From a virus: 52,626 nt of DNA. The DNA is taken from positions 1-52,626 of the IMG/VR virus record IMGVR_UViG_3300006790_000021; one strand, written 5' to 3'. The notes under the pieces were generated by a model, which was not told the DNA's origin, made no database searches, and saw only the letters and a program-made list of their open reading frames with translations. The translations under genes were made by a program, and so were the position numbers. Below are positions 1-52,626 of this stretch, piece by piece (position 1 is the stretch's first letter; every line of letters starts with the position of its first letter).

Positions 1-219
1 AAAAAAAAAAAAAAAGGAATACAAACATGGGCTGGAAGTGAATCAGGATTTTCAAGATAATCAAGAGGTTAAATTGAGCTAAGATGGTCAAGATAACTAA
101 GATAATAAAGTAAACTTAGAAAGTAAAGACAACCATATATTCCAAGTGAATTAAAATATCCAAGACAACCAAGAGTAATTATACTCAAGTTTTGTAAATT
201 GCAGTTAAACCAATATGCT
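1..219. other. Left-end non-coding stretch with poly-A run
   Basis: The window opens with 15 consecutive A residues, followed by about 200 nt of AT-rich sequence without a convincing gene. A leftward open frame crosses part of it, but its translation is low-complexity and leucine-rich and follows the DNA repeat described at 17-196, so I do not treat it as a gene. The A run could be a real homopolymer or an artefact of a contig end; the sequence alone cannot decide. Confidence 0.5.
17..196. repeat. Degenerate 36-nt tandem repeat
   Basis: A 13-mer of the form CAAGAYAAYYAAG occurs at 53, 89 and 161, with a diverged copy at 125 (core AAGACAACCA) and a weak fifth copy at 17. The starts are exactly 36 nt apart. 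Similarity outside the 13-mer is low, so this is either a set of phased protein-binding sites (for example iterons of an origin or a control region) or an eroded tandem repeat. It lies just upstream of the first rightward genes. Function is inferred only from the spacing. Confidence 0.5.
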
Positions 220-561
220 ATGATAGTCTCAATCATTTTAACTGGAATTTGCATCACCTGTACAATTCTTATTTTTTACCGTTTAGCTATATATAAGCAA
301 AAATTTGCTCAAATGAATAGAATAAAGCGCCTATTCATACAGTTAGACAATCTTGCCATGATCTTCCATGCCCTTGTAATAGAGGGCGCAATTGACCCAA
401 ATCAGGCCATAGATATACTTGAGAAGATTAAATTTCAGATTCCGGATGTTGATACTCTTATGAGAACAAAACGGCCCTTAGAAGCAGAATATTGGATTGA
501 TGAAGATGTTTTAAAAATACTAAAAGACTCGTTATATGCATTTGATAGCAATAAGCACTGA
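220..561 (+). CDS. Small membrane-anchored protein, unknown function
   Basis: A 113-residue protein starting at the ATG at 220; a TTG at 199 would add seven residues. Residues 1-20 form a hydrophobic segment (begins MIVSIILTGICITCTILIF) followed by a basic stretch, which predicts one N-terminal membrane helix with the rest in the cytoplasm. The remainder is a charged, probably helical domain. It overlaps the next gene by 26 nt and is the first gene of a rightward set leading to the protease at 809. I do not recognise the family. Confidence 0.6.
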   Translation: MIVSIILTGICITCTILIFYRLAIYKQKFAQMNRIKRLFIQLDNLAMIFHALVIEGAIDPNQAIDILEKIKFQIPDVDTLMRTKRPLEAEYWIDEDVLKILKDSLYAFDSNKH

Positions 562-766
562 AAATACACCTATACGTATAGTAAGAGCAAAAGATAAATT
601 ATACAGAGCTTTAGGAGGCTCCAGAGAGAGAATACAGCAGACTGTAGAACTAGCATTAAGTGGTCGTGATGGGCATGAGGAGGCTAAAAAGCTTCTGGAT
701 GAGCTCATGGAGCTTGATGATTATCCAATTGATCTCATAGAAGTAGCAGAATATGTAGAGATTTAG
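536..766 (+). CDS. Small hypothetical protein, acidic helical
   Basis: A 76-residue, acidic, probably helical protein (C-terminus EVAEYVEI) with no cysteine and no membrane segment. Its start lies inside the end of the preceding gene (26 nt overlap), which suggests coupled translation. No family recognised. The open frame and its place in a compact rightward set are the only evidence. Confidence 0.55.
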   Translation: MHLIAISTENTPIRIVRAKDKLYRALGGSRERIQQTVELALSGRDGHEEAKKLLDELMELDDYPIDLIEVAEYVEI

Positions 767-808
767 TATCTTGCACTCAACAGTTCCGGCATCATTAAAT
801 TAAATGCT

Positions 809-1774
809 ATGAGTAAGATTATGATTCCGGATTTTATTGTAAATAATACTACACCATTACTTACCCTGACTGAAAACATCACTTGGAATCTTTCTGATTA
901 TAGAATTGATACTCTTCATCAGAAAGGATACAAAGGTAAAGGAGTGAAAATAGGTGTTGTAGATACTGGTTTAGCACCACATAATGATCTTAAGCATGTA
1001 TATGGATTGGATTTCACAGGTACCGGTTTACTTGATGAACATGGTCATGGTACACATGTAGCCGGAATCATTGCCGCACTTGAGAACAACCACGGTATAC
1101 GTGGCATTGCACCCGAAGCCAGAATTGATATTTATAAAGTAATTAGCAGAAGAACTGGATCTGTAAAACACTTGATTGAGGCTATTGACCGTGCAATAGC
1201 AGAAAAATGTAATATTCTGAACATGAGTCTGGGTATTGAAGTAGATATTCCTGATCTGAAGGCAGCATGCCAAAGAGCACATGATGCCGGTATTCTTATG
1301 ATCTGTGCTTCGGGTAATTCCGGAAACAGTCTCATGAGTTATCCTGGAGCATATGATAGCTGTATTGCTGTAGGCTCAGTAAACAGAAATAAGCAGGTGA
1401 GTGCATTCACATCCCATGGTCAACCCTTGGATGTGATGGCGCCTGGTGAAAAAATCCTTAGCACTTATCTTGATAACGGTTATGCTGTACTTTCAGGTAC
1501 AAGTATGGCTGCACCTTGGGTAACCGGTGTTTGTGCAATGTTAATAGGGGCTGGAGTTAAAGTTGATTATGATCTCATTACAAGTTGTACTACAGATATC
1601 AATGATCCCGGGTTTGATCATAAGAGTGGATATGGAATATTTGATCCACACAAGGCTCTCCTCACACTGACGCCTCCAGAAAAAGAAGAAGAGGAAACAA
1701 GTGATGAAGAGATGGCTGAAATCCTTAATAATATGTATGGACTTCTCCAGAGAGCCATAGGGCTCCTTAAATGA
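809..1774 (+). CDS. Subtilisin-like serine protease (peptidase S8)
   Basis: The full catalytic set of the S8 family is visible in 321 residues: Asp52 in GVVDTGLAP, His80 in HGTHVAG, the oxyanion Asn170 in ASGNSG, and nucleophile Ser232 in SGTSMAAP. The fold spans about residues 25-285, followed by a Glu-rich linker (KEEEETSDEE) and a short helical C-terminus. There is no signal peptide, membrane helix or obvious long propeptide, so it probably acts in the host cytoplasm or inside the virion. Candidate roles are maturation of phage structural proteins or attack on host proteins; the sequence does not choose between them. Its stop codon overlaps the start of the next small gene (ATGA), so it heads a coupled chain. 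The family call is secure, the role unknown. Confidence 0.93.
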   Translation: MSKIMIPDFIVNNTTPLLTLTENITWNLSDYRIDTLHQKGYKGKGVKIGVVDTGLAPHNDLKHVYGLDFTGTGLLDEHGHGTHVAGIIAALENNHGIRGIAPEARIDIYKVISRRTGSVKHLIEAIDRAIAEKCNILNMSLGIEVDIPDLKAACQRAHDAGILMICASGNSGNSLMSYPGAYDSCIAVGSVNRNKQVSAFTSHGQPLDVMAPGEKILSTYLDNGYAVLSGTSMAAPWVTGVCAMLIGAGVKVDYDLITSCTTDINDPGFDHKSGYGIFDPHKALLTLTPPEKEEEETSDEEMAEILNNMYGLLQRAIGLLK

Positions 1775-1950
1775 TAATTTATATAGGTAAAAGTGGTTCT
1801 GGCTATAGACCAGAACTTGCACTAGTAACAACCTCTGGTACTAAAACCTGGTTATACTACTTTGCTCATGGAAGATTTAGTAGATCTTCAATAATATACA
1901 ACATGATGTTTAATAGAATTGATGATATAATCTCTAACCTTCCATGGTAG
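1771..1950 (+). CDS. Very small gene 1 of overlapping chain (59 aa)
   Basis: An open frame of 59 residues starting at the ATG that overlaps the protease stop (ATGA at 1771-1774). The translation begins MIIYIGKSGSGYRPELALVT and has a mixed composition rich in aromatic and basic residues, unlike a random AT-rich frame. No family recognised. The 4-nt overlap with the protease argues for translational coupling. Confidence 0.5.
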   Translation: MIIYIGKSGSGYRPELALVTTSGTKTWLYYFAHGRFSRSSIIYNMMFNRIDDIISNLPW

Positions 1951-2063
1951 AAATTACAATATGTTCTATAGCTCACCCACATCAAAAGAAAAAAAAAAAG
2001 GAAATAATATCATCCTCTATTGCTACTTTAACAAACATGCAGGAATATGAAAATCATCATTGA
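1944..2063 (+). CDS. Very small gene 2 of overlapping chain (39 aa)
   Basis: A 39-residue open frame beginning MVEITICSIAHP, overlapping the previous one by 7 nt (ATGGTAG). It contains a run of five lysines encoded by an A-rich stretch (about 1988-2002), which is a plausible slippage site. This is the weakest member of the chain: it is short and supported mainly by the overlaps on both sides. Confidence 0.3.
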   Translation: MVEITICSIAHPHQKKKKKEIISSSIATLTNMQEYENHH

Positions 2064-2232
2064 GAATTCTGTACTTGGGATACCGGCTACTATGAAATCC
2101 TTTCTGACCGTTTTAATTATCTCTAGGATATTTGTAGTCGACAAAGATAGGTTTGTCATGGATACCTATAATGATTATATGTATTGTAATATAAATACCA
2201 GTGGGTTCCAAAAAATCATGTTTATCTTGTGA
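2047..2232 (+). CDS. Very small gene 3 of overlapping chain (61 aa)
   Basis: A 61-residue protein beginning MKIIIENSVLGIPATMKSFL, with a hydrophobic patch near residues 18-30 that is too short and polar for a confident membrane helix. It overlaps its upstream neighbour by 17 nt and the downstream GTG-started frame by 4 nt. No family recognised. Confidence 0.4.
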   Translation: MKIIIENSVLGIPATMKSFLTVLIISRIFVVDKDRFVMDTYNDYMYCNINTSGFQKIMFIL

Positions 2233-2432
2233 AAAACTCTAAAACAACATTTATCAGAGTAACACCACCCTCAGAGTCTAATGAAAAATTAATATTAATA
2301 TCTATACATCCTCGTAGCAACCGGCTAATAGTATATGGATCGGTCTATCAAAAGGCAATATGGTTAAGTAATTATGAAATTGAGATAGTAGTTGGTCGTG
2401 TGGTGCGGAGATTTTCACTATTAACATTATGA
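2229..2432 (+). CDS. Very small gene 4 of overlapping chain (67 aa, GTG start)
   Basis: A 67-residue protein starting with GTG in a GTGA overlap with the preceding stop. The sequence (KTTFIRVTPPSESNEKLILI, then NRLIVYGSVY) alternates hydrophobic and polar residues and looks like a small beta-rich domain. It ends in an ATGA overlap with the next frame. Function unknown. Confidence 0.45.
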   Translation: MKNSKTTFIRVTPPSESNEKLILISIHPRSNRLIVYGSVYQKAIWLSNYEIEIVVGRVVRRFSLLTL

Positions 2433-2572
2433 AAATATTTATATATAGTAGAACATTAGCCATATCCAGTAGATACACTACTCCTCTAGTCCCGATATGT
2501 GACCTAGCAGATATTATACTTGTTGTAAACAAAAAAAAGGGAATTGCGTGGACAACTCTATATCTGTCATGA
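2429..2572 (+). CDS. Very small gene 5 of overlapping chain (47 aa)
   Basis: A 47-residue frame beginning MKIFIYSRTLAISSRYTTPL and ending ATTLYLS-like (WTTLYLS). It is joined by ATGA overlaps at both ends (2429-2432 and 2569-2572). The length is below usual gene-calling limits, and the support is the regular overlap pattern. Confidence 0.4.
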   Translation: MKIFIYSRTLAISSRYTTPLVPICDLADIILVVNKKKGIAWTTLYLS

Positions 2573-2712
2573 TGGAAATCCGCATCACTATAGTGCCTTT
2601 CAGTTATAGCAAATATAGAGTTGCTAGTGAGGCCAATATGGAATTACGTCAGGAGTGTACAAGATTTATTCTATGTGTTTATAATGTAGTAGATTATTTT
2701 ATAGAACTGTAA
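2569..2712 (+). CDS. Very small gene 6 of overlapping chain (47 aa)
   Basis: A 47-residue frame beginning MMEIRITIVPFSYSKYRVAS, started in an ATGA overlap and ending two bases before the convergent fibre gene at 2715. It has two cysteines (RQECTRF and LCVYN) but no recognisable motif. It closes the rightward chain, and I see no hairpin terminator between the two converging genes. Confidence 0.4.
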   Translation: MMEIRITIVPFSYSKYRVASEANMELRQECTRFILCVYNVVDYFIEL

Positions 2713-2714
2713 AC

Positions 2715-3980
2715 TTAATCAAGCTCTCTCCACGTAAGAGACCCTTCAATATCTACATCTGTAGAACCTGATATTGGTCTAACACCAAGAACAATAGCAT
2801 CTGTAGTACCATCAATTAGTGCTCCTAACCTCAGAGCGTTCGTAAGACTTGCACTCATTGAGCCTGCTGAACCGGCCTGCACACCTCCTGATTCTGCAAA
2901 ACCAGATTGCATAAGAAAAGCCTCACCAGCTAATGTGACAGTATTTGCTGTAACCCCGAATGCTACCTCTATAGCACTATTTGTAATACCGCTGTATGTA
3001 AATGTATCGGCCACTGTAGGATTCCAGTACAAGCCCCATTCAACTTTATGGGATCCCGTATGAAGTTGTATAGTCAAATCTAATAAATCTATAGCTACAG
3101 AAATATGAGTAGACTTAAGTTTAATTCCAATTAGGGCATATATAGAATTTTCAGCGGCTGCGTCAAGATGTGTTCCTGCTGTTGAAGCACTCCTGATTAT
3201 ACCATTGGGTTGTTGACCTCCGGAAGCATGGATCTGGCAACATATGGCTTCCATTGAAGTTCCAGGAGAACTTGCAGTAGTCAGTAGTTGATATCTTACA
3301 GGAAGATTGGGTGTGGACATATATACCCCACTTAGTACATTAGAAGCTGCAAACTTATGACAGATATAGATCTTACTGCCAATTACCACACCAAACTCTG
3401 GATCATTGAGGCCCAGCCAGCCAAATCTGATAAAGAAGATCAAAGGTTTAGTCCAGTCCGCAGTAACTCCTGAAGGACCTTTACCGTCAAGAGTATCTGT
3501 ATTCCATAACGATTGAGGAACATCAGTATCTGATTTAGATCCGGTAATAGAAGATCTGATACGGACATTCATGGTTCCAGCCTTATCTACAAAGGCAAGG
3601 CCATTATTATCATCAATCAGACCAATAGTGGCTTCAGTGCCTGTACCAGAGCCTGATTTACGGATAATTCCTGTAAGAAAGGCGCCGTATTCCTTGCCTG
3701 GTTGATAGTTAAAACGCTGTCTGGTCTGTCTTGTAAATTTACCTGCAGTGTTTACTGTAGAAGTAATTGTAGTACTTGCTCTATTAACTGAATGTGAAGA
3801 GCTAATTCCAGATCCAGTCTCAAGTTCCTCATCCCAATAGAGAGGCCCGTTATCCAAAGTTTGTTTGGAATCAAATAGAGTATATGGAGCTGCTACATAA
3901 AGTCTTCCAAATAAATCCTTGGAATCTGCACTATAACTTACAGTGGACCTGGTATTTGATATGGATGTGCGAAAGCTCAT
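2715..3980 (-). CDS. Virion appendage/tail protein, LFDSKQ-type
   Basis: A 421-residue, Ser/Thr/Gly-rich, beta-type protein with no membrane segment. The N-terminal part (LFGRLYVAAPYTLFDSKQ, then a PLYWDEE stretch, then a region ending FNYQPGKEYGAFLTG at about residues 90-105) resembles a domain I recall from many uncultured-phage structural proteins; I know no experimentally assigned function for it. The C-terminal half alternates short hydrophobic strands, consistent with a beta-sandwich. It lies with other leftward appendage genes (4011-7178). A role in the tail fibre or receptor-binding apparatus is inferred. Confidence 0.6.
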   Translation of the reverse strand: MSFRTSISNTRSTVSYSADSKDLFGRLYVAAPYTLFDSKQTLDNGPLYWDEELETGSGISSSHSVNRASTTITSTVNTAGKFTRQTRQRFNYQPGKEYGAFLTGIIRKSGSGTGTEATIGLIDDNNGLAFVDKAGTMNVRIRSSITGSKSDTDVPQSLWNTDTLDGKGPSGVTADWTKPLIFFIRFGWLGLNDPEFGVVIGSKIYICHKFAASNVLSGVYMSTPNLPVRYQLLTTASSPGTSMEAICCQIHASGGQQPNGIIRSASTAGTHLDAAAENSIYALIGIKLKSTHISVAIDLLDLTIQLHTGSHKVEWGLYWNPTVADTFTYSGITNSAIEVAFGVTANTVTLAGEAFLMQSGFAESGGVQAGSAGSMSASLTNALRLGALIDGTTDAIVLGVRPISGSTDVDIEGSLTWRELD

Positions 3981-4010
3981 TATATTTTTATTTTATCTAG
4001 TATAGATATA

Positions 4011-4322
4011 TTAGAGTGTTACTACGCTTATATCAGCACCCTCCTTTACCAGTGCAACAGATACTACTCTATTATTAGCCAATTCGTAGTGAACTTGGAG
4101 TTTTTTATTATTTCTAGAATAGATGTGGGTACCGTCTAGTAAGAAACCGGGGGCACCTCCATTAATTCCAGCTACACCATTATTATTAGCATCTTCCATA
4201 TCTGACGCTAAATCTGTTAAAGTTATGTTTATCAAGTCCTGTACATTTCTTACTGCTTCTCTTGTGGTTATAAGATCAGAATAAGCCTGTACTAATGTGT
4301 TTATATTATCTACTATTGCCAT
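4011..4322 (-). CDS. Small appendage-associated protein, unknown
   Basis: A 103-residue protein. Residues 1-60 are probably helical (ALVQAYSDLITTREAVRNV, then LASDMEDA), followed by a short beta-rich end (IYSRNNKKLQVHYEL). It sits between two fibre genes with 11-30 nt gaps. The layout of a helical stalk followed by a small beta domain would suit a connector or short fibre. No family recognised. Confidence 0.55.
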   Translation of the reverse strand: MAIVDNINTLVQAYSDLITTREAVRNVQDLINITLTDLASDMEDANNNGVAGINGGAPGFLLDGTHIYSRNNKKLQVHYELANNRVVSVALVKEGADISVVTL

Positions 4323-4333
4323 GTTTTTATGTT

Positions 4334-6745
4334 TTAAGCAGGTTCAAATGTTAAAGCTACTGCCAACCCTTGTGCATTTGTTGTATCATAATTGTTTGTA
4401 ACACTTATTGAAATTGTATCTCCTGTCTGAAGATCATCATTTGCTGCATCTACAGAACCATCACTTGCGGTATACTGGTTATCATCCAGTGTGATTGCAG
4501 TACTCAGCATATTAGCATTACTACCTGCTCGTCTTCTGACTACTTGAACATCCAGTGTTTCTGATCCGGTGGTGGAACCTAATGTGTATACTGATGCAGT
4601 AGCAGCAGTTAAAAGTAATCCATTATATGCTGCAGGGACTGTATACATTTCTGTACCTGTACCTGTTGTTGCATCTGTAGTATTACCATACACGCTTATA
4701 TGTGCATGTTTTTCACGACCGGAGTTGGCTACCCATGAAAAAGTATCACCGTTATCGTCATACTCTAATACAGAATAGGAAGTACCTCCTGTTGGCTCAG
4801 CAGGAATATCGGTCAGGTCACTCAGTGTCTCAATATAAGGAGCGTCTAATATTGTACCATCTGAAGCAACCGCGATGTTATAAGCCTCTGTTCCGGTTTT
4901 GCTCCCAGCCCCATGATCATTGAAAATAATATCAGCCCCATCAATGGTGATTCTAGCTGATCTTGCTGCCGTACTATTTGCAGCCGTTGTTGAAAAATCT
5001 ATTACTCCATGATATGATGAGGCGGAGGCTGTACTTCCTGTTTTAAATTCTAATGAGAGAGGACTTCGGTATGCACCGTTTAGGTAAGGATAAGCTGCGA
5101 CAGTAAAAAGTGTCTGGCTTGCGCCCACATCAGTTGGTGATGCAACTGATCCTAATGATCTATATGCTTCAAATAAATTTCTTCGAGTTGTGGTAGGACT
5201 TGAATTTCTGAAACTGAATCTTGTGTGATTATTAGCACCTTCATTTTCAATACTGAAAACCTGATTTGACCCATTTCCTTTCAAGGAAAATCCATTTGTT
5301 GTCACAGTGAAAGCATCAATCGCTGCTGTTGCCCCCTCATTTGTAGCATCAAATATACCATTACTTGAACCACCAGCCGCATTTAGAGTTCCTGATGTAA
5401 GAGTTAGATTAGTACCTAGGGTGAGCCCCTGCATTGTCCCGTTAGCATCAAAATACACAAGCTCATCATTTAAACCTACATAGGTAAATCCTGACGGTAG
5501 TGTTTGAGTATCTCCTGTTGTAGTATCTATCATTAACCCTCTTGAAACAACTAAGTTTCTCTTTTGCATTAGATTTTGTACAGGAATAGAATATACTGGA
5601 ATATTCAACAACCTCGTCTGGTAATTTGTAGGAGCAGTTGGATCAACACCCCCTGTCCCATACATGTAGGTAACTATGAGTCCGTTACCTTTCTGAATAA
5701 AAGCAGCAGACTGAATCCAGCCGGTATTATCCGTTTCAGCCGGAAGAATATGAAATGGTGTAAATTCTCCTATGTTCTTATCAACATCCAGAGTTGCTGC
5801 AGACAGTACTAAGTGTCTTCTATTTAGATAGTAATCTGTAGGGGGAACAACTGTACCTGTAGCAGAATTCCTACTTAACTCGTTTGAAGCCGCAATGTAC
5901 ATTTCCTGAGCAGAAACATATTTGATTTTGGTTTGAGAATTCGGAGCATAAAAGTCCATTTGATATTCAGCAGACCAGTTTGCCCCGTTGTTTGTAGAAT
6001 CACTTGCATATAGATATCCAGATAATGTACGCCAGTAAATAGTAAGGGTATTATCGTGATAATTTTCAAACATTCCCGGCTCAAAACATTTATCACTTGG
6101 ACCTGAAATTGTAGGCAAATCTACACTTGTCCAAGAGGTTCCTTCATTGTCAGTATAGTGTAATTCCAAATTAGCAACCATGTTGTTGCTATTTGTCCCT
6201 GATGTGATTCTGTTGCTTGGATAGAATATTCTACCACTTACTGCTTTATAAAGAACCCCATTTGCAGGTGCTCTATACTCTGCATCTGAATATAAAAGAG
6301 TAGCATCTCCCCAAGTAGCACCATCATCCGTAGATTTAGCATAGTAAATATCAGCGTCATTAGGAGAATCCACAATATGTAGAAATACCAGAAGAATATC
6401 ATCATTGGATAACCTGAGTAGAGATGGGTTTCTGATACTATCATCAGCCAACATCCCTAAATCAAGATTTAATACTGTAGGGGTTGTCCAGGTTTGACCA
6501 CCATCTGCAGAAGTCATGGAGACCATTTCAGATATGGAGCCGTCTGCTGCTCCACTTGGAAATGCCCCCATCATAATCATTAGACTACCATCAAGTAGTT
6601 CTATTAGATCAGCTTCTCCTGAACGATCATATAATGTGTTATCCAATACTGTAGCTGTAAAGAAAGTAGAGTCTAAATTAACAGTTTCTCCTCCGCCTCC
6701 ACCTGTTCCTGCAAAATCAGTATTAAATGCGCCTCTAAATGACAT
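4334..6745 (-). CDS. Tail fibre with sialidase-type (BNR/Asp-box) propeller
   Basis: An 803-residue protein. Residues about 40-400 form a sialidase-like beta-propeller with four Asp boxes: SADGGQTW (79-86), STDDGATW (138-145), TDNEGTSW (198-205) and STNNGANW (250-257). An RNPSLLRLSNDDILLVFL stretch near 105-122 and FEPGMFE near 221-227 are of the kind seen in exo-sialidases. The middle and C-terminus (about 430-803) are Thr/Ser/Gly-rich and fibre-like, ending in a domain rich in short beta strands. A glycan-binding or glycan-cleaving fibre is the likely role. Asp boxes also occur in non-sialidase propellers, so the substrate is not settled. It forms one leftward unit with 6756-7178. Confidence 0.75.
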   Translation of the reverse strand: MSFRGAFNTDFAGTGGGGGETVNLDSTFFTATVLDNTLYDRSGEADLIELLDGSLMIMMGAFPSGAADGSISEMVSMTSADGGQTWTTPTVLNLDLGMLADDSIRNPSLLRLSNDDILLVFLHIVDSPNDADIYYAKSTDDGATWGDATLLYSDAEYRAPANGVLYKAVSGRIFYPSNRITSGTNSNNMVANLELHYTDNEGTSWTSVDLPTISGPSDKCFEPGMFENYHDNTLTIYWRTLSGYLYASDSTNNGANWSAEYQMDFYAPNSQTKIKYVSAQEMYIAASNELSRNSATGTVVPPTDYYLNRRHLVLSAATLDVDKNIGEFTPFHILPAETDNTGWIQSAAFIQKGNGLIVTYMYGTGGVDPTAPTNYQTRLLNIPVYSIPVQNLMQKRNLVVSRGLMIDTTTGDTQTLPSGFTYVGLNDELVYFDANGTMQGLTLGTNLTLTSGTLNAAGGSSNGIFDATNEGATAAIDAFTVTTNGFSLKGNGSNQVFSIENEGANNHTRFSFRNSSPTTTRRNLFEAYRSLGSVASPTDVGASQTLFTVAAYPYLNGAYRSPLSLEFKTGSTASASSYHGVIDFSTTAANSTAARSARITIDGADIIFNDHGAGSKTGTEAYNIAVASDGTILDAPYIETLSDLTDIPAEPTGGTSYSVLEYDDNGDTFSWVANSGREKHAHISVYGNTTDATTGTGTEMYTVPAAYNGLLLTAATASVYTLGSTTGSETLDVQVVRRRAGSNANMLSTAITLDDNQYTASDGSVDAANDDLQTGDTISISVTNNYDTTNAQGLAVALTFEPA

Positions 6746-6755
6746 ATGTAATAAT

Positions 6756-7178
6756 TTAAGACCTGGAAACTAAATTAATAATACCGTTTACAGCACCTGC
6801 AGAACCGGTAATATTAGTAACTGTAACCTCAATAATGGGTGCTTCAGGAAGTAAACCCTCATATGACCAGGATCCGGGACCAAAAGTTTGAAAACTCAAG
6901 TTACTACCATCAGATTTTACTATATTTATAGCAAAGATACCTTCAGTATCGGACTGGAATTCCATAGCGCGTATGTCACCAGAAACTGTACCACCAAAAG
7001 ATTCAGTATCATCAATAGTACCTGTAAAGACGTATGACGTCGTTGGAGTAGGAGTTGAGGTTTCTGTTCCTCCAAGAGCCACAGAAATTCTCTCCATACA
7101 TGATGTAAGTCTCCGAAGATTTGCAAACAAGTTATCTACCTTACTAGTAGTCCAGGGTGTACCTTTGGTGCGGCTCAT
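6756..7178 (-). CDS. Small appendage protein, unknown
   Basis: A 140-residue protein. An N-terminal helical part with several Arg residues (residues 1-35, including LFANLRRLTSCMERISVAL) is followed by a Thr/Pro linker (TSTPTPTTS) and a compact beta-rich domain (about 50-140) of the kind found on phage appendages. It is the first gene of the leftward unit ending at 2715 and lies 10 nt upstream of the sialidase-like fibre gene, so it may attach or decorate that fibre. No family recognised. Confidence 0.6.
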   Translation of the reverse strand: MSRTKGTPWTTSKVDNLFANLRRLTSCMERISVALGGTETSTPTPTTSYVFTGTIDDTESFGGTVSGDIRAMEFQSDTEGIFAINIVKSDGSNLSFQTFGPGSWSYEGLLPEAPIIEVTVTNITGSAGAVNGIINLVSRS

Positions 7179-7290
7179 ATCACTTCATTTAGAAGGTTAC
7201 TCACTTGGAATGCCCAAGGACTTACAAGATAAGAAACTGACTATCAAGTTAAAATACCCATAATTACATAATTACAAAACACTTTAGCCT
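7179..7290. promoter_or_regulatory. Divergent intergenic region
   Basis: These 112 nt separate the leftward appendage unit from the rightward replication unit and should hold both promoters. On the leftward strand there is a partial match to the Bacteroidota promoter (TTTTG, 18 nt, TATTTTAA; the last two bases of the -7 box disagree). I find no good match on the rightward strand, which would fit transcription of the replication genes by the phage virion RNA polymerase, whose promoter I cannot recognise. Confidence 0.4.
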
Positions 7291-9195
7291 ATGGTACCAT
7301 GGATAACTGATTCGGAAGTATTTCCCAACTGTTTTGTAGCTGTATTCTATAATCCTATCACAGAAGATTATAAGATTTTCGGGTTATGGGAAGACGGCAA
7401 CATCAATGAAATGCCACAGCTGGTGAAATTTCTGAAGGATCCCAAGAATATCTTCATAGGCTACAATATCTACGGGTTTGACGGACCGGTCTACCAGTCC
7501 ATCATAGAATGCCCGGAAATCACAACGGATGAGCTTAGGAAGATCCGGGACTCAATTATTACAAGTAAAAGCAAACAACCCCTGATCCCCACATATAACT
7601 GGGATTTCAAGGGATATTGTTTATATAAAATGTGGCACTATGATAATAGGGCTCGTGCCACTAGCCTGAAGCATCTGGAGTTTGTATATAGAATGAAATC
7701 CATTAAAGATCTTCCTTATCATCATGATTCTAAAATAAACACACAAACAGCGTATAACAATGTTATCAGCTATTGTAAACATGATGTTAAAGCCACTTAT
7801 ATTCATTTTCTGAATAGTAAGGAAAAGATTAAGGCACGCCGGCTTATTAAAAAAAAGTTTGATTTGAATCTAGATCATTCTTCAGATAGTTCTATGGGCA
7901 TGAAGATCATACTCTATAATCTTGCAAAGGCCTATAAGACCACCATGAAAAGTTTCAGGAACAAGTATACAGAGTATAAAAAAATAAATATTGCCACCAT
8001 TCCGAGGCCTGAGTTTAAGGCCCGGACCGGAATCTGTAAAAGATTAATTGATGACCATTTTAGTCCTATTGTTCTTCACGGAGAAAAGGATCCAGAGACT
8101 GGTAGAATGGTGTTTAATCTTAAAGAAAATAAGTATGAGTTTGACTGGAGTGGAATTACTTCAAAAGTTGGTTTCGGCGGAATACACGGCTGTATTGAGA
8201 AAGGAGTCTATGATAGTGATAGTGACTGGATCATCAAAAGTTCTGATGTCACCAGCCAGTATCCCAACGCTGTCATTAACTGGAATATCTTTCCTAAACA
8301 CCTTGGTGCCAAATTCTGTAAAGTGTTCCGGGAAAAGGTTTATAATGAGCGTGGTAAATATCCCAAAAAAACCCACTTTGCAATGAATAACACCTACAAG
8401 TTGGCATGTAATGCAGCTGTGGGTAAATTTGCAGATAAGTATTCTTCTCTATATGATATTAGATGTAATCTCCAGGTTACTGTAAACTGTCAACTAGGTA
8501 TTCTTGCCTTAGCTGAAGATCTTATAGATAGTATTCCTGGTGCACAACTACTCATGCTTAATACAGATGGTCTGGAAATTAGAATCCCAAGAAGTTATGA
8601 GAGTATCTGGAAAAGAGCATGTAATAATTGGGAAAAACTGACCAAATTTAAACTTGAACATATTGAATATCAAAAGCTTGTGATTGACAATGTAAATAAC
8701 TATATTGCACTATCAGTAGATGGAAAAGTTAAGAGAAAGGGAAGATTCCGGATCTATGATGATTTTCTCGGGGTTGACTCTTATCATAATGATCCATCTG
8801 CAACAATCATCCCCCTGGCACTTAATGAATATTTCACCAAGGGTACCCCAATAGAAGACACTGTAAATGCATGTAATAATATTCATGAATTTGTTTTTGG
8901 GGTAAAGAAGACAAAAGCCTTCAATTATGTAGTTCTTGTAGCTAATACCAATAGAACAGTAAGTATAAAGAAATACAAGGAAAGAGTATTCAGATACTAT
9001 ATCAGTACCAGCGCAAAAGCAGGAAATCTGTATAAGCTCTGGATGGATGGCAGACTGAATGCAATCAATAAGGGAGATCTAATCATCCCCTGTAGAAGTC
9101 TCCGGTCACCAAAGGCCAGCAAATATCCTGACCTTAACCGTGAGTATTATATTAACAAAGCCCATGAGATACGGTCTGAAATTGAAGCAATATGA
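7291..9195 (+). CDS. Family B DNA polymerase with 3'-5' exonuclease
   Basis: Replicative polymerase of 634 residues. The exonuclease motifs are seen in order: a DSE at residues 7-9, NIYGFD (about residues 58-63) and YCKHDV. The polymerase motifs follow: motif A DVTSQYPNA with Asp319, motif B KLACNAAVGKFAD, and motif C NTDGLEI with Asp426, where the usual D-T-D is reduced to T-D-G. The length is near that of small phage polymerases such as phi29 and well below T4. I see no terminal-protein gene next to it, so protein priming cannot be claimed; a primase gene is present at 14202. It opens the rightward cassette. Family secure. Confidence 0.93.
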   Translation: MVPWITDSEVFPNCFVAVFYNPITEDYKIFGLWEDGNINEMPQLVKFLKDPKNIFIGYNIYGFDGPVYQSIIECPEITTDELRKIRDSIITSKSKQPLIPTYNWDFKGYCLYKMWHYDNRARATSLKHLEFVYRMKSIKDLPYHHDSKINTQTAYNNVISYCKHDVKATYIHFLNSKEKIKARRLIKKKFDLNLDHSSDSSMGMKIILYNLAKAYKTTMKSFRNKYTEYKKINIATIPRPEFKARTGICKRLIDDHFSPIVLHGEKDPETGRMVFNLKENKYEFDWSGITSKVGFGGIHGCIEKGVYDSDSDWIIKSSDVTSQYPNAVINWNIFPKHLGAKFCKVFREKVYNERGKYPKKTHFAMNNTYKLACNAAVGKFADKYSSLYDIRCNLQVTVNCQLGILALAEDLIDSIPGAQLLMLNTDGLEIRIPRSYESIWKRACNNWEKLTKFKLEHIEYQKLVIDNVNNYIALSVDGKVKRKGRFRIYDDFLGVDSYHNDPSATIIPLALNEYFTKGTPIEDTVNACNNIHEFVFGVKKTKAFNYVVLVANTNRTVSIKKYKERVFRYYISTSAKAGNLYKLWMDGRLNAINKGDLIIPCRSLRSPKASKYPDLNREYYINKAHEIRSEIEAI

Positions 9196-9202
9196 ATAAG
9201 TC

Positions 9203-9394
9203 ATGGAAATAATAATAGCAAACAGGGGAAGTACCGGATCGCCTTATGCGACCTACTGGATTCTTAGAGTTGCAAATAGAGAATATCTGAGGGAATATCA
9301 GAGGAAATCAAGGTCTGTAAACTTAATGGAACATTTAATCAACTCATACAAGAAAGTATATGAAAGTAATCGTGTCTGGGGGAAAAAGGTCTAA
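9203..9394 (+). CDS. Small basic hypothetical protein
   Basis: A 63-residue basic protein (about 12 Arg/Lys) beginning MEIIIANRGSTGSPYATYW, 7 nt after the polymerase stop. Helical and Arg-rich from residue 25 on (REYLREYQRKSRS). No motif recognised; possibly nucleic-acid binding by charge alone. Confidence 0.5.
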   Translation: MEIIIANRGSTGSPYATYWILRVANREYLREYQRKSRSVNLMEHLINSYKKVYESNRVWGKKV

Positions 9395-9417
9395 AAGAAC
9401 TTGGTACATCCTCTATA

Positions 9418-10566
9418 TTGAAAAACTTAGACAACTGTAATGATATTTCTGATACAATGCAACAAGCAAAGAATAAGATACAGAAAGAGATTGTAAAGAA
9501 ACTCCAGGCTACTGGAGGGCATGGGCTAATTGAGATAGCCACTGGTAGCGGCAAGACCAAAGCCATCATTGACTACATCATGTCCCGTACAGATAGTCCT
9601 AAAGTACTTTGGGTAGTACCCAAGGCTGACATCAGAGACATTACAGTGCCTGCAGAGTGGGCAAAGTGGGGATATCTCGATTTCTTCACTCACAATGTGA
9701 AGACAATCTGTTATAAGTCCCTACATAAAGAGACGGCCTACTATGATCTGATCGTATTGGATGAGGGACACAATATCACTATAAGAAGTTACAGTTGTGA
9801 TACCATGCGGTACAGGAAATACAGTGGTGTGCTGTTCCTGTCAGCTACTATCCCCAAGAGAGGGATAAAGCTCAAGATCCTCAAACATATGCGCATGCCC
9901 CTGGTTGAGAGTATAGATGTGGATGAAGCTGTTGACCTGAAGCTTGTAGCACCATTCAAGATCCGGGTATTTCCAGTGGAGATGGGTCAGATAAAAGACT
10001 TTAAGGTCAAGACCAAACAACACGAGTATGTAACTACAGAGTTTAAAAGATATTCTATTCTGAACAAACATATTGGCAGATACCCCAGAGGTAAGGCCCC
10101 AAAAACTCTTTACCTGACAAGAATGAGGAGTATTTCCATGTTTAAGAGTAAAGTCAGGGCAGCTAAAATAATCTTGGATCAAATCTCCAAGAACAAGAGA
10201 ATACTCATCTTTTGTGGAAGCATAAAGGTTGCTAATCAAATATGCCCTTATACTTACCACTCCAAGACTGATCTTGTAGACTATAAACAATTTAATGACA
10301 AAAAGATCAACCGACTAGCAGTCGTTCAGTCCCTGAATGAGGGTCATAATATGACAGATGTAGATATAGCCATTATGCTCCAGGTAAACTCTAATAAAAG
10401 ACACTATATCCAACGCCAAGGACGCGCCATCAGGTGGAGAAAAGGGCACAAGGCAGAAATTATTATTTTCTACAGTAAGAACACTGTAGATTACCATTGG
10501 GTAAAGAGCTCCCTGGAAGGGATAGATCCAAAAAAGATTACTTATGAAAAACCTTTGAGTGTATGA
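9418..10566 (+). CDS. SF2 DNA helicase (DEAD/SNF2-like)
   Basis: A 382-residue ATPase. Motif I is ATGSGKT with Lys46, motif II is LDEGH with Asp115, motif III is LSATIP, and the second RecA lobe ends in motif VI RQGRAIRW. This gives a compact two-lobe SF2 helicase or translocase of the kind conserved in crAss-like replication cassettes. The open frame has no ATG upstream: it starts either at the TTG at 9418 or the ATG at 9457, and both keep all motifs. The stop overlaps the next gene by ATGA. Family secure, exact start uncertain. Confidence 0.9.
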   Translation: MKNLDNCNDISDTMQQAKNKIQKEIVKKLQATGGHGLIEIATGSGKTKAIIDYIMSRTDSPKVLWVVPKADIRDITVPAEWAKWGYLDFFTHNVKTICYKSLHKETAYYDLIVLDEGHNITIRSYSCDTMRYRKYSGVLFLSATIPKRGIKLKILKHMRMPLVESIDVDEAVDLKLVAPFKIRVFPVEMGQIKDFKVKTKQHEYVTTEFKRYSILNKHIGRYPRGKAPKTLYLTRMRSISMFKSKVRAAKIILDQISKNKRILIFCGSIKVANQICPYTYHSKTDLVDYKQFNDKKINRLAVVQSLNEGHNMTDVDIAIMLQVNSNKRHYIQRQGRAIRWRKGHKAEIIIFYSKNTVDYHWVKSSLEGIDPKKITYEKPLSV

Positions 10567-11042
10567 AGTTACGCAAAGACATTACACAACTGATTATGCG
10601 TCTGGAGAAACCTATAGTAGGATTACTTCAGGCTCATAATCTAATTACACGCAAGAGCAAGAACCTTGCTATTGCTGAACTTACTCCTGAAGCCAAGGTA
10701 CTTATTGGTCAGGATGAAGAATTAATTACTGATAAATGGCTTCAAAAGTGGAGAAACCTGTGGCCACCCTATCAGAAGGGAGACCTTGAGGTGATTAGAA
10801 AGAAAATCAACAGGTTTATTCAAGAAGAAGATGCAGATTTAGATATGATCTGGCGTGCCACAGAAAAGCATATTGCCTCTGTAACTGAACCAAAGTATGC
10901 GGGCAATGCCAATAACTTTTTCTACAAACAAAATCCTGATGGGACTGTAGTATCAAGATGCAAGCAGTATCTTTATGAGGCGGCCCAGGAACCTGAATTG
11001 CCATTTGGAGGAGAGATGCTTGATGACTTAGATGATTTCTAA
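10563..11042 (+). CDS. Hypothetical replication-associated protein with acidic C-tail
   Basis: A 159-residue mostly helical protein, coupled by ATGA to the helicase. It contains the stretch WLQKWRNLWPPYQKGD near residue 60 and ends GGEMLDDLDDF, an acidic tail with a terminal aromatic like those that SSB-type proteins use to recruit partners. Position between the SF2 helicase and the DnaB-type helicase suggests a helicase loader or adaptor. No family recognised; role inferred from context and tail only. Confidence 0.55.
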   Translation: MKLRKDITQLIMRLEKPIVGLLQAHNLITRKSKNLAIAELTPEAKVLIGQDEELITDKWLQKWRNLWPPYQKGDLEVIRKKINRFIQEEDADLDMIWRATEKHIASVTEPKYAGNANNFFYKQNPDGTVVSRCKQYLYEAAQEPELPFGGEMLDDLDDF

Positions 11043-11091
11043 GAAATATAATCATCAGGGTGAGTAAATCTCTTTATAAAAGAAATGGGGT

Positions 11092-12021
11092 ATGAAGGAT
11101 TATAAGCAGGCTAGTAATGATGCAAAAAGATACATTGAGGGTAGGATGTCTGGAGATATCCGGAGTCTTAAAACCCCGTGGCCAACTCTAAATAAAGCTG
11201 GTATTGATGGTCTTGAGTGGGGAACTGTAAACATTATAGGAGCTATGTCAGGCGTCGGGAAAACAGCCCTGATGAATGAGCTTGTCTTTGCAGTTGATGA
11301 TCTGAATCCTTTTGATGATATAGCTGTATGTTTCTTTACTATGGAAATGGCTGCAGCCAGGATCATAGAAAGAATGATAAGTCGGGAACTTGGAATAGCT
11401 GTTAAAGATATTCATACTAGTGGAGAAGAAACTTTGAAAAAGATCAAGGAGAACATTATTCCAAAGCATGATAAGCTGGATATTAGATTTGTTGAAAAGA
11501 TGTACACTATAGGTAAGATTAAGGAAATCATTCAGGCTTTCTGTTCCAAAAGATTGGATAAAAAATGTCTGATTGTTTATGATCACTCCTTACTGGTGAG
11601 ACGTCTTCCCAAACAAACTGAAAGGGATGCTTTAGTAAATTTTGGCAAGGAATTACTTATGCTTAAGAAGCAGTTTCCCAACAGTCAGTATATGATCTTG
11701 AGTCAACTGAACAGGGCCATTGAAATGCCCGAAAGAATTAGAAATAAACAGCTCCATTATCCAATGAAAAGTGATATCTTTGGTTCAGACTCCCTATGGC
11801 AGGCATCTGATACAGCTCTGGTGATGCATGACCCTCACAGGCTGAATATTGTAGAATATGGACCTCTTAGATTTCCAACAAAAGGTGTTTTGTTTGGTCA
11901 TCTATTAAAAGTAAGAGAGGGGAGACTTGGCATGTTTGTAGTAAAGAATGAGGCCAAGTTTAATAGGTTTCCGCAACTTACAAAGGCGGAAAAAATAGCT
12001 TATGGATTTTATAAGAAATGA
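11092..12021 (+). CDS. DnaB-type replicative helicase (RecA-fold domain)
   Basis: A 309-residue protein equivalent to the C-terminal ATPase domain of DnaB. The Walker A motif GAMSGVGKT has Lys57. It also shows CFFTMEMAAARIIERM (typical of DnaB), Walker B LIVYDH, and LSQLNRAIE near residue 205. The DnaB N-terminal primase-binding domain is absent. It likely unwinds the replication fork in concert with the primase at 14202. The 49-nt gap upstream is the largest in this part of the cassette, and an ATGA overlap joins the next gene. Confidence 0.88.
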   Translation: MKDYKQASNDAKRYIEGRMSGDIRSLKTPWPTLNKAGIDGLEWGTVNIIGAMSGVGKTALMNELVFAVDDLNPFDDIAVCFFTMEMAAARIIERMISRELGIAVKDIHTSGEETLKKIKENIIPKHDKLDIRFVEKMYTIGKIKEIIQAFCSKRLDKKCLIVYDHSLLVRRLPKQTERDALVNFGKELLMLKKQFPNSQYMILSQLNRAIEMPERIRNKQLHYPMKSDIFGSDSLWQASDTALVMHDPHRLNIVEYGPLRFPTKGVLFGHLLKVREGRLGMFVVKNEAKFNRFPQLTKAEKIAYGFYKK

Positions 12022-12527
12022 CAAGAACTGAAGCAATCAATAAAATGGAAGAGCTAACTGGTCTTGATATCATAAACGGACATATAAGAGGTATATATAG
12101 TGACAATACTGAAATGACCTTTGGGGTGTTTGAAAATGAGATGATATCTGATCATGATTTCTTCTTCATACCTGTAGTAAGAGAAAAACCCATAGAATTG
12201 TTTCATAACCGGTACGAAGTCTGGGTACTTTCTCACGCAACTATGGTAAAGGCTTTCAAGGATCCCAATGCAAGAGTTAAGACTCCCTCTGATGGGAGAG
12301 GTAATTGGAAAAAATGGATCTTTGACATTAAGGAGGCCAAAAGAGTCTATCCTGTAAAAAAATTAACACTTGAACCTGCACCAGTAATACCGGCAGACAA
12401 GCTTACTGTACGTGATAAGGTATGTATAGAACTAAAGATACCTAAGGCTGATACGCCTTGGGTAAATGATTTAATTGAAGAAGCCAATAAAAGGCAATTA
12501 CTAAAATTATCAATGTTAAATGACTGA
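12018..12527 (+). CDS. Hypothetical replication-cassette protein
   Basis: A 169-residue protein of mixed structure, joined by ATGA to the DnaB-like gene and overlapping the following ATPase gene by 8 nt. The N-terminal two thirds appear alpha/beta; a Pro-rich hinge (LEPAPVIPADKL) precedes a helical C-terminus. I do not recognise it. Tight coupling suggests it works with the helicase or the recombination ATPase. Confidence 0.55.
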   Translation: MTRTEAINKMEELTGLDIINGHIRGIYSDNTEMTFGVFENEMISDHDFFFIPVVREKPIELFHNRYEVWVLSHATMVKAFKDPNARVKTPSDGRGNWKKWIFDIKEAKRVYPVKKLTLEPAPVIPADKLTVRDKVCIELKIPKADTPWVNDLIEEANKRQLLKLSMLND

Positions 12528-13308
12528 CATTCCAACTCGCGTGGAAAAAGAACCACGCCTGATCAAGAGACTACTCATTGTAAGCCAGCCTAAGGTTGGT
12601 AAAACTCATGCACTGACACTCTTGCCTAATAATTATGTTCTCAACTATGACGACTCATTAGCTCATTTTGGTGCTAAAGGTGTAAACATGATGTCCTATG
12701 CTGCAGAGCAGGGGGTACATCCTATTATAGCAACTAAGATGATTGCCAAAGGTCTTAATCAGATGAAGAAAGAAAATGGAGGCGTATGTCCCTATGACTT
12801 CATTACTTTAGACACTATTACAGAGATAGAGGCTTTATGTGAATCATATGCTAAACAGAAATATCAGAAAACACCTCAGGGTGAAGATTTTAAAGGTAAT
12901 CTTCTCACTGATCTTGAGTACGGAGCAGGTTATCTAAAACTTAGGGATGCCGTTAATGAAATCCTTAGAGTTTTTTGGAATTTACCGGCCAAGACTCTGA
13001 TTATTTGCGGCCATCTAAGAGAAAGCTCTGTAAAGGCTAGAGGAAGTACTGTTGCTGCAGTGGATATTGGCCTGACAGGCAAACTTAAACAGATAGTATC
13101 ACAAAAATGCGATGCTATCGGAACTCTCTACAGGAGCCCTGATAATGATAAGACTAATATTCTAAGTTTTGTAACAAGGACTAATGATCTTGTCACTGGA
13201 GCCCGTCCTGAACACCTCAGGGGGAAGGAGTTTGAACTCTCCCACCTTGAAGATGATGATTCTTTAATTGTTAACTGGGAACAAATATTTCCCGATCTTA
13301 AATCTTGA
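12520..13308 (+). CDS. P-loop ATPase, Sak4/RecA-like recombination protein
   Basis: A 262-residue ATPase with Walker A SQPKVGKTH (Lys28), a Walker B-like DFITLDT, and LIICGHLRESS. This layout matches the phage AAA-type ATPases often assigned to the Sak4 group of single-strand annealing/recombinase proteins. It is followed after 3 nt by an SSB-like protein, the pairing usual for Sak4-type systems. A single RecA fold without an extra DNA-binding domain is seen. Other P-loop families (for example packaging or sporulation ATPases) fit less well because of the neighbours. Confidence 0.7.
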   Translation: MTDIPTRVEKEPRLIKRLLIVSQPKVGKTHALTLLPNNYVLNYDDSLAHFGAKGVNMMSYAAEQGVHPIIATKMIAKGLNQMKKENGGVCPYDFITLDTITEIEALCESYAKQKYQKTPQGEDFKGNLLTDLEYGAGYLKLRDAVNEILRVFWNLPAKTLIICGHLRESSVKARGSTVAAVDIGLTGKLKQIVSQKCDAIGTLYRSPDNDKTNILSFVTRTNDLVTGARPEHLRGKEFELSHLEDDDSLIVNWEQIFPDLKS

Positions 13309-13311
13309 TTT

Positions 13312-13944
13312 ATGAGTAAATATGGTTTTGGTGAAGACCAGGTAAAAGTAATTAAAGGCTTTCCACTCAGTGAATGTGTGGATAATGTAAGCCTTGAAAG
13401 CGCCTCCTATGAAAAAGGAGAACAAAAGAACGGTGAACCGTTTGAAGCTATTGATTTTATATACTCACGTCCTGATGGTGGAAGACTTAGGGACAGGATG
13501 TTTGATGTCAATGAGGATAATATTGAGCCTCGGGGTGAAAAAACTCTTGAGGAAACAATCAAGAATGAATATGTAAATTTCAATACCCGTCTCTATGAAA
13601 TTGCAGGGGCATTCGGTATTTCTAGGTCTGAACTGAATGAAGTATGTATAGGTCATGACAATTTTAAGAGCTTTGCAGACACCTACTGTAAGAAGATCAA
13701 TGAAGAGTCTGCGGGCAAGACTGTCTATATCAAGACTGTCAAAAAGAAAGGAGGTTTTATTAATGCCGCAAGATTTGGATTTATCCAGGCTGGTGATGGT
13801 GACTGTACTTTAGAGTGGAGTGACTATGAGAAGAAGCAAAATAAAAAGAATAGTAGACCAGCAGCCAAGACTGAGGCTGTTAGTGAAAGTACAGTTGTAG
13901 CTGAGGTAGAAGATGATGATGATGACTGGCTGGATGATGTATAA
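13312..13944 (+). CDS. Probable single-stranded DNA-binding protein
   Basis: A 210-residue protein with a beta-rich body and a long acidic C-terminal tail ending EDDDDDWLDDV. An acidic tail with an embedded Trp is the hallmark of SSB-type proteins, which use it to bind replication partners. It lies directly after the Sak4-like ATPase and is the last gene before a strong terminator, so it may be expressed at a high level. I cannot identify an OB fold by eye, so the call rests on tail and context. Confidence 0.6.
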   Translation: MSKYGFGEDQVKVIKGFPLSECVDNVSLESASYEKGEQKNGEPFEAIDFIYSRPDGGRLRDRMFDVNEDNIEPRGEKTLEETIKNEYVNFNTRLYEIAGAFGISRSELNEVCIGHDNFKSFADTYCKKINEESAGKTVYIKTVKKKGGFINAARFGFIQAGDGDCTLEWSDYEKKQNKKNSRPAAKTEAVSESTVVAEVEDDDDDWLDDV

Positions 13945-13946
13945 CC

Positions 13947-13973
13947 AAAAGGGGCCTTGTGCCCCTATTTTTT
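13947..13973 (+). terminator. Rho-independent terminator
   Basis: Stem AGGGGC / GCCCCT with loop CTTGT (13950-13966), followed by a run of six T (13968-13973). It lies 3 nt after the SSB-like gene and ends the first part of the rightward cassette. A possible promoter for the next part overlaps it (TTG, 20 nt, TATATTAG at 13980-13987), but that would place the transcript start close to the next ATG. Confidence 0.85.
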
Positions 13974-13993
13974 CCTATGTATATTAGCAGCTA

Positions 13994-14200
13994 ATGAAGA
14001 GAAAAATTAATCTTAGTTATTACATTAAAGAGGTAGTAGAGCTGGAAGGTAAGAATTCAGAGGATATTGCTAAAAAGCTTGAAAAGTACCTTAAGAATAG
14101 AAATACTGAACATGTCAGCATTCATTACATGCAAGATGATAGAGGAGAAGTTGTAGATCCTAATCTTATTATGAAACACATGTCTTCTAAATACTGGTAA
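13994..14200 (+). CDS. Small hypothetical protein
   Basis: A 68-residue helical protein (KNSEDIAKKLEKYLKNRN) with an extended acidic middle (YMQDDRGEVVD). It is the first gene after the 13947 terminator and sits one base before the primase gene. Unknown family. Confidence 0.5.
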   Translation: MKRKINLSYYIKEVVELEGKNSEDIAKKLEKYLKNRNTEHVSIHYMQDDRGEVVDPNLIMKHMSSKYW

Positions 14201-14201
14201 A

Positions 14202-15260
14202 ATGCAGTACGGGTTTGGATCTTCAGATATCCGTATCTCTACTAAAAAACAGCTTAATCAGTATATTAAGGATGAACAGATCTATCATCATTATTTAGGC
14301 GAGTTTGAGCTTAATGAGTATATGATCTCCCCAAGAGGAGAATCTACTCCTAGTTTTATTATTGATCTTTATGAAGATGAGTTAGTATGGCGGGATTTTG
14401 GCTATGATCACAGGCCTCAGAATGCAGTGTCGCTCTTAATGTATTTGGAAGAAATCCAGGGCAGAAAAATGAGTTATAAACAGGCGCTACAACAGATTTT
14501 TGAGGATCTGCGAGACACCAAACCTTATGAAGTAGATATGACTAAAGTAGAGGAAAATCCTCTGGATATGAGAATACGGTATCGGGACAAATTCTATGAC
14601 TTTGAGAAAGAATATTGGAAGTCCCAGATGATAAAGAAGAGATCCACACTCAAAAACTTTAATGTATATGCAGGAGAAGTTTGGAAAAATGACAGGTGCA
14701 TTGACTACAGTCATCGTAATAATCCCGTGTTTATCTACTTATTCAATGCTGCCACACCAGCATGGAAAGCCTATAGACCGGCTAACACTACAGTTAGATT
14801 CCTTGAATTCAATTGCAGAAATCTCATACAGGGGTGGTGCAGGCTCAGGGTTAGGCCGGAATTTTACACTCATAGGGAGCAGAAATTCCGTTTACCCACC
14901 CATCATGCTCCTCTTCATCCGGAAAAACGGGATCTGGTTATCACAAAAAGTTACAAGGATGTTATATCTTATTGGGACTCTCTCGGACTATCATCACTTG
15001 CTCCACAGTCAGAAACAGAATTTCTTGAAGGATGGATGATTGAGGCCCTGGAAGAGTACTTTAATCTTTATATTAATTATGATCCTGACTTTACTGGCCT
15101 GAAGCATATGAAGATGTACAGTGAAAAGTACAATTTACCCTATTTCCATTTTGGCAATGAGGAAGTGAAGGACTTCACTGAACTTAGAATTAAATTGAAT
15201 GGTGACGATAATGCCGCTAAAAAAATAGTAAAACATTTAATGAATGAAAGTATCAGATAA
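14202..15260 (+). CDS. DnaG-like primase (TOPRIM domain)
   Basis: A 352-residue protein. A TOPRIM-like core is visible as VITKSYKD (residues about 247-253) followed by YINYDPDFTG with Asp294 and Asp296, the metal-binding D-x-D. The residue aligned with the conserved TOPRIM Glu appears to be Lys249. There is no N-terminal zinc-binding motif; residues 1-120 are a separate alpha/beta region. Primases of this kind are a regular part of crAss-like replication cassettes. It overlaps the UDG gene by 17 nt. The D-x-D makes primase the best call, but the missing Glu leaves some doubt about catalysis. Confidence 0.75.
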   Translation: MQYGFGSSDIRISTKKQLNQYIKDEQIYHHYLGEFELNEYMISPRGESTPSFIIDLYEDELVWRDFGYDHRPQNAVSLLMYLEEIQGRKMSYKQALQQIFEDLRDTKPYEVDMTKVEENPLDMRIRYRDKFYDFEKEYWKSQMIKKRSTLKNFNVYAGEVWKNDRCIDYSHRNNPVFIYLFNAATPAWKAYRPANTTVRFLEFNCRNLIQGWCRLRVRPEFYTHREQKFRLPTHHAPLHPEKRDLVITKSYKDVISYWDSLGLSSLAPQSETEFLEGWMIEALEEYFNLYINYDPDFTGLKHMKMYSEKYNLPYFHFGNEEVKDFTELRIKLNGDDNAAKKIVKHLMNESIR

Positions 15261-15918
15261 GGTAAAGAAGGCCGTTCTTGGTACATGGTATGATATTATT
15301 ACAAGACAATGGAATATGGAAAGAATATTGGATGTAACTCTTGACGGAGTTATAAAAGAGTTTAAAAAAGGAACTGTGTATCCGCTCAAAAGACATATAT
15401 TCCGATCAATGTTAGAATGTTCCTATGATACTGTAAGAGTAGTGTTTATAGGACAAGATCCTTACCATGATGGCAAAGCTACCGGTCTTGCATTTGCTAA
15501 TGAAGAAGAGCCGCTAAGCCCCTCCTTGAGAATTCTTAAAGAAGAATGGGAGGATAACCAAAATGGCGGCACATTTGATCATACTTTAATATCATGGGCT
15601 CAACAAGGGGTACTGCTCCTTAATACAGCACTTACCGTAAGAGAAGGTGAACCCAAGAGTCATTTCCCAATTTGGGAACTATGGACTAAGAGATTTATAA
15701 GAAATCTCTCAAAGGAAAAATCTGACCTACTCTATGTAATGTTTGGAAAGAAAGCCCAGGCTTGGGAAGCCTATATAGAACATGGACATGTGCTTCATGT
15801 TGTACATCCCGCGGCTGAAACCTATGCGCAAGGTGGTGCAGGTTTCTATGGATGTAAGTTTTATGACAAAGTAAATAATCAATTGAAAACGCTTAATCAA
15901 GAACCTATTATATGGTAA
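15244..15918 (+). CDS. ung: Uracil-DNA glycosylase, family 1
   Basis: A 224-residue enzyme that removes uracil from DNA. Family 1 landmarks are present: water-activating Asp72 in GQDPYHDGKATGLAF, the LLLNTALTVREGEPKSH segment, and a variant of the leucine-loop motif starting at His188 (HPAAETY, where most enzymes have HPSPLS), followed by GAGFYGCKFYDK. Length equals that of cellular Ung. UDG is a regular crAss-like cassette gene. It lies between the primase (17 nt overlap) and the VWA-metallopeptidase (7 nt overlap). No dUTPase or thymidylate synthase gene is visible in the window. Confidence 0.95.
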   Translation: MKVSDKVKKAVLGTWYDIITRQWNMERILDVTLDGVIKEFKKGTVYPLKRHIFRSMLECSYDTVRVVFIGQDPYHDGKATGLAFANEEEPLSPSLRILKEEWEDNQNGGTFDHTLISWAQQGVLLLNTALTVREGEPKSHFPIWELWTKRFIRNLSKEKSDLLYVMFGKKAQAWEAYIEHGHVLHVVHPAAETYAQGGAGFYGCKFYDKVNNQLKTLNQEPIIW

Positions 15919-17231
15919 CACAGTGTATCAAAGAGATCAATACTATAGTTAGAGACATCATAATTGAAGCTCCTCATTATGGATTGATACTTAGTTCAGT
16001 TAATAGATACGTAGCTCCTGTGAGTGAGAATAGTGGAATTGAAGTATCTACAGCAGGTGTCTATAAAAAAGGCATCAATCAGTTCATGGTAATCAACCCC
16101 GTATTCTGGACACAATTTTTACAGAACAAGAAAGAGAAGAAATTTGTTCTTCTTCATGAACTACTTCATATCTGCTTCAATCACCCTATTATGGGTACTA
16201 AATACTCTAATAAGGAGTTATTCAATATAGCGGCTGATATTGAAATTAACCAGCATGTAATGAAGGTAAACAACACTACCATGCCCTCACTGGTTCCTGG
16301 TATGACTCTGGATGCTTTTAATCTGAATGAACAAAGACATCGTGAACAAGGTACTAACTATTATTATCAGCTCTTAAAAAAAGAGATGGAAAAAGAGAGT
16401 TCTGCCGGTAAGAAATGTAAGCAGATTTGTGATGCTATGAGAGGTCAGGGTATGGGTGGTGATGGTTCTAGTAATGATGATCAAGGAAACAGAAACGGGG
16501 AAGGAGATGGTATACCTGAATATGATAACCATCCAACATGGAGAGAGTTTAACGGTCTTAGTGAAAGTGAAAAGAGACTGGTTGAGGCTCAGACAGGAAA
16601 GCAGATAGCTAAGGCCGTCAGTATGAACTCAAAGGCTATAGGAAATCTTCCTGGTTACCTTAGAGAAATGATCGAGGAGATTCTTAATCCTAAACCTACC
16701 TATAACTGGAAAAAAATCTTTAGAAGACTTTATACAGGTTATGCAGACACTACTTATCTAAAGAAAAGCAGGAAACGGGAGAGTATCAGGTTCCCGGGAA
16801 TGCCTGCCATAAAAATCAAGCGTCATAGCAGGGTGCTTGTAGCTGTAGATACATCAGGATCCATATCTTCAGATGAACTTATTGAATTCTTTACAGAAAT
16901 TGAGGGTATGCGTAGATCTGGTGTTGAGATTATTGTAGCAGAGTGTGACACACATATTCCAAAAGAGGGAATCTACAAGTATAGAAACCTGAACACAATC
17001 AAGAATCGGAATATAACCGGCGGGGGCGGTACCTCTTTTGAGGAACCAATCAGGTATCTCAATGAGAAAGCCAACCGGTTCAATATGCTTATATACTTTA
17101 CTGACGGGTGGGCCAGCATTCCGAAAACAAAGTCAGTAAAACCTGTTGTATGGGTATTATCACGCAGGGGAAAAAACCTTGAAGACTTCACAAATTATCC
17201 AGGATTTACAATTAAGATTAAAGATGCTTAA
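15912..17231 (+). CDS. VWA-type metallopeptidase-like protein (DUF2201 type)
   Basis: A 439-residue, two-domain protein. The N-terminal domain carries the zinc peptidase motif HELLHICFNH (His82, Glu83, His86) and AADIEINQHV further on. A Gly/Asp/Asn-rich linker (about residues 175-205) leads to a C-terminal von Willebrand A domain with a complete MIDAS: DTSGS (Asp313, Ser315, Ser317), a Thr in GGGGTS, and Asp in TDGWA. Such proteins pair with MoxR-type AAA+ ATPases, here at 18139, to form a metal-dependent chaperone or remodelling module. This pair recurs in crAss-like phages, where its role is unknown. Confidence 0.88.
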   Translation: MVTQCIKEINTIVRDIIIEAPHYGLILSSVNRYVAPVSENSGIEVSTAGVYKKGINQFMVINPVFWTQFLQNKKEKKFVLLHELLHICFNHPIMGTKYSNKELFNIAADIEINQHVMKVNNTTMPSLVPGMTLDAFNLNEQRHREQGTNYYYQLLKKEMEKESSAGKKCKQICDAMRGQGMGGDGSSNDDQGNRNGEGDGIPEYDNHPTWREFNGLSESEKRLVEAQTGKQIAKAVSMNSKAIGNLPGYLREMIEEILNPKPTYNWKKIFRRLYTGYADTTYLKKSRKRESIRFPGMPAIKIKRHSRVLVAVDTSGSISSDELIEFFTEIEGMRRSGVEIIVAECDTHIPKEGIYKYRNLNTIKNRNITGGGGTSFEEPIRYLNEKANRFNMLIYFTDGWASIPKTKSVKPVVWVLSRRGKNLEDFTNYPGFTIKIKDA

Positions 17232-17691
17232 CTTATTAAAACCTAAAACCAAGAAACTTGAACTGGGAGACCTGTTTATCGTTTCAGACATTTCAGAGAT
17301 TATTAGCTTTTCCATTGTTCTGTATTCAGGAAAATATGATCTGCAGAATCTTGCTCAGGTGAATATTAGTAAAGAAAATGAAAAACAATATCTGAATATT
17401 GCTAAAACAATAGCCGAACATTTGGATCTGGAAATAGAGAAGATTCATACTATTGTTATTGAAGCTGTAGATAAAGAATCAGATCAGGAGATGATCAAGG
17501 CTCTTGAGAAAGGTAAGACTGGTAAACATAAGAATATTGATTTTCTATGTGTACTTGAAGAACCAGAGCAAATTGAAAATATTAATAGTCTCTTTATCTC
17601 TGATGACAAAACAAACAGAGATATGGCAGCATATATGCTTATTGCAGCTATAAATGATACTCTTGAGTATGTACTTAATAAAAAAGGGTGA
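17224..17691 (+). CDS. Hypothetical protein of the MoxR-VWA cluster
   Basis: A 155-residue protein starting at the ATG at 17224, which overlaps the VWA gene by 8 nt; an upstream ATG at 17146 would give a much longer overlap and is less likely. Alpha/beta composition with a Lys/Glu-rich middle (EKGKTGKHKNIDFLC). It lies between the VWA protein and the MoxR-like ATPase and so is a candidate third component of that module. Family not recognised. Confidence 0.6.
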   Translation: MLNLLKPKTKKLELGDLFIVSDISEIISFSIVLYSGKYDLQNLAQVNISKENEKQYLNIAKTIAEHLDLEIEKIHTIVIEAVDKESDQEMIKALEKGKTGKHKNIDFLCVLEEPEQIENINSLFISDDKTNRDMAAYMLIAAINDTLEYVLNKKG

Positions 17692-18136
17692 TGTTATCTC
17701 TCAAAATAACAGAACTTATGCGGTCTATCTTAGAGATATAAAATCTCAGACAAAGTTATCAGAAACCAATGCGTTCAGAATCATTGTTGATGCCTTAAGG
17801 GCCATAAACACGAATCCTGCATGGACCCATATTCATGGTCGCATAAATGACAATGTTATCTACTACAAGATAGCCAAGCCTACTTTTAAGGTTAAGCCCA
17901 GATACGGTTGGAGTCTTAGAAGTGTACATAAAATTATTGAAGCTCGCCACCTTGCACCGGTTGGGGGGCCTCATATACAGAAAGACCGCGAATTTGTGTA
18001 TTTGGGTAATATTGCTAACCGCGTAAACCTGGACACAATTGAACTTATGATCAATCACAATGAACCCATAGGGCAGGATATCCTATGGAAAGCAATTCTA
18101 GAATTAAACCAAATAGAAGACTTTAAAACAATTTAA
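17654..18136 (+). CDS. Hypothetical protein of the MoxR-VWA cluster
   Basis: A 160-residue basic protein. It starts at the ATG at 17654, or at 17669 five residues later; both overlap the previous gene. The middle is rich in aromatic and basic residues (PRYGWSLRSVHKIIEARH), followed by a helical C-terminus (QDILWKAILELNQIE). Its stop is 2 nt before the MoxR-like ATPase. Family not recognised; possibly a nucleic-acid-binding or partner protein of the ATPase. Confidence 0.6.
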   Translation: MILLSMYLIKKGDVISQNNRTYAVYLRDIKSQTKLSETNAFRIIVDALRAINTNPAWTHIHGRINDNVIYYKIAKPTFKVKPRYGWSLRSVHKIIEARHLAPVGGPHIQKDREFVYLGNIANRVNLDTIELMINHNEPIGQDILWKAILELNQIEDFKTI

Positions 18137-18138
18137 GT

Positions 18139-19350
18139 ATGGCAAGTTTTAATATTGATGAAGCAAAAGACTTGATGAGATATATCATTACCACAAACCG
18201 GGCTAATACAGAGCTTGGAATTCCTACACGTATCAGTGCTGAACTTATTGGTGACTCAGGGCTGGGTAAGACATCTGCAGTGATTCAGGTGGCTGAAGAG
18301 ATGGAGATGGATTTTGTAAAGCTCAACATGTCTCAGATTGAAGAGGTTGGTGATTTGTGTGGATATCCAATCAAAATGTTCTGTATTACCCATGAAGGTA
18401 AAGAAAAGTGGGTAGCTCAGGAAAGTCTGCTTCCTTATTATAAGAGGGGCTGGATGCCCACAGACAAGCGCCCACAGATGTCCTATGCCATTCCTGACTG
18501 GATTGCTGGCCGTGGAGAAAGCGGGATCTTGCTTCTGGATGACTATTCCAGGGCAGACGTGAGGCTTCTGCAAGCAACTATGGAGCTGATTGACAGGGGA
18601 CAGTATATCTCCTGGAAACTCCCCAAGGACTGGCATATTATCCTTACATCCAATCCGGATGATGGAGAATTCATTGTAAATACCATGGACAAGGCTCAGA
18701 GGGGCCGGTATCTGTCTGCCACAGTACACTATGACTCCAATGTCTGGGCACGTTGGGCAGAAGAAAACCATGTAGACTCTCGTTGTATTAACTTCATGCT
18801 GATGAATGATGATGTGGTAAGAAGTGAGGAAGACCCTTCAAAGGGATCTGATGCAAGAGCGTGGACCAGATTTTTCTATACCATTGGACATCTGAAAGAT
18901 TTCAAGTCCAAAGAATCTCTACAAAGGATTGAACAGTTAGGAAGTATGGCTGTAGGAAGTGACCTGGCACTGTCTTTTGCTACATTTATCAATGGGGATA
19001 TGGACAAGATTCCTGAAGCAAGGAAGATCATCTTCAGCTCTGATGTCAGGAAGACCCTTGCCGCACTGAAGCCTGTGGTATCTCCTGATGGGCAGTACAG
19101 GGCAGATATTGGTTCCGTCATAGGTACCAGGGTAGCAAACCACACTACCATGGTTCTGGAGAAAAAGAAGAAAATGAAAGAAGGTTTCACCCGTCAGGAG
19201 ATGATTGAAAATCTTGGACTAATCATCTCCAGTGAAGTGCTGGGAGTTGATGTGAGCTTTAGTCTTGCTCAGACGCTTATGGCAAGACATTCTTCTATAC
19301 TCAGCCCTATGATGGCAGATAAGAATGTCCGCAAATACTTGATGCAATGA
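18139..19350 (+). CDS. MoxR-like AAA+ ATPase
   Basis: A 403-residue ATPase. Walker A is IGDSGLGKTSA with Lys44, Walker B is GILLLDDYSRAD, sensor 1 is ILTSNPDDGE, and a GRYLSA stretch follows. This is the MoxR/dynein-related AAA+ layout. These ATPases act with VWA-metallopeptidase partners such as the protein at 15912 to remodel or insert metal into target complexes. The last residues extend beyond the ATPase core as a helical lid (about 300-403). The stop overlaps the next gene by ATGA. GC content looks higher here than in the flanking small genes. Confidence 0.9.
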   Translation: MASFNIDEAKDLMRYIITTNRANTELGIPTRISAELIGDSGLGKTSAVIQVAEEMEMDFVKLNMSQIEEVGDLCGYPIKMFCITHEGKEKWVAQESLLPYYKRGWMPTDKRPQMSYAIPDWIAGRGESGILLLDDYSRADVRLLQATMELIDRGQYISWKLPKDWHIILTSNPDDGEFIVNTMDKAQRGRYLSATVHYDSNVWARWAEENHVDSRCINFMLMNDDVVRSEEDPSKGSDARAWTRFFYTIGHLKDFKSKESLQRIEQLGSMAVGSDLALSFATFINGDMDKIPEARKIIFSSDVRKTLAALKPVVSPDGQYRADIGSVIGTRVANHTTMVLEKKKKMKEGFTRQEMIENLGLIISSEVLGVDVSFSLAQTLMARHSSILSPMMADKNVRKYLMQ

Positions 19351-20672
19351 TTGAGCTTAGTAGTATAGTGGATATTAATTCTAATGGTGTTATATCTCTC
19401 CAAAGTCTAGTACACACTGTACGGAAAGAGTATGCAGAGGAGATAAAAAGTTTTGTCAAAATGAATAAGACTTCATCATTACCACCAGGATCAAGACTCT
19501 TTTTTCCAAAACATGTAACTTTCTCAAGAGGAAGGTTTCGGCATTTTGGAGAAAAAAATAAGGTCTCTATAACCCGTAAAAAAGAATTGGCTACTCATGT
19601 AGTGATTGACTCTTTTTGGTTATATGAGATGTTTAATAGATTTGGCAATAGCGAGGTACTAGAACTGAATAATGTAAAGCGCATTATGGACTATCAGTGG
19701 AACTCTGATCTTAAACGGAAATATTCTATTATAGACCGCCATACTATAGTTTCATCTGGTACCGTAACAAATGATACGAATTTTGAAGACTTGCTGGATA
19801 TAGCAAAGAATTATTCAGACGTTAGAGTACTTACCTACAACCAGCTTAATAATTTGATTTCTGACCAAAAGATTGAAAGTTGGGATGAATATCTACGTAT
19901 TGTTGGTCTGACGTATAGTGATGATGAGGGCATGAAAACAATGGGACTTAATTTTTTGTCAGCACTTAATCAGCATAAATATGGTTTTTTAATTTATGTG
20001 GCATTGGCTCATCACTTCTCTCCTAATGTAAGAGGATATGCTCCTGTAAGAAGGGCTCTAAGTAAGGTCATGTATTCTAATATTGGAAAACGGTTTATGG
20101 CTCAATTTAGAAAAAAGCATATGAACAGTTGGAGTATTAATAGTTGGGATAGTTATCTTATTACCAATCCTTACTTCAGTAGTGTAGAAAATGCCTTAAT
20201 AAAGAACGGATTATGGGCAATAAGAGAACTTTACAAGGAGGATAAATTCTTTACAAAGGCACCGCAGATTCCGGTGTGGTTTAGTAGGGTTGTTCTTAAG
20301 CATAGTATTAATGACACACCTGTAGTTAATCACTTATTCAAAGTCCATACAAATTACGGCCTTCTCCCTACAAAAAAACTCAAGGTGTATACAGTGTTTC
20401 GGAAAATAACATTAACTCTATTGGGACCTTTTAAGAGTGAAAACATGGAGTTATTGTTTAATCAAAATACCTCAGATGCTGACAAGCATGAGATCAAATA
20501 TATGTTTGTGCGATATATTAAAAACGTGCATCGTACATTTGGCATTAAGCTGTTTACTATTGCTAAGAACATTGCAAAGGAGTGGCCAAAAGAGGGCTTC
20601 AGTGAGGAAGCATTTGCAAGAGTGGCTTTTTCGCTTATTGATAATGATAAGTATTTGGTAAAAAATAGATAA
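19347..20672 (+). CDS. Large hypothetical protein coupled to MoxR-like ATPase
   Basis: A 441-residue soluble protein, joined by ATGA to the MoxR-like gene. It is basic and mixed alpha/beta, with aromatic-rich helical segments (HKYGFLIYVALAHHFSPN near residue 215 and YLITNPYFSSVENAL near 270). No catalytic or metal motif and no VWA MIDAS is visible. Coupling suggests it is a substrate or partner of the ATPase. I do not recognise the family. Confidence 0.6.
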   Translation: MIELSSIVDINSNGVISLQSLVHTVRKEYAEEIKSFVKMNKTSSLPPGSRLFFPKHVTFSRGRFRHFGEKNKVSITRKKELATHVVIDSFWLYEMFNRFGNSEVLELNNVKRIMDYQWNSDLKRKYSIIDRHTIVSSGTVTNDTNFEDLLDIAKNYSDVRVLTYNQLNNLISDQKIESWDEYLRIVGLTYSDDEGMKTMGLNFLSALNQHKYGFLIYVALAHHFSPNVRGYAPVRRALSKVMYSNIGKRFMAQFRKKHMNSWSINSWDSYLITNPYFSSVENALIKNGLWAIRELYKEDKFFTKAPQIPVWFSRVVLKHSINDTPVVNHLFKVHTNYGLLPTKKLKVYTVFRKITLTLLGPFKSENMELLFNQNTSDADKHEIKYMFVRYIKNVHRTFGIKLFTIAKNIAKEWPKEGFSEEAFARVAFSLIDNDKYLVKNR

Positions 20673-20690
20673 ATCTGCATCTTTGGTTTC

Positions 20691-21080
20691 ATGAGTAAAA
20701 GGAACCGTACTGCTGGACATAATTGGGAGCGAATATGTATCAGGAAACTGAAACATATCTATCCTGATATTGTCACCAGCCGTAGTGAAAGTAGATCCAG
20801 AGATGATCAAAAGGTTGATCTTATCAATAAAAATGAGTTTAAAAATGGTCCACTTCCTGTGAATATACAGTGTAAGACTCAAGCAAGGACGGTGAATTAT
20901 ACTAAGCTTCTCAACCAAATGCCTGATGATGGGTATAATGTAATCTTACATCAGTTCACTAAAAAGAGTGAAAAAGGCAGATTCATTCCCAAAGGTGAAT
21001 ATGCTGTTATAGAAATGGATTTTTTTATGAAATTATTATTAAATTGGCAATTACACTTACAAGAATCTATAGAGAGATAA
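20691..21080 (+). CDS. Possible PD-(D/E)XK nuclease / resolvase-like
   Basis: A 129-residue protein whose start (RTAGHNWERICIRKL), a DDQKVDL stretch near residue 43 and VNIQCKTQ near residue 63 match the Glu ... Asp ... x-x-Lys order of small PD-(D/E)XK nucleases such as archaeal-type Holliday junction resolvases. The central acidic residue before the Lys is replaced by Gln (QCK), as in some family members. crAss-like cassettes usually include a nuclease of this fold. Family likely, activity unproven. Confidence 0.6.
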   Translation: MSKRNRTAGHNWERICIRKLKHIYPDIVTSRSESRSRDDQKVDLINKNEFKNGPLPVNIQCKTQARTVNYTKLLNQMPDDGYNVILHQFTKKSEKGRFIPKGEYAVIEMDFFMKLLLNWQLHLQESIER

Positions 21081-21676
21081 ACATACCTACTCTATTGGTT
21101 CTACCAGTCTTTGCATATCAGATTAACAAGATACCCATTGAGCGTAAAAAACTTCCACCCATACCGTTATATATGCTTATGTGGGAATATGGATTTGTAA
21201 ACTCATATCTTGAGCTTGATGAAACTATGATAGTTCCAAAACCTATAGCACTGATTGTAAAGTTCACAAAAGATGTTCTTGAAAACAAGAATCTCACAAT
21301 CAGCGAGTATCATAGCCTGAATGACAGGTTAGTTTCCAGTAGTGTTGTAGATAGTGTATGGAGCACTGTAGATCATGTATTTTATAGAATGCCTATGGCA
21401 ATTAATATTATAGAAGATGTGATTAAGATTATTGATAGTAAATATACTAGAGTAAGCTCTCTTTATAAAAAGATGGCAACCACACCAGTAAAAAAACTTC
21501 CGGATTGGCCAAATAATCCTGGTCATATGATTATGAAGTATAACATGCCTGCAGCAATATTAAAAAGACATAAAATTTTAAGGGAGGAGTTAGAGAAAGA
21601 ATTTGGCGTCAGGGTATCGGATGTCACTGATTTATTCAGAAAGTTCAGCTTTGAGTTTGATATTTACTACCGATAA
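21044..21676 (+). CDS. Hypothetical protein (TTG start)
   Basis: A 210-residue protein. The only candidate starts are the TTG at 21044, which overlaps the nuclease-like gene by 37 nt, or ATG codons far inside. The N-terminus is hydrophobic and proline-rich (NIPTLLVLPVFAYQINKIP), and the rest is helical with a Lys/Pro stretch (VKKLPDWPNNPG). It may be a small helical partner of the nuclease. Not recognised. Confidence 0.5.
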   Translation: MAITLTRIYREINIPTLLVLPVFAYQINKIPIERKKLPPIPLYMLMWEYGFVNSYLELDETMIVPKPIALIVKFTKDVLENKNLTISEYHSLNDRLVSSSVVDSVWSTVDHVFYRMPMAINIIEDVIKIIDSKYTRVSSLYKKMATTPVKKLPDWPNNPGHMIMKYNMPAAILKRHKILREELEKEFGVRVSDVTDLFRKFSFEFDIYYR

Positions 21677-21699
21677 CTTATCTTTATGGAAAAGAAGTT

Positions 21700-22017
21700 A
21701 TGGTATCAGTACCCAACGCAATCATCCGCCATAAGGGTCTCCTTGTGGACAATACTACCAAGCTAGAAATCTTTCTTCCAGAACTTACGGAACAGCAAGA
21801 TGCAGAACTGTTTCAACATGCCAAACTAAAAGATTCGGCAGTAATTATTATTGAGCCTGACATGTATGATGACATTATAAGTCTGATCAGACAGGCAGCC
21901 CAACTCAGACAAATTCCTCAGTCTCTTTCTGAAGAGGATGTTCTTGATTTAGCAGAACCAGAGCCTGTAGAAGGTGAATGGGCAAAAAATGAAGAAACTG
22001 AATTTAAAAGCAGATAA
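21700..22017 (+). CDS. Small hypothetical acidic protein
   Basis: A 105-residue acidic protein with a small alpha/beta N-terminal part and a Glu/Asp/Pro-rich tail (LDLAEPEPVEGEWAKNEE). No motif recognised. Confidence 0.5.
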   Translation: MVSVPNAIIRHKGLLVDNTTKLEIFLPELTEQQDAELFQHAKLKDSAVIIIEPDMYDDIISLIRQAAQLRQIPQSLSEEDVLDLAEPEPVEGEWAKNEETEFKSR

Positions 22018-22034
22018 TTTATTATATTCGGTCT

Positions 22035-22337
22035 ATGAGTGTTTTAGTAGGTGCCATAAAGAGCTTTCTTAAGCAATTTGAGCCGAGTTCCAAAGGTTTG
22101 ACCCAAGAGGGAAATATTACCTATGAGTCAGAAAGGTACACAATGTATAACAATAAGTACCGAATTCATATTATTGTAGAACAGAAACTTGAAGATCTTG
22201 ATGAAGCTTTACGTAGAGCCCTGGATGATGAAGACTTTCATCGTGCAGATAAGATCTCAAAACTTATTGAAAAACGTGGATATGACACTGGAAGAGAAAT
22301 GCCAGGAATTGGAAGAGATCCTGATGAAGGAATCTAA
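22035..22337 (+). CDS. Small hypothetical protein
   Basis: A 100-residue protein. The second half (KLEDLDEALRRALDDEDF) is a charged helix and the C-terminus is Gly/Arg-rich (RGYDTGREMPGIGRD). The next small frame starts inside its end (56 nt overlap). Not recognised. Confidence 0.5.
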   Translation: MSVLVGAIKSFLKQFEPSSKGLTQEGNITYESERYTMYNNKYRIHIIVEQKLEDLDEALRRALDDEDFHRADKISKLIEKRGYDTGREMPGIGRDPDEGI

Positions 22338-22431
22338 TTTTTCCAAAAGAAAAAAATTATTAGAAGAACTCCAGGCGCTATATATGCTCCTGGGTAAACC
22401 AGAAAAAAAATGGATGACAAAAGTAGAATGA
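22282..22431 (+). CDS. Very small helical protein (49 aa)
   Basis: A 49-residue frame beginning MTLEEKCQELEEILMKES, predicted as two charged helices, the kind of sequence found in small adaptor proteins. Its ATG lies inside the previous gene; a longer reading from 22189 is possible but looks out-of-frame and less protein-like. It overlaps the following frame by 22 nt. Supported by composition and the overlap pattern only. Confidence 0.4.
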   Translation: MTLEEKCQELEEILMKESNFSKRKKLLEELQALYMLLGKPEKKWMTKVE

Positions 22432-22652
22432 TTTTTGGCCTTCAGACTGTTGCAAAACAGTACGAATCAGAAATTGCCACAGATCTTCATTCAATCAAAG
22501 AATTACTAAGGGATCCTGGAATCAGTCCTCCTGCTGAAGGAGAATCCGTATCGTATGGGGTCCATGAGAAATTTCATCATCTTGCCATTCACAGGGTTGC
22601 CCTGATAGAAATTAATAAGATGATTACAGAACTTTCAGAAGAATCTTCATAA
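22410..22652 (+). CDS. Small hypothetical helical protein
   Basis: An 80-residue helical protein (QYESEIATDLHSIKELLRD), ending 16 nt before a hairpin terminator. It contains a His-rich patch (HEKFHHLAIHR) without a recognisable metal-binding spacing. Unknown. Confidence 0.5.
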   Translation: MDDKSRMIFGLQTVAKQYESEIATDLHSIKELLRDPGISPPAEGESVSYGVHEKFHHLAIHRVALIEINKMITELSEESS

Positions 22653-22668
22653 GGTGGTTTAATTCATT

Positions 22669-22696
22669 GGGGCTCCATCTTGGGGCTCCTCTTTTA
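22669..22696 (+). terminator. Terminator built from a direct repeat with G-U pairs
   Basis: The octamer GGGGCTCC occurs twice as a direct repeat (22669-22676 and 22682-22689) separated by ATCTT. In RNA the two copies pair fully in antiparallel form with two G-U wobbles, giving an 8-bp stem, followed by UCUUUUA. It lies 16 nt after a gene stop. A terminator is the natural reading, although the wobble pairs weaken the stem and the T run is interrupted. Confidence 0.6.
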
Positions 22697-22709
22697 TCCT
22701 TTCTTACCT

Positions 22710-22982
22710 ATGAAAAATCTAAAAAGTATAGAAACTCAGGATATACGCAATAAGAGTATCCTAAAGTATTATTTATTTACAATAGAGTGTAGCCGTTGTG
22801 AAATGCTAGATGACTGGGAAACTCCTAATTATAAGGAGTTTGTTGAACAACTTGCTGAATCTGGATGGCTTATTGACACCGAATCTAATCAGTTTATTTG
22901 TGGAGAATGTGCCGAATCGCTTGGTGACCTGGGACACCAAACCCGGGATAAAAACCCTGAATGTAAGCCGGGAGGAAATTAA
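22710..22982 (+). CDS. Small zinc-ribbon-like protein
   Basis: A 90-residue protein from the ATG at 22710; a TTG at 22680 lies in the terminator and is unlikely. It has two cysteine knuckles, ECSRCE and ICGECAES, about 37 residues apart, a spacing compatible with a zinc ribbon. This is the first gene after the 22669 terminator. The end of this gene overlaps the ClpS-like frame by about 60 nt. Role unknown; small zinc proteins of phages often bind nucleic acid or host polymerase. Confidence 0.55.
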   Translation: MKNLKSIETQDIRNKSILKYYLFTIECSRCEMLDDWETPNYKEFVEQLAESGWLIDTESNQFICGECAESLGDLGHQTRDKNPECKPGGN

Positions 22983-23244
22983 TATAGATGTTATTACAGA
23001 TAATAATGTTGAAACAGGAGGATCTGCTCAACTAATTGTCCATAATGATGAGATCAATACCTTTCAATGGGTTATCATGACTTTTATAGATCTTCTCAAC
23101 CATTCTTCTGCTCAGGCAGAACAGTGTGCTCTAATCATCCACACAAAAGGTAAGTGCCAGGTAAAAAGCGGTCTCTATGAAGATATGCTTATCTTAAAAG
23201 AGGGTTTGATAGACCGTAAACTTAGTGCTACCGTGGAATTATAA
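22921..23244 (+). CDS. ClpS-like N-degron adaptor
   Basis: The last about 70 residues match ClpS: VHNDEINTFQWV (codons 23038-23073) for the substrate pocket, AEQCALIIHTKGKCQVKSG with His at codon 23140, and an end RKLSATVEL. The Asn-Asp-Glu triad and His that line the N-degron pocket of ClpS are conserved, and the QAEQC and LSA-x-V wording resembles the Bacteroidota ClpS. ClpS feeds substrates to ClpAP/ClpCP. There is no ATG in frame: TTG at 22921, GTG at 22924, or ATA at 22984 (8 nt after a GGAGG at 22971) are possible. The phage copy could redirect the host protease. Family strong, start unresolved. Confidence 0.8.
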   Translation: MVTWDTKPGIKTLNVSREEINIDVITDNNVETGGSAQLIVHNDEINTFQWVIMTFIDLLNHSSAQAEQCALIIHTKGKCQVKSGLYEDMLILKEGLIDRKLSATVEL

Positions 23245-23252
23245 TCTTAGAC

Positions 23253-23510
23253 ATGCTAAATTTTTGGAATGAGAAAAGAACAATCTCATTAAATAAACCT
23301 ATTGGAGTTACTTATAGAAAATTTATAATCATGGAGGAAACAATAATTCATATAGCATATACCGTGACTCTTACAAACGGATCGGTAGAAATCAGAAGAA
23401 CTATAGCAGGTCCTGAAGGATTTACTACTTCAGAAGCAGCTGAGCATATTCTTCAAGATCTTCCTGGATGGCAGATAGTAAATGTAGATAAAAAATCAAT
23501 AATATGCTAG
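23253..23510 (+). CDS. Small hypothetical protein
   Basis: An 85-residue frame from 23253; an ATG at 23331 would give a 59-residue protein beginning MEETIIHIAYTVTLTNGSVE, which looks the more compact and may be the real start. A small alpha/beta domain. It overlaps the next frame by 7 nt. Not recognised. Confidence 0.45.
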   Translation: MLNFWNEKRTISLNKPIGVTYRKFIIMEETIIHIAYTVTLTNGSVEIRRTIAGPEGFTTSEAAEHILQDLPGWQIVNVDKKSIIC

Positions 23511-23758
23511 TCTTGATGGGATCAATTAGAACGGTCAAACCCCACCTTAAGTTACTTCTCAAAGCAATACTTTCTACTCAAGCAGTATATAGGGCACGGA
23601 CTGGACTAACACGTTGTCCTTACTGTGAAGCTGTTGAAATAGGAAGACCTTATGCTGATATAAAAGACTTATCTCACATGGCAGACTGTATATATGTTCA
23701 GGCAAGAGAAATAGATCACTTATTTCATCTGAACAAGTCAGAAGAACAAACAGTATAA
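23504..23758 (+). CDS. Small putative zinc-binding protein
   Basis: An 84-residue protein with CPYCE near residue 38 and HMADC near residue 58, a Cys-Cys-His-Cys set about 20 residues apart that could hold one zinc ion. The N-terminal part is basic (KPHLKLLLKAIL). It starts in a 7-nt overlap with the previous frame; an alternative ATG is at 23516. Unknown family. Confidence 0.5.
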   Translation: MLVLMGSIRTVKPHLKLLLKAILSTQAVYRARTGLTRCPYCEAVEIGRPYADIKDLSHMADCIYVQAREIDHLFHLNKSEEQTV

Positions 23759-23778
23759 CAATAAATAATATTAAAGTT

Positions 23779-23937
23779 ATGAAAAGAGTAGAAACACAAC
23801 TAGAAGTCTATAGAGTCGGATTTTTAGTGATGATTTTGGTTTTTCTTATTTCCATTCTAGAATACAGCAAGGTTGTAACAGAATTGAACAACTGTGAAAA
23901 ATCTCTTATTGAGTCTGTAGAGATTATTGAACACTAG
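23779..23937 (+). CDS. Very small single-pass membrane protein (52 aa)
   Basis: A 52-residue frame from ATG 23779 to TAG 23937. Residues 12-27 (RVGFLVMILVFLISIL) form one membrane helix after a charged N-terminus, followed by an acidic helix with one Cys. The size and layout recall small phage membrane proteins such as inhibitors of host functions or spanin/holin-like factors. No terminal charge pattern identifies it further. Confidence 0.5.
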   Translation: MKRVETQLEVYRVGFLVMILVFLISILEYSKVVTELNNCEKSLIESVEIIEH

Positions 23938-23967
23938 TGTATGCTATTTATAAAGCAGGGGTAGATT

Positions 23968-33600: not shown

Positions 33601-35896
33601 AAATAATCTCCTGCAGAATATCCGCATATGCCTCATCCAAAAGACTGTTGAACTCCTGTAGTTTGCTTTCTGCAGACATTTTTGAGGCTTTCTTCTCTTC
33701 AGTATCCTCTTCCATATCCTCTACAGTCTTCCGGAAGGCAACAGGAAAATCTTTGTACATCTCCATACGGGCCCTAACATTATTCAAACCGCCAGCTGTA
33801 AGACTTTTGACATCCTTTTTGATGGCCTTGGCAAAATCAATCAGACCTGTCAGCATGTTGTTGATCTCACCTTCAATAAGGATGTTAGAAAGATCGTTAT
33901 TGATCTGATCAAGCCTGTAGCGGATAAAGTCCCTCTCTTTTCCCGTAGCTTTGGTTGCTGCGGCCCTGAGTGATACCCGTTCGTTGTAAAGCTTATGCAG
34001 AAAATGACTCAGATCTGTATCTTCCGGAACCATCTCATGACTTACTGCCAGCTGACGTAACCATCTCAGGCGCATACCCGGATGGTTCATTTGAAGAGTG
34101 GTTATATTCTCGCCCGTATACTGTACATTTATAGGTATGATTCTTGACTGCCTGACTTGGAGATGACTCAGACCTAGAAAGTTCTTAATCATATCTGTAT
34201 ACAGAGAAAGCTGCCTGTCGTAAAGCTGGAGTTTTCTGTCATCAAAGTCAGGTCTCTGGAACTCTCTCTTTTTACCAGTCTTGTGAAGATTTACGTTCTT
34301 GTAGTCATAAATGGCTATAGATCCATCTCCATGAACAACAAGAACGTCTGCCGTACCCGCTACATTGTTGCGCTCATCGGGTATGAACTGTTCAGTAAGG
34401 ATTTTAGCATTGGCATCTCTCTCTTTGATACTCTGATAAAGGTGTCTTATACCCTTAAAAAGAACCCCAAGATGATCTTTACTTAAAGTAAAATAACTCT
34501 TGTCTTTACCTGCAAACTCTGGATGCTTACTTAGATGATTATAAACAGCATCTACATATTCCGTATGAACAAAATCAATCTTTTTCCCTGTTCTTTCAAC
34601 CTCAATAAAAGTATCCATGAGGAGCTTTTCATAAAAGTGAAGTATGGTGCCCTTAGTGGTAAAGAGCTCTTTAAGCTCGGGCGTAAATTCCGTGACACCC
34701 CCAAAGATGTCCTTCCGTAAAGTATTCACATAGTCTGAAGGGCGGTAGCGGTATATCTTTCCTCTGAATTTATACCGGTCTTTCTCCATAGTATGCCCTT
34801 CCTCATTGATGGATTCAAACTTCTCAAGTATAGCGTCCTGGGCTTCAGGGATATAATCAATCTTATACCAGGTTTCATCATCAAATGTAAAGTCCAGTTC
34901 CTTATTGGATTTTACTCCCAACTCATCCAGATCCATGTTCAGCACATTCCTGGCGGATGACCTGAAGAGATTGATGGCATTCCTGTTCTTTGAAAAGAGT
35001 CTTTTAAAGAAATCCAACACCAGCTCATACCAGGTCTTTGAGGTGGCCTCATCAGCTACAGTATCTGTAAGATAAGTCACAAGGGCTTCTTCAGCCAGCT
35101 TGGCATCAGTATAGTTATCATACTGAGAATACTCAGTTTTTACGGCCTCATAGACAGGAAGCTTTGTAACCTCAGTAATCATAGCGTTGTACCTGGCAGA
35201 ACCCCTCATCATAGAAACCATGACGTGCATGATCTCATGGGTCACATCCTTGGTATCGGCTTGACCATCAGCAAGTTTGATTATCTTATTGAGAATATCA
35301 GCCTGCCCAATTACGTCTTCCTGAAGCTCATCCGTCCACTCAGCCTGAATGTCCAGGGTACGCAAAAGCTGGGTATTAATGTTTCCAAGCTTCCAGTCCC
35401 GGAGAGAAACATCTTTGCTGCTTGCGTAGTAGGCCTCTTTAAACGGGTTGTAAAAGTTATCATTGACCGCAAGATAGTGTCTTCCATTAGGTGTGGTACC
35501 AACTCTTACACCTCTGATATTTTGTTCATTAAGGGCTTGTTTAATATCTTTCTCGGTAACCTCCGCAGGAAACAGCCCGTTCTCATCAGCCTGGAGCTGA
35601 CTGGCAAGGGCCTTTAGTTTACCGGTCTGATCGTCACTGAATCTGATCTCATCCACTACAGGAACAAAAAACCCTCTGGCATCTTCAAACACTGCCTCAC
35701 CATTTTCATCATATCTTCCCTGATAGTTCCCAATAAATTCCCCGGTGTAACTCTCAGACCATACTTCCAAGACCTGGTTTGGGGTAAGATCCTCATATTT
35801 GTTTTGAATCTCTCTGTAAAGATTTGAAGCCTTCATGTTGGGAGCTCTTACACTGGTAATTTCTCCCTTATTGTTATATGTGACTTGGCATCCCAT
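30659..35896 (-). CDS. Large virion protein with metallopeptidase and PD-(D/E)XK motifs
   Basis: A 1,745-residue protein, probably ejected with the DNA. The N-terminus (about residues 1-120) resembles the start of large polyvalent-type phage proteins. A zinc peptidase motif HEIMH lies at residues 220-224. A PD-(D/E)XK nuclease core follows, with GTAD (Asp517), IYDYKN (Asp531, Lys533) and a QLSLYTDMI helix, as in RecB/Cas4-type nucleases. The remaining 1,100 residues are helical, with weakly hydrophobic stretches near the C-terminus (VLLTLGAIALIRAAT). It shares an ATG/stop junction with the giant gene upstream (overlap at 35896). Domain motifs are solid; timing and targets are inferred. Confidence 0.75.
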   Translation of the reverse strand: MGCQVTYNNKGEITSVRAPNMKASNLYREIQNKYEDLTPNQVLEVWSESYTGEFIGNYQGRYDENGEAVFEDARGFFVPVVDEIRFSDDQTGKLKALASQLQADENGLFPAEVTEKDIKQALNEQNIRGVRVGTTPNGRHYLAVNDNFYNPFKEAYYASSKDVSLRDWKLGNINTQLLRTLDIQAEWTDELQEDVIGQADILNKIIKLADGQADTKDVTHEIMHVMVSMMRGSARYNAMITEVTKLPVYEAVKTEYSQYDNYTDAKLAEEALVTYLTDTVADEATSKTWYELVLDFFKRLFSKNRNAINLFRSSARNVLNMDLDELGVKSNKELDFTFDDETWYKIDYIPEAQDAILEKFESINEEGHTMEKDRYKFRGKIYRYRPSDYVNTLRKDIFGGVTEFTPELKELFTTKGTILHFYEKLLMDTFIEVERTGKKIDFVHTEYVDAVYNHLSKHPEFAGKDKSYFTLSKDHLGVLFKGIRHLYQSIKERDANAKILTEQFIPDERNNVAGTADVLVVHGDGSIAIYDYKNVNLHKTGKKREFQRPDFDDRKLQLYDRQLSLYTDMIKNFLGLSHLQVRQSRIIPINVQYTGENITTLQMNHPGMRLRWLRQLAVSHEMVPEDTDLSHFLHKLYNERVSLRAAATKATGKERDFIRYRLDQINNDLSNILIEGEINNMLTGLIDFAKAIKKDVKSLTAGGLNNVRARMEMYKDFPVAFRKTVEDMEEDTEEKKASKMSAESKLQEFNSLLDEAYADILQEIIYRGQQKFDPTGERSILEGGRGPGMISEMTEGLNRIDEPVTQTIFKMFREKAEEQRLLLLSYESEINKAYKEYKAWAIKQGYNAAGSGIYKPLIRRSKTHIGLVTPYTTTFYDKKQEIIDEQATKKSAGKSTAAEVLWMKEHMEFNSEKWSENLDAQKKRLKEMGTLTDKEINEKLSWYDRYNPTINESAWFRANNYYLKPKSWEDPAMKKWVAEDYKYIMANKPAKKYYEMYLKYNRIMMEMAGYDSVQPNFIPKIRADMVEKLSNWGEFGSHVKMGTVDILGPMQLREVGMLQGALDADGNPTNQIPILHTDDILEGVGDREIAEMKNTLVKEGYDKNTPEFENELDRRIYAKRKARGIDQTSQDLTASLKIMLDNVTRYRVMSDIEDEVVMLRSIMDTDQYTQIPTDNTGRRLYNLFSSEAQKRLGANLGMQGLLDTFINAHMYGRRTQGKDGVVYIAGKPYSAKQLVDKLHELLSLSSIALNPIIASANWTNALVNSRIQGRRGRYYTRQNWKESIDEIATVSDKVLTAMWYFEPSSKNMQRDRAVRSRTGVLNRLTSGRFAYILHRGTINQYGASKVKQQLADAGYLTPDNPYFGDDAVGRTVLISMMKTWVLDVDGKVKNPHDPFHKIEDPEAKSLWELFQHENLIENFDPDTIPVEGLTKEELARFRAIVLKAQAEIKGSTSPWDYSRADSHIVGQLLKKFRDWIPPMAAARFESLRYDPLLDTYTQGYLKGTWNDLIGQGTSQLIAEEEMVEVRKIYYFWKYYAGPTLARFGKLLGETIGMGMWTPYSNNIDEKRARFAYDRIIAENPEINLKKFTFEAFLDFKRNQVKAAATEVRYVLLTLGAIALIRAATDWDEDDNRNALTRYIYRMIVRTNLELTFWFDPQSVYTLIRSPLPVLRLFTDLHKALGNFMMESAEGIGLLPENRRDKTPFFYYTLKNFPFINQILSTIGYFPSYKGRDSFISRYFEERVLK

Positions 35897-38800
35897 TAGC
35901 TGCAGGGTAATAGTGCCTCACGGATTGTCCTGCGGGCATAGTTAATGAATTCCTGGGTCATACCTGTTTGTCGGTTTCCTGCAAAATTGATGACCTCAGG
36001 TTTATAGTCAGCGATAAAGTCCCTAAGTTCTTGGGTGTCTGGGTTTATAATCAACGGCCTGTTCATTTTTTCAGCCTCCTGTATGGTAAGTTTTGTACCA
36101 GGACTGTTCCGGTTCTGAGCAAAAATGACTGTTACGTCAGAATTCTCAATATTTCTTATTGTCCTTAGCCGATAAGCTTCTGCAGCATTTTTTGCGTAGG
36201 GCCCTTCAACCAGTCCATACTTCTCAAGATCAGACTTTCTGGGACCACGTTCAGTTCTCCACCCATAAGGAGCAGTACCTCCGGTTTCATATCCAAGACT
36301 ATCTGCAATCTCAAGAGAATCCATGTCAATACCCCATTGTCCGCCGGCTATTACTTTTTTAATACTCACACGTTTTCCTGATTTAAGTTGTTCAAGTTTT
36401 TCTATTCTTCTTGGCCTGTTGCTCAGAGGGTGGATTTCCCGGTTATTTGTACCTGTCTCGGTATCCTTATCCGTGAAAATGCTTGGCGCCGTACTATTGT
36501 AATCTTTCAGCGAGGCGTATGTTTTGAAGTCTAAAGTTGGATAAGGTGGAGTCCTTGAATCTTTTTTCTTTTCTTTTCTCAGGTAGATCTCCTTACCGTT
36601 CACATAATACTTGCGTAAGCCCCCCATGGTTTTTACCATGAACGGATAGGCGTCATTCTCCTTCATTGAAGAGATAGTTCTCTTACTGGCAACCCATCTA
36701 AAGATACGATTATCCCTGTTATTGAGGGCAAACTGATCAAAGAACCAATACATGTTTTTGGTCTTGGTATCGCCCTCTCTAGGCATAAATGCTTTCAGAG
36801 CATTAATCATCCCTACATCCTGATCTCCAGCAAATATCTCATTGGGGACAATCCTGAGGAAGTTTGCGGGACTCTCTGTTGTACCTGCCTGAAGCATCAG
36901 AAACTTGAACAGATCTTTGGAATATTCCGGGAATTGCTCATGAAGCTCCCTCCAGGCATCTGTGTACATCTCAAGCTCCATTGGATTCACTTTTTTGCCA
37001 GAGAACCCTTTCAGGGTCATGTTGTCAATATAATGTCCCGGAATATGGGTCTTGTTTCTCAGATGAGGTACAAAATTATCTATAAGATAGTTAGATTTCT
37101 TCAATAGTTTCTTGAGTTCCTTAGTCCTTCTTGGTATAGTGTTGTTTATCTTTTTATGATCAAACTTCCCGGTTACCGGATTTGCCTCATATGTCTCAAT
37201 AAGACTGCGCTCATCAAGAAATAACCTCCTATCTCCATAATAAGAATGATAAATTGCTGTTGCCAGCTCACTCCTGAACCTGTCAAGCACGCCAATCTGG
37301 TCATCAAAGGACATAAACTCCTTGCCTCTTATCATGGGGGCTATGAGGTTATCCTTGATCATCCTTACAATACTGTCATTATTCATGAAGGTATGGAAAG
37401 GTGTCAGGATCTTGATTGACTCCTGTACGGCTCTGCGGTGGGGAGCAAGAAAACCCCCATCCTTAAAGAGTCTGTTATAGTTTACAAACCTTACCTCTTC
37501 CGGGCCCCTGGTGATTAAATCTTCAGTCATTTCATTAAGGAGCATTGCAGACAATATGTTCTTACCACCATGCTTTGTATTATAAGTGGAAGCCTGTATG
37601 TACTTAAAGTAATCACTGGCCAGATCTTTAAGCTGAAGATATTTTACAAGGGCTGAATACTGTACAGCATGGTCCCACTCACCCGTATCCATGAACAGGG
37701 GGTTTCCTGCACTATCCGGCACAAAAGGAATAGTAGCCTGTCTCCAGAGCTTATTTGTATTTGCTATGTGTTTGGAATCATATGATACCTTGTAGTCCCT
37801 GCGATAGCTCTCTTTATACTTTCTGGTAAACTCTGCTGGCCCCATAACAGCAGTTGAGCCTTCTTTTCTCAGGGCATTAAAATAGGCGCTCTTTTCTACA
37901 TCCAGACGACTACTGTAATGCTTTATCAAAGGCTGATTCATCAAGGCAATCAGATAGTCCGCAGGTACACCTAGGCTAAGCATCATGGCAAATATGGTTG
38001 CATTCTCTCCACTACCACCAATCTCATGAATAAATGGGTCATTGGGACTATCCGCATATGCAGAGACCAGCTCATTTATAAGATCAGATATATAGTATTT
38101 ACTGCTACTGTCTTTTAGACCGGCAAAGCTTGGGTAGCTTGTATCCGTTTTGTCTGTATAGATGTTGTAAGGAATATCAAGATTTATGTTATCTATGTAT
38201 ACATTGGCTTGTGCAAAATTAATATGAGCTGTGGCCGCCAGAGCGCCGATACTAATGTTCTGCTTAGCGGTTTGAAGCTCATAACCCTTTTTTTGCATAT
38301 ATACTGGGTTGCCAACCTGATATAGGGCGTTTTCATATCTCTTTTTAGCAGCATAAAAGTCATCGCCAAGATATTCTTTCAGTCTCTTCTCACGTTCTTC
38401 AAGCAGCCTGTTACCTGTATCCTTGAGAACGGATACACCTTCATCAATAGTGACTGGTGCATTGAGTTCTCCAAACCTCTCAGGCTTCAGGAGGAGAGTG
38501 CGCTGCAGTTCTATCTTGAGATTGTCCAGGCGCTCATGACCGTTCTTCAGATCAATGGGCAACTCCTGCCACATGGATCTATATTTCTTATAAAGTTCTC
38601 TCAGCTGGGCATCCCTTTCTTCTTTGAGAGCTTTGATGTCTTCAACTCTTTGAGTAAAAGTTTCCCGGACCTCCTCCATTGCGATAACTGCACTCTCAAT
38701 GTTGAGCTGGGATTCCTGGAGAAATTCTTTCCGGTCCCAGATAAAATCCCACACTCCTGAAAGCGCATTCTTTACGTCTTTGGGGAGTTTTGAGGTAAAT

Positions 38801-41800
38801 CCCTCATCACCTATAGCTTTGAGCACAGTTTCATATTGTGTCTGTTTATCCGCAATCATGTCCACAAGGGCACCATAATATGCATCCTGGATCTCCAGGT
38901 ATTCATCTGTTGCAAAGTTAGTAGTGAAGGATCTTTTTCTCTTTTCCCATAACTCTTCCTCATCAGTTAGATATTCTGCATACTTGACCTCACCGTCCAC
39001 TATCTCATAGTTGGGAAGATTTACAAAGAGTTTGTCAAAGTCAAAGTCGGCGCCGGTCTTGGTTACAATCTCACTGGGAACAATCACAATATCATTAGCA
39101 GTAACAGGCAGAAAATCCTTTACAATGATGCTTTCCAGAGAGGACAGGGCCTGAGTGGGAATCCTGAACCCAAGTATCTTTGTCAATCTGGGATCAATAT
39201 CTTTGATATTTACTTCTTTACCATACATCTCTTCAAACCAATGGGGCATATAGACCTCCATACTGATAATCTTTCCCTGATCATTGGTATAGGTTTTCAG
39301 ATCTGAAGCCTGGTAACTGATTTTATCATCCTCCTCATTATAATAATAAGGGGCCCTCTTTAACTCCATAAGAGTAGAAGGCATCAACATCAGGTTTTTC
39401 CCCTTAACTTTCCTGTTGGTGGTACTTGAGCTGATAAGACTTCTCAATATGATTTCTACATCCTGGCTGTTGACCATGGCGTCTGTTCCGTACTGCAGCC
39501 AGCGGATAGATTCCAGCATGTTGGCTGAGGTGTTCCTCTGTTTGCTCAGTTTCCGGTACAACCAGTTTTTTGCCCGTTCAATCTTGTTGTTGTCCACCCT
39601 ATAACCAACAACCTCGCCATTGTCTGTTACAGCCTGCAATCCAAGCTTTTCCTTGGCCAACATCAAGCCGTATTCTATATTGGCTCCTTCAATTTCTCTC
39701 AGCCTTGATACCATCCTGTGGATAGGAGACCTGGTTTTTTTCTGATACTCATCAAGGGAATTCCATTGATTTATTGCTTCCTGATAGTTTACTGTCCCTG
39801 CAGGAGGCATGACCTTTTCCTTAATTCCCCTGATATCTATTGTAGGGAGACCCAATATCCTGCGAATCTTGACAATATTGTAGAGAGCTTCATTGAGAAG
39901 TTCTGCACCCAACTGGTAGTCAGTCATATCAGGATCGCCAAGAATCTCTTTGTATGTATTGTTAGGATCCCCCTCAAAAGCCAGCTTGGCTTCATCAAGC
40001 AAACCCTTCTGAATATCATAGGCTTTTTTTACATCCTCAAAGGGTCTGTCAACGGTAATCCGCTCACCAAGGTCAAAAGTGCTGAGATAGATTTTCTCAC
40101 TCTTATATGCAGGAAACCGGTCAATTTTTGCCGGAGCCACTGCCTGGTCAAAAGGTACTTTGGCCGGGATCTCCCGATATCCTGAGAGAAAGTCCACAGG
40201 TACACCCTGCTCATAAAGATCACTTTCTATATGGCGTTCTTTCTGAGTACCCTGAGATGATTCATTCTTGAAGTTTGGCGCATTGGCCACCTGTATCCCA
40301 ATATACTGCCAGGGTAAAGCATCATTTATAAAAGGATTACTATTCAGGTTACCATATGGATCATATAAGTTTGACGGTGTACCATAACCCGGCTCAAGCG
40401 GTGTACCCGTCTTGGAACCGGTATGGAATATGGTAAGGCCGGTACCGTCATTCTTGGCTTTTTCAGCAAGCTGTTCCAGTGCCGTACCCTGGATAAGCTC
40501 CGGTATAAGCGGTGTAGCAGCAAACTTGAGCATGTTGATCATATTTGCAGACACATTGGGGCCAAAGGCCTGAGGCTTTGTAGGTGGCAATAAATAACCG
40601 GGCTGTTCTACCATTTTACGGGTAATGGTTTTCCCTTGAAGCTCAACAAAGGGATTGTCTTTTCCAATTGTTACCTTTTCTCCTTTCCAACCCCCTTGCA
40701 TTTGCCATTGCCACGAGGCTTCTCTTTTATAGTCCCAGTCCCCTGAACGGATGTGGAGTATCCTGTAAGCCTCCATAGTCCAATATCCATGAGCATCAGA
40801 CTCAACTATACTCTCATAAAGCTTGGCCTTCCTCTTTCCATATTCCTCACCAAATCTCTCAATCAGAGCCTCTTCAAGAGTATTATATACGTCTGCAGAT
40901 GTGAACATCTCTACACCCTGCGGCTTGTATACGTAATCATTCTTGCCAACAGTTACACGGTCTTCTTTAGCCAGAGCCTCCCAGATCTTTTGGTTATCTT
41001 CAGCCTTTATGGATACACCCTCTCTTCCCAAATACTCACCAACCAGGACTATAGCCTTTCTGGGATTTTTGGCAGACTCAATTTTTATAGATTTCTTTTT
41101 AGAATTATAGAGCACTGTTCCAGCCTCTTTTCCCTTATAACCCATCATAAACACCCGGTCATGTTCACCCTTACCCAAGTACGGGCTTTCAGAGATGATT
41201 CCGTAATCCTTGCCTTGGCTTGGAAGCATAAACAAATAATCGTGTACCGGTTTAAGAAACCTTGAGCTTGCTACAATAGGGTCTTCAACATAGGCTACCC
41301 CTAAGTAAGGATCACCATCAGTTTTGAATTTCTTCTCCAGATACTCATTGCTTCTGGGATCAACCATGCTGAGAGTTTTGGGACCCACTGCTCCACTTAA
41401 ACGCTTGACCATATCATCCAGATTCTTGTATTGGGCCGGATGACCTGTGAATATCTTAGTCTGCTCTATGGAACTTTTTAGATAGCTTATTGTAATGAAG
41501 CTGGCCAGTTCCTCTTCACTCATGTCACTCCACAAAGTGTTCTTGCCAAGAAAACCCAATTCCTGGACCCGGTACTTGCGTAGCGTAGGTATCACGTCAG
41601 AGTATATGATACCGTTGAAAGAATACTGAAGAGCCTTGATTACCTCACTATCGTTGATGAATATTCCCTGGCGGGTTGCAAGATCACCACTGCTTGTCAA
41701 AAAGTTCAGAATCCTGTTCTCCGCCATTTCCGTACCGGAAGTAACCATGGACATCACAATCCCGGAATAGTTCTTTATGTTCTCCGTATAGTTTTTCCAG

Positions 41801-44800
41801 TTCTCAGTCATTTGTGGCCTCTTGCTTATGGCATCATCAAGGAAGGCCAGCTCATCTTTCAGGTATTCCTGGAGCTTACTGATTACAGCCTCCGGCGTGG
41901 CAACCTCTGTAGGATATTCAAGGTAATCCGTAGATACGCTCATATCCTCAATTATATTGCCTTCTTCATCTGTAGCAGCTCCCACATCGGCTGAATTAGC
42001 CAGGGTGAATGTTCTTTCAATAGAGTTGTCTGCAGGCCGCAAGATGTGGTACACGCCCCGCGTAAGATCAAGGATCTCCTTTATAAACCTGTCAGGTTCC
42101 CGGAGCTTTTTGAACTCAGTATTATTGTTGTTACTATTGATACCTTCTTCAATCCCGGTAACAATTCTGTTACCTCCCGCAATATGATCAAGAATCTTTG
42201 AAGTTCTGTAATATGGATGCCTGTAGTGAGGAAACTTCTCATAAATCTTTTCTCTCCCCTGCTCAAGCGTATAACCAGTATCCTCGTTGTTTACCCTTCT
42301 GATTTCATCAGCTACAGTATTAAGGCCGGCTACGGTGTAATAGTAGTAGCTATACTCAAGAATATCATATACGCTGTTCCCTTCGGGATTATAATGAGAT
42401 CCTTCACTATATTCAGGACTTCTTATAAACTCAATATTAACCATGGAATTTACGTCTCCCTGGCCTCTCAGATCTGTATAGGGATTATACTTTTTGCTTT
42501 TATAGAGATTGTTTGCAATGTGACTCATTTTTTTAGTCACAATATTTTTAAGAGAATCCGGAAGCATATAGACATCCCCCTCTTTCATCTTTATACTCGG
42601 GATCTCCATACCTATAGCCTCTGCGGTCTTAATCGCATCCTCAAAGGAAAAACCTTCATTGTTGGCTATAGTACTCCTTACATCTTTTGGGAGCTTGGGC
42701 TGATAGTTACCTTCCCAGGCATTTCTGATCTGTCTTTTAAGATTAGCATCATTGGTACGGGCCCGGTAGATCTTAGATCCCTGAGCAACATCTATGTTGT
42801 AGTTTTCATAATACTTGGCAAAGGTCTGGAAAAAAGCAGCCCTTCTCATGTACTGGGCCGCATCAAGCTCATCAATAGGCTTTTTCAGGGCAACCCCGTC
42901 AAGAGCAAAATCCTTGAAAGCCTCATTCAATCCGGGATGGTGGACTATGATTTCCTGAAACTTCACAATCTGATCCTCAATATCGGTAGTATTTGCCAGC
43001 GTTTTTGCTACAATTCCAAAAGCATTTGGCAGACCTTTTCTAAATCCATTAGAAGTAGTCTCACTTCTTCCGGTTGCTTTACCGCGATCTATCACCCCGC
43101 TAAGCCAGAACCTGACAGAGTTTGGTGCACTCATGAAAAGACTTTTCCTGGTTGTTTCTTCAGCCCACTTATTGTCGGGGTCAGTGAGAGTCTCCAGCTC
43201 ATCTATAGTCTCTTCCTCAACATCAATTTTGAGGGTCCGCATATATTCACTATGAAGCCTTACCCAGGATTTATTTGTCTCTGAACTATAAAAGCTTTCC
43301 AGGTCTTTCTCAAAGCTTTCCGCATAGTTCATCATCTCCGCAATATGATTGTTGACAACCTTTACGGTTCTTTCCGGAATGTCCCTCTTCTTCACTCTTC
43401 TTTCAAGAGCTTTTGCCATCTGGTCCGCCTTGGAGTAATACTCAGCAATGTCCTGACCTATCTTATCATAAACCCTGTCATATATCTGTTTGAACTGTCT
43501 TGGAGTAAGACCATCTGTAGTAATCACGTTACGTAATCCGGACTCACGTACAGCATCCAGAAAATGCAGATGTAGATGGGTTACAGCTTCTTTGGTGTAC
43601 TGTACCGTCCTGTCAGGGAGTCTCATTGAAATGTCCCTGTTGAGGGGTTCTGTAAGCTCATGAAGCCGGGAATAGTCTGGAGTCATGTGAGCATAATATC
43701 CATTACTGATGCGCTCAAAAGTTCTTTTGATTCTTGTATCCAGACCAAAATATGTCCTGATAAAATCAAGGAGTCTGGTGAACCAGTTACGGATTGGCTT
43801 GGCTTCAGGAAGCTGGCCAGTCAGCACGTACATCCTAAATAGTTCAGCCAGACCCTCTTCAGCTTGCCGGTCAGTCATGTTCTTGTTCCCATACCTCTTT
43901 CTGTACTCATTGTACATTCTTCTGGCCTCGGGCTCTGTCATGAATAGATATGAAGTAGCGTGATAGGCCTCATGGTATAGGGTCCCCTCTTCAGCGGCAC
44001 TATCAAGGAGAACCCTGCCAAACTCGGTAAACCTCCCCATGGCACCCTGCTTCATCAAGTCATGAACAACCTCAATATCAACCTCAGGGAATCTTATCTT
44101 AAACCAGGCAACAGTCTGCTCTATGTTCTCCGGTATATAGTTAGAAGATGATAGCAACTCTACACTGCGGGATAACCCCGGAGGGACTCCCTCTTTACCA
44201 AGAAAATCACTAAGCAGATCATCATCAGTTTTGGGTGAGGTTTTGCTGTCCTGATTAGACCCGGCAACCTCTGTCCGCCACTGTTCAAAATAAATTAACG
44301 TATTCCTTTCTGTATCCTCCTCACTGCCTTTGGGTATTTGTTTGTAATACCAGTCATAAAATTCTGGAGGAATTTTTCCAGAAGTTTCTACCGGCTGCTC
44401 CACCGGAGCTTTCTTTACAGAAGGTTTTCCAAGCTTCTCCCATTCAGCGTGATAGAGCAGCACATTCAGCTCAGTGTACTCTTCATTATTTTCTTTAAGC
44501 TTCTGATTAAACCACTCTAAAAACTCAGGGGGCCACTCATGTTTTTCCCCCTGGTTCCTGAAAACAGAACCACTATCTACCGGATTTCCCCCCTTACCCT
44601 TGTTACTCTTTTTGTTTGTAACCTGCTTACCAACATCTACGGTCTTATTGACAGCATTTGTTGCCTTCTCTTTTATCTTCTTCCATTTTCCTTTTTGACG
44701 TGAACCTTCTTTAGAAGTAGTGGGTTCCACCTTGGGAATTTTTTCACTTGGAGGCTCAGGCTTACCCGTACTGTAATCACTATATTCAAACATCAGGTTT

Positions 44801-47800
44801 GCGTTCCACACCTGCGGAAGCTCCACACTGGGATCATAGGCCGGGGCATTGGTAGTCAGAATATCCCGGTTGGGATCAAGCAACCAGTCGCTATACTTTT
44901 GCCTTGTGTTTACATAATCAAATGCGCCTCTGTCAGGATAGTAGGTTATATAGTTGTAGTTTTTAGTGGCTTTTGATGCCAGGAACTCCGAATTGATATT
45001 ATACTTCTGGGCACGGATCCAGTCCTTGACCTGTTCTTCAGTAAGAGTGTCTATGTCATACGTGTTCTCCCCATCCTTATTCCCGTCCAAGGCTTCAAGA
45101 TAGAGATGCATCTTCTTGTTGATTCTTTTGGCATAGGCTACTCCACCCCTGTTAGTCCCATCAGCCTCTCTCCAGTGAATATAGTGTTTAAGAGCCTCTT
45201 CATATGTTCTGTTGAGTTTGCCCCCAATCTTGCTGTCATACCCTTTTGGGGCCCTAGCTCCCTGCATGAGAAGCTGGTAGACGGTTTCTATCTCATTATC
45301 CCTGTTTATAGCTCTTTTGTCTGCCTGGAACACTTTACCAGAGGCCTCATCTATCATGTAGGTAAAGCCCTGGTTGAAGAGTATCTGCCTCCCCTGAAGG
45401 TTTACATGGAAAGGTAGACCTACAATAATGCGTGCCTGTTTGCGGTTTTTGGCGGCACTCCCTATCGGTATGACGGTACCTGAGTCAATAGTAACCCCAA
45501 ATGATTTTGAGATAACCGGTATAAACACATCCACCGGCTTTCCCCCAATACCCCTTAATTTTTTTGTAATCTCATCATGATAATACTCATACCTTTGGGT
45601 TTCTCCTTTTATTTGATCCAGCTGGTTTTTATCATGCATTACCCTCTTACGGGCCTTGTCCCCATCAGGCTCCATCATTGAAGAAAACAACCCAAGAGAC
45701 GGTACTTGTTCTTTTTTTATGGTATTTAGCTCGGGATCTACATACTGCCCCTTCTCATTCACAACAACAGCATAAAGACTATCTCTGAGGACCTGTCTTA
45801 AGGGGGCGTCAAGATCAAACTCCGCACGCTGTACTTGCTGTTTTATCCATTCAGAAGCGCCGCTGGTGGGGTCAGGTGTGAAGGCAGACAAATCACTATC
45901 ATACCCAAATACTTCTTTGTTGAACTGGTCAATGGACTCAACCTCATTTAGAGACCCTAAATAAGGATGCTCATCTACTGGTTCATTCTTTTTGTCAATA
46001 GCGTGATCCCAATCCAGAGTTCTATCCAGAAAATCTACATATCTCTTTAGCCGGCCACTCCCATAATTATTGTTGATCTCATCAAGAGTGCCTTTCACAA
46101 ACCACCCGTCCTTACCCATTCCAAAAAAAGGATACCATTTGCCGGTCTGTTTACCACTGGTGCCTTTGCTGCTCCTATAAAAGGGTATAGGCTTGCCGTC
46201 AACATCAATAACAATAGGGTATCTGCCATTGACATGCATTGTGGTCTTTTTCCTGATGATCCCAAAATGTTCAAGCTGTTCTACCCTCCGGTCATAATCA
46301 AGATTCTTTACAAGATTATGTATGGTGTCCAAATTTATGATATCTGCCGGTTTCTTTTTAGCACCTTCAGTCATCCGTTCGCGCTCATTCTGGGGCACAA
46401 ACATGTCCAGGTGGTCTCTTATGATCTCACCATTATTATCCACTACTGAAAAAAGCTTCAGGTAAAGCTTTTGCCCATAGATCTTGTTTGAATCTACAAA
46501 CTTGAAGAACCTCTTTTGTGCAGGATTTTCCGTAAGCTGTTCAACATGCTTTTTGGTTACCGGATCAACTTTCCTGTGGGAACCATATAGTGTTCTGAAA
46601 ACATGGACTGCATATTTGGCCCACCCGGATTCCTTGTCAAAAGTAGTCTTACCGTTTATAGGATTGTCCACAGTAGGCATCAGAACGTCTGACTCACCTT
46701 CTGCGCGTGAGGTCTTGTTCATGTTCTTGAACAAAAGAGGATGATCATCTATAGCCGCAATTTCCTCTTCAGTATCTGATAATCTGGCCTCCTGTTCTGC
46801 AAGCCTGTTCTGAAGATCTTTCAGTTTATCATCACTCTCTCCAGGATTTTCAGTAAGCTTCTTCTGCTCAATCTCAATCTCCCGCTCAAGTTTTGCTATT
46901 TCTGAAATAGCGGTCTCTCTCTCACCAGACAGGCGTTTTAGTTCCGCACCCTTGAATACCTGGTCCATGAGTATCTCATGCTGTGTGGTATCAAGCGTAT
47001 CCATACTGTTGTTCCACAGATAGTCAAGCAGCTGGGCCTGAGAAAAACCCTCGCCATCATTATCCACCATATTTGTTTCACGGATATTATTGATAGCATC
47101 CTTATGCTTCTCATACATTTCCTGCTCAACCTTGCTTAGTTTTTGCTTGGTTGCAACTTTTCGGGCAATATTCACTCTTCTTTCCGGAGAAATACTCCCA
47201 TCACCACGGAACATATCAGCCTCATCATGAGAAACAGGCTTATCCTCAACAGTCAGCTGGTCTGTACGCTCAAGTATAAACCTGTCCGGATCCCGGGCAG
47301 CTTTCACCTCAAACTGGTTAAACTCGTTCCCAACCTTTACCCCCGGACCAATATAACCCCCAGCAGCAGAAAGCCAACCTTCTCTTTCTTTTCCTACAAG
47401 CTCATTCTGATTTCTCAAATATTGCCTGATACCTTTCTCTGTAGAAAGATCTTTAAGAAGATCTATCTTTTCTTCTTTGTCTAGTCTAAGATCCTCTTGC
47501 CTAAGAACAAGCTCCTGCAATTTCTCATCCTGAGTGGTTTTTAGCTTGTCCTCTATGTTGGAGACGTCCACACCTTCATCTTCCAGGCGTTTCAGTTCCT
47601 GTTCATACTCTTTTATCTTTTGCTGTTGCCAGTTACGTGTCTCTGTAGAAACTCCCTCAATGGTTCCAGCTGCCGTTGCAAGATCACTTATATTTTCATT
47701 GACAGCATCCATTATGGTTTTGCGGCGATAAAGCTCCTCATACCTCCTGTCAAATCCGGGAGCATCCTCTATAATTTTTTCAAACTGCTCATTATAATGC

Positions 47801-49323
47801 TGCTGAAGCCTCTCATCCATCTTCAGCATAAATCGGTTCCCCACCTTAACAGCTCTCAGGAAAGAAGCGGGATCCTTAATGTTCTCAAACTTCTCCCCAC
47901 GGGTGTAGTCAGGCCTTACTTGTTCTTCATTGTAGATTTCCTCAAACTCGGGAATTATCTCCAAAGCTTCCTTGGCTCTTGAAACAGGACCCTCATGCTC
48001 AGGATTATCTTCATATTCCTCAATATAAGCATTGAGGATAGTTTCCATATCCCCCATTCTGCCTTGACCGGCAAAATGGATAGCATTACCCATGAATCTT
48101 TTACCATCTAGGTACTGGTTTTCTCCTTCAGACAACATCTCGTGGGTTTGAGATCTTAGTCTTTCCTCATACTCCTGGCTGTATTTTGGGGGAGACTTGA
48201 CAGCTCTACTAAGTGTATTTACCACAACAGGAGCCACTGCTCCACCAAGCGCACCAAGAATCACACTCGTCCAGAGTTCAGAATCCTTTAAATAGTTATC
48301 AACCCTGTTCAAAAAGTTCTTACCAAAAAATCCAAGAGGGCCGGGACCCTCACCTTTATAAGTAGCATACTCTGCCTCCTTCTGGGCAAGGGTTTGGAAA
48401 CCCTCTTCCCCGCCTTCTGTAACCATCTGAAAGGCAACGTCTCCGGCTCTTCTCCATTTTGAGGGCTTATCGGCAGCCCTTGAAAAAAGTTTCTTTAAAC
48501 CGGAAGCGCCTGGTCTCAGCAAATGACCAAACTGGAGTACATCCACAAAGAACAATGCGGCGTTATCCCTGTAGTTCTTTGCCGCTGCTGCAGCTGCCTC
48601 CTCATGACTATGCCCTTGCCTTATAAGATCATCGTAGAGCCCATAACTCTCCATCATACCCTCTGAGTGCCGGGATACCGTTGCTCCGGCAATACCACCT
48701 ATGAGTCTTTGCATATTTGCACCGGCACCCATAGTTTTTGCAGCCAAGCCTCCAATTCTCCCCACAAAACCCGCAGGAATAAGCAACCCGATAAAACTAC
48801 CAAGACTGCCAATATTCTGAGCCAGCCACCTACCATTTCCTATATTTCCGCTACGGGGAGTATCATAAATCTTTAATCCATCTTCTCTTACCCAGTTTTT
48901 TATATCCCGGCTGGCTCCATGGACGAACTCCCCTATCTGATCTATCATAGTATCATCAAGAAATTCAATACCTTGATCTACCAGATCCCTGAAAAATCCT
49001 TCTCCAATCAGATCTCCCAAGACCGTACCTGGCTTGACCCAAGGTTCCATCCAGGAAGTTATGTCGGCCGTATAACCTATAGCCTCAGTAAGACCAAAAA
49101 CAGCCTCTGAGCCTATCTGCCCAAAAGCATTTACAAGCAGTTCAAGATCCCCCTGGTTTCTTGCAGGAAAATATTCAGGGTGGTGTTTACCAGGAATATA
49201 CCCCTTGTAATGCCTGCTTAGGCGCTGGTTCCCAAAAGTGGGCATAGGGCTGGGTATCCTCTTTTCCGGTTTGACAAGAGTGGGCCCAAAGATTCCCTGT
49301 TCTATGACTGGAGGTTTGCTCAT
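35896..49323 (-). CDS. Giant virion protein: ejection domain, metallopeptidase, RNA polymerase, SLOG
   Basis: 4,475 residues. N-terminal third: Gly-rich hydrophobic segments (171-215, about 350-375), long charged coiled coils, and a basic linker near 1540. Two tandem 54-residue repeats start at Pro1598 and Pro1652 (PPEFLEW / PPEFYDW). A zinc peptidase motif HEAYH is at 1784-1788. The crAss-like virion RNA polymerase follows: a first barrel with HTGSKTGT (Lys2971) and the catalytic TGADFDFDKLF with Asp3426, Asp3428 and Asp3430. From 4320 comes a SLOG/YpsA-like nucleotide-binding domain: IAGGQWGIDMDS (from 4325), GYETGGTAP, and NSPGTKLTI. In crAss-like phages this polymerase travels in the virion and transcribes early genes. 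Fusion to SLOG is unexpected. Confidence 0.88.
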   Translation of the reverse strand: MSKPPVIEQGIFGPTLVKPEKRIPSPMPTFGNQRLSRHYKGYIPGKHHPEYFPARNQGDLELLVNAFGQIGSEAVFGLTEAIGYTADITSWMEPWVKPGTVLGDLIGEGFFRDLVDQGIEFLDDTMIDQIGEFVHGASRDIKNWVREDGLKIYDTPRSGNIGNGRWLAQNIGSLGSFIGLLIPAGFVGRIGGLAAKTMGAGANMQRLIGGIAGATVSRHSEGMMESYGLYDDLIRQGHSHEEAAAAAAKNYRDNAALFFVDVLQFGHLLRPGASGLKKLFSRAADKPSKWRRAGDVAFQMVTEGGEEGFQTLAQKEAEYATYKGEGPGPLGFFGKNFLNRVDNYLKDSELWTSVILGALGGAVAPVVVNTLSRAVKSPPKYSQEYEERLRSQTHEMLSEGENQYLDGKRFMGNAIHFAGQGRMGDMETILNAYIEEYEDNPEHEGPVSRAKEALEIIPEFEEIYNEEQVRPDYTRGEKFENIKDPASFLRAVKVGNRFMLKMDERLQQHYNEQFEKIIEDAPGFDRRYEELYRRKTIMDAVNENISDLATAAGTIEGVSTETRNWQQQKIKEYEQELKRLEDEGVDVSNIEDKLKTTQDEKLQELVLRQEDLRLDKEEKIDLLKDLSTEKGIRQYLRNQNELVGKEREGWLSAAGGYIGPGVKVGNEFNQFEVKAARDPDRFILERTDQLTVEDKPVSHDEADMFRGDGSISPERRVNIARKVATKQKLSKVEQEMYEKHKDAINNIRETNMVDNDGEGFSQAQLLDYLWNNSMDTLDTTQHEILMDQVFKGAELKRLSGERETAISEIAKLEREIEIEQKKLTENPGESDDKLKDLQNRLAEQEARLSDTEEEIAAIDDHPLLFKNMNKTSRAEGESDVLMPTVDNPINGKTTFDKESGWAKYAVHVFRTLYGSHRKVDPVTKKHVEQLTENPAQKRFFKFVDSNKIYGQKLYLKLFSVVDNNGEIIRDHLDMFVPQNERERMTEGAKKKPADIINLDTIHNLVKNLDYDRRVEQLEHFGIIRKKTTMHVNGRYPIVIDVDGKPIPFYRSSKGTSGKQTGKWYPFFGMGKDGWFVKGTLDEINNNYGSGRLKRYVDFLDRTLDWDHAIDKKNEPVDEHPYLGSLNEVESIDQFNKEVFGYDSDLSAFTPDPTSGASEWIKQQVQRAEFDLDAPLRQVLRDSLYAVVVNEKGQYVDPELNTIKKEQVPSLGLFSSMMEPDGDKARKRVMHDKNQLDQIKGETQRYEYYHDEITKKLRGIGGKPVDVFIPVISKSFGVTIDSGTVIPIGSAAKNRKQARIIVGLPFHVNLQGRQILFNQGFTYMIDEASGKVFQADKRAINRDNEIETVYQLLMQGARAPKGYDSKIGGKLNRTYEEALKHYIHWREADGTNRGGVAYAKRINKKMHLYLEALDGNKDGENTYDIDTLTEEQVKDWIRAQKYNINSEFLASKATKNYNYITYYPDRGAFDYVNTRQKYSDWLLDPNRDILTTNAPAYDPSVELPQVWNANLMFEYSDYSTGKPEPPSEKIPKVEPTTSKEGSRQKGKWKKIKEKATNAVNKTVDVGKQVTNKKSNKGKGGNPVDSGSVFRNQGEKHEWPPEFLEWFNQKLKENNEEYTELNVLLYHAEWEKLGKPSVKKAPVEQPVETSGKIPPEFYDWYYKQIPKGSEEDTERNTLIYFEQWRTEVAGSNQDSKTSPKTDDDLLSDFLGKEGVPPGLSRSVELLSSSNYIPENIEQTVAWFKIRFPEVDIEVVHDLMKQGAMGRFTEFGRVLLDSAAEEGTLYHEAYHATSYLFMTEPEARRMYNEYRKRYGNKNMTDRQAEEGLAELFRMYVLTGQLPEAKPIRNWFTRLLDFIRTYFGLDTRIKRTFERISNGYYAHMTPDYSRLHELTEPLNRDISMRLPDRTVQYTKEAVTHLHLHFLDAVRESGLRNVITTDGLTPRQFKQIYDRVYDKIGQDIAEYYSKADQMAKALERRVKKRDIPERTVKVVNNHIAEMMNYAESFEKDLESFYSSETNKSWVRLHSEYMRTLKIDVEEETIDELETLTDPDNKWAEETTRKSLFMSAPNSVRFWLSGVIDRGKATGRSETTSNGFRKGLPNAFGIVAKTLANTTDIEDQIVKFQEIIVHHPGLNEAFKDFALDGVALKKPIDELDAAQYMRRAAFFQTFAKYYENYNIDVAQGSKIYRARTNDANLKRQIRNAWEGNYQPKLPKDVRSTIANNEGFSFEDAIKTAEAIGMEIPSIKMKEGDVYMLPDSLKNIVTKKMSHIANNLYKSKKYNPYTDLRGQGDVNSMVNIEFIRSPEYSEGSHYNPEGNSVYDILEYSYYYYTVAGLNTVADEIRRVNNEDTGYTLEQGREKIYEKFPHYRHPYYRTSKILDHIAGGNRIVTGIEEGINSNNNNTEFKKLREPDRFIKEILDLTRGVYHILRPADNSIERTFTLANSADVGAATDEEGNIIEDMSVSTDYLEYPTEVATPEAVISKLQEYLKDELAFLDDAISKRPQMTENWKNYTENIKNYSGIVMSMVTSGTEMAENRILNFLTSSGDLATRQGIFINDSEVIKALQYSFNGIIYSDVIPTLRKYRVQELGFLGKNTLWSDMSEEELASFITISYLKSSIEQTKIFTGHPAQYKNLDDMVKRLSGAVGPKTLSMVDPRSNEYLEKKFKTDGDPYLGVAYVEDPIVASSRFLKPVHDYLFMLPSQGKDYGIISESPYLGKGEHDRVFMMGYKGKEAGTVLYNSKKKSIKIESAKNPRKAIVLVGEYLGREGVSIKAEDNQKIWEALAKEDRVTVGKNDYVYKPQGVEMFTSADVYNTLEEALIERFGEEYGKRKAKLYESIVESDAHGYWTMEAYRILHIRSGDWDYKREASWQWQMQGGWKGEKVTIGKDNPFVELQGKTITRKMVEQPGYLLPPTKPQAFGPNVSANMINMLKFAATPLIPELIQGTALEQLAEKAKNDGTGLTIFHTGSKTGTPLEPGYGTPSNLYDPYGNLNSNPFINDALPWQYIGIQVANAPNFKNESSQGTQKERHIESDLYEQGVPVDFLSGYREIPAKVPFDQAVAPAKIDRFPAYKSEKIYLSTFDLGERITVDRPFEDVKKAYDIQKGLLDEAKLAFEGDPNNTYKEILGDPDMTDYQLGAELLNEALYNIVKIRRILGLPTIDIRGIKEKVMPPAGTVNYQEAINQWNSLDEYQKKTRSPIHRMVSRLREIEGANIEYGLMLAKEKLGLQAVTDNGEVVGYRVDNNKIERAKNWLYRKLSKQRNTSANMLESIRWLQYGTDAMVNSQDVEIILRSLISSSTTNRKVKGKNLMLMPSTLMELKRAPYYYNEEDDKISYQASDLKTYTNDQGKIISMEVYMPHWFEEMYGKEVNIKDIDPRLTKILGFRIPTQALSSLESIIVKDFLPVTANDIVIVPSEIVTKTGADFDFDKLFVNLPNYEIVDGEVKYAEYLTDEEELWEKRKRSFTTNFATDEYLEIQDAYYGALVDMIADKQTQYETVLKAIGDEGFTSKLPKDVKNALSGVWDFIWDRKEFLQESQLNIESAVIAMEEVRETFTQRVEDIKALKEERDAQLRELYKKYRSMWQELPIDLKNGHERLDNLKIELQRTLLLKPERFGELNAPVTIDEGVSVLKDTGNRLLEEREKRLKEYLGDDFYAAKKRYENALYQVGNPVYMQKKGYELQTAKQNISIGALAATAHINFAQANVYIDNINLDIPYNIYTDKTDTSYPSFAGLKDSSSKYYISDLINELVSAYADSPNDPFIHEIGGSGENATIFAMMLSLGVPADYLIALMNQPLIKHYSSRLDVEKSAYFNALRKEGSTAVMGPAEFTRKYKESYRRDYKVSYDSKHIANTNKLWRQATIPFVPDSAGNPLFMDTGEWDHAVQYSALVKYLQLKDLASDYFKYIQASTYNTKHGGKNILSAMLLNEMTEDLITRGPEEVRFVNYNRLFKDGGFLAPHRRAVQESIKILTPFHTFMNNDSIVRMIKDNLIAPMIRGKEFMSFDDQIGVLDRFRSELATAIYHSYYGDRRLFLDERSLIETYEANPVTGKFDHKKINNTIPRRTKELKKLLKKSNYLIDNFVPHLRNKTHIPGHYIDNMTLKGFSGKKVNPMELEMYTDAWRELHEQFPEYSKDLFKFLMLQAGTTESPANFLRIVPNEIFAGDQDVGMINALKAFMPREGDTKTKNMYWFFDQFALNNRDNRIFRWVASKRTISSMKENDAYPFMVKTMGGLRKYYVNGKEIYLRKEKKKDSRTPPYPTLDFKTYASLKDYNSTAPSIFTDKDTETGTNNREIHPLSNRPRRIEKLEQLKSGKRVSIKKVIAGGQWGIDMDSLEIADSLGYETGGTAPYGWRTERGPRKSDLEKYGLVEGPYAKNAAEAYRLRTIRNIENSDVTVIFAQNRNSPGTKLTIQEAEKMNRPLIINPDTQELRDFIADYKPEVINFAGNRQTGMTQEFINYARRTIREALLPCS

Positions 49324-52235
49324 TTCATTTTAGCAATGTTATACCTGATATCAAAATGATAACCGGGCTGAATCTCGTTTGTAGCGGGATCCATGTTATT
49401 ATGAAGAGCCACCATAAGGCTTGTTCCGGGAATACCATACCATTTCACTTCCCCATCCGGAGATCTCCTGAATTCAGGTATAATGTCTTCAAAATATCTT
49501 TGTAGGTCCGGAGTATGTCTCAGGTCTATGGCTCTTCCTTTAGAGTGAGCACTGTCTGCGTCGTTAGGTCTTAGCCCGCTGGTAACGGTGTATTGGATGT
49601 TCTTACCATTTGCCTTGTTATAGGCGTCAAGCTGATAATCAAACTTTCTGAATCCCTTGTCCGGATCCATAAAGACATCATTGAACTTCATGATTATCTT
49701 TGTATTAGCCAAACCCTTCATGGCATTTAGCTCACCATATGGTCCTTCCAGATTTTTAGTATCCGGTGTCAATGTCTGCAAGGCCTGTGTCCTGTCAATA
49801 AGAGCCTGGTGCAATTTATAGGATCCCTGAATGCCGCCTTCAAACTGCATGGGTTCTCCACCGTTGATGGATAGGCTATATACCCCTTCAGGTATATCTG
49901 GCCTGATCTCATAATGAAGCATGAACGTATCATCCGAATCCAGATTAGGAACAATATTCCTGGCCACCTGGGCCAACACTTTTGGAGCCCCCGCAAAATC
50001 AGATACACTGACTGAGCCCTCAACTCCACCCCTCTCATAAACAAACCCGATATCCCCTTCTTTACTGTAAGAGTGTGGACCTTTCCCGTAGGTATCCTCT
50101 CCCAGTAATTCAACAGACTTCACATTCTCAGATATATCCCTTATGAGAGCCTCATGCGCTTGTGGTGTAAAAGTGGGTACGACGTTTCCTTCACTGTCAG
50201 TTGTCATCCATTTTCTTGCAGGATTCATAATACCTCTCGCTATCATATCTGCATGATCCTCATCATTGGCAAACGGTACTTGTCTTCCACCACCAGAAGC
50301 AGCACGCAAGTATATCTGATTCATTGCTCGCTTTTCAGGATGTTCAGCAGCGTATGCGGCATCTCTTGGGATTATGAAAGTACGGTCCCCACTTTCCCTT
50401 CTACCAGCACCTGTATCAACCATTCTTACGACCAAGGGGTCAATCCCCCATCTCCACGGATCAGCAACTCCACCTTTTTTAGAATTCATTGCCAGTAAGG
50501 GTAACGGGTTCTTTTTCTCCATGTAACCTTCAATTACAATCCGGACATCACCAGCCCCGTCTTCATTACCACCATAATCCTTTCTCAACTCTTCAAGACT
50601 ATACATCTTACCAAGTTTTCTGGTGGGAGTAATTTCCATAATTACCGGATCATTCTTACCTCCCATAATGAACAAATCATTGAGGTTTGAACTCTTTTCT
50701 TTAATATTGAGAGCCTTGGCTATTCTTTCTTTATCTTCCTCTGAAAATGCCCGAACAGTAGGAACAAACTTCACTACTTCTTTTTTCATATTTTCCAGAC
50801 CCATGACAGCTTTAACACCTCGGGGTGTAAGAGTCCTGTCCTCGTTTCTATAATTAGAGGGGTCATAATCTGTGACATCTATCCCATCATGCAACAGGGC
50901 TGCTGTTTTTAATAGCTGATCCTGTTTTGGATCATCGGTTAACGGTCTGGACATAACTATTTCTTCAGTCAACGGTTGTGTTTTCGTATTGGTGGGAACA
51001 AGTCCTCCTGGACCAGCCCCGGCCTTATAGTCAAAGTACCCCCTACTCTCTGCAGAAAGACCAAAATCCCAATCCCAATCAAAATCCGTATCTTGCAGGG
51101 CATCATATGAGATATCAAGACTACCCACATTACCTGCCTCATTAAATCCTAAACTTGCCCGACTTGTAGAAGCTTCCTGATTGGCCTTGATCTGAGCCTC
51201 CAAATAGTCATAACTGGTATCGAGATATTTATAATCCTCTACATATTTTGAGTTAACAAGGTTCCTTGCTGAAAAGTCAACCCAGGCATCATAGTCCATT
51301 CCTTCAAAAGGAAGATGACCTTTTTCTACCCTTGCAGCATATTCCTTACGGAAAGACCCATTAGGATCCATCTTCAAATATTCAATCAGATGTTCCCGGG
51401 CATCCTGGCTTTTCTGAAATTGCGTAATCACTCCCGAGCTGTCCATAGATATCTCAGGGAATCCATACCTATCCTTTGTTTCTTTAATGAAACTATCAAT
51501 GACCGGACCATATCCTTCATGGAGAAGATCTACTTCTTCATTAACGCTTTCGCTGCTTTTGGCCATATTGTGATTAAACAGGTAGGTATTGAAGAACAGA
51601 TTCCCTTCTCCATTCTTCTCCCAATAGGTTTTGGATTGATTTACCATTTGGGCTATCTGTATGTTTGCAGGAATGACTTCCTGCATAGCGTTGTTGAGTT
51701 CACCAAAGGCGGCAGTTATAGCGCCCTTGTCTCTCTCACCCATCGCTTTGCCGAGATTCTGTCTACTGTTAAAGAACTTCTGGGTAAAATCAGTAATCGC
51801 TTTTACCTGGGGACCGGTCTTTGCGGTAGAAATGGCGCCCATTATCCCCTGCTCACCAAAGATTGATTTAATACCTGAGTCCATCTGGAGCATAGCACCG
51901 ATCACCGCCAGATTCTCCTGGTTCTCCAGCTGTCTGGTTTTAAAGTCAAACTCTTTGGCCCAGGTGGCTTTCGCCCACTCAAATTTGTCACGGGCAAGAT
52001 CCATCCCCCTTTCCTGAGCCTCTCTTTGGACTTCAAAGGCATACTTCTGCCAATGATGCTGGGTTCTACGCTGAGCCAGCTGTGAGAATTGCACTGCAGC
52101 ATTCACCCCACTGTCTATAGGTTGGGACGCCGCTTGAAAGATCATGGGACTTGTCTGTCCAAGATTGGCCATGGGAGCCTGAATCGGAAGGGCCCCACCC
52201 TGTTGCATTACATGTAGTGGTATCTTCTTCTTCAT
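49320..52235 (-). CDS. Virion protein with C-terminal M15-type peptidoglycan peptidase
   Basis: A 971-residue protein from the ATG at 52235, 2 nt after the upstream gene's stop; a start at 52295 would read 20 residues of basic low-complexity sequence. The N-terminal half is helical and Gln-rich (FSQLAQRRTQHHWQKYAFE), with the look of an internal virion protein. The last 120 residues form an M15-type D-Ala-D-Ala peptidase domain: TSGLRPN, SAHSKGRAID (His897, Asp904) and GYHFDIRY (His960). It could open the host wall during ejection. ATGA overlap with the giant gene suggests coupled production. Confidence 0.75.
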   Translation of the reverse strand: MKKKIPLHVMQQGGALPIQAPMANLGQTSPMIFQAASQPIDSGVNAAVQFSQLAQRRTQHHWQKYAFEVQREAQERGMDLARDKFEWAKATWAKEFDFKTRQLENQENLAVIGAMLQMDSGIKSIFGEQGIMGAISTAKTGPQVKAITDFTQKFFNSRQNLGKAMGERDKGAITAAFGELNNAMQEVIPANIQIAQMVNQSKTYWEKNGEGNLFFNTYLFNHNMAKSSESVNEEVDLLHEGYGPVIDSFIKETKDRYGFPEISMDSSGVITQFQKSQDAREHLIEYLKMDPNGSFRKEYAARVEKGHLPFEGMDYDAWVDFSARNLVNSKYVEDYKYLDTSYDYLEAQIKANQEASTSRASLGFNEAGNVGSLDISYDALQDTDFDWDWDFGLSAESRGYFDYKAGAGPGGLVPTNTKTQPLTEEIVMSRPLTDDPKQDQLLKTAALLHDGIDVTDYDPSNYRNEDRTLTPRGVKAVMGLENMKKEVVKFVPTVRAFSEEDKERIAKALNIKEKSSNLNDLFIMGGKNDPVIMEITPTRKLGKMYSLEELRKDYGGNEDGAGDVRIVIEGYMEKKNPLPLLAMNSKKGGVADPWRWGIDPLVVRMVDTGAGRRESGDRTFIIPRDAAYAAEHPEKRAMNQIYLRAASGGGRQVPFANDEDHADMIARGIMNPARKWMTTDSEGNVVPTFTPQAHEALIRDISENVKSVELLGEDTYGKGPHSYSKEGDIGFVYERGGVEGSVSVSDFAGAPKVLAQVARNIVPNLDSDDTFMLHYEIRPDIPEGVYSLSINGGEPMQFEGGIQGSYKLHQALIDRTQALQTLTPDTKNLEGPYGELNAMKGLANTKIIMKFNDVFMDPDKGFRKFDYQLDAYNKANGKNIQYTVTSGLRPNDADSAHSKGRAIDLRHTPDLQRYFEDIIPEFRRSPDGEVKWYGIPGTSLMVALHNNMDPATNEIQPGYHFDIRYNIAKMK

Positions 52236-52237
52236 TA

Positions 52238-52626
52238 TTATATAGGTTCGTATCCTCCTTTTCCTTGTGATCCTCCTCTTGGGTTCCACCACCATCCAGG
52301 ATAGGAACCAGTATTGACTTCAAAATTAGGAGGTACATTATTTCCACCCCAACTAGAACTATTTGGATCAAAATCAATATTCCCAGCTTGAGAATTCTGC
52401 GAACTTACACCTTTAATTCCGGAATAAATATTTCCAATACCCTGAAAAGCCCTACTCGCAGTATCAGCATAAGTTTGACTGATGTTATTGAGCGCACTGG
52501 TTGTCTGGTTACGTGCCGCCATTTTAGAGGCAAGAGCACTACCCCCAATAGTATCCATATTCTGGAGATAACCCTGACCAACGGTACCCATACCCTGGAA
52601 CAGACCTTGAGAAAGCTGATTACTCA
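52238..52626 (-). CDS. Gly/Ser/Asn-rich virion-region protein, 5' end outside window
   Basis: The open frame runs from a stop at 52238-52240 through the window edge, so its start is outside. The readable part is rich in Gly, Gln, Ser and Asn (TIGGSALASKMAARNQTTSA), with a helical N-terminal part and a C-terminal Pro/Trp/Gly patch (PGWWWNPRGGSQGKGG). An internal ATG at 52591 would give 117 residues. It is located just upstream of the internal virion protein gene and is probably structural. Not recognised. Confidence 0.55.
   Translation of the reverse strand, partial: SNQLSQGLFQGMGTVGQGYLQNMDTIGGSALASKMAARNQTTSALNNISQTYADTASRAFQGIGNIYSGIKGVSSQNSQAGNIDFDPNSSSWGGNNVPPNFEVNTGSYPGWWWNPRGGSQGKGGYEPI

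What the first reader, a model, noticed from the sequence alone, without database searches (positions are those of the whole stretch)
35896..36400. SLOG/YpsA-like nucleotide-binding domain fused to the end of the crAss-like virion RNA polymerase protein
The last about 150 residues (from 4320) carry IAGGQWGIDMDS, GYETGGTAPYGWRTE, a Y-x-LRT-x-x-NI segment, DVTVIFA, and SPGTKLTIQEAEKMNRPLIIN. That is the order of motifs in the YpsA-related SLOG family (Rossmann-like domains that bind nucleotides or NAD derivatives and act as sensors or effectors in conflict systems). I know of no description of this domain at the C-terminus of a virion polymerase. It would be delivered into the cell with the polymerase, so it could sense or process a host nucleotide signal such as those made by anti-phage systems, or tune early transcription.
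Basis: partly seen in the sequence, partly recalled or inferred. Interest (0 to 1): 0.82.

Follow-up and report, generated by a model that had tools for sequence, protein, structure and literature searches.

The report
Nucleotide-binding domain on injected phage polymerase
The giant RNA polymerase that this crAss-like phage is expected to inject into bacteria ends in an extra domain from a family known to bind nucleotide signals, and the same kind of domain is swapped in and out of such polymerases again and again, including in cultured phages, so its suspected role against bacterial defences can be tested.

Summary
Confirmed and extended. The C-terminal ~155 residues of the 4475-aa crAss-like virion RNA polymerase (vRNAP) ORF are a complete cpYpsA SLOG domain: Pfam PF12694 E 2.5e-20, AlphaFold pLDDT 93.8, closest solved structure 3imk, all family-invariant residues kept. 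It lies in one uninterrupted frame and is not an assembly join. It is not unique: 11 contigs (window included) carry cpYpsA in the same ORF as the vRNAP core, and 14 distinct vRNAPs in viral contigs carry a non-permuted YpsA-type SLOG. The latter also sits in gut phage cr10_1 and in five cultured phages (PhiCrAssBcn1, 2, 3, 20, 25), there as a clean 196-residue insertion in a polymerase otherwise 99% identical to that of crAss001, which lacks it. Relatives carry other inserts at that site, and other vRNAP C-termini carry NADAR, AlkB-like, RNase H, helicase or DUF7831 domains. Best reading: vRNAP ends are slots for swappable effector domains delivered with the polymerase, and this SLOG binds or processes an ADP-ribose-type nucleotide signal of host immunity. 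Domain and fusion are shown; delivery is inferred from phi14:2 and crAss001 virions; ligand and anti-defence role are untested. New variant of a known kind.

The parts
35896..49323 (-). 4475-aa giant crAss-like virion RNA polymerase ORF
   Evidence: one open frame; RNAP core matches PDB 6vr4 (phi14:2 vRNAP) E 7.4e-12 and 93 phage records, nearly all crAss-like
35914..36372 (-). cpYpsA SLOG domain, residues about 4318-4470
   Evidence: Pfam PF12694 E 2.5e-20; PDB 3imk by profile E 7.6e-32 and by fold E 4.4e-10, TM 0.72; AlphaFold pLDDT 93.8
35902..35904 (-). Cys4474, the only cysteine of the 4475-residue protein; conserved C-terminal Cys tail of crAss-like vRNAPs
   Evidence: 58 of 61 distinct vRNAP ORFs have Cys in the last 8 residues
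39034..39048 (-). DFDFD metal-binding motif of the RNAP active site (residues 3426-3430)
43960..43974 (-). HEAYH zincin-like motif (residues 1784-1788) in the N-terminal half of the fused protein
   Evidence: the same region aligns with other crAss-like giants; Carjivirus gp45 is annotated 'RNAP associated protein fused to zincin protease'
35894..35898 (-). TAATG overlap of the vRNAP stop and the start of the next gene
30659..35896 (-). downstream 1745-aa ORF, in the place of the RNAP-associated cargo protein (phi14:2 g065 / crAss001 gp49) by gene order only
   Evidence: no Pfam or PHROG match
49320..52295 (-). upstream 991-aa ORF, overlapping the vRNAP start by ATGA; in the place of a virion structural protein by gene order only

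Best explanation
The end of this protein is a folded cpYpsA SLOG domain tethered by a flexible linker to the body of the crAss-like virion RNA polymerase, just before the conserved C-terminal cysteine. It is one of a set of interchangeable accessory domains that crAss-like phages graft onto their polymerase or the neighbouring cargo protein. Packaged in the virion, it would enter the cell with the polymerase before any phage gene is expressed, and there bind, and perhaps cleave, an adenine-nucleotide or ADP-ribose-type signal made by host immunity (for example the cADPR isomers of Thoeris), so blunting that defence. Shown here: domain identity, fold, in-frame fusion, recurrence, modular gain and loss, company of other nucleotide/NAD-type domains. 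Inferred: virion packaging and delivery in this virus, ligand, anti-defence effect.
For: Identity and fold. All 15 invariant columns of a 37-member alignment kept, so ligand binding is likely intact. Recurrence: cpYpsA and the RNAP core in one ORF in 11 contigs (window, L014, L015, L020, L028, L031, L038, L292, L296, L314, L322), in the neighbouring cargo-region protein in 3 more (L019, L021, L022). Non-permuted YpsA-type SLOG inside the vRNAP ORF in 16 loci (14 distinct) of 26 found and in cr10_1. Clean presence/absence: PhiCrAssBcn2 against tikkala and crAss001, 98.9-99.1% identical outside a 196-residue SLOG insertion; 5 of 25 Bcn isolates on one host strain carry it, the others carry nothing or another insert at that site. 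Variable C-termini of other vRNAPs hold NADAR (3), AlkB-like 2OG-Fe(II) oxygenase (3), DUF7831 (3), SF1 helicase (6) of 65, SLOG+NADAR (L168), SLOG+DUF7831 (L296), SLOG+RNase H (L322). Delivery: crAss001 gp47, gp49, gp50 found in virions by mass spectrometry (PMC10172136); phi14:2 g066 annotated from MS/MS as structural. Ligand: SLOG of ThsA binds 3'cADPR (PMC11204291); Iyer et al. argue viral YpsA-like SLOGs counter ADPr-derived signals (PMC9503650).
Against: No ligand or activity is known for any cpYpsA protein that I could find; 3imk is named only 'putative molybdenum carrier'. The SLOG is rare: of 80 vRNAP records nearest the window, only two near-copies carried one. PADLOC has no match. 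Helicases and AlkB-like domains at the same place suggest some slots serve nucleic-acid handling rather than immunity. Virion presence was not tested for the window's virus.
Confidence: 0.5

Rival explanations
1. Regulatory sensor: the SLOG binds a cellular nucleotide (NAD, ppGpp-like or a host alarm signal) and switches the attached polymerase on or off, timing early transcription.
For: Covalent attachment to the polymerase; Iyer et al. suggest that SLOG fusions to nucleic-acid enzymes are sensor-regulated (PMC9503650).
Against: The domain sits at the C-terminus, at the N-terminus (L020, L314, PhiCrAssBcn), in mid-protein (L015) or in a neighbouring protein (L019, L021, L022), comes in two circular permutations, is absent from 99%-identical polymerases and is replaced there by unrelated inserts. 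An allosteric switch would be expected to keep its place.
Confidence: 0.17
2. Nucleotide-metabolism or nucleic-acid-binding helper (LOG-like phosphoribohydrolase, salvage enzyme, or DprA-like ssDNA binder) that supplies or guides early transcription without any role against immunity.
For: Weak profile similarity to DprA (E 0.001); helicase, RNase H and AlkB-like domains occupy comparable slots.
Against: The LOG signature PGGxGTxxE is not met: the window reads SPGTKLT with Thr at the place of the Glu, as most of the family does. The family's recurrent partners NADAR and DUF4326 point to ADPr-type small molecules (PMC9503650).
Confidence: 0.2
3. Passive spacer or remnant: a horizontally acquired domain with no present function, tolerated at the end of the protein.
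For: The window copy is the most divergent of the set (end branch 1.2-1.27) and has W and M where T and R are usual (GGQWGIDM).
Against: All 15 invariant residues are kept; the frame is open; GGQWG also occurs in L030 and L049; independent recurrence in many lineages.
Confidence: 0.1
4. Artefact: frameshift, chimera or separate gene read through.
For: None found.
Against: Single frame, TAATG coupling to the next gene, same architecture in many independent contigs and in named phages.
Confidence: 0.01

Closest known systems
Pfam PF12694 cpYpsA, 'putative molybdenum carrier' (PDB 3imk, Syntrophus aciditrophicus)
   Same: Fold, motif order and all invariant residues; domain complete to the last VxNxAGNR motif
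   Different: Known cellular members are mostly small stand-alone proteins; here it is the end of a 4475-aa vRNAP, with W and M in place of the usual T and R in the first loop
Viral SLOG proteins surveyed by Iyer et al. 2022 (PMC9503650)
   Same: YpsA-like clade SLOG in tailed phages, in the company of NADAR and DUF4326
   Different: There typically stand-alone, or sporadically fused to HTH, HNH, exonuclease, helicase or guanylate kinase; no virion polymerase fusion and no crAss-like phage is mentioned in the text
Polyvalent proteins (Iyer et al. 2017, PMC5512222)
   Same: Giant virion-type proteins carrying mixed, swappable enzymatic domains for use right after injection
   Different: Here the chassis is the crAss-like RNA polymerase itself; that paper's text holds no mention of SLOG or NADAR
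crAss-like vRNAP: phi14:2 gp66 (PDB 6vr4), crAss001 gp50
   Same: RNAP core with DFDxDK and YRIPTQ motifs, place in a row of giant cargo genes, C-terminal Cys tail
   Different: Neither carries a SLOG; PhiCrAssBcn1, 2, 3, 20, 25 (close kin of crAss001) do, in non-permuted form near the N-terminus
ThsA SIR2-SLOG of Thoeris (PMC11204291)
   Same: SLOG superfamily Rossmann-like domain; candidate ligand class
   Different: ThsA is a host effector with a SIR2 NADase; the phage domain has no SIR2 and is on the attacker's side

Membership tests
cpYpsA (PF12694) | Score above the curated cut-off over most of the model | tested here: met
   73.1 bits against 26.2, positions 1-129 of 145
cpYpsA (PF12694) | Permuted motif order GGQxGxD ... 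GG..P.G ... RT..N ... SD.T ... G..LT ... VLNVAGNR | tested here: met
   all 15 invariant columns kept
SLOG superfamily | Rossmann-like alpha/beta sandwich of the SLOG type | tested here: met
   AlphaFold pLDDT 93.8, pTM 0.86; Foldseek 3imk E 4.4e-10, TM 0.72/0.79; viral DprA- and SLOG-like models
LOG phosphoribohydrolase | PGGxGTxxE with catalytic Glu (motif from general knowledge) | tested here: not met
   window SPGTKLT: Thr at the Glu place
crAss-like virion RNA polymerase | RNAP core with DxDxD metal motif in the crAss-like context | tested here: met
   6vr4 E 7.4e-12, DFDFDK aligned to DFDIDK; crAss-like records by tblastn
crAss-like virion RNA polymerase | Packaged in the virion and transcriptionally active after ejection | not testable with these tools
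   known for phi14:2 and crAss001 (PMC10136315, PMC10172136); inferred here
Crassvirales | Order-level markers (terminase, portal, MCP) of crAss type | not tested
   window and contigs were called crAss-like from the vRNAP core and gene order only; window has DNA polymerase phrog_1252, DnaB, Sak4, AAA and VWA genes
Polyvalent effector protein | Several disparate enzymatic domains in one injected virion protein | tested here: inconclusive
   SLOG, RNAP and zincin-like motif in one ORF; injection not tested
Thoeris ThsA-type SLOG sensor | cADPR-isomer binding | not testable with these tools
   no ligand data

The most novel reading that the evidence does not exclude
The virion RNA polymerase of crAss-like phages is a general injection chassis: hypervariable slots at its ends (mostly between the polymerase body and a nearly universal C-terminal cysteine, or near the N-terminus) carry interchangeable counter-defence domains (cpYpsA and YpsA SLOGs, NADAR, DUF7831, AlkB-like, RNase H, helicase), and the SLOGs disarm ADP-ribose-type immune signals at the first moment of infection.
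Probability: 0.42. Interest if true: 0.88.

Novelty: new variant of a known kind. Interest (0 to 1): 0.72.

Why it matters
crAss-like phages are the most abundant viruses of the human gut, and how they get past Bacteroides immunity is largely unknown. The finding points to a place where counter-defence functions may be carried that annotation has missed, because they hide inside 'RNA polymerase' or 'hypothetical' giants and arrive with the polymerase before any phage gene is read. A natural with/without pair exists: PhiCrAssBcn1, 2, 3, 20 and 25 have the SLOG, while crAss001 and most Bcn isolates lack it with about 99% identity elsewhere, and all Bcn phages grow on Bacteroides intestinalis DSM 108646. 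That makes the question directly testable without engineering the window's uncultured virus.

Tried and rejected
Separate gene, frameshift or assembly join: rejected. One single origin of all vRNAP-linked cpYpsA domains: not supported; 8 of 10 group together (SH-aLRT 89; bootstrap 83) but the window and L015 fall outside, none of 200 bootstrap trees needs only one change; the AU test did not finish and a ~150-column tree is weak. Window's cpYpsA as a near copy of a bacterial gene: no close cellular relative (best 45%). Close relatives of this virus in IMG/VR with single-sequence queries: none. First vRNAP alignment too diverse to search with. An alignment (A3) accidentally held one made-up row; it was discarded at once and not used; A4 replaced it. 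DUF7831 as the identity of the cr112_1 insert: no match. PADLOC: no match.

Full report
1. Observation. The window's minus strand holds a 4475-aa ORF (49323 to 35896). Pfam names the region PF12694, 'circularly permutated YpsA SLOG family', E 2.5e-20, far over the cut-off; the only PDB sequence relative is 3imk, a 'putative molybdenum carrier' (E 7.6e-32 with a 37-member profile). A profile made without the window scores it 162.5 bits; the best of 2000 shuffles scores 7.9. The domain runs to the final V-x-N-x-A-G-N-R motif, so it is complete.

2. It is one protein. No stop or frameshift lies between RNAP and SLOG; the ORF's stop overlaps the next ATG as TAATG and its own start overlaps the previous stop as ATGA. 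G+C of the SLOG part (0.442) is like the rest (0.436), third-position G+C slightly lower (0.369 against 0.443).

3. The host protein is a crAss-like vRNAP. Residues around 3426 (TKTGADFDFDKLFV) align with phi14:2 gp66 (6vr4; TKTGSDFDIDKMYV), E 7.4e-12. tblastn of the region hits 93 phage records, nearly all crAss-like. 'crAss-like' for the window rests on this core and on gene order; order-level markers were not tested.

4. Fold. AlphaFold with 36 relatives gives pLDDT 93.8 and pTM 0.86; the first 20 residues, the linker, are at about 70. Foldseek: 3imk E 4.4e-10, TM 0.72. Among viral models, fragments of giant proteins of gut phages cr130_1 (E 2.5e-5) and cr10_1 also match, the first hint that named crAss phages carry related domains.

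5. Recurrence, permuted form. A scan of 2.9 million viral contigs with a four-member SLOG alignment returned 80 loci. In 23 the domain lies in an ORF of over 700 aa. An RNAP-core profile finds the crAss-type core in nine of those records: in six the SLOG is in the same ORF (G001, G002, G007, G011, G012, G014), in three in the ORF immediately before the vRNAP (G006, G008, G009). A second scan adds L292, L296, L314 and L322. With the window that makes 11 fused ORFs: nine with the SLOG after the RNAP core, two before it (L020, L314). Other giant SLOG proteins without RNAP look like polyvalent proteins (LPD38, DUF4326, GNAT, YAcAr, DUF7831).

6. Recurrence, non-permuted form. L168/L170 matched PF12694 in swapped order: the two halves of the model occur in the non-permuted (YpsA) order, followed by NADAR. 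A permuted profile finds the same in cr10_1 (E 1.3e-10), directly before its Cys tail, and weakly in the G006 vRNAP (E 2.4e-6). tblastn with the cr10_1 copy hits five cultured PhiCrAssBcn phages at 59% and a stand-alone protein in Vibrio phage ICP1 (gp146) at 37%. A contig scan returned 26 loci; 16 (14 distinct) have it in the same ORF as the RNAP core, mostly just before the Cys tail. Profile comparisons link the two forms (A6-A9 E 8.6e-16; A9-3imk E 4.3e-13 in two stretches).

7. A natural with/without pair. PhiCrAssBcn2 vRNAP (2608 aa) and tikkala vRNAP (2412 aa) are 98.9% identical apart from one 196-residue insertion after residue 79, the SLOG; against crAss001 the identity is 99.1%. Five Bcn phages carry it; crAss001, tikkala and eleven Bcn phages lack it; Bcn4-12 and cr112_1 have other sequence at that site. 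The paper describing these phages calls the RNA polymerase 'only slightly variable' and does not mention the domain (PMC10354031).

8. The slot. In 65 vRNAP C-terminal regions collected without regard to SLOG, Pfam finds SF1-helicase-type domains in 6, NADAR in 3, AlkB-like 2OG-Fe(II) oxygenase in 3, DUF7831 in 3 and SLOG in 1. L296 has SLOG+DUF7831, L322 SLOG+RNase H. So SLOG is one of several interchangeable guests, and a rare one: of 80 nearest vRNAP records only two near-copies rang.

9. C-terminal cysteine. 58 of 61 distinct vRNAP ORFs over 2000 aa have a Cys within the last 8 residues; in 20 it is the only one; all other cysteines number 50 in 234,733 residues. The window protein has one Cys in 4475 residues, the penultimate. 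The guests sit between the polymerase body and this tail. I know of no description, and its function is open (anchoring, packaging or processing); a near cysteine-free protein would suit passage in a partly unfolded state.

10. Tree. Eight of ten vRNAP-linked cpYpsA domains group (89 SH-aLRT; 83/83 in a smaller tree, where one other sequence joins them), whichever end they occupy; the window and L015 stand apart. More than one acquisition is likely but not proven.

11. Mechanism. Shown: domain, fold, fusion, recurrence, gain and loss. From literature: crAss001 gp47, gp49 and gp50 are in the virion (PMC10172136); phi14:2 vRNAP is active and makes early transcripts (PMC10136315); the SLOG domain of ThsA binds 3'cADPR (PMC11204291); viral YpsA-like SLOGs are proposed to counter ADPr-type signals (PMC9503650). 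Inferred: this SLOG is delivered with the polymerase and acts on such a signal. Absence of the LOG glutamate (SPGTKLT) favours binding, or a chemistry other than LOG's. Shifting positions, two topologies and replacement by unrelated domains favour a delivered effector over an allosteric regulator.

12. Verdict. The wider pattern, crAss-like vRNAPs as carriers of swappable effector domains, is the more interesting result. It is a new variant of known kinds (viral SLOG fusions, polyvalent proteins), made testable by cultured phages.

Noticed in passing
window 35902-35904 and vRNAP ORFs in L120-L199: Nearly universal cysteine in the last 8 residues of crAss-like vRNAPs (58 of 61), in 20 the only Cys of a >2000-aa protein; the window protein has one Cys in 4475 aa, at position 4474. 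Some neighbouring cargo-region proteins end the same way (G006, G007, G008, G012)..
   Followed up: partly
L358 (PhiCrAssBcn6) and L359 (cr112_1), about residues 60-210 of the vRNAP: Two further, unrelated inserts at the very site where PhiCrAssBcn2 carries its SLOG; no Pfam match. The cr112_1 insert has a GSNPEGRHGAGAAK motif.
   Followed up: partly
L168/L170 and L194 vRNAP C-termini: NADAR, AlkB-like 2OG-Fe(II) oxygenase and SF1 helicase domains appended to vRNAPs.
   Followed up: partly
L003 (cr108_1) 15597-15888: The vRNAP reading frame is broken inside the catalytic motif (first ORF ends at AKAGSD) with about 290 bases between the ORFs, as an intron would do.
   Followed up: no
L060 around residue 1144: A 3107-aa ORF with GGADLDGDK about 40 residues before a cpYpsA domain; it may be a different polymerase-like protein with the SLOG beside the metal motif.
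   Followed up: no
L357 2471-3010 (Vibrio phage ICP1 gp146): Stand-alone homologue (37%) of the non-permuted vRNAP SLOG, just after the accessory helicase helA; a tractable phage for testing function.
   Followed up: no
G006 (L107/L108): One virus with two SLOGs: cpYpsA at the end of the upstream cargo-region protein and a weak non-permuted one in the vRNAP.
   Followed up: partly
window 809-1774: Subtilisin-type protease ORF (Peptidase_S8 E 6e-49) at the end of the phage contig.
   Followed up: no
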